The notes below the pieces were generated by a model, which made no database searches, was not told where the DNA came from, and was given only the letters and a program-made list of their open reading frames with translations. Positions 1 to 29,586 of a stretch of 29,586 nt of DNA are shown piece after piece. The stretch is from NCBI GenBank assembly GCA_016932965.1, contig JAFGBW010000300.1, positions 1 to 29,586 of the forward strand, read 5' to 3'. Source of the stretch: Candidatus Auribacterota bacterium. Its GTDB lineage: Bacteria; Auribacterota; JAFGBW01. Numbering within the stretch: the stretch's first letter is position 1; every line of letters starts with the position of its first letter. A program made the translations under genes and the position numbers.

Positions 1-318
1 CAATTTGCCCCCTGGGTAAAAAAAATCATCAAAGCGCAGCACAAGGAAAGATTTTCCAAATCCGCTTTGGAGACCCTTGCCATCATTGCCTACAGACAGC
101 CTATCAGCCGGGCCGAAATAGAGGAAATCCGCGGAGTGAACGTAGACGGGATCATGCGGTTTCTTTTGGAGAAAGGATTGATCCAGGTCAGCGGGAAAAA
201 GGACATTCCCGGTAAACCCTGGCTGTACTCAACCACAAAAGAATTCCTGGTTAATTTCGGTCTTAATTCTCTCCAGGAATTGCCCCCTTTAAATGAGCTG
301 GAACTGAATATCAATTAA
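1..318 (+). CDS. scpB: ScpB, segregation and condensation protein B (3' part only)
   Basis: The gene starts before the window; the reading frame is open from base 1 and ends with TAA at 316-318. The roughly 105 visible residues match the C-terminal winged-helix half of ScpB: SALETLAIIAYRQPISRAEI, then EIRGVNVDGI, a GLI...GRK-like strand (here GLIQVSGKKD) and the closing TTKEFLVNFGL and LPPL motifs. ScpB is the small kleisin-binding subunit that works with ScpA and Smc in chromosome compaction and segregation in the cytoplasm. The next gene begins within about 20 bases on the same strand, so the two may be co-transcribed. The assignment is firm; the N-terminal half cannot be assessed. Confidence 0.93.
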   Translation, partial: QFAPWVKKIIKAQHKERFSKSALETLAIIAYRQPISRAEIEEIRGVNVDGIMRFLLEKGLIQVSGKKDIPGKPWLYSTTKEFLVNFGLNSLQELPPLNELELNIN

Positions 319-319
319 G

Positions 320-347
320 AATCGAGAATCGAGAATTGAGAATCGAC
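320..347 (+). repeat. Four tandem 7-bp repeats at the scpB-pheA junction
   Basis: Four contiguous 7-mers, AATCGAG, AATCGAG, AATTGAG and AATCGAC, fill 320-347. They begin two bases after the scpB stop codon and run into the first codons of the next gene. Such GAGAATC strings look like the remnant of a short dispersed repeat. The only usable start codon of the downstream gene (TTG at 336) lies inside it. Confidence 0.7.
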
Positions 348-1187
348 AAGAATAAATTACTCCCCTTTTCTAACCTTTCACATCCCTCTGTTGCTTTTTT
401 GGGACCCAGAACCACTTTCAGCCATCAGGCTGTGCTCTTTTTTTTCGGGGAATCCGTGGAATTGTCGCCTCAGCCCGGAATAACAGAAATATTCGAATCG
501 GTAGAAAAAAACAAAGCGGATTTCGGCATGGTTCCTGTGGAAAATTCCATTGAAGGATCCATTCATCTGACCCTGGATCTTCTGAAAGAACGCAGTCTTT
601 CCATTTATGGAGAAACCACCATTCCTATCAAACCCTATCTCATCGGGTCAGGAAAAATATCAGCCATCCGGGAGATCTATTCTCATCCTCAGCCTATTGC
701 CCAATGCAGGAGATGGCTGCGTTCTCATTGTCCTTCTGCGCTTCTCATTGAAACGCCCAGCACAGCCGCTGCCGTGGATAAAATAGAAAACCGTTCTGAC
801 AGGGCCGCTATCGTGACTGAACTGGCCGCCCGGACCAGTCATTATCCCATTCTGGCAAAAAACATTCAGGACATGAAATCCAATAAAACCCGTTTTTTTA
901 TTCTGTCAAAAGAAAAAAGAAGTCCGGGAAAAAACAATAAGACCTCCCTTGTTTTTTTGTGCCATGACCGGCCCGGCGCTCTTGTGGATTGTCTGAAAGT
1001 ATTTAAATTTTACCATATCAATCTGACGAAAATCGAATCCAGGCCGTCCAAAAAACAGAATTGGAAGTATTCTTTCTTTGTGGATCTCAAAGGTCATGAA
1101 GAGGATAAAATCGTGAAAAAGGCCTTAATCCGGCTCAAACAAACCGTTCTTTTTTTAAAAGTGCTGGGATCGTATCCGGTCAAATGA
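336..1187 (+). CDS. pheA: Prephenate dehydratase with C-terminal ACT domain
   Basis: This enzyme converts prephenate to phenylpyruvate in phenylalanine biosynthesis. Visible signatures are VAFLGPRTTFSHQA (residues 19-32; relatives usually have E-G-T where R-T-T is found here), PVENSIEGSI (67-76), and the catalytic Thr-Arg-Phe (TRF) motif at 185-187. A C-terminal ACT domain carries GALV (214-217) and ESRP (234-237), which form the feedback phenylalanine site in this family. There is no N-terminal chorismate mutase domain, unlike the bifunctional P-proteins. No ATG precedes the first motif. The start given is TTG at 336, which sits inside a tandem repeat and has no clear ribosome-binding site, so the true start is uncertain. 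Function is near certain. Confidence 0.9.
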   Translation: MRIDKNKLLPFSNLSHPSVAFLGPRTTFSHQAVLFFFGESVELSPQPGITEIFESVEKNKADFGMVPVENSIEGSIHLTLDLLKERSLSIYGETTIPIKPYLIGSGKISAIREIYSHPQPIAQCRRWLRSHCPSALLIETPSTAAAVDKIENRSDRAAIVTELAARTSHYPILAKNIQDMKSNKTRFFILSKEKRSPGKNNKTSLVFLCHDRPGALVDCLKVFKFYHINLTKIESRPSKKQNWKYSFFVDLKGHEEDKIVKKALIRLKQTVLFLKVLGSYPVK

Positions 1188-1311
1188 TGACCTTTTCCCC
1201 CTGATAAATGGCTGCAGGCTGCTCCGGCTTTTGTTCATCAAAAAAATGTTTTGGATTGGAACGGATCGTTGATTCAGTTTAAATAAAAAAATCTCTCGGG
1301 ACAGAGCCTGG

Positions 1312-1770
1312 TTAATCCTTCAGGACATCCGGAAGAGTCAGGACGAAATCTTTTATTTCATCCCTGACACGGCGATAACGAACCAGTGCTTCATCTTCAG
1401 TCATTCTCTGTTCGGTCCAGAGGGCGGGATCTTCAAAACTCCTGTGAATTTTTTGGCATTTTGCAGGATAATTCGGGCAGTTTTCCTTGGCATGGTCACA
1501 CAGGGTAACCACTGCGTCAAAGGGGATGGAAGTAACCTCCAGAATGGATTTTGATTTCTGTCTGCTGATGTTGATGCCGATTTCAGCCATGACCCTGACC
1601 GCCAGGGAATCCAGCCCCTTGGGGTTGATGCCGGCGGAATAGGGTCTAATGATGTCTCCTTTCAAAGCCCGAGCAAAGCCTTCAGCCATCTGACTCCGGC
1701 AGGAATTACCCGTGCAGAGAAACAGTATTTTAAGTTTGGGCTCTATCTCATGATGAACTACTTCATTCAT
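1312..1770 (-). CDS. arsC: Thioredoxin-coupled arsenate reductase (LMW phosphatase fold)
   Basis: The 152-residue protein has the P-loop CTGNSCRS (catalytic Cys19, Arg25) of the low-molecular-weight phosphatase fold. It also has the second and third redox cysteines of the Bacillus/Staphylococcus-type ArsC (Cys91 and Cys98 in CDHAKENC) and the DPA motif with the acid Asp114. This set separates it from plain protein tyrosine phosphatases, which lack the distal cysteine pair. It reduces arsenate to arsenite in the cytoplasm using thioredoxin. It lies 76 bp downstream of phoU on the same strand, with no obvious terminator between, so it is probably co-transcribed from the Pho-box promoter ahead of phoU. 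No arsenite efflux gene (acr3/arsB) or ArsR is visible here. That makes it look like protection against arsenate entering through the phosphate transporter. Confidence 0.88.
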   Translation of the reverse strand: MNEVVHHEIEPKLKILFLCTGNSCRSQMAEGFARALKGDIIRPYSAGINPKGLDSLAVRVMAEIGINISRQKSKSILEVTSIPFDAVVTLCDHAKENCPNYPAKCQKIHRSFEDPALWTEQRMTEDEALVRYRRVRDEIKDFVLTLPDVLKD

Positions 1771-1846
1771 GGCTTTTTATCCCTTTATGATTATTCAAGG
1801 CATGCAGTTAAGGAATAAGATAAAGTAAAAAATCTGTTGTATCCGT

Positions 1847-2545
1847 TTATTTGTCAGCCCGGATGGATTCGTCATAGATCTGGTTTTTTTCTCTGGGCTC
1901 GTGTCTGACGATTTTTCCTTCACACATGTAGATGACATCTTCGGCAATATTGACCGCGTGATCGGCTATCCGCTCCAGATGTCGGGATATGCAAAGATGA
2001 TGAACCCATTGATCCATGCTCTCCGGATGTTCCCTCATGTGTTTTTTGACTTCGTCGTACATATCCCGGTTGATCTCGTCCACTTCATCATCTTTGGATA
2101 AAACCAGTTTCGCAGACTGCATATCCATGTTCATCAGGGCATCCAGGCTTTTTTGAAGCATCCACAATGTTTTTTCAGCCATGCTGTTAAAATTATAAGG
2201 GAAGGGGGTTCTCTGACAATTCAGGAGATCAATAGTCCTTTCAGCGATATTGGCAGCCAAATCCCCTATCCGTTCCAGATCATAGTTGATTTTCAAAACA
2301 GCAACAATGAACCTGAGATCAACGGCCACCGGTTTATACAGGGCCAGTATTTTCAGGCAATCCTCCTCCACATCGATTTCCGTCTTGTTGATATCCATAT
2401 CAGAATGGATCACTTTCCCGGCCAGAACAGCATCCCTTTTATCAATGGACTGAACGGCCTGATAGACGGTTTCCTCTACTCTGGCGCTGAGGCTCAATAC
2501 CTTCTTTTTTAATAGTTCTATTTCCCGGTGAAAATGGATGGTCAT
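1847..2545 (-). CDS. phoU: PhoU, phosphate signalling regulator
   Basis: A typical 232-residue PhoU made of two repeated three-helix units. Each unit carries the metal-binding motif: YDLERIGDLAANIAE (about 88-102) and HLERIADHAVNIAED (about 189-203). PhoU sits at the membrane between the Pst transporter and the PhoR kinase and keeps the Pho response off when phosphate is plentiful. The ATG is preceded by a good AAAGGAG site. Unlike the common pstSCAB-phoU order, this gene is divergent from the porin-pst block and has its own Pho-box array in the shared 279-bp intergenic region. PhoU and Pst levels can therefore be set separately. Confidence 0.95.
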   Translation of the reverse strand: MTIHFHREIELLKKKVLSLSARVEETVYQAVQSIDKRDAVLAGKVIHSDMDINKTEIDVEEDCLKILALYKPVAVDLRFIVAVLKINYDLERIGDLAANIAERTIDLLNCQRTPFPYNFNSMAEKTLWMLQKSLDALMNMDMQSAKLVLSKDDEVDEINRDMYDEVKKHMREHPESMDQWVHHLCISRHLERIADHAVNIAEDVIYMCEGKIVRHEPREKNQIYDESIRADK

Positions 2546-2585
2546 ACCTTTCTCCTTTAAGTTGAACAGATTTAACCATGATTCC

Positions 2586-2625
2586 TGTTAGGATTTCATT
2601 AGACAACAGTTAGAATTGAATTAAA
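2586..2625 (-). promoter_or_regulatory. Pho-box array driving phoU-arsC
   Basis: Read on the minus strand from 2625 to 2586, four 7-bp units follow one another with exactly 4-bp spacers: TTTAATT, TCTAACT, TCTAATG, CCTAACA. The period is 11 bp, one helical turn, as in known PhoB/PhoP operators. The array ends about 40 bp before the phoU start codon. That it binds the PhoB-like regulator encoded at 7496-8245 is inferred from spacing and location. Confidence 0.75.
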
Positions 2626-2649
2626 TAACAAATCTGTTTCCCGATATTT

Positions 2650-2744
2650 TCTAACCTGATTTTAACCTTATTTTAATACGAATCTAACACTGGAGATTCA
2701 TTTTATTAATACAATTTTAACAGAAACATAATACTGGGCTAATG
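2650..2744 (+). promoter_or_regulatory. Extended Pho-box array and promoter of the porin-pst operon
   Basis: Nine positions spaced exactly 11 bp apart start at 2650. Their 7-mers are TCTAACC, TTTAACC, TTTAATA, TCTAACA, AGATTCA, ATTAATA, TTTAACA, CATAATA and GCTAATG. All but the fifth have TAA at the same offset. The first four are the best matches. CATAAT at 2727-2732 could serve as the -10 hexamer. This is unusually long compared with the two to four units typical of Pho promoters and would allow cooperative loading of several regulator dimers. Confidence 0.78.
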
Positions 2745-2824
2745 AATCCTCCTTACAACAAGGGCGACAATAAACCAGTCAAAATACTGACCAACAAGAC
2801 AACCTAAAAAGGAGGACACAGAAC

Positions 2825-4060
2825 ATGCAGTACAGACAAAAATTAACCCTGATCATGATCATGCTTTTATCGGCATTCTCATGGGGAGGAGAAGTCGATT
2901 CCCTTGTAAACCAACTCGTGGACAAAGGCACGCTGACCGCTTCCGAAGGAAGAGAAATTGCCACAGGCACTCAGGAAGAGATGAAAAGCCTGATCGCGAA
3001 AGGCTCTCATCCTTACCTGCCTAAATGGATACAAACCATGAAGATGAAAGGCGATTTCCGCTTCAGGTATCAGCATGAGAAAAAGGACGGCAGCACGGCC
3101 CGTGACCGGGAAAGACTGCGTTTCCGTTTCGGAATTGAGTCCAAGGTAAATGATTCCATTAAAATCGTGAGCGGTTTGGCCACCGGCGGAACAGACCCCA
3201 GGTCCACGAATCAAACCCTGGAAAATAATTTCGAGCCGAAAAACATCAATGTGGATTACTGTTTCACAGACATCACACTAAATGACTTTTTTCAGCTGAT
3301 AGGCGGAAAAATGAAAAACCCCCTGTGGAATGCCGGTGACCTGCTCTGGGATGGCGATATCAACCCTGAAGGAGTGGCGCTCGTTCTGTCCAAAAATTCG
3401 CTGGTGGAAAACCTGGACTTCGAACTCAATTCCACATGGCTTGTTCTGGATGAAGTGTCCGGCAGCGAGGATGATCCCTACATGCTGGTGATTCAGCCTG
3501 TTTTTAAATGGTCCATTACTGAAGACGTGACCCTGAAGATCGGGGCTGCGTACTACTATTATGCCAATGTCAAAGGCTCCAGAATGGATAAAACAGTCGG
3601 AACCAATTCAGGTATCACCAAAGAAGGGAGCTCATACACTGGAAGCCTTATTTACAAATACGACGCGCCTAAAATCGACATCGACTTCGGAGTCAACAAG
3701 ATTTCCGACTTCATTCCTTATGCAGGTGTTTTCGGTGAATATCTGAAGAATTCCGATCCTTCCAGCGACAACAAGGGATATTTGGTCGGGATCAAGTTCG
3801 GCCATGAAAAGGTAAAAGAACCCATGAGCTGGCAATTTGTCTGGTCGCAGCGCAAACTTGAAAAAGACGCCTGCCTGGATATTTTTCCGGATTCTGATTT
3901 CTACGGGGGAAAAACAAATGTCAAAGGCAATGAATTCATTTTCAACCTGGGACTTTCAAAAAATCTGACAGCAGGTCTGGATTATTACATGACGGAAAAC
4001 CTGTCCGGAACCATCCATGAGGAAAAAGTAATTCAGGCAGACCTTGTTTTTAAATTTTAA
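2825..4060 (+). CDS. Putative outer-membrane porin (Porin_5-like), probably phosphate uptake
   Basis: A 411-residue protein with an N-terminal Sec signal peptide (hydrophobic stretch about residues 7-20, cut near SWG/GE). A short helical segment (LVNQLVDKGTLTASEGREI) follows, then a beta-rich barrel with many alternating aromatic strands. The chain ends in ...DLVFKF, the terminal phenylalanine expected for Bam-dependent outer-membrane proteins. The layout matches the putative-porin family PF16930 better than OprP/OprO. A strong GGAGG at 2811-2815 precedes the ATG. It is the first gene behind the long Pho-box array and 29 bp ahead of pstS, so a role in phosphate or phosphate-ester entry is likely. 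Substrate selectivity cannot be read from the sequence. Confidence 0.82.
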   Translation: MQYRQKLTLIMIMLLSAFSWGGEVDSLVNQLVDKGTLTASEGREIATGTQEEMKSLIAKGSHPYLPKWIQTMKMKGDFRFRYQHEKKDGSTARDRERLRFRFGIESKVNDSIKIVSGLATGGTDPRSTNQTLENNFEPKNINVDYCFTDITLNDFFQLIGGKMKNPLWNAGDLLWDGDINPEGVALVLSKNSLVENLDFELNSTWLVLDEVSGSEDDPYMLVIQPVFKWSITEDVTLKIGAAYYYYANVKGSRMDKTVGTNSGITKEGSSYTGSLIYKYDAPKIDIDFGVNKISDFIPYAGVFGEYLKNSDPSSDNKGYLVGIKFGHEKVKEPMSWQFVWSQRKLEKDACLDIFPDSDFYGGKTNVKGNEFIFNLGLSKNLTAGLDYYMTENLSGTIHEEKVIQADLVFKF

Positions 4061-4089
4061 CCATCCATTAAGATAAGGAGAAATTCATC

Positions 4090-4893
4090 ATGAAAAAAAT
4101 AATGATTTTTATCTTGCTGCTGTTGACAGCGGTAACCTTTTCGTACGCGGAAAGAATTAAAATAGAAGGCTCAACGACGGTTCTTCCCATTGCGCAGAGA
4201 GCAGCCGAACAATTCATGGAACTTCATGAAGATGCCAATATTTCAGTCAAGGGCGGCGGATCCGGAGTGGGCATCGCGGCCCTGATCGACGGGGTTTGTG
4301 ATATCGCAGACGCTTCCAGGGCGATCAAGCAGGAGGAATTGGACAAAGCCGTCAGCAAGGGCAAAGACCCTAAGGCACACATGATCGCCATGGACGGGAT
4401 CTGCGTCATCGTTCATCCTTCCAATAACATCCAACAACTGACCCGGGCGCAGTTGAAGGATATTTTCACCGGTAAAATTAAAAACTGGTCTGAAGTGGGC
4501 GGAATACCGGAAAAAATAGTGGCCATTTCCCGTGATTCTTCCAGCGGAACCTATGAAGCGTTCGGAGAACTGGCCCTGAATAAGGCCAAAGTCCGTACAG
4601 ATGCTCTCATGCAGGCCTCAAATCAGGCTGTGGCAACAACAGTTGCCCAAACACCGTCCTCCATCGGATATGTCGGGCTGGGCTTTGTGACCCCTTCGGT
4701 TAAAGCGGTCATCATTGACGACATCACACCGACAAAAGAAACGGTTATTTCCGCAAAATATCCGCTAGCCCGCCCCCTTTATATGTATACCAATGGTGCT
4801 CCTTCCGGACAAATAAAGGATTTCTTTGATTATCTCAAAGGAGAAGAGGGATCCAAAATTATTGAGGAAGAAGGTTATATTCCGCTGAAGTAA
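4090..4893 (+). CDS. pstS: PstS, periplasmic phosphate-binding protein
   Basis: A 267-residue substrate-binding protein of the PstS family. It has a signal peptide with cleavage after SYA (residue 20), then the phosphate-contact motifs EGSTTVLPIAQ (26-36), GGGSGVGI (55-62) and SRDSSSGTYEAF (147-158). It captures orthophosphate in the periplasm and hands it to PstCA. An AAGGAG site lies just upstream. It follows the porin gene closely and is separated from pstC by a strong stem-loop, which would let the binding protein be made in excess over the membrane subunits. No lipobox is seen, so it is likely soluble. Confidence 0.95.
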   Translation: MKKIMIFILLLLTAVTFSYAERIKIEGSTTVLPIAQRAAEQFMELHEDANISVKGGGSGVGIAALIDGVCDIADASRAIKQEELDKAVSKGKDPKAHMIAMDGICVIVHPSNNIQQLTRAQLKDIFTGKIKNWSEVGGIPEKIVAISRDSSSGTYEAFGELALNKAKVRTDALMQASNQAVATTVAQTPSSIGYVGLGFVTPSVKAVIIDDITPTKETVISAKYPLARPLYMYTNGAPSGQIKDFFDYLKGEEGSKIIEEEGYIPLK

Positions 4894-4901
4894 AATGAAA
4901 G

Positions 4902-4951
4902 AAGCCGAAGGCACAGAGAAACGTACCGATCTGTGCCTTTAGCTTGTTTTT
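4902..4951 (+). terminator. Stem-loop with T-run between pstS and pstC (attenuator or processing site)
   Basis: AAGGCACAGA at 4908-4917 pairs perfectly with TCTGTGCCTT at 4930-4939. The stem is extended by AAGC/GCTT (4902-4905 with 4942-4945) across two-base bulges. A run of five T follows at 4947-4951. It has the form of a partial intrinsic terminator or mRNA-stabilising hairpin that lowers expression of the downstream pst and pho genes relative to pstS. Confidence 0.72.
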
Positions 4952-4975
4952 CACAACCCATTTTCATGTGACTGT

Positions 4976-5860
4976 ATGAACCTGCATGCTAAAGAAACCT
5001 GGTATCGCCGTTTGTTTGCTGTGACCGCTTTTTCAACGCTGATTTTTCTTGCCGGAATCATCGTGACCCTTTTTCATGGTGCATGGCCCCTGTTCAGGGA
5101 AGTGAATGTCATTGATTTTCTGGCCGGCAGGGCATGGTACCCTACCCATACCCCGCCTGAATGGGGGATATTGCCTTTGATTGCCGGCACCATGACAGTG
5201 ACAGCCGGAGCCATGCTCATCTCCGTCCCTCTGGGAGTGGGAAGCGCCCTTTACTTATATGAAATAGCCGGCAAAGAAAAACATTTCATCAAACCGCTGA
5301 TCGAAATTCTGGCCGGGATCCCTTCCGTGGTTTACGGATTTTTTGGAATGGCTGTCGCCGCCCCGTTCATCCGGAATTTCCTGGACCTTCCTGTCGGCCT
5401 GTGCGCTTTCACCGCCAGTTTGATCCTGGGGATCATGGCGGTTCCTTTCATATGCAGTCTCACTGAAGACGCCTTGCGCATGGTGCCCAAAAGCTTCAGG
5501 GAAGCCTCGCTGGCCTTGGGGGCGAGCCGCTGGCAAACCCTTGTCAAAGTCATCGTTCCTGCGGCCGGATCCGGAATCTCAACGGCTGTCATTTTAGGAA
5601 TGAGCCGCATCATCGGGGAAACCATGACCGTTCTCATGATCTCCGGAGGCGCCGCTGTCATCCCCAAATCAATTTTCAGTCCAGTGCGCCCCATGACCTC
5701 CACCATTGCCGCTGAAATGGGGGAGGCCGCCATGGGAAGCCTTCATTATCACGCGTTATTTGGAATCGGCCTTGTCCTGTTTCTGATGACGCTGTTGTTA
5801 AATATCACCGCTGAATTCATCAGCAGGCGGTTCCGCCTGAAACTGGGGCTCACTCAATGA
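4976..5860 (+). CDS. pstC: PstC, phosphate ABC transporter permease
   Basis: An inner-membrane permease subunit of 294 residues with about six transmembrane helices. It carries the cytoplasmic coupling (EAA) loop FREASLALGASRWQTLVKVI, which contacts the PstB ATPase. The IPSVVYGFFGM motif is typical of PstC/PstA. The first helix (about 15-37) and the following periplasmic PLFREVNVIDFL stretch also fit PstC. It follows the pstS hairpin by 24 bp and overlaps pstA by ATGA. No strong Shine-Dalgarno is visible, so its translation may be modest. Confidence 0.94.
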   Translation: MNLHAKETWYRRLFAVTAFSTLIFLAGIIVTLFHGAWPLFREVNVIDFLAGRAWYPTHTPPEWGILPLIAGTMTVTAGAMLISVPLGVGSALYLYEIAGKEKHFIKPLIEILAGIPSVVYGFFGMAVAAPFIRNFLDLPVGLCAFTASLILGIMAVPFICSLTEDALRMVPKSFREASLALGASRWQTLVKVIVPAAGSGISTAVILGMSRIIGETMTVLMISGGAAVIPKSIFSPVRPMTSTIAAEMGEAAMGSLHYHALFGIGLVLFLMTLLLNITAEFISRRFRLKLGLTQ

Positions 5861-6708
5861 ACACAAAAATGATCATAGAAAAAATCGGGTTTGCATTACT
5901 GGTCCTATGCATTTTGATCACCCTGTTTTTCCTGGGAAGCATCCTGTATTTTTTATCCATCAGGGGTTTTCCGGCTCTTTCCTGGGAATTTTTAACCTCA
6001 TTTCCCCGTTCAGGCATGACCAAGGGAGGGATCGCCCCGGCCATTGTCGGCACATTCTACCTGACCGTGGGGGCCATGATGGTTTCCCTGCCTCTCGGTC
6101 TGGCCTGCGCTGTTTATCTTTGTGAATACAGCCCAAAAGGCGTATGGGTCAATCTCATCCGGTTGAGCATCAATAATCTGGCAGGAGTTCCATCCGTTGT
6201 GTTCGGTCTTTTCGGCATGTCCGTTTTTGTGAAATTTTTTGATTTCGGAATCTCCATCCTTGCGGGATCTCTGACACTGGGCATTCTGGCCCTGCCGGGG
6301 ATCATATCAGCCGTGCAGGAAGCGTTGATTGCCGTCCCCTATTCATTCCGCGAGGCGTCATACGCCCTGGGGGGGACGCAATGGACCACCATTCGAAAAG
6401 TGGTTCTTCCCGCCGCCATGCCCGGAATCCTCACCGGCGTGATTCTGAGTATCGGCAGGATCGCCGGAGAAACCGCCCCGATCCTGTTTACCGCGGCCAC
6501 CTTTTATTCCCGGTTTTATCCCAAGTCCCTGTTTTCTGAAACCATGGCGCTGCCCTATCATATTTACGCGCTGATGACGGAAGGGACCCATCCCCGGGAA
6601 CAAACGGTCATCGCGTACGGCGCCGCCCTGGTGCTTCTTCTATTGGTGTTATTCATATCAGCTCTGGCCATCTATTTACGCCAGAAACAAAGGAGTATTC
6701 ATGGATAA
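5857..6708 (+). CDS. pstA: PstA, phosphate ABC transporter permease
   Basis: The second permease subunit, 283 residues, pairs with PstC to form the phosphate channel. It shows the same architecture: N-terminal helix about 10-33, the motif [12 protein letters not shown], and an EAA coupling loop [20 protein letters not shown] followed by LPAAMPGI. A late [12 protein letters not shown] segment is characteristic of PstA. The start codon overlaps the pstC stop by four bases and its own stop overlaps pstB by eight, indicating tight translational coupling for fixed stoichiometry. Confidence 0.95.
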
Positions 6709-7468
6709 ATCTCAAAACATCCGTATCCGTGTGGACGAGGTGAATTTTTTTTACGGCCCCAGGCAGATTTTAAACCGGATCAGCCTCGATATATTCAATC
6801 AATGTGTCACTGCCATCATCGGCCCGTCCGGATGCGGCAAATCCACGCTCATTCGCCTGTTCAACCGGATGAACGAGCTGGTCCCCCACAGCCGTCTCGA
6901 GGGAAAAATCATCCTGGACGGGGAAGACATCAACTCCTCTTTGAGGAACGTCGTGGACATCCGCAAGCTGGTTGGCATGGTCTTTCAAAAACCCAATCCC
7001 TTTCCCAAAAGCATTTATGAAAATGTGGCGTACGGCCTTGAAGTGAACGGGGTGAAAGACAAGCTGTTCATTGAAGAAAAAGTAACTGATTCCCTTAAAA
7101 AAGCGGCCTTGTGGGACGAAGTCAAAGACCGACTGGAAGAAAGCGCGCTCCGTCTTTCAGGGGGACAGCAGCAGCGGCTTTGCATTGCCCGATGTCTCGC
7201 TGTGGAACCTGAAGTGATTTTATTTGATGAACCCTGCGCGAGTCTGGATCCCATTTCCACTAAAAAAATCGAAGAGCTGTGCTGGGAATTAAAAAAGGAC
7301 TACACGATCGTCATTGTGACTCATAATCTCCAGCAGGCCGCCCGTATCGCCGATTATACCGCTTTTCTCTACCTGGGTGAATTGATCGAATTCGGGGAAA
7401 CCGACAAATTATTCACTGTACCTCAGAACAAAAAAACAGAAGAATATCTCACCGGAAAATTCGGATGA
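6701..7468 (+). CDS. pstB: PstB, phosphate ABC transporter ATPase
   Basis: A 255-residue ATPase with Walker [10 protein letters not shown] (41-49), Q-loop VFQKPNPFP (94-102), signature LSGGQQQRL (152-160), Walker B VILFDEP (172-178) and switch histidine 208. The NPFP after the Q-loop and the large PstB-type insert [12 protein letters not shown] identify phosphate transport. It energises PstCA at the cytoplasmic face and, with PhoU, relays transporter state to PhoR. It overlaps pstA by 8 bp and lies 27 bp ahead of the response regulator gene. Confidence 0.96.
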
Positions 7469-7495
7469 ATGAAACACCATCCGGAGAGGAGGATC

Positions 7496-8245
7496 ATGCC
7501 TAAAAACAGAATCACGGAAGACGAGGAGGAACTGTCTCTCCCCCAGACCAGGGAACGGATTTTAGTCGTGGAAGATGAGGAGGATATCCAGGAACTCATC
7601 CGCTATAACCTGAACCGGGAAGGCTATACGGTGGATTGTGCCGGTTCAGGAGAAGAGGCTCTGAAAACCGCCATAAAAAAGACACCGGATCTGATCCTTC
7701 TTGATCTCATGCTTCCGGGCATGGACGGAATGGAGGTTTGCAGGAAACTGAAATACGAGCCGGCAACACGAGGGATTTGCGTGGTCATGCTGACCGCCAA
7801 GGGGGAAGAAGCCGATATTGTGACCGGACTGGAAATGGGGGCTGACGATTACATCACCAAGCCTTTCAGCCCGAAAATTCTGATCGCAAGGATCCGGTCC
7901 ATTTTACGCAGAAAAAATAAAAACGCAGTCGAAACAGATGAGGATCAGGAAAACAAACCCATCGAAGCGCAAGGGATCATGATCCATCCTGGAAGGCATG
8001 AGGTTCTTGTCTCCGGAAAACCACTGGATTTGTCCTTCAGCGAATTCAAAATCCTGTACTTTCTGGCCAAAAGGCCCGGCTGGGTCTACACCCGTTACCA
8101 GATCGTGGATGCCATACGGGGAGAAGAGTATGCGGTCACGGAACGGGCCGTGGACGTGCAAATCGTCGGGCTCCGGAAAAAGCTTGGAAAACTGGGAAAA
8201 CTCATTGAGACCGTCCGAGGAGTCGGATACCGTTTTAAGGAATAG
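7496..8245 (+). CDS. phoB: PhoB-type response regulator (OmpR family)
   Basis: A receiver plus winged-helix regulator of 249 residues. The receiver contains ILVVEDEEDI, phospho-acceptor Asp70 (LILLDLMLPGMDG), switch Thr100 (MLTAKG) and Lys122 (TKPFSP). The C-terminal DNA-binding domain carries the recognition helix region ERAVDVQIVGLRKKLG and ends RGVGYRF. An in-frame ATG exists at 7469, but ATG 7496 is preceded by an excellent GGAGAGGAGG and gives the normal family length, so it is preferred. It sits three bases ahead of the phoR-like kinase gene within the pst operon. It is the obvious candidate to bind the four 11-bp-periodic arrays in this window. Confidence 0.92.
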   Translation: MPKNRITEDEEELSLPQTRERILVVEDEEDIQELIRYNLNREGYTVDCAGSGEEALKTAIKKTPDLILLDLMLPGMDGMEVCRKLKYEPATRGICVVMLTAKGEEADIVTGLEMGADDYITKPFSPKILIARIRSILRRKNKNAVETDEDQENKPIEAQGIMIHPGRHEVLVSGKPLDLSFSEFKILYFLAKRPGWVYTRYQIVDAIRGEEYAVTERAVDVQIVGLRKKLGKLGKLIETVRGVGYRFKE

Positions 8246-8248
8246 CTG

Positions 8249-10030
8249 ATGAAACGGAAAAAACTGATCTGGCACCTGTATCCTTCTTATCTGTTCATCA
8301 TCCTGCTTTCCCTCAGTATGGTGACGGGCTATGCGTTATCGGCTTTCAAACACTCTTTTCTTCGTTCTACGTCCGGTTCTTTGAAAGACAAAGCGATTCT
8401 TCTGAAACAAATCATCCAGCCTTTCCTGGAGTCTCCAGTCAGAATGGATGAAATAGACGCCTTATGCAAACAAACCGGTAAAAACATCTCCACCCGGATC
8501 ACCGTGATTCTTCCGGACGGAATGGTGGCAGGAGATTCGGAAAAAAATCCGAAGGAAATGGAAAATCATCTGGACCGGCCCGAAATCCGGGAATCCCTGC
8601 AAAAAGGAACCGGTCAAAGCATTCGTTTCAGCAACACGCTCAAGAAAAATATGATGTATGTGGCGTGGATGGCAAAAACCGACTCAAAAATAATGGGTTT
8701 CATCCGTATGTCACTCCCCCTGACTGAACTGGATGAAGTCTATACCCGGATCATGTTCCGGATCCTTTTGACCGGTTTTCTGATCTCTCTTTGTGCCGGG
8801 GGGATCAGTTTCCTGATTTCACGAAAAATCAGTCAATCTCTGGAAAGACTGAAAGAAGGAGCCGAACGGTTTGCCTCCGGTGATCTGCATCAGAAAATTC
8901 AGCTTTCTGACTCGATAGAAATGTCTAAAGTGGCTGAAGCCATGAACCAGATGGCTCTTGAATTAGAGGCGAAAATCCGGACAATCCGTCTGCAGCAGAA
9001 TGAGCTGGATGCCATTTTTTTCAGCATGACGGAAAGTGTTTTGGCTCTGGACAATGAAGAAAAAGTCCTGAACCTGAATCAGACGGCGTCGAAATTATTC
9101 CATATCCCTCTGGACAGCGCCAGGGGACGACCGGTTCATGAAATAATCCGGAATGCGGATATGGAACGTTTTATAAAAAAAGCCTTTGCCGGAACCGATC
9201 CTGTTGAAACGGAAATCGTTTTCAGAGAAGGAGAGGAATGTTCGCTTCAGGCCCGATCATCCCTGTTAAAAAACGCGGATGGTATCAATATCGGCATTCT
9301 GATCGTGATGAATGACATCACCCGCCTGAAAAAACTGGAAACCATCCGACAGGATTTTGTGGCGAACGTTTCCCATGAGCTGAGAACGCCGGTTACCTCC
9401 ATCAAAGGATTTATCGAAACATTAAAAAACGGAGCGATGGATGACGCGAAAGAAAGGGATCGTTTTCTGGATATCATCATGAAACAAACCGACCGTTTGA
9501 ATGCCATCATTGAGGATCTCTTAAGTCTTTCCCGGATCGAACAGGAATCCCAAAAGGGGGCCATTATTTTAGAACAAGGTGATCTAAATAAGGTGCTGGA
9601 TGCTGCCATACGGAATTGCGAAAAAAAAGCAGAAGACAAAAACATCCGGATTATCCAGAATGAAAAAAAGGGCATTGTTTTAAAGATGAACCCCTCTCTT
9701 CTGGAACAGGCCTTTACCAATTTGATTGACAATGCAGTCAAATACAGTGATCCGGGAAAAGAAATTCAAATCCAGGCTGTCCCGGAGGAAAAAGAAGTCC
9801 GGATTTCTGTCAGGGACTGGGGATGCGGAATTTCCAGGGAACATCTTTCCAGAATATTCGAGCGTTTTTACAGGGTGGATAAAGCCAGAAGCCGGAAAAT
9901 GGGAGGCACCGGACTCGGGCTGTCTATCACCAAACATATTGTTCAGGCTCACGGAGGAGGCATCACGGTGGAAAGCACCGAGGGGAAAGGCAGCACTTTT
10001 ACAGTACGATTACCATTAAAAAAGAACTGA
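8249..10030 (+). CDS. phoR: PhoR-type membrane sensor histidine kinase
   Basis: A 593-residue kinase. TM1 is about 13-33, followed by an extracytoplasmic sensor region about 34-165 and TM2 about 168-190. A HAMP segment (about 191-245) and a PAS domain (about 250-360) come next. HisKA has phosphorylated His376 (FVANVSHELRTPVTS), and HATPase_c has N-box NLIDNAVKYS (491-500), G1 DWGCGI (523-528), F-box FERFYRV and G2 GGTGLGLSI (552-560). The large periplasmic domain plus PAS matches the longer PhoR/PhoR-ResE type rather than the short E. coli PhoR. It phosphorylates the PhoB-like partner under phosphate limitation, restrained by Pst/PhoU. It starts 3 bp after phoB. Confidence 0.92.
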   Translation: MKRKKLIWHLYPSYLFIILLSLSMVTGYALSAFKHSFLRSTSGSLKDKAILLKQIIQPFLESPVRMDEIDALCKQTGKNISTRITVILPDGMVAGDSEKNPKEMENHLDRPEIRESLQKGTGQSIRFSNTLKKNMMYVAWMAKTDSKIMGFIRMSLPLTELDEVYTRIMFRILLTGFLISLCAGGISFLISRKISQSLERLKEGAERFASGDLHQKIQLSDSIEMSKVAEAMNQMALELEAKIRTIRLQQNELDAIFFSMTESVLALDNEEKVLNLNQTASKLFHIPLDSARGRPVHEIIRNADMERFIKKAFAGTDPVETEIVFREGEECSLQARSSLLKNADGINIGILIVMNDITRLKKLETIRQDFVANVSHELRTPVTSIKGFIETLKNGAMDDAKERDRFLDIIMKQTDRLNAIIEDLLSLSRIEQESQKGAIILEQGDLNKVLDAAIRNCEKKAEDKNIRIIQNEKKGIVLKMNPSLLEQAFTNLIDNAVKYSDPGKEIQIQAVPEEKEVRISVRDWGCGISREHLSRIFERFYRVDKARSRKMGGTGLGLSITKHIVQAHGGGITVESTEGKGSTFTVRLPLKKN

Positions 10031-10078
10031 CAGACGGGGCAAATTCTCTTAAAACATGGCGGGAAGGAATCTCGATTT

Positions 10079-11065
10079 ATGCCAAAGAAACCAAAAACAT
10101 ACTGGGTCGGTTTTGATCTTGGCGGCACCAAAATGTCTGCTTATGTCTTCAACAATTCTTTTCATATTCTGGGCAAGGTGAAAGTCAAAACACCTGCCAG
10201 GCAAGGATTCAAAGCGTGTCTGGAGAAAATCAAAGCCGTTATCCTTGAAGCCCTGAATCAGGCTGGAGTCATTCCCGCCACTCTTTCCGGAATAGGAATC
10301 GGTTATGCCGGTACTGTCAACACCGAAAAAGGACGAATACTATCCTCGCCGAACATCGGATGGACCCAAGTCCCTCTGATAAAAGAATTACGAAAAAGTT
10401 TCAAGTGTCCGATCCTGTTATTGAATGATGTCGATGCCGGGGTTTACGGTGAGTATCTTTTCGGCGCAGGGAGAAAAAGCCGATGCCTTGCCGGCATTTT
10501 TATCGGAACAGGCATCGGGGGCGGATGTGTCTATGAAGGAAAAATCATTCAGGGCATGAACAGTTCCTGTTTCGAGATCGGACACATGCAGATGATGCCT
10601 CACGGGCCTTTGTGCGGCTGCGGTAAAAGAGGGTGCCTCGAAGCCATGGCAAGCCGTCTTGCCGTATCCGCGGCAGCCGCGATATCGGTGTATCGCGGGC
10701 AGTCGCCTGCGCTCCACAAAGCGGCAGGAATGGATTTATCCGCGATCAAAAGCGGCGAATTGGCTGCCTCAGTGAAATCCAAAGACAAAGTCGTCCTGCA
10801 AATACTTAAGGAATCCGCCGGATGGATCGGAATGGCCGCGGCGAATCTCGTCAATCTGATCCTGCCTGATAGAATCATTCTCGGAGGAGGCATGGCGGAG
10901 GCGATGCCGGAACTTTTCTGCCGTGAAGTCTTTTATGCCGCCAGAGAGAGGGTCATGCCCGTATTCCGGGATCAGTTTAAAGTGGTTTGCGCGAAACTAG
11001 GGGATGATGCGACTGCCATGGGTGCTGCCGCATGGGTAAAAGAAAAAACGGGTTCTCTGAAATAA
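10079..11065 (+). CDS. ROK-family sugar kinase (glucokinase-like)
   Basis: A 328-residue ROK kinase. It has the phosphate-binding loop FDLGGTKM (12-19), catalytic Asp117 in LLNDVDAG, the sugar-binding EIGHM (166-170) and the ROK zinc motif CGCGKRGCLE (179-188) with its three cysteines. Family members phosphorylate glucose or related hexoses in the cytoplasm, mostly with ATP. Some, notably the actinobacterial polyphosphate glucokinases, use polyphosphate. Its place between phoR (48 bp upstream) and ppx-ppk (18 bp downstream) makes polyphosphate a plausible phosphoryl donor, but nothing in the sequence that I can read settles the donor. A GGGAAGGA sequence lies a little upstream of the ATG. Confidence 0.87.
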   Translation: MPKKPKTYWVGFDLGGTKMSAYVFNNSFHILGKVKVKTPARQGFKACLEKIKAVILEALNQAGVIPATLSGIGIGYAGTVNTEKGRILSSPNIGWTQVPLIKELRKSFKCPILLLNDVDAGVYGEYLFGAGRKSRCLAGIFIGTGIGGGCVYEGKIIQGMNSSCFEIGHMQMMPHGPLCGCGKRGCLEAMASRLAVSAAAAISVYRGQSPALHKAAGMDLSAIKSGELAASVKSKDKVVLQILKESAGWIGMAAANLVNLILPDRIILGGGMAEAMPELFCREVFYAARERVMPVFRDQFKVVCAKLGDDATAMGAAAWVKEKTGSLK

Positions 11066-11083
11066 TCAAATGGAAATGCCATC

Positions 11084-12682
11084 ATGAAAAACAATCCATC
11101 TGAAGCATTCTCGGGCGGCAAACAAACGCTGTCATCCGAAAACATGACGGTAGCGGTCATTGACATCGGTTCCACGGCGATACGGATGGAAGTGGCCCAG
11201 ATCAATCAGCAGGGAAAGATCACTGTGCTGGAATCCCTCAAACAGACGGTCTCTCTCGGAAAAGACAGCTTTACGAAAAGTATCATTGAAAAAAAAACAA
11301 TCGAAGAATGTGTCAAGGCGCTGAAAATTTTCAGGAATGTGATCGACGCTTACAAGATTGAGTTGAACCGCATCCATGCTTTTGCCACAAGCGCTGTCTG
11401 GGAGGCATACAACAGGAAAACTTTTCTGGAAAGAATTTATATCGCCACGGGCATCCGGGTGAAAGCAATGGATGAAACGGAGGCCAACCGCCTGTTTTAT
11501 TTCAGCATTCAGCCGGCTCTGAAAAACGAAAAATCCCTTTCCTTAGGCCATGCGCTTTTTATGGAAGTTGGCGGCGGGACCACTCAATTGATTTATCTCA
11601 TAAAAGGGAAACCGGTCTTTTCCCGCGCATACCGTTTCGGTTCATTCAGAATTCGTGAAATTCTGGAATATCTAAAGGCTCCGGACACGCGTTTTCGTTC
11701 CCTCATCGAAAACCAGATCACCCGTATCACGGAGGACATCCTGAGCAGAACAGGCGTCAGGGGTGAAACCACCCTTGTCCTGATGGGAGGAGATGCGAGG
11801 TTTGCCGCTGCGCAGCTGGCTGCCGGCAAAAAAAACAGTCATTTTGTCAGACTGTCCCTCCCCAGACTCGAAAAATTGACTGAAATGATCCTTTCTGAAA
11901 GCGTGGACCAGCTGGTAAAAAAATTTCATCTGGCCTATTCCGACGCCGAAATACTCGGACCTACTCTTTTTACATACGTCCGGATTGCCAGGACGCTTAA
12001 AATCAAGAAAATCGGGGTGATCGAAACCACGATCAGGGACGGGGTATTATGGAAAATCGAAGCAAAAAAAAACTGGATGGAAAAATTCAGAGAGGAGATC
12101 CTATCGTCGGTAAAAAATCTGGGAAAAAAATATGATACGGATTTCAAACATACGGAATACACAGCCCGGATCTGCGTGCGGATATTCAGCCTTCTCGCAA
12201 ATGAACATGGTCTCGGAAAACATCATGAACTGATTCTCACCATAGCGGCTCTTCTTCATGACATCGGAATGTTTGTCAGCAACAGCAGCCATCATAAGCA
12301 TTCCATGTATCTTATTTTAAATAGTGATTTGTTCGGTCTCGATACCACGGACATTCAACTCATTGCCTTGATCGCCCGTTATCACAGAAAAGCCCTTCCC
12401 GACATCAAACACGAAGAATACGCCAAGCTGAATTATGAAAATCAGATCATCGTATCGAAACTGGCTTCTTTATTGCGTATTGCCGATGCCCTTGACTGCA
12501 GTCACAACCAGCGACTGTCCCGGCTCGGAATCGATTTGGAAAACAATCAGCTGATCATCACGACCGACAGAACCGATGATATCAGTCTGGAAGAATTCAC
12601 CCTGAAGAAAAAGGCCAACCTGTTTGAACAGGTTTATGGAATGAGTGTTCTCCTCCGGAAAGGCAAAGCGTCGCAGGTATGA
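11084..12682 (+). CDS. ppx: Ppx/GppA family exopolyphosphatase with C-terminal HD domain
   Basis: A 532-residue protein of the Ppx/GppA family, which removes terminal phosphate from polyphosphate or converts pppGpp to ppGpp. The ASKHA ATPase-like N-terminal half shows VAVIDIGSTAIRM (23-35), FATSAVWEA (100-108) and EVGGGTTQL (161-169, the usual DIGGGSTE position). The C-terminal part is an HD-like domain with LLHDIGMF (391-398) and a later RIADALD (465-471). The first 20 residues are not conserved and translation could start at the ATG at 11144. The stop overlaps the ppk start by ATGA, and this coupling with ppk favours the exopolyphosphatase role over GppA. Confidence 0.9.
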   Translation: MKNNPSEAFSGGKQTLSSENMTVAVIDIGSTAIRMEVAQINQQGKITVLESLKQTVSLGKDSFTKSIIEKKTIEECVKALKIFRNVIDAYKIELNRIHAFATSAVWEAYNRKTFLERIYIATGIRVKAMDETEANRLFYFSIQPALKNEKSLSLGHALFMEVGGGTTQLIYLIKGKPVFSRAYRFGSFRIREILEYLKAPDTRFRSLIENQITRITEDILSRTGVRGETTLVLMGGDARFAAAQLAAGKKNSHFVRLSLPRLEKLTEMILSESVDQLVKKFHLAYSDAEILGPTLFTYVRIARTLKIKKIGVIETTIRDGVLWKIEAKKNWMEKFREEILSSVKNLGKKYDTDFKHTEYTARICVRIFSLLANEHGLGKHHELILTIAALLHDIGMFVSNSSHHKHSMYLILNSDLFGLDTTDIQLIALIARYHRKALPDIKHEEYAKLNYENQIIVSKLASLLRIADALDCSHNQRLSRLGIDLENNQLIITTDRTDDISLEEFTLKKKANLFEQVYGMSVLLRKGKASQV

Positions 12683-14796
12683 AACAAAAAAAATCGAAAT
12701 TTCCTGAATTCATCAACCGGGAATTGAGCTGGATTGAATTCAACCAAAGGGTGCTTGATGAAGCCTTTGATATATCCGTGCCGCTATCTGAACGATTGAA
12801 TTTTCTCTGTATCACCTGTTCCAACCTGGATGAATTCATCATGGTGAGAGTCGGAGGACTGTGGATGCTGATGAGTGAAAAAAACAAGATTCCGGATGCT
12901 TCCGGCTATCCCCCTTCCGTCTTATACGAGGCTGTAACCGGGCGTATTCGTCAAATGATCGCTTCCCAGTATCATTGTTTTCTCGATCAAATTGAACCGG
13001 AACTCCGGCGGAACGGGATCAAAAGAATCGCCCCCCAGGACTGGACGGAGGAACAGCACCAGTTTTTACGGATCTATTTTGAAAATGATATTTATCCGGC
13101 GCTGACCCCCGTCCGCATCGGACAAAAGGAGGTGTTTCCTTTATTGTCTAACCTGGAACTGCACCTCGCAATCCGGCTCAAACCTCCACGTAAATCCAGG
13201 ATTCCCAGGTATGCCGTTCTTCCGCTTGGAAGAATGATGGACCGGATCATTCGATTGCCTTCAAACGCAGGCTGCCGCTTTGTCCTTTTGGAAGATTTGC
13301 TCAAGTATTTCCTGGCGCGTTTTTTTGAAGGAGAGGAAATCATGGAAAGCGCTTTGTTCCGGATCACCCGTAACGCGGACTTGGCCGTCCATGAGGATAA
13401 ATCGGATGATCTTCTGGAGAAAATGACGGAAATCCTGGATGCCAGAAAACACAGTGAATGCATCCGGCTGGAAGTGGAATCTTCCAGCTCTCCGCTTCTG
13501 CTTTCCTTTTTAAAAAAATCACTGAAAATCAAAACCTCTGTTATCTACCGCATACCAGGTCCCCTGTATCTGGCGGATTTTCAATCACTGATACAGCCCG
13601 GAGAGCATGAATCTCTTCATTATGAACCCTGGCCGCCCCAGATTTCAGCGGAATTCGAATCGAACACCTCTGTATTTGATTTGATTAAAAAACAAAACCG
13701 GCTGTTTCTGCATCCTTATGAGAGTTTTGAACCTGTTCTGAGGCTGATTGCCGAGGCTGCCGCTGATCCCAATGTGCTTACCATCAAACAGATTCTCTAT
13801 CGTACCAGCAGAAACAGCCCTGTTGTAGCGGCTCTTCAGCAGGCGGCTGAGGCGGGGAAGAATGTCACCGTAATCGTGGAATTAAAAGCGCGGTTTGACG
13901 AAGCCCGCAATATCGCCTGGGCCAAAAAACTGGAAAAAGCCGGGGCCCAGGTTATTTACGGTGTGAAAGGCCTCAAGGTCCATGCCAAGGCGTGCCTGAT
14001 TGTCCGCAGAGAACCAAAGGGGATTGTCCGCTACATGCATTTTGGAACCGGAAACTACAATGAAATCACGGCCAAAGTTTACAGTGATGTCAGTTTCATG
14101 ACCTGTGCGGAGGATTTTGGTTACGACCTGAGCATCTTGTTCAACATGCTGACCGGATATTCGCAGCCGGGAAACTTTCTGAAACTGGCTGCCGCTCCGT
14201 TTAAGTTACGGAAAAAAATCCTGGAATTAATCGAAACAGAGTCTCAGAGAAAGCGTGAAGGAAAAAACGCTATGATCATGATCAAAATCAATTCCCTTGT
14301 TGACACTGAAATCATCCGCGCCCTTTACAGGGCTTCTATAGCCGGGGTCAAAATCCTTTTAAATGTGCGCGGCGTCTGCTGTCTTCGGCCCGGGATTAAA
14401 CACTTAAGTGAAAACATCACGGTTGTGAGCATCGTGGACCGGTTTCTGGAACACAGCCGCATTTTTTATTTTTACCAGAACGGACATGAAAAACTGTATC
14501 TTTCCAGCGCGGACTGGATGCCCCGTAATTTTGACCGGAGGGTTGAACTCCTCATCCCGGTGGATGATCCGGATTCCCGAAAAAAACTCATGGCGGTTCT
14601 GGAGGACTATTTCCAGGATACGGAAAAAGCCAAATACCTGCAGCCTGACGGAACATACGCCTTATGCAGTCTGAAAGGGGCGACACGGAACCGCAGCCAG
14701 GAAAAAATTTACCGCCGGATCTGTCATCACGTGCATAAATCCAGGATCATCCCAAAAACCGTCCTGGAACCCCATCTCCCTTTGGATAATCTGTAA
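12679..14796 (+). CDS. ppk: Polyphosphate kinase 1
   Basis: A full-length 705-residue Ppk1, which reversibly builds polyphosphate from ATP. It begins with the family motif NRELSWIEFNQRVLDEA (13-29). It carries the two phospholipase-D-like catalytic histidines, His435 (KVHAKACLI) and His592 (LEHSRIFYF), at the same residue numbers as in the E. coli enzyme. RYMHFGTGNYN (451-461) and YLSSADWMPRN (607-617) complete the active site. It is the last gene of the phosphate block and is translationally coupled to ppx by a 4-bp overlap, so synthesis and breakdown enzymes are made together under apparent Pho control. Confidence 0.97.
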   Translation: MKQKKSKFPEFINRELSWIEFNQRVLDEAFDISVPLSERLNFLCITCSNLDEFIMVRVGGLWMLMSEKNKIPDASGYPPSVLYEAVTGRIRQMIASQYHCFLDQIEPELRRNGIKRIAPQDWTEEQHQFLRIYFENDIYPALTPVRIGQKEVFPLLSNLELHLAIRLKPPRKSRIPRYAVLPLGRMMDRIIRLPSNAGCRFVLLEDLLKYFLARFFEGEEIMESALFRITRNADLAVHEDKSDDLLEKMTEILDARKHSECIRLEVESSSSPLLLSFLKKSLKIKTSVIYRIPGPLYLADFQSLIQPGEHESLHYEPWPPQISAEFESNTSVFDLIKKQNRLFLHPYESFEPVLRLIAEAAADPNVLTIKQILYRTSRNSPVVAALQQAAEAGKNVTVIVELKARFDEARNIAWAKKLEKAGAQVIYGVKGLKVHAKACLIVRREPKGIVRYMHFGTGNYNEITAKVYSDVSFMTCAEDFGYDLSILFNMLTGYSQPGNFLKLAAAPFKLRKKILELIETESQRKREGKNAMIMIKINSLVDTEIIRALYRASIAGVKILLNVRGVCCLRPGIKHLSENITVVSIVDRFLEHSRIFYFYQNGHEKLYLSSADWMPRNFDRRVELLIPVDDPDSRKKLMAVLEDYFQDTEKAKYLQPDGTYALCSLKGATRNRSQEKIYRRICHHVHKSRIIPKTVLEPHLPLDNL

Positions 14797-14903
14797 TCGA
14801 TTTCCGCTCTTGTTCGGAATCTGCCTCTTTCAATCCGTGATCAATCTACAAGGAATCGATCGGCCTGGAACAAAACCTTATTAAACCCCTTTTTTATACA
14901 AAT

Positions 14904-14948
14904 ATTAATGGATCCTTAATCCGTCCCTAACACAGGATTGAGTAAATA
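14904..14948 (+). promoter_or_regulatory. Pho-box array and -10 upstream of the olsBA-like pair
   Basis: Three 7-mers at exact 11-bp spacing, ATTAATG (14904), CTTAATC (14915) and CCTAACA (14926), each have TAA at the same offset as in the pst and phoU arrays. Ten bases after the last unit comes TAAATA (14943-14948), a reasonable -10, which matches the usual Pho-promoter geometry where the box replaces the -35. The rest of the 177-bp gap after ppk holds nothing else that I recognise. Confidence 0.7.
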
Positions 14949-14973
14949 TCAGTAAAAAAGAAAGGGACCATGT

Positions 14974-15855
14974 ATGATTCTAGAAAACGAACACTCAATC
15001 TTTTCCGTAATCAAATCCGGAAGAAACATGATTCAGGGCTTTTTAATCAATTGGCCGCAAGTGCTGAGACAGAAAAAAATAAGTCAGTACAGACCCCATG
15101 TCTCAATCGTGCTCGAACGTCCGAATTATATCATTAAAACTGCCGAGAACAGCGCTGAATTAGAAGAAATTTTTGAGCTCAGGCATTCCATCTTCTATGA
15201 AGAAATGCTTGGCAAACATAAATTTAATCATGTTGATGTGGATGCTTTTGACATGTTTTTTGATCATCTGCTGATCCTCGATAAAAAAACAAAAAAAATC
15301 GTCGGAACGTACCGTCTCAATTCCTCCCTTTTCAGTGAAGAATTTTACTCTGAAATGGAATTTGAAATTCATGGCATTAAAAAACTTCCCGGAAGAAAGC
15401 TGGAACTGGGACGGGCGTGCGTTCATAAGAATTTTCGCAACGGAATCGTGTTTTCTCTCCTCTGGAAGGGAATCTGGGAATACATCGCTCAGACCTTCAC
15501 TCGCTATGTATTCGGCTGCTCGAGTATTTCTTCCATTAATCACCAGACGGCCGCATTAGTCTACCTGCATCTAAAACGCCATCATCTCGCAGGAGCTGAA
15601 TTCAGAATTTATCCCAGGGAAGAATTCAGAATTAAACATTTCAATGATCACTTCCATTTTGCCAGAGCTCTGATTTCCCGAATACCTCTTGATGTCGAAC
15701 AATACATCCCTCCTTTATTGCAATTGTATTTGAAACACGGAGCGAAAATATGCGGAGAACCTGCGTTTGATCAAAAAATGAGATGCATTGATTTTTTTAC
15801 GCTGATTGACATAAACGCAGTAGATCAAAAAATGTCTCGTCTGTTATCCAGATGA
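14974..15855 (+). CDS. OlsB-like GNAT N-acyltransferase (lyso-ornithine lipid synthesis)
   Basis: A 293-residue GNAT-fold protein of the Acetyltransf_5 / OlsB / hemolysin-like group. Characteristic segments are the acyl-carrier/CoA loop LELGRACVHKNFRNG (143-157) and the C-terminal HGAKICGEPAFDQKMRCIDF region (255-274), which parallels the GA-CG-PA-D-DF pattern of OlsB. OlsB transfers a 3-hydroxyacyl chain from ACP to the alpha-amino group of ornithine; relatives use other amino acids. The ATG at 14974 is preceded by AAAGGGA. It overlaps the next gene, an OlsA-like acyltransferase, by 4 bp. The pair plus the Pho-box promoter strongly suggests phosphorus-free membrane lipid synthesis. The N-terminal 45 residues look family-specific, and the amino-acid substrate is not proven. 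Confidence 0.78.
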   Translation: MILENEHSIFSVIKSGRNMIQGFLINWPQVLRQKKISQYRPHVSIVLERPNYIIKTAENSAELEEIFELRHSIFYEEMLGKHKFNHVDVDAFDMFFDHLLILDKKTKKIVGTYRLNSSLFSEEFYSEMEFEIHGIKKLPGRKLELGRACVHKNFRNGIVFSLLWKGIWEYIAQTFTRYVFGCSSISSINHQTAALVYLHLKRHHLAGAEFRIYPREEFRIKHFNDHFHFARALISRIPLDVEQYIPPLLQLYLKHGAKICGEPAFDQKMRCIDFFTLIDINAVDQKMSRLLSR

Positions 15856-16658
15856 AAACGCAGGTCAAAAGCGTTTTAATGGCTTGTGCCATTGTTTTTT
15901 TCATGATCACGGAGGCATTCATTGCATTTGCATTATTGTTTAATCCGGATAAAATCAAATCAACTCAAATCAGGATTGTTTCCTTTTATTCAAAAATCGC
16001 ATTGAAAATTCTGCGGATCCGACTCCGGATAACACATGACGCCGCTCCCTTTCAGGAAAATCATTCCTCCGGTGTTCTGATTATTGCCAATCATTTATCC
16101 TACCTGGATGTTCTCATGCTCGCATCCGTTTATCCCCTGGTCTTTGTCACTTCTGTTGATTTAAAGCATGACTTGTTTCTCGGTCCCTTAAGCCTCATTG
16201 GGGGATCCTTGTTCGTTGACAGAAAAAAAGGACTTGGATTAAAGAAAAGCATCAATGAAACCGCCCGTCTGCTGGAAACCGGTTACCGGATTGTGATATT
16301 TCCTGAAGCCACCTCCACTAACGGAAAAGTGATCCTGCCGTTTAAATCAGCCCTGATGAAGGCCGCTGAAATTGCGGAAGTCCCATTGATTCCGGTTTGC
16401 ATCAGTTATACCGGTATTCAATTAAAAAACCAGGTGATGATTGACACAGAACCCGTGTGTTATTACGGAAATGACAGTTTTTTCCCGCATTTATACAGGA
16501 TCTTATCCTTTGATTCTATCAGCGCTGAAATTCACTTCTTTCAAAAAACGTATTTTTTTTCCGGGGACAGAAGGAATACCGCTGAATTGTGCCGCAACAT
16601 GATTGCGGAAAGATATTTCGATCGGAAAAACAACCCTTTTCTCTACAGCCTGTCATGA
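15852..16658 (+). CDS. OlsA/PlsC-like O-acyltransferase
   Basis: A 268-residue lysophospholipid-acyltransferase-fold protein with an N-terminal membrane helix (about 8-30). The catalytic H-x4-D is in NHLSYLD (His81, Asp86), followed by the FVDRKKG block (121-127), FPEATSTNG (150-158, the EGT-type substrate motif) and the VPLIPVCI block (177-184). In the OlsBA pathway it adds the second acyl chain, from acyl-ACP, to the hydroxyl of lyso-ornithine lipid at the inner membrane; PlsC itself acylates lysophosphatidate. Overlap with the OlsB-like gene by ATGA favours the OlsA role. It runs towards the giant exporter gene, with only 52 bp between their stop codons. Confidence 0.8.
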   Translation: MKTQVKSVLMACAIVFFMITEAFIAFALLFNPDKIKSTQIRIVSFYSKIALKILRIRLRITHDAAPFQENHSSGVLIIANHLSYLDVLMLASVYPLVFVTSVDLKHDLFLGPLSLIGGSLFVDRKKGLGLKKSINETARLLETGYRIVIFPEATSTNGKVILPFKSALMKAAEIAEVPLIPVCISYTGIQLKNQVMIDTEPVCYYGNDSFFPHLYRILSFDSISAEIHFFQKTYFFSGDRRNTAELCRNMIAERYFDRKNNPFLYSLS

Positions 16659-16710
16659 TACCATAATCACATCCACTGGACACCCGGCTTGCATAGGCAT
16701 GAATAATAGA

Positions 16711-18090
16711 TCAGGCACTCCTCTGAAGAGGTCTTGAATCGTTTACTGAAATACGAGAACCCGGACTTGTTCCGGTAACATGGTCAATGGCTGCTCCCAG
16801 ACGTCCCAGGCTTGTCACCGTTGAAACATATTCCATTTCCAGCGCCATCCATTCCTGCTCGGCTTTTAATAGATCCAATATGCTTTTCTGACCACTTTGA
16901 TAGGCTGCCAGGCCCTGTTCATATCTTTTCATGGCGGTGGGAATCGCATTCTCAAGTGACCGGATATGGGATTCTGCAGCTTTCCAGGACTCAGCGAGAG
17001 CTTCCGCTTCCGCCTTGAGTTCCGTCTCAAGTATATTTGATTCCTCTTTTGCACGGGCAAGTCTTGCTTCTGTCTTCTTCTTTTCGAAACTTCGTGGAGA
17101 AAACCCGAACAGATCATCCACATTGAAAGATAAATTCACGCCGACTGTGAACCCCTCCGGCATCATGTATGGATCCCCGCCTGAAAGAGAATAGACAGCG
17201 GTTGAATTTGGATCTCCCTGGACAAAACCCCGGTAGGAAGCAGTCAAATCCAGAGAAGGAAGAAGCTGATTCCTGATCTGTGATTTTTCCCGTTCGATTT
17301 TTTCCAGAATGCTCTGCAGATAAAGAAGATCCGGATTAAAGCGCCTTGCCAGACGAATGATTTCCTTTGTAGCCGGAGGAGGAGAAAGGACGGGCTGATA
17401 ATGATCTCCCACGGTTATTTCTTCTCCCCTGATGCGGGTCAGGGCGGCAATTTTCTTTGCCGTCGACCGGATCAGTGCCTGGTTTGCGTTGATTTTCCTG
17501 TCCACTTCGCTGCATTTCAGACGGGCAGTCAGCGTGTCGAATTCCGAACCGAAGTCATTTTCCGTTTTTCTTTTTTCCGTCTCGGTAATCATTTGGCAGA
17601 CCGCTTTATCCATCTGCAGCACCTTCTTCATCTGTTCATACTGATAGAGGTCCCAGAATAGATTGCGTATTTTGTTGATCTGATCCAAAAGCTGTTTTTC
17701 GGACATCCTGGAATGTAAAACAACATCGCTTCGACTTTGTTCTATCTGAAACTTCACGGGATCATGATTAAAAGCGCCGTTGAGAAAAGGCTGTCTGACA
17801 GTCACTCCCATCCCGGTTGTCCTGGTCAGGGTCGTGGATGAAACAACCCCTGTGACAGACCCGCCTCCGGGAAGATGCTCTTCCACTTCTCCTCTCAACT
17901 GCAATTCCGGAGCAGCCGCACCCTCAGGGGATACCGTCAACAGCGGATTGGTAGCCGCCGATATTTTCGGATGATACCCCGCCCTGGACTGATCAACCGT
18001 TATGGAATCCTCCTCATGTTGGGCGCTGATGATCCTGCACATGGGACTGTTGGCGAGATACTGGTCCACCACGCTTTTCTCCGTGACCTC
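16711..18090 (-). other. TolC-like outer-membrane factor domain (residues 2724-3182)
   Basis: After the AxA site the chain reads like the mature start of an OMF: VVDQYLANSPMCRIISAQ, then SRAGYHPKISA. Long heptad-rich helices follow (about 2850-2950 and 3060-3150), split by a short beta segment with GVNLSFNVDDLF (3040-3051). PFLNG at 2824-2828 is the usual R-QPLFNG-type element. The two-fold layout of strand and helix blocks fits one TolC protomer, about 460 residues, which would trimerise into a channel-tunnel. Confidence 0.85.
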
Positions 18091-21000
18091 GGCAGAGGCC
18101 CTTGACGGAACAAGGACAACCAGGATGAAAATAAACGGAATAATCAATGTATAAAGAATTTTTAATGGTAATCTGAATAAAGCACCTCCTGCTGCATGAG
18201 GAATCTCACTTTTCATGCCGCTGGATAGATTTTTCCTGGATTCATGGGATCGAACCCGTACAGCATTTGTCTTTTCTTCTCCGGAAGGTGTGACCCCTGG
18301 CGATAGCCCTCCGATGTTAGGACTGATCAGTGTGTCCTTTGTTTTCAAGTTACTCTGATCTTCATGAAGCTCGTCAGGACTTGGCTGGAACTTTCCCTGG
18401 TCTGACATGAGAAAATACACTTCTGTCGGTGTATTTTCCAAAAAAAATCCCTGTTCCTGCACATCAATCCGCAGATCAACCGCATCCGATTCCTCATCAG
18501 CCGACGCGCTTGTAATTTTTCCTTCATGCAGGATTCCGTTTATTTTTATCCTGACAGGGGGATACGCATCTCCCTGCTTCGATTTATATCGGGAGATCTC
18601 CTTCCAGAACTCCCCGGATACCACTGTGTTGACTGAAATTCGGGCCGGATTGGCAAGGGATAGATATCCCTTGCCATCCCCCACACCCTTTGACCCGACC
18701 AAACTACCGTTATAAACGGATATGTTTGTGATGACCCATCCTTTTTTTGCTTCAATCATATGAAACAGGGGAATGGATCTGTTCGAAGCGACAATTTCCG
18801 CAGCCCCTTTTGCAGTTTCATATTTTGTCCGGGCATCAATTGCCTGAGGACTTTTTTCTCCGTAAGCTTTGACGGCCTTTTCATAAAGCATTTTGTAAAC
18901 CCTGGCTGATCTGGAGTGGATGTTGTATTCCATACCCGCCTGATAATCATGAACGCAAACCTTTGCAAGAGATTCAACGGGGGAAAAAGCTTCATACGCT
19001 TCTTTGGGAATACCTGACACAACTCCTGAAACAGGAGGAATCCATTCGATTTTTTCAGGATAATAAGTGAATCCGGTTGTTTTTTTTAGTGAATATCCGC
19101 TCAGATCTTCATGGGAATTTTCATCGGATTCATGAACCTTGACCTGCACCACCGGCGCATCTCCCGGAGTCATGCCTTCTGAGGGAATAAGACAGGACAC
19201 CCTATATTGACCCGGTTTACCTTCCAGACCCTGAATTTTTGCTTTTACTTTCAGAGGATGGCCTCCGTTTACCGTTATTTCCATCATCGGTGTTTGTTCA
19301 GACCAGAAAAACAGAGAATAGATATTCGCTGTCATAACTTCGAATTCAAGATTGATTTCCCCGGGTAAAACCAGATAACCTAATGCCGAAGATGCGCTGA
19401 AATTATCCCCGTTGCCAGGTGTATTCACCGTATCGGCATAAACCGGCTTTCGAACGTACACTCCGTCATACGGAGCCTTGATCACTCCGGAAGCAGGTCC
19501 CTTCATCTGAATTCCGGCGGCCCCGCGTTGCCGGGACTGATTATTCTGCAGTTCCAGTTCCAGTTCAGTTAATTCAGCTTTTGTTCGCGTGCCTCTGGTT
19601 TCATCAAATGCCCTGATCTTACTATCAAGACCCTTTCCCTGAGCATCTAATTTATTGAAATGCAGTTGTTGTCCGTATCCTGAAACATCATATCTGACAA
19701 GCACTTGTCCCTTTCTGACGGGTGTCTGGTCCGGAAGCACCGATGTCACAGTGCCGGCAAATTCCGGTATAAGAGGAATACTGAATTCCTGCGCCCTGGC
19801 TGAGTATGCGGTGAGGGTTGTTTTTGACGAGGATGGTTCCCCCTTGGATGTTCGAGGCGTGTTCAGTTCCCGGGCCCATCGATCGCTGGTCGGGGTGTGG
19901 ATCACAACGTGGATTTTCCGCCCTGAATGATCGTCATCTGGAGGGCTCTGGTTGTTACAGCCCTGTAGAGCGCTTATCCCCAATAACGAAACAAGCATAA
20001 CAGATCTGACTAATGAATAGTTTTTTCGTTTGGATTTAGATTTATCCGGTCCTGTTTGAAGGACATCCGGGAGAACAGGCTGAGGGGTAGCAGGATCCCA
20101 TTCTCCCGGATTGAATTTTTCTGGATCGTGAGTCCCTGATTCGGGAACTTGCGGACTCATGATTCCTGACGGAACAGCACTGGCCAAACTTGAAGAAGAT
20201 TCAATATCCCGTAAAAGTGTCCTTCTTAAGGAAGCATTGGTTATTTTTTGGTTCTGTTTCCTGAGATGTTCCGCTTTCTTGTGAAATGAAGGCCATTTAT
20301 AAAGAAATACAAATTTTGGGAGATTTGCATCCAGATGATATCCGGCCTGTTCCAAATAGCGGGTGATATGATCATAATCAGCCAGATTGCCTGTTTTAGG
20401 GATTCTGACATGAACGGGACGGCCTTTGCTATCGTGATAGATATCATCAACCCATTGTTGATACGTGCTCCGAATGATTTCATCTGAAACCTGATTCAGT
20501 TTTCCGGCCAGTGTGTTTTTTCCCAGTTGTCTGATGTAAGTCTTGATCCCGTCAAAATCACTAAATGGCATCATGCAGATGTAATCAATGAACATATCAG
20601 ACAGCGATGACTTATTGATATTTCCCGACATGAAATAATCTTCATCAGAAAATATCATGATAAAAATTTCATACATCAATTTATATTCAATCGTATTGGA
20701 CCGGGAAAGAAAACCGATGAAATCATGCTGCTCGTTTCTGGTCATGTAATGAAGCATGTCATGAGTCACCCGGAACAAAATATAAATCCGAAGCAGATCT
20801 TCAGGGACATCCCTGCCCGGGAACAGAGTGTTGGGAATTCGGTCATACAATTGAGTGATCCTTTCGAGGATCTCTTTTCCATTCGGGTCGCTTTGATTCG
20901 TTTCCTCCGCTGATTTTATCTGGGACATCTCTTGATCTCCAGCCCTGTCCGGAGGAGGGGGGACATGCTGGTCATGAGCGACATCAACGGGGGGCTGCTG

Positions 21001-24000
21001 CACGGCAGCATCGATCCGGCGGTTTTTCTGATAATGATTCAGCAGCAGATACCTGAAATTCATCCTGGCCATCATCAGCCTGGCTTTTTTCACTTTCATT
21101 TTATCGCCGTTCGCGATGACATCCAGGCAGGCTTTAAGAAATTTTTCACGGGGTTTATCATCCGGGCAGATCATATTTTTCTGTAATTCACCGAGCCTCA
21201 TCATCAATAAATCGGTTGCCGTACTGTCGATATCATCCTTTTCCGATTCAATTTCAGCTATTTCAAAAGGAGTCCTTCCCGGCCAGTTTTCATAAAGCTG
21301 TCCGATATAACCATGAATAAAATCATCCGACATCAGTTCATCGATCATCCTGTCAAATACGTGTCTTTTTAAAAAATATTGCGCATCAGGATCGTTGAAA
21401 TTCATATTATAGTATGGATTATCCTGCATCAGAGCATCTGAGCCTGACGCGCATAGCAACTCGTTCAAGTCTTCAAGAAAAAAGCTCAAATCCGTTTCCG
21501 GTACATCTTCATCAGAACCGGATAGGGCGGTGGTTGTCCCATGCTCCCCCGGATTGATATTTTGTGACATGGAATCGTCAGCCCCCTGAATATCCTTCTC
21601 ATCCGGCTTGCCAGAACCGGCCTGATTTGATCCCGGGTCCGTGTTGTCATTGAAAACCCTGCTGATTCTGTCTATTACCGTTCCCGAATCCGTGACATGA
21701 TCAATAAATTCATCCAGTGACGAAGTTCCGGATTCTTTACAGGCTGTGCAGATAATTTCGTCGACCTGTATCTGCTTCTCGATATGATGATAGTCAATCA
21801 ATTCCGCGTTGCTGTATGAATAAACATGGTCCGGTTCAAGACTCGGACGGGAGTGATGATCTATGACAATCAATGAAACCTGATGAGCCTTCTGCCATTC
21901 TTTTAGATACTCGCATACCCTGGCTTTCATCGGACCTGGAATCCTTGGGACAGGTTCATCGAGAATCAGAAAAGGGGTTTTTCTTCTGGACTCCTTCATC
22001 AAAATCAGAACAAGGAAAAGTCTGCGGCGCTGTCCGGAAGAAAAATTCATAAAACTACCGGACATTTTCTGTTCCAATTCCGCATAGGATAATTCCGGCA
22101 GGATTTTCAAAGCTTCCCGGATAAAACTTTCTCTCACCGACCTGATTGTCTGAAATAAAAAATCTTTCGTTTCTTCAGAAGGCATGCTTCCGGTCAGGGG
22201 AATCCCCTGAGCTTCGAGAGCAAGTTCATCGAGCGTGGCCTCAATCTTGCTTTTTACTGAATAATAACGAATTTGATTCCTCAGACTATCCAGCTTGATA
22301 TGGGAAGGATCCGCCCCGATCCATCTCTCCTCCCCATTCGTCGATCTTAATTTCAATAAAATGCGGCCTCCGTTATGAGGTCTTAAAAAGGCCAGCATCC
22401 TTCCGGTCTGGGTCTTTCCCGCTCCGGAAAAAGCCGCCAGCATGAGCCTTTTTCCCTTTTTGATAGTCAGGGATTGTTTTTTTAAAAGTCTTTTCGGGTT
22501 GTCCTCCGGAGTATCGAGGCTCATCTCATCCATACGGATTTCCTGGATCGTCCATCCTTTTCCAAGAAGATCCTCACTTCCCTGGACTTCTCTTTCCCTC
22601 CAGGTTCTTTCCCATCTGTCCGCCTGATCATTCCGGGCGTAATCAAGAATTTTTCTCAGTTTATCAACGTTATAGACCGCCTCGGAGATATGTTTCACCG
22701 GATTCATGGAGTTCAGAATGAACGCCAGGTAACCGGACAGAACCAGTCCGTACATGGTCACCCCGAAAAACATGCCTGCCAGGGGAATTCCGACTGCAAT
22801 TAAAATAAACAAACCGATCGTAAAAACAGCGTTTTTATTCTGGTATTCCCTGAATACCCGTTCAGTCTTCTCAGCGGGTTCGCCGGCATGAGATGATTCG
22901 CTGAAAAAATTCTCAATTTCTCTGATCCTGGACGAACGGTCGCAAGCCTCCTGATATTTTTTCTGTATTTCATCAATCCCGCTCCGGCTGAATCCCTGAT
23001 ACAGGATCCATATCCACGAAAAAACAAACAACGGAATAAAAACAGCCAGAAATACTGGCTTGATGCAAAGAAGTCCCAAGGAGATGGAAATCCCGCTTAA
23101 CCAAACCCTGATAAAAAACCATCGTCCATGCTCTCCAGGAGTGATTTTATTTACCGTGGGCAGATCAGCGGCATTGATTAAATATTTAGTGGCAATGGAT
23201 TTGGCCAGAGGAGCCAGTAATTTATCCACGACATGGGATATTTCGCCTTCGGTGGACTGCCTGAAAATTTCAGCCAGGATAACAAACGCCATGATAACAA
23301 GCCAGATCCCGGCCATTGAAAAAGGAACAATACTGAATAACGAAAGCAGATACGGCATGATCACCATGCAAGTTTGCACCAAAGTCAATAACAGGCTGAT
23401 TCGGTTTACTTTTTTCCTGGCTGCGATAAAACGAGCAGAGAAACCTGTTCCGTCTTTTTTGTTTTCAAACCGGCTCAGGTCTTTAAGAAGAGATGGATTG
23501 ATCAGAAGCCCGCCTGTCAAAACTCCGATCATGTTAAAAAATAGATTCCTCCTGGGCGGTAATCCTTCATCTCCCAGATGGATTTCTTTTTCAGGAGAAG
23601 GGGAGGACTCGGTTATCTGGAAATCATCCGGATCATGAATGACTTTCAGCATGACTTTGAATATTTCGCCGGCAACTACGTGTCTTTCAGTTCCTACGGC
23701 CTCTGATCTTAAAACAGATAACGCCATACGCATCACCTGGTTTTCCACAACGGCTGAAAACAGCAGTTTTTTAGAATGCTTCTGAACAATCTTTAAAATG
23801 AAATTCAAATCATGCACTTCAATTCCTGAAAACCCGGCCTTTGAATCCGCTCTCTCCATGAGGGACAAAAAATGCCGCAATCCTTCAGGAATTTCCTGCG
23901 GCGTGGAAACGCCGTCTGGCGGGAATGGGTCAGGATTGTCCTTCTGCGGAGTCCTTTCCGGAGGCTCTCTGCCTGCCCTTGTGGATTTATTTTTATAATA

Positions 24001-26259
24001 CCCCAGATGGTTCATCCATCTTTCAAAAATGGATGAAAAAGATTTCCGGAACAAACCCAGGACCAATAATGGAAAAACAATGAATATCATCTGGGGAATT
24101 TTCACCAGTGAAAATCCGGAGACGACCGATCCTCCGACTCCTGCGACCTTCATTTGGCTGTCATGTCCCTGTCCCGATGCTATGCTTTGCTGAACCGCAT
24201 CTTCCGAAAGACCCCGTGAGACTGCAGCCAGTCTGGCATACTCCAGCTTTACATCTTCCAAAAGATCCATTGGTAAAATACTTGCAGGGTCCTTTTCAGG
24301 ATTTTTTAATTCTGTCAGAAGATCATGATATTTCACCTGTTGTGGGGAAAGATTGTGCATGGTAAGCGGTCTGTACGCGAGATCCAGAATGCCAGCCCTT
24401 CGGCTTAAAATGGATATCGCAATGACCCTTTGAATTTCCGTTTCGGCAACGTCTTTCATTATCTTTTTTTCATCCGGGGATAAATGGGGCAGATGATTAA
24501 TTTCAGGGAGAAAGTCCAGAATTTCAGAAAGATCGGGGGAAGAAAAGAAGTATGCTTTCAAGACCGTCTTCTTCTGCGATGGTTCCCCGACATCCCTGAA
24601 AAGCCTGATCAATATGTCTCTGGAAGCGCTGCAGCCGGAAATTTCCCGCTGGACTTCAGATGGATTGGTTGTCAATAAACGAAGGATATTGGACACGGCA
24701 AAAGATTTTTCTTCAGCGTTGAAATCTGCCGAAGAATATATGATCAGAAGAACCGGAACATTATTTTTTACATGGTCCCTGGCCATCATCCTGATTTGCA
24801 TATCCGGGGAATGCAAAAGAGTATAGGCTGCCCCGACTTCCAGCAATCGTTTTGCCGTTTCTTTGGCGAGCGAAACGGAATTACCGGATAAGGCCGCGGG
24901 CAGGCCGTCAGCAGAAGGAACTGCAACCACGATGCTTTCCCGGGAAGAAGAAGTCTTGGTGTTTGTTTGATTTGACGCTTCCGATATCAATTCCTCATAA
25001 ATCTTTTCGACTTTTTGTCCGACAGCAGGCATAGAAGCCAGAATGGAGCGGTCCGGATAATGATGATTTTCAGCAGAAGCCAGAAGTATCCGGGCAAATT
25101 CAATCCCGCCCGGCTGACCTGAAAGACGGTCAATGATTTTTTCAATGGTTTCATCGGCTCCGAAATGCTGTTTTTGAACCTTATCCCGCAGCAGGGAGCA
25201 CAAAATTCGCACTTTGAGCTCTGTCTGAGCGGCATCTTTTATAAGAGCCGATCCATGCCTTCTGATGACGGTTTTCCCTTCTGCCAACTCAACGGGTATT
25301 GAATTTCCCCCGGCACTTTCATCAAACGATACGATAAGCTGAGCCAGTTCCTGATTGCTGTCAAAAGAAGATAAAAACAACTGCATGGCTTTTTCACGGA
25401 TCAGGGAACCGCTGTTTTCCGTTGAAATAACCGTATATAGTAAAATCATGCTTTCTGTTCTTATCTCCGGGGTCTTGAGATGAAGGCTTTTCAATTCCGT
25501 TGTGTCCGAAAGCAATTCCCCTTTGATTAAAAGAAGAACGGTCTGCATCAATGATTCATCCGGGTTGCCTCTCCTGAACTCCCTGGATAAATGGGCGAAA
25601 ACAGAGGCAAGATAATAAGGATCATGGTTTCCGCCAATGTTGTACCTCATCAACAGGGCGGCTTTTCTGGTTTCCAGGTCGATCCCGTTGTCCTCCACGA
25701 TTTTTTCCAAATGCGACGGTGAATCCTTTGACAGAATATTTAAAGAAGAAAGTCTTTCCGCAAAATCTCCGCTGTTTCTGACTTTATCCAGCAGATCCGC
25801 CCGGACAGAGGTTTCCGAATAACCGTCCGCTTTCATCACGTCGACCATCTGAGTATATGCCTGAACCCTGTCATTGAAAGTCCTGGCATAGACATCCGAG
25901 ATGCTGCCTGAAAGCACCATCATGAAGGATAAAGCCGCCACCAATGTTTTTCCCCAGTTGATCAACGGACTGAACAGCGATCTCCTCCGGGAAGTTCCTG
26001 AAAGCGGTTCAGGGTTCAAACCCCTCTCTCCTGCATGCAATCCTGAAGAAATGCCGTTCTTAGAAGGATCCTGGATGGAAGAATCCCCCCTTGATTGTTC
26101 AGGCAAAAAGGATTGGGGGGCAAGACAGGACCGAGACCGGTGATGCCCAGTGTCGGAAGCGATCGAGATGTCATTGAAGGCCATGATAAGAATCATGAAC
26201 ACAGCAATGAACCTGAGAGCTTTTCTTCTGCCGCGATGAGAATCGATATCATGGTTCAT
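16711..26259 (-). CDS. Giant fused exporter: ABC half-transporter + two HlyD-like adaptors + TolC-like outer-membrane factor
   Basis: One uninterrupted 3182-codon frame. In order: hydrophobic segment 15-30 and CLAPQSF (45-51); second hydrophobic segment 103-120; an all-helical region about 127-700; TM about 715-737; six-helix ABC membrane domain about 950-1190; ATPase about 1235-1490; unassigned linker about 1491-2080; lipobox-like segment ending at Cys2101; two tandem barrel-sandwich/hairpin adaptor modules about 2140-2340 and 2395-2620; signal-peptide-like segment 2696-2723 (ASA before Glu2724); TolC-like region 2724-3182. These are the three parts of a tripartite exporter, normally separate proteins. 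The start ATG has GGAG seven bases upstream, and the promoter carries a five-unit Pho-box array. Cargo is unknown. The OMF and ATPase calls are strong, the adaptors good, and the helical and linker parts are unrecognised. Confidence 0.85.
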   Translation of the reverse strand: MNHDIDSHRGRRKALRFIAVFMILIMAFNDISIASDTGHHRSRSCLAPQSFLPEQSRGDSSIQDPSKNGISSGLHAGERGLNPEPLSGTSRRRSLFSPLINWGKTLVAALSFMMVLSGSISDVYARTFNDRVQAYTQMVDVMKADGYSETSVRADLLDKVRNSGDFAERLSSLNILSKDSPSHLEKIVEDNGIDLETRKAALLMRYNIGGNHDPYYLASVFAHLSREFRRGNPDESLMQTVLLLIKGELLSDTTELKSLHLKTPEIRTESMILLYTVISTENSGSLIREKAMQLFLSSFDSNQELAQLIVSFDESAGGNSIPVELAEGKTVIRRHGSALIKDAAQTELKVRILCSLLRDKVQKQHFGADETIEKIIDRLSGQPGGIEFARILLASAENHHYPDRSILASMPAVGQKVEKIYEELISEASNQTNTKTSSSRESIVVAVPSADGLPAALSGNSVSLAKETAKRLLEVGAAYTLLHSPDMQIRMMARDHVKNNVPVLLIIYSSADFNAEEKSFAVSNILRLLTTNPSEVQREISGCSASRDILIRLFRDVGEPSQKKTVLKAYFFSSPDLSEILDFLPEINHLPHLSPDEKKIMKDVAETEIQRVIAISILSRRAGILDLAYRPLTMHNLSPQQVKYHDLLTELKNPEKDPASILPMDLLEDVKLEYARLAAVSRGLSEDAVQQSIASGQGHDSQMKVAGVGGSVVSGFSLVKIPQMIFIVFPLLVLGLFRKSFSSIFERWMNHLGYYKNKSTRAGREPPERTPQKDNPDPFPPDGVSTPQEIPEGLRHFLSLMERADSKAGFSGIEVHDLNFILKIVQKHSKKLLFSAVVENQVMRMALSVLRSEAVGTERHVVAGEIFKVMLKVIHDPDDFQITESSPSPEKEIHLGDEGLPPRRNLFFNMIGVLTGGLLINPSLLKDLSRFENKKDGTGFSARFIAARKKVNRISLLLTLVQTCMVIMPYLLSLFSIVPFSMAGIWLVIMAFVILAEIFRQSTEGEISHVVDKLLAPLAKSIATKYLINAADLPTVNKITPGEHGRWFFIRVWLSGISISLGLLCIKPVFLAVFIPLFVFSWIWILYQGFSRSGIDEIQKKYQEACDRSSRIREIENFFSESSHAGEPAEKTERVFREYQNKNAVFTIGLFILIAVGIPLAGMFFGVTMYGLVLSGYLAFILNSMNPVKHISEAVYNVDKLRKILDYARNDQADRWERTWREREVQGSEDLLGKGWTIQEIRMDEMSLDTPEDNPKRLLKKQSLTIKKGKRLMLAAFSGAGKTQTGRMLAFLRPHNGGRILLKLRSTNGEERWIGADPSHIKLDSLRNQIRYYSVKSKIEATLDELALEAQGIPLTGSMPSEETKDFLFQTIRSVRESFIREALKILPELSYAELEQKMSGSFMNFSSGQRRRLFLVLILMKESRRKTPFLILDEPVPRIPGPMKARVCEYLKEWQKAHQVSLIVIDHHSRPSLEPDHVYSYSNAELIDYHHIEKQIQVDEIICTACKESGTSSLDEFIDHVTDSGTVIDRISRVFNDNTDPGSNQAGSGKPDEKDIQGADDSMSQNINPGEHGTTTALSGSDEDVPETDLSFFLEDLNELLCASGSDALMQDNPYYNMNFNDPDAQYFLKRHVFDRMIDELMSDDFIHGYIGQLYENWPGRTPFEIAEIESEKDDIDSTATDLLMMRLGELQKNMICPDDKPREKFLKACLDVIANGDKMKVKKARLMMARMNFRYLLLNHYQKNRRIDAAVQQPPVDVAHDQHVPPPPDRAGDQEMSQIKSAEETNQSDPNGKEILERITQLYDRIPNTLFPGRDVPEDLLRIYILFRVTHDMLHYMTRNEQHDFIGFLSRSNTIEYKLMYEIFIMIFSDEDYFMSGNINKSSLSDMFIDYICMMPFSDFDGIKTYIRQLGKNTLAGKLNQVSDEIIRSTYQQWVDDIYHDSKGRPVHVRIPKTGNLADYDHITRYLEQAGYHLDANLPKFVFLYKWPSFHKKAEHLRKQNQKITNASLRRTLLRDIESSSSLASAVPSGIMSPQVPESGTHDPEKFNPGEWDPATPQPVLPDVLQTGPDKSKSKRKNYSLVRSVMLVSLLGISALQGCNNQSPPDDDHSGRKIHVVIHTPTSDRWARELNTPRTSKGEPSSSKTTLTAYSARAQEFSIPLIPEFAGTVTSVLPDQTPVRKGQVLVRYDVSGYGQQLHFNKLDAQGKGLDSKIRAFDETRGTRTKAELTELELELQNNQSRQRGAAGIQMKGPASGVIKAPYDGVYVRKPVYADTVNTPGNGDNFSASSALGYLVLPGEINLEFEVMTANIYSLFFWSEQTPMMEITVNGGHPLKVKAKIQGLEGKPGQYRVSCLIPSEGMTPGDAPVVQVKVHESDENSHEDLSGYSLKKTTGFTYYPEKIEWIPPVSGVVSGIPKEAYEAFSPVESLAKVCVHDYQAGMEYNIHSRSARVYKMLYEKAVKAYGEKSPQAIDARTKYETAKGAAEIVASNRSIPLFHMIEAKKGWVITNISVYNGSLVGSKGVGDGKGYLSLANPARISVNTVVSGEFWKEISRYKSKQGDAYPPVRIKINGILHEGKITSASADEESDAVDLRIDVQEQGFFLENTPTEVYFLMSDQGKFQPSPDELHEDQSNLKTKDTLISPNIGGLSPGVTPSGEEKTNAVRVRSHESRKNLSSGMKSEIPHAAGGALFRLPLKILYTLIIPFIFILVVLVPSRASAEVTEKSVVDQYLANSPMCRIISAQHEEDSITVDQSRAGYHPKISAATNPLLTVSPEGAAAPELQLRGEVEEHLPGGGSVTGVVSSTTLTRTTGMGVTVRQPFLNGAFNHDPVKFQIEQSRSDVVLHSRMSEKQLLDQINKIRNLFWDLYQYEQMKKVLQMDKAVCQMITETEKRKTENDFGSEFDTLTARLKCSEVDRKINANQALIRSTAKKIAALTRIRGEEITVGDHYQPVLSPPPATKEIIRLARRFNPDLLYLQSILEKIEREKSQIRNQLLPSLDLTASYRGFVQGDPNSTAVYSLSGGDPYMMPEGFTVGVNLSFNVDDLFGFSPRSFEKKKTEARLARAKEESNILETELKAEAEALAESWKAAESHIRSLENAIPTAMKRYEQGLAAYQSGQKSILDLLKAEQEWMALEMEYVSTVTSLGRLGAAIDHVTGTSPGSRISVNDSRPLQRSA
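18091..18174 (-). other. Internal signal-peptide-like segment (residues 2696-2723)
   Basis: Basic residues Arg2696 and Lys2700 precede about 18 hydrophobic residues and then PSRASA/E, a textbook signal peptidase I site, in the middle of the fused chain directly before the TolC-like part. No convincing internal ribosome-binding site plus start codon was found ahead of it. Confidence 0.7.
18370..19842 (-). other. Two tandem HlyD/RND-type periplasmic adaptor modules (residues about 2140-2630)
   Basis: The first module has a lipoyl-like half GTVTSVLPDQTPVRKGQVLV (2169-2188), a short helical hairpin (about 2200-2246), and the matching half VIKAPYDGVYVRKPVY (2259-2274). The second repeats this order: IPPVSGVVSGIP (2407-2418), hairpin about 2450-2492, then the half around GWVITNISVYNGSLVG (2507-2522) with SLANPARISVNTVV. 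Adaptors bridge inner-membrane pumps and TolC. Two copies on one chain could represent the dimeric unit of the hexameric adaptor ring. Confidence 0.72.
19957..20028 (-). other. Internal lipobox-like membrane segment (residues 2078-2101)
   Basis: Five basic residues in KSKSKRK (2073-2079) are followed by a hydrophobic run (about 2084-2098) and ALQGC, with Cys2101 placed as in a lipoprotein signal. A Ser/Pro/Asp-rich linker follows, as is usual after a lipidated cysteine. The minus-2 residue is Gln, so the lipobox is imperfect. It may instead be a simple membrane anchor leading into the periplasmic adaptors. Confidence 0.55.
20029..21789 (-). other. Unassigned linker region of the giant protein (residues about 1491-2077)
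   Basis: About 590 residues between the ATPase and the internal membrane anchor, so presumably cytoplasmic. It alternates charged low-complexity stretches (for example 1540-1590 and 1750-1795) with two helical blocks (about 1595-1750 and 1796-2020). These contain no motif that I recognise. The short string NPGE recurs at 1569-1572 and 2050-2053 (N-P-G-E in both). Confidence 0.4.
21790..23547 (-). other. ABC half-exporter domains (residues about 905-1490)
   Basis: Six predicted transmembrane helices lie at about 953-975, 977-999, 1047-1066, 1068-1090, 1143-1165 and 1167-1185. Then comes an ATPase with Walker A AFSGAGKT (1276-1283), signature FSSGQ (1406-1410), Walker B LILDEP (1431-1436) and switch His1468. 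The Q-loop glutamine position appears to be Val1335 (RYYSVKS), and the D-loop SALD is replaced by VPRI. Lysine, DE and histidine are kept, so ATP hydrolysis remains possible. Confidence 0.8.
24160..25881 (-). other. Helical N-terminal region of the giant protein (residues about 127-700)
   Basis: Nearly 575 residues of amphipathic helices with alternating Leu/Ile positions and frequent short loops, resembling an alpha-solenoid. It is flanked by hydrophobic segments at 103-120 and 715-737. No catalytic motif was recognised. Confidence 0.4.
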
Positions 26260-26300
26260 GACGAAACTCCATTTGGAACCATCCTTTTTTAATTTTTCAT

Positions 26301-26351
26301 TGTTATGACACCATTATATCGCCATTAATATTCAGTTAAAAATTGGTTAGG
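26301..26351 (-). promoter_or_regulatory. Pho-box array and promoter of the giant exporter gene
   Basis: On the minus strand from 26351 to 26301, five 7-mers follow with exact 4-bp spacers: CCTAACC, TTTAACT, ATTAATG, TATAATG, CATAACA. All share TAA at the same offset and the 11-bp period of the other arrays. The fourth contains a perfect TATAAT (26318-26313), which could be the -10, with the first two units placed over the -35 region. The array ends about 41 bp before the start codon. Confidence 0.73.
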
Positions 26352-26471
26352 ATCGCTGTCAGGGAATGCCAAGTAGATTCGAGGATAGGAAATGAAAAAC
26401 GGATGATGGCATATTGTCCGTAGGGCGGGCAGTCTTTGGCATGAGGCAGGGTATTATAAGAACTGAAGTGA

Positions 26472-26618
26472 TTACTTTGTCTTAGAATAATAGGGGCCCC
26501 CATTTTGGGGGGTCGGAGTCGTTTTTATCTCCGGAGCAGAATTCATCGGATTTTCATGGTCGTAATAGAAACTACGGTTAAAAAATTGGGTTAACTGCCC
26601 TGATATGATCGGAAACAT
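26472..26618 (-). CDS. Small hypothetical protein, 48 residues, coupled to yggT
   Basis: An ATG at 26618-26616 overlaps the yggT stop by one base (TAATG), the classical arrangement for translational re-initiation. The frame runs 48 codons to TAA at 26474-26472. The product begins MFPIISGQ, has an aromatic patch (SFYYDHENP) and a Pro/Thr/Gly-rich tail (TTPTPQNGG), with no membrane helix or signal peptide. I do not recognise it. The rest of the gap between this ORF and the exporter start (26260-26471) contains the exporter's Pho array and nothing else that I can identify. Confidence 0.4.
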   Translation of the reverse strand: MFPIISGQLTQFFNRSFYYDHENPMNSAPEIKTTPTPQNGGPYYSKTK

Positions 26619-27442
26619 TAAAACAGATAAAGAAGCCGGGCCAGAAGATAGCGGAGAAGATTGATAAAAATAAGCGCGACGATGGGTGAGAAATCAAAGA
26701 TGCCGATCACCAGGTTGAATCTTCTGAAAGGGGCCAATAAGGGTTCTGTCAGAGCATAAAGGATTTTTAAAGCCAGAGTGATGGAAGGATTGAAAAAGGA
26801 AAGGATGATGCGTAAAAGAATCAAAAACGGGGCCCAGTCAAGCACCTCGATCAGGTTGTTGCCCATGAACTTCACACTCATGGAAACCGCATTGGTCGGC
26901 AGGGAAAACAGCCAGTCTCCAATGAGGTTCAGGATCAGATAAAAGACAAAGAAGGGGAGCAGGATAGAGATAAAAAAAGTAAAAGCGGAATTCCGGATCC
27001 GGAATCGTTTGAATATTTCCCTGAAAAAGGAAGTGCTCCGGTCCATGATATGATGGATCCCCTGGAAAAGGTCATCCTCAATCCCATAACGAAACGAAGA
27101 AAACTGAATCCAGAAAAACAAAAGATAGGTTTTAAACATGAAGGAGCAGAATTCCAGAAACGACCGCAATAACGGAGCGGCCATACCGCCCTTATAATCC
27201 GTTCCGAGAGTGGATTTAAAGAGCGCCGCCTTGATGATCAGCAGCAATAAAATAGGGTAAAGCGGGTGAATGACCTTGTTTGCCATCTTATTTTTCTTTA
27301 AGAAGAACAGAACAGGGTCTGTGAGATCGCGTATCGTCCGTATCAGCGGATGGAACCATATTTCATGGGGTTCCAGGAAAAAAATCCGCAGGAAAAAGCA
27401 AAAACAGATCAGGTGTATGAGAATGGAAAAAAATTCTATCAT
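26618..27442 (-). CDS. YggT family integral membrane protein (two YggT units)
   Basis: A 274-residue membrane protein with about six helices (roughly 4-22, 58-75, 98-113, 156-175, 200-218 and 251-270). The C-terminal unit shows the YggT signature: RIILSFFNPS (211-220), LTEPLLAPFRRF (231-242) and GIFDFSPIVALIFINLLR (247-264). The N-terminal unit is a weaker copy (FFLRIFFLEPHEIWFHPLIR, then LTDPVLFFLKK). YggT/Ycf19 proteins are membrane proteins of poorly defined role linked to cell envelope and osmotic tolerance. It overlaps proC by 4 bp, the common proC-yggT neighbourhood. Confidence 0.85.
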   Translation of the reverse strand: MIEFFSILIHLICFCFFLRIFFLEPHEIWFHPLIRTIRDLTDPVLFFLKKNKMANKVIHPLYPILLLLIIKAALFKSTLGTDYKGGMAAPLLRSFLEFCSFMFKTYLLFFWIQFSSFRYGIEDDLFQGIHHIMDRSTSFFREIFKRFRIRNSAFTFFISILLPFFVFYLILNLIGDWLFSLPTNAVSMSVKFMGNNLIEVLDWAPFLILLRIILSFFNPSITLALKILYALTEPLLAPFRRFNLVIGIFDFSPIVALIFINLLRYLLARLLYLF

Positions 27443-28257
27443 GAGGATGATTTTCCCAATTCTTCAGCCCGGCGATGGGCTGCTTTAACGGCTTCAATGA
27501 ATATTTTTCTGAAATCTTTTTCCTGGAGGTACGATAAGGCCGCTTCGGTGGTTCCGGATTTGGAAGTGACTTTTTCCCTGAGCTGAGCAGGTAAAAGCCT
27601 GCTTTTATCGAGCAGCTCCATGGCCCCCAGGCAGGTTTCCATGCAGAATTCCGAGGATTCTTTTTCGGAAAATCCCAGCTCCCTCGCCGCTTCTGTGAAT
27701 ATTTCCAGAAAATAAAAAAGGTAAGCCGGACCGGAACCGCTGACTGCCGTAACCGCATCCATCTGTTCTTCTTCGCAAAGATGAACATGCCCGATGGTGG
27801 ACAATATTTTCTCCACCATCTGTCTGGTTTCCCCGGTCACGCAGGAATTATAACAAACGGCTGAAACCGATTTCCGCACCATCGCATTCATGTTCGGCAT
27901 GACACGGGCTATCGGGTGCGGAGGATTTTTGGGCAGATGTTCTTCAATTTTTTCAAGTCTCACGCCGGCTAAAATGGAAATGATCAAAGCCCCTGGTTTA
28001 AAACAGGAACTCAGCTCGTCCATAACGTCCCGGATTTTCTGGGGTTTGACTGAAAGAACAATGATATCCGATGAGCCGATGTCTTCTTTTTTGTTCAGGG
28101 TGGTTTTGATTTCCCATTTCAGGTGAAGACAGGAGAGCCTTTCCCGGCTGACGTCAGAGGCCAGGATATCGTCTTTCTTAAACAGGCCGGCATGCAGAAT
28201 TCCGCCTATCATGGCTTCCGCCATGTTCCCGCTTCCTATAAAACAGATCTGATTCAT
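27439..28257 (-). CDS. proC: Pyrroline-5-carboxylate reductase
   Basis: A 272-residue ProC, which performs the last step of proline synthesis (NAD(P)H-dependent reduction of pyrroline-5-carboxylate) in the cytoplasm. It has the Rossmann dinucleotide loop FIGSGNMAEAMIGG (6-19), SVKPQ (about 69-73) and the RVMPNMNA segment. The family signature around VTAVSGSGPAYLFYFLE and the terminal SKSGTTEAALSYL are also present. Full family length. Start and end are both clear; its stop overlaps the yggT start. The MITE-like repeat lies 46 bp upstream of its start codon, close enough to affect its promoter. Confidence 0.95.
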   Translation of the reverse strand: MNQICFIGSGNMAEAMIGGILHAGLFKKDDILASDVSRERLSCLHLKWEIKTTLNKKEDIGSSDIIVLSVKPQKIRDVMDELSSCFKPGALIISILAGVRLEKIEEHLPKNPPHPIARVMPNMNAMVRKSVSAVCYNSCVTGETRQMVEKILSTIGHVHLCEEEQMDAVTAVSGSGPAYLFYFLEIFTEAARELGFSEKESSEFCMETCLGAMELLDKSRLLPAQLREKVTSKSGTTEAALSYLQEKDFRKIFIEAVKAAHRRAEELGKSSS

Positions 28258-28303
28258 TATTATCTCTACTCTTTTTGTACGGGCAGGTTAATACAGCTCA
28301 TTT

Positions 28304-28441
28304 TTCACCACGGAGGACACGGAGAGTACGGAGGAAATGGAATGAATTTTGAGTTGCGAGTTATGAATTGGAATGATGAACGTTATTTAAGTATTATTCC
28401 CAGCACTCATAACTCACTCTCTCCGTGCTCTCCGTGGTGAA
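28304..28441. repeat. MITE-like inverted-repeat element in the proC upstream gap
   Basis: The left arm 28304-28326 and the reverse complement of the right arm 28419-28441 are near identical over 23 bp (TTCACCACGGAG followed by GACACGGAGAG or AGCACGGAGAG). Inside, a second inverted repeat GAGTTATGA (28358-28366) pairs with TCATAACTC (28407-28415). The 138-bp core encodes no protein. CACGGAG-type repeats of this kind occur scattered in many environmental genomes and are probably mobilised in trans. This element accounts for most of the 268-bp gene-free gap. Confidence 0.72.
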
Positions 28442-28525
28442 TTCTTCCTAATCATATACTTTGGACAGTAATATTCCATGTGAAATGTTCAAAATAGCAC
28501 AATACCTTTTGCATATTCAATTCTA

Positions 28526-29344
28526 TTATTTTCCTATTGAATCGACAAATTTTTTAAGGGTTTCCCAATACGTTTCTCCTGCAACCCATTGCAGATCATT
28601 ATGACGGGCCCCTTCCACCCAATAATGGGATTTGGGTTCCTGTGCGGCTTTGAATAACTGTCTGCCGTGCCTGAAGGGAATGACCTCGTCTTTGGTGCCG
28701 TGTATCAATAAAAGAGGACAGCCGATTTTCCGGATTTTTTTGATGTTTTCAAATTTATCAAACGGCAGAATCCTGATCTGCGTCAGGACCCGAAAGGCCG
28801 AGGTAAAACCGCTTTCTATGATGAGCGCTGCTTTTCCATATCGGACGGCGTATTCTACGGCCGGCCCGGATCCGATGGATCGGCCCAGCACAACCAAACG
28901 GTCTTCTTTAACGATGGCGTTCTGAACCAGGTAGTCGTGAATGGCTTTCAAGTCATTATTCAATGCTTTTTCAGAAGGCTTTCCGGTGCTTTTTCCGTAT
29001 CCCCTGTAGTCCACGGCAAAAACAGAAAAACCGTTCTGCCGGTAAATGTCCAGAAGAGGGAAAACATCCCCCAGATCTTCGCCATTGCCGTGAAAAAACA
29101 AGAGGTCCCATCTGGCTTCCGGATTCGGGAGATGCACTGCATAAAGCGAATGCCCGTCTTCGGTCTTTATTTTCACGCCTCCTTCGAGAGTGATATAGGA
29201 ACAAGGGGGACTGGGAAACATCAGCTGATCTGAAAAGAAAAGCCCGAGGACCAGAAGAAAACAATATGTAAATAAAATAAATGTCAGCATCCGTTTTAAA
29301 CTAAAGTCTCCAATTAACCAGCGTTGTAACGTGTTTTTGTCCAT
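28526..29344 (-). CDS. Membrane-anchored alpha/beta hydrolase (Bem46/ABHD13-17-like)
   Basis: A 272-residue serine hydrolase with an N-terminal membrane anchor (about 18-38), so the catalytic domain probably faces the periplasm. The oxyanion segment FFHGNGED (83-90) and VDYRGYGKSTG (111-121) lead to nucleophile Ser156 in GRSIG. Asp219 (HGTKDEVIP) and His248 (EGARHND) complete the triad. The pattern matches the S33-like/Bem46 family of small esterases; the substrate cannot be inferred. It is a monocistronic gene without a recognisable Pho box upstream. Confidence 0.88.
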   Translation of the reverse strand: MDKNTLQRWLIGDFSLKRMLTFILFTYCFLLVLGLFFSDQLMFPSPPCSYITLEGGVKIKTEDGHSLYAVHLPNPEARWDLLFFHGNGEDLGDVFPLLDIYRQNGFSVFAVDYRGYGKSTGKPSEKALNNDLKAIHDYLVQNAIVKEDRLVVLGRSIGSGPAVEYAVRYGKAALIIESGFTSAFRVLTQIRILPFDKFENIKKIRKIGCPLLLIHGTKDEVIPFRHGRQLFKAAQEPKSHYWVEGARHNDLQWVAGETYWETLKKFVDSIGK

Positions 29345-29382
29345 AATAAAATAGTTATCCTAAAAAAAAAGAATATTTAAAA

Positions 29383-29400
29383 TCACGAAACACACGAAAA
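29383..29400. repeat. Short CACGAAACACACGAAAA-type repeat motif
   Basis: The sequence CACGAAACACACGAAAAA lies between two minus-strand genes. Similar ACGAA-ACACGAA strings are familiar as fragments of short intergenic repeats. There is only one copy here, so the call is weak. Confidence 0.3.
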
Positions 29401-29414
29401 ATTTGTTCAACATA

Positions 29415-29586
29415 TCAGCAAAAATGTCCCAGCCACTTATCTGCACTGATTAATACAATATTTCCAGACTTTTTATAAATCCCGTTTTTTTTAATTATCT
29501 GAAATCCGGGAACCTTTAATTGATTGGAAAAATATTCCAGATTGCTGCTGATTTTTTCTTCGGCAAGTTTCACTTCAGCTAAAAAC
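29415..29586 (-). CDS. C-terminal end of a probable DUF4143-type ATPase (partial)
   Basis: The minus strand is open from the window edge to a TGA at 29417-29415, giving 56 residues. They read LAEVKLAEEKISSNLEYF, then a LKVPGFQII strand, and end SGNIVLISADKWL...FC. The EVK with following Ser-rich helix and the closing ISAD-WL strand resemble the C-terminal nuclease-like part of DUF4143/AAA-type ATPases, which are common in mobile or accessory gene sets of environmental bacteria. The ATPase core lies outside the window, so this rests on the tail alone. Confidence 0.55.
   Translation of the reverse strand, partial: FLAEVKLAEEKISSNLEYFSNQLKVPGFQIIKKNGIYKKSGNIVLISADKWLGHFC

Follow-up and report, generated by a model that had tools for sequence, protein, structure and literature searches.

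A single 3182-codon reading frame of a Candidatus Auribacterota bacterium joins an ABC transporter part, two predicted adaptor modules and a TolC-family outer membrane factor

Known tripartite exporters and the giant reading frame

The ABC transporter, adaptor and outer membrane factor (OMF) of tripartite exporters are normally made by three genes. Type I secretion systems and ABC tripartite pumps (HlyB-HlyD-TolC; MacA-MacB-TolC) share with the locus described here an ABC transporter, an adaptor and a TolC-family OMF. However, their parts are separate proteins, whereas here one ORF encodes all of them, including two adaptor modules, and about 1500 residues besides, and the ABC part resembles CydD/LssB-type half-exporters, not MacB. 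In FbcH, the cytochrome b/c1 polyprotein of Bradyrhizobium, an inner-membrane protein and an exported partner are made from one ORF with an internal signal peptide, and their cleavage is established. FbcH has two parts only, and for the protein described here we infer cleavage from its segments. Fused dimeric adaptors are also known, e.g., DSY0927 of Desulfitobacterium hafniense (PMC4446572). DSY0927 likewise carries two adaptor modules in one chain, but this chain includes neither an ABC transporter nor an OMF. No exporter with all three envelope parts in one reading frame was found in the literature searched, and to our knowledge none has been described. If made and used, the product would be such an exporter. 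The adaptor:OMF ratio, fixed at 2:1 by the fusion, could then be tested directly, as could the way in which bacteria export and cleave chains bearing several signal segments and the origin of giant fusions in uncultured phyla.

The window, i.e., the whole stretch of 29,586 nucleotides that was analyzed, contains a single ORF of 3182 codons without interruption, from an ATG at 26259 to a stop at 16711 on the minus strand. A previous sequence-only reading had proposed an uninterrupted frame of this length, giving no strand, and the ATG-to-stop reading and codon usage agreed with it. As an out-of-frame reading of one third of the segment encountered 48 stops in about 1097 codons, 3182 open codons are not expected by chance. 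When codon usage was profiled in blocks of 60 codons and the six frames were compared, the true frame was the best in 49 of the 53 blocks (one tie). Codon usage equaled that of the other genes of the genome (0.131 versus 0.145 bits per codon), as did GC3 (0.473 versus 0.474), and the GC content was even along the ORF (0.43–0.49). The coding signal fell to approximately zero mainly at residues 1–120, 721–780, 1981–2160, and 2641–2700, which are mostly module joints. P, S, G, and D are abundant in the hydrophilic linkers, whose weak codon bias is what intergenic DNA turned coding by stop loss would be expected to show.

In 207 kb sampled from the genome, the second longest open frame reached 1246 codons; thus, a length of 3182 codons is unusual for this organism. 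Contig 100 of G000 (L114) was left out of this length comparison. About 10 kb of that contig reads as N, so that each of the six frames falsely appears open for about 3500 codons. Both the ORF and the parts that it encodes are real and unusual.

Modules of the encoded protein

All features lie on the minus strand. The chain begins with a leader, consisting of a hydrophobic segment (residues 13–36) and the motif SCLAP (residues 44–48; 26116..26223), and hydropathy revealed a second signal-like segment at residues 99–124 (25888..25965). Residues 125–710 (24130..25887) gave no Pfam match, are probably periplasmic, and exhibited no detectable homology in profile comparison with the giant ABC proteins of two other genomes of the phylum, G007 and G021. 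A TM segment follows at residues 718–745 (24025..24108). The ABC transmembrane domain (residues 953–1183; 22711..23403) was assigned from hydropathy, which showed three helix pairs and two long cytoplasmic loops (about 44 and 50 residues) ahead of the nucleotide-binding domain (NBD), and from profile homology to the G007 and G021 proteins over residues 812–1490. The NBD (residues 1240–1475; 21835..22542) was identified with Pfam ABC_tran, over cut-off at residues 1259–1437, and with phmmer matches to PDB ABC ATPases. Six TM helices followed by an NBD correspond to the layout of an ABC half-exporter. NCBIfam models of CydD/LssB-like exporters and TolC were matched below cut-off. The NBD retains Walker A (SGAGKT), FSSGQ, LILDEP, and the H-loop histidine, and its Q-loop glutamine was not recognizable. 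Residues 1476–2080 (20020..21834) contain P/S/D-rich linkers without a Pfam family and are predicted to be cytoplasmic. As about 900 residues ahead of the ABC core and 600 behind it contain no recognized domain, the protein is more than an exporter.

The C-terminal part, residues 2724–3182 (16714..18090), is a TolC-family OMF, as Pfam OEP was matched twice over cut-off (88 bits) and the two repeats are preceded by a signal-like segment at residues 2682–2723. Its closest OMF relative showed 25% identity and is located in a MacAB-like operon, and an adaptor and OMF search of 98 genomes returned generic OMFs only, at 17–30% identity. Longer OMF ORFs of the phylum were also considered, and the three that were read (903–1106 aa) carried TPR or AMIN-like extensions and no ABC parts. 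A 1106-aa OMF on contig 61 of G000 (L050:910-4230, minus strand) has AMIN-like and TPR-like N-terminal parts and an AMIN-like C-terminal part and adjoins an adaptor gene.

The region between the ABC part and the OMF gave no Pfam or PDB sequence match. About 50 adaptors, the majority from the same phylum, were combined into a profile, which was used with shuffled, reversed, and tile controls. Module 1 (about residues 2110–2410; 19030..19932) scored 47–54 in hhalign over about residues 2160–2280, compared with a maximum of 22 in 60 shuffles, and elsewhere in the chain, beyond the adaptor region, tiles scored 19.1 or less. Module 2 (about residues 2411–2650; 18310..19029) gave a weak hhalign score of 25 against a shuffle maximum of 19, and its assignment was drawn mainly from a low-confidence structural model (mean pLDDT 45, hairpin 80–90). 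In a Foldseek search of this model against 350,542 PDB chains, all 31 matches at E ≤ 0.001 were adaptors of the MexA/AcrA/TMexC type or related to it, and adaptor or tripartite-pump entries filled each of the first 48 rows. A model of both modules (residues 2105–2690), built without relatives and having a mean pLDDT of 34, returned adaptor entries in its first 37 rows; this poor model was used only through the specificity of its matches. The adaptor (MFP) fold is defined by a split lipoyl/barrel-sandwich, a helical hairpin, and a beta-barrel, against which models with pLDDT values of 34 and 45 are of low confidence. As the TM-scores of the adaptor models were near 0.2 or lower, their global shape is wrong, and specificity is limited to the local elements and the order in which these occur. 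Taken at this level, the assignment of two adaptor modules is supported, with module 2 resting on structure-level evidence. The two adaptor modules and the TolC-like factor that had been claimed from the letters alone were thus recovered, and the proposed order of ABC part, adaptors, and OMF was borne out by Pfam, profile, and Foldseek evidence. An adaptor search of 44 genomes of the phylum returned only the query itself. MFP genes in 650-aa frames of G001 and G007 resembled tandem adaptors and were rejected as CusB-type adaptors with metal-binding-like extensions.

Signal-like segments and the proposed explanation

Signal-like segments at residues 99–124, 2080–2101, and 2682–2723 lie at module joints, as read from hydropathy and motifs. 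The segment at residues 2080–2101 (19957..20022) ends in a lipobox-like LQGC (C2101), read by eye. The segment at residues 2682–2723 (18091..18216) begins at an ATG, and its stretch 2691–2723 is the most hydrophobic of the chain, with basic residues on the N side and the ending SRASA↓EV. That the codon signal is approximately zero at joints bearing such segments is as expected for joined genes. Shine-Dalgarno sequences were looked for at 2088 and 2682, and neither position gave support for internal initiation; many genes of the window also have no clear Shine-Dalgarno sequence.

We favor, though by no means firmly, the reading as a fused exporter operon, with a product that is probably split into its parts. 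A phylum-specific giant ABC gene would have fused in frame with a tandem-adaptor gene and an OMF gene, with no stop left between them and with the signal segment of each retained. The most likely product would be a trans-envelope ABC exporter, in which the inner membrane would hold paired ABC half-transporters, the adaptor modules would assemble into a six-unit periplasmic ring, and OMF trimers would provide the outer-membrane duct. The primary product would probably not be used whole, so that one ORF would yield separate ABC, adaptor, and OMF proteins. The segment at 2080–2101, lying N-in after the cytoplasmic ABC tail, may either serve as an anchor for the adaptor or yield it as a free lipoprotein, while the OMF is probably freed through its own signal peptide at 2682–2723, either by internal initiation at ATG 2682 or by a linker cut before export. 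No substrate gene was recognized in the window.

A tentative wider reading, to which we give somewhat less than even credence, is an exporter polyprotein in which one ORF would supply all pump parts in a fixed ratio, and the chain would be either split by signal peptidases at its internal signals or covalently linked across both membranes. The ratio itself had been taken from the letters as 1:2:1, in conflict with the usual 2:6:3. With three chains, the adaptor:OMF ratio of 2:1 in fact gives 6:3, the usual and prevailing value in the field. The objection stood for the ABC half-count, which would be odd (3, not 2) only if the chain stayed whole.

It is rather unlikely that the polypeptide works uncut and spans both membranes, with the ABC part in the inner membrane, the adaptors in the periplasm, and the OMF in the outer membrane, so that three chains would give one OMF trimer and a six-unit ring. 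Such a chain would agree with the lack of a stop at any joint, with the fit of the 2:1 ratio to 6:3, with the signal-like segment that G007 and G021 also carry inside a long conserved chain, and with the absence of a good start codon for the adaptor near 2080. However, three chains would bring three ABC halves, residues 2682–2723 resemble a normal cleavable signal peptide beginning at an ATG, and the topology is difficult. If the ABC tail is cytoplasmic, the segment at 2080–2101 is N-in and places the adaptor in the periplasm. As the adaptor would then already be periplasmic, the strongly hydrophobic segment before the OMF could not, in an uncut chain, have a cytoplasmic N side, as a signal requires; if it stopped transfer instead, the OMF would remain inside, on the wrong side. 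Cleavage at C2101, or the use of 2080–2101 as an anchor, is free of this topology problem. Thus, of the earlier proposal of an exporter encoded as one polypeptide, the single ORF holding all parts stood, but a single working chain is doubtful, since the OMF signal-like segment follows a periplasmic adaptor.

Relatives in the phylum, the shared leader and the window neighborhood

A profile of the ABC part matched 3 of the 44 genomes of the phylum, namely, the source genome, G007 (JAHDNF010000005.1, isolate R3-B46), and G021. The proteins of G007 and G021, 2239 and 2269 aa long, resemble the window protein in carrying a signal segment, TM segment, six-TM ABC domain, NBD, and tail in the same order; in full, their signal segment and N-terminal domain of about 500 aa are followed by an internal signal-like segment and a TM helix, and an extension then leads to the TM domain, the NBD, and a tail. 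Unlike the window protein, they have no adaptor or OMF, which were found neither in nor beside them, and they have another N-terminal domain and more degenerate NBD motifs. Homology of the region before the ABC core was assumed at first, but profile comparison restricted the homology to residues 812–1490 of the window protein. The N-terminal domains of the two relatives (L049:8224-14943, minus strand; L063:6078-12887, plus strand) carry the motif IEDAHC and have no Pfam match. Homologues of the same order, a search for which had been suggested with the sequence-only reading, were not found among the 43 other genomes of the phylum; the full fusion occurs in one assembly only, and the ABC core recurs alone in two others.

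Walker A is preserved in the NBDs of both relatives, whereas the LSGGQ signature (NFSTDEK, DFPVNEK) and the H-loop (VIESE, IIDEQ) are lost. Together with the lack of a recognizable Q-loop glutamine in the window NBD, this suggests that the ABC part may not pump. It would then be a degenerate module with a different role, as scaffold or regulator, within a giant envelope protein specific to the phylum, and stop loss would have added an adaptor-OMF pair to this protein; the absence of adaptor and OMF from the relatives agrees with this. We regard this explanation as unlikely, as the window NBD retains Walker A, FSSGQ, LILDEP, and the H-loop histidine. An assembly or binning artefact, in which sequence errors joined neighboring genes, would fit a single MAG contig, the missing second genome with the fusion, and the weak coding signal at the joints, but it is highly improbable: an error would be required at each of several joints, yet all of the linkers, about 60 codons long, are open in a single frame, and the GC content is even over the ORF.

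The leader of the window protein (signal segment and SCLAP, residues 13–48) is common to at least six other proteins of the source genome, on contigs C37, C96, C140, C219, C236, and C238 of G000 (L131, L134, L139, L141, L143, and L144). The DNA pattern for [S/T/C]CLAP after a signal-like segment was matched 18 times, compared with 4 times for the reversed pattern. By reading, some of the leader proteins resemble cytoplasmic enzymes (PEP-synthase-like, histidine-kinase-like, and methyltransferase-like), and in the protein on contig C96, as in the giant ORF, the leader is directly followed by a second hydrophobic segment. From these motifs, it looks like a common leader rather than an exporter part. 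Beside the giant ORF, positions 1847–16658 of the window contain a complete phosphate cluster, comprising PhoU, a porin, a phosphate-binding protein, two permeases, an ATPase, a response regulator, and a histidine kinase, and continuing with a ROK kinase, Ppx/GppA, and polyphosphate kinase.
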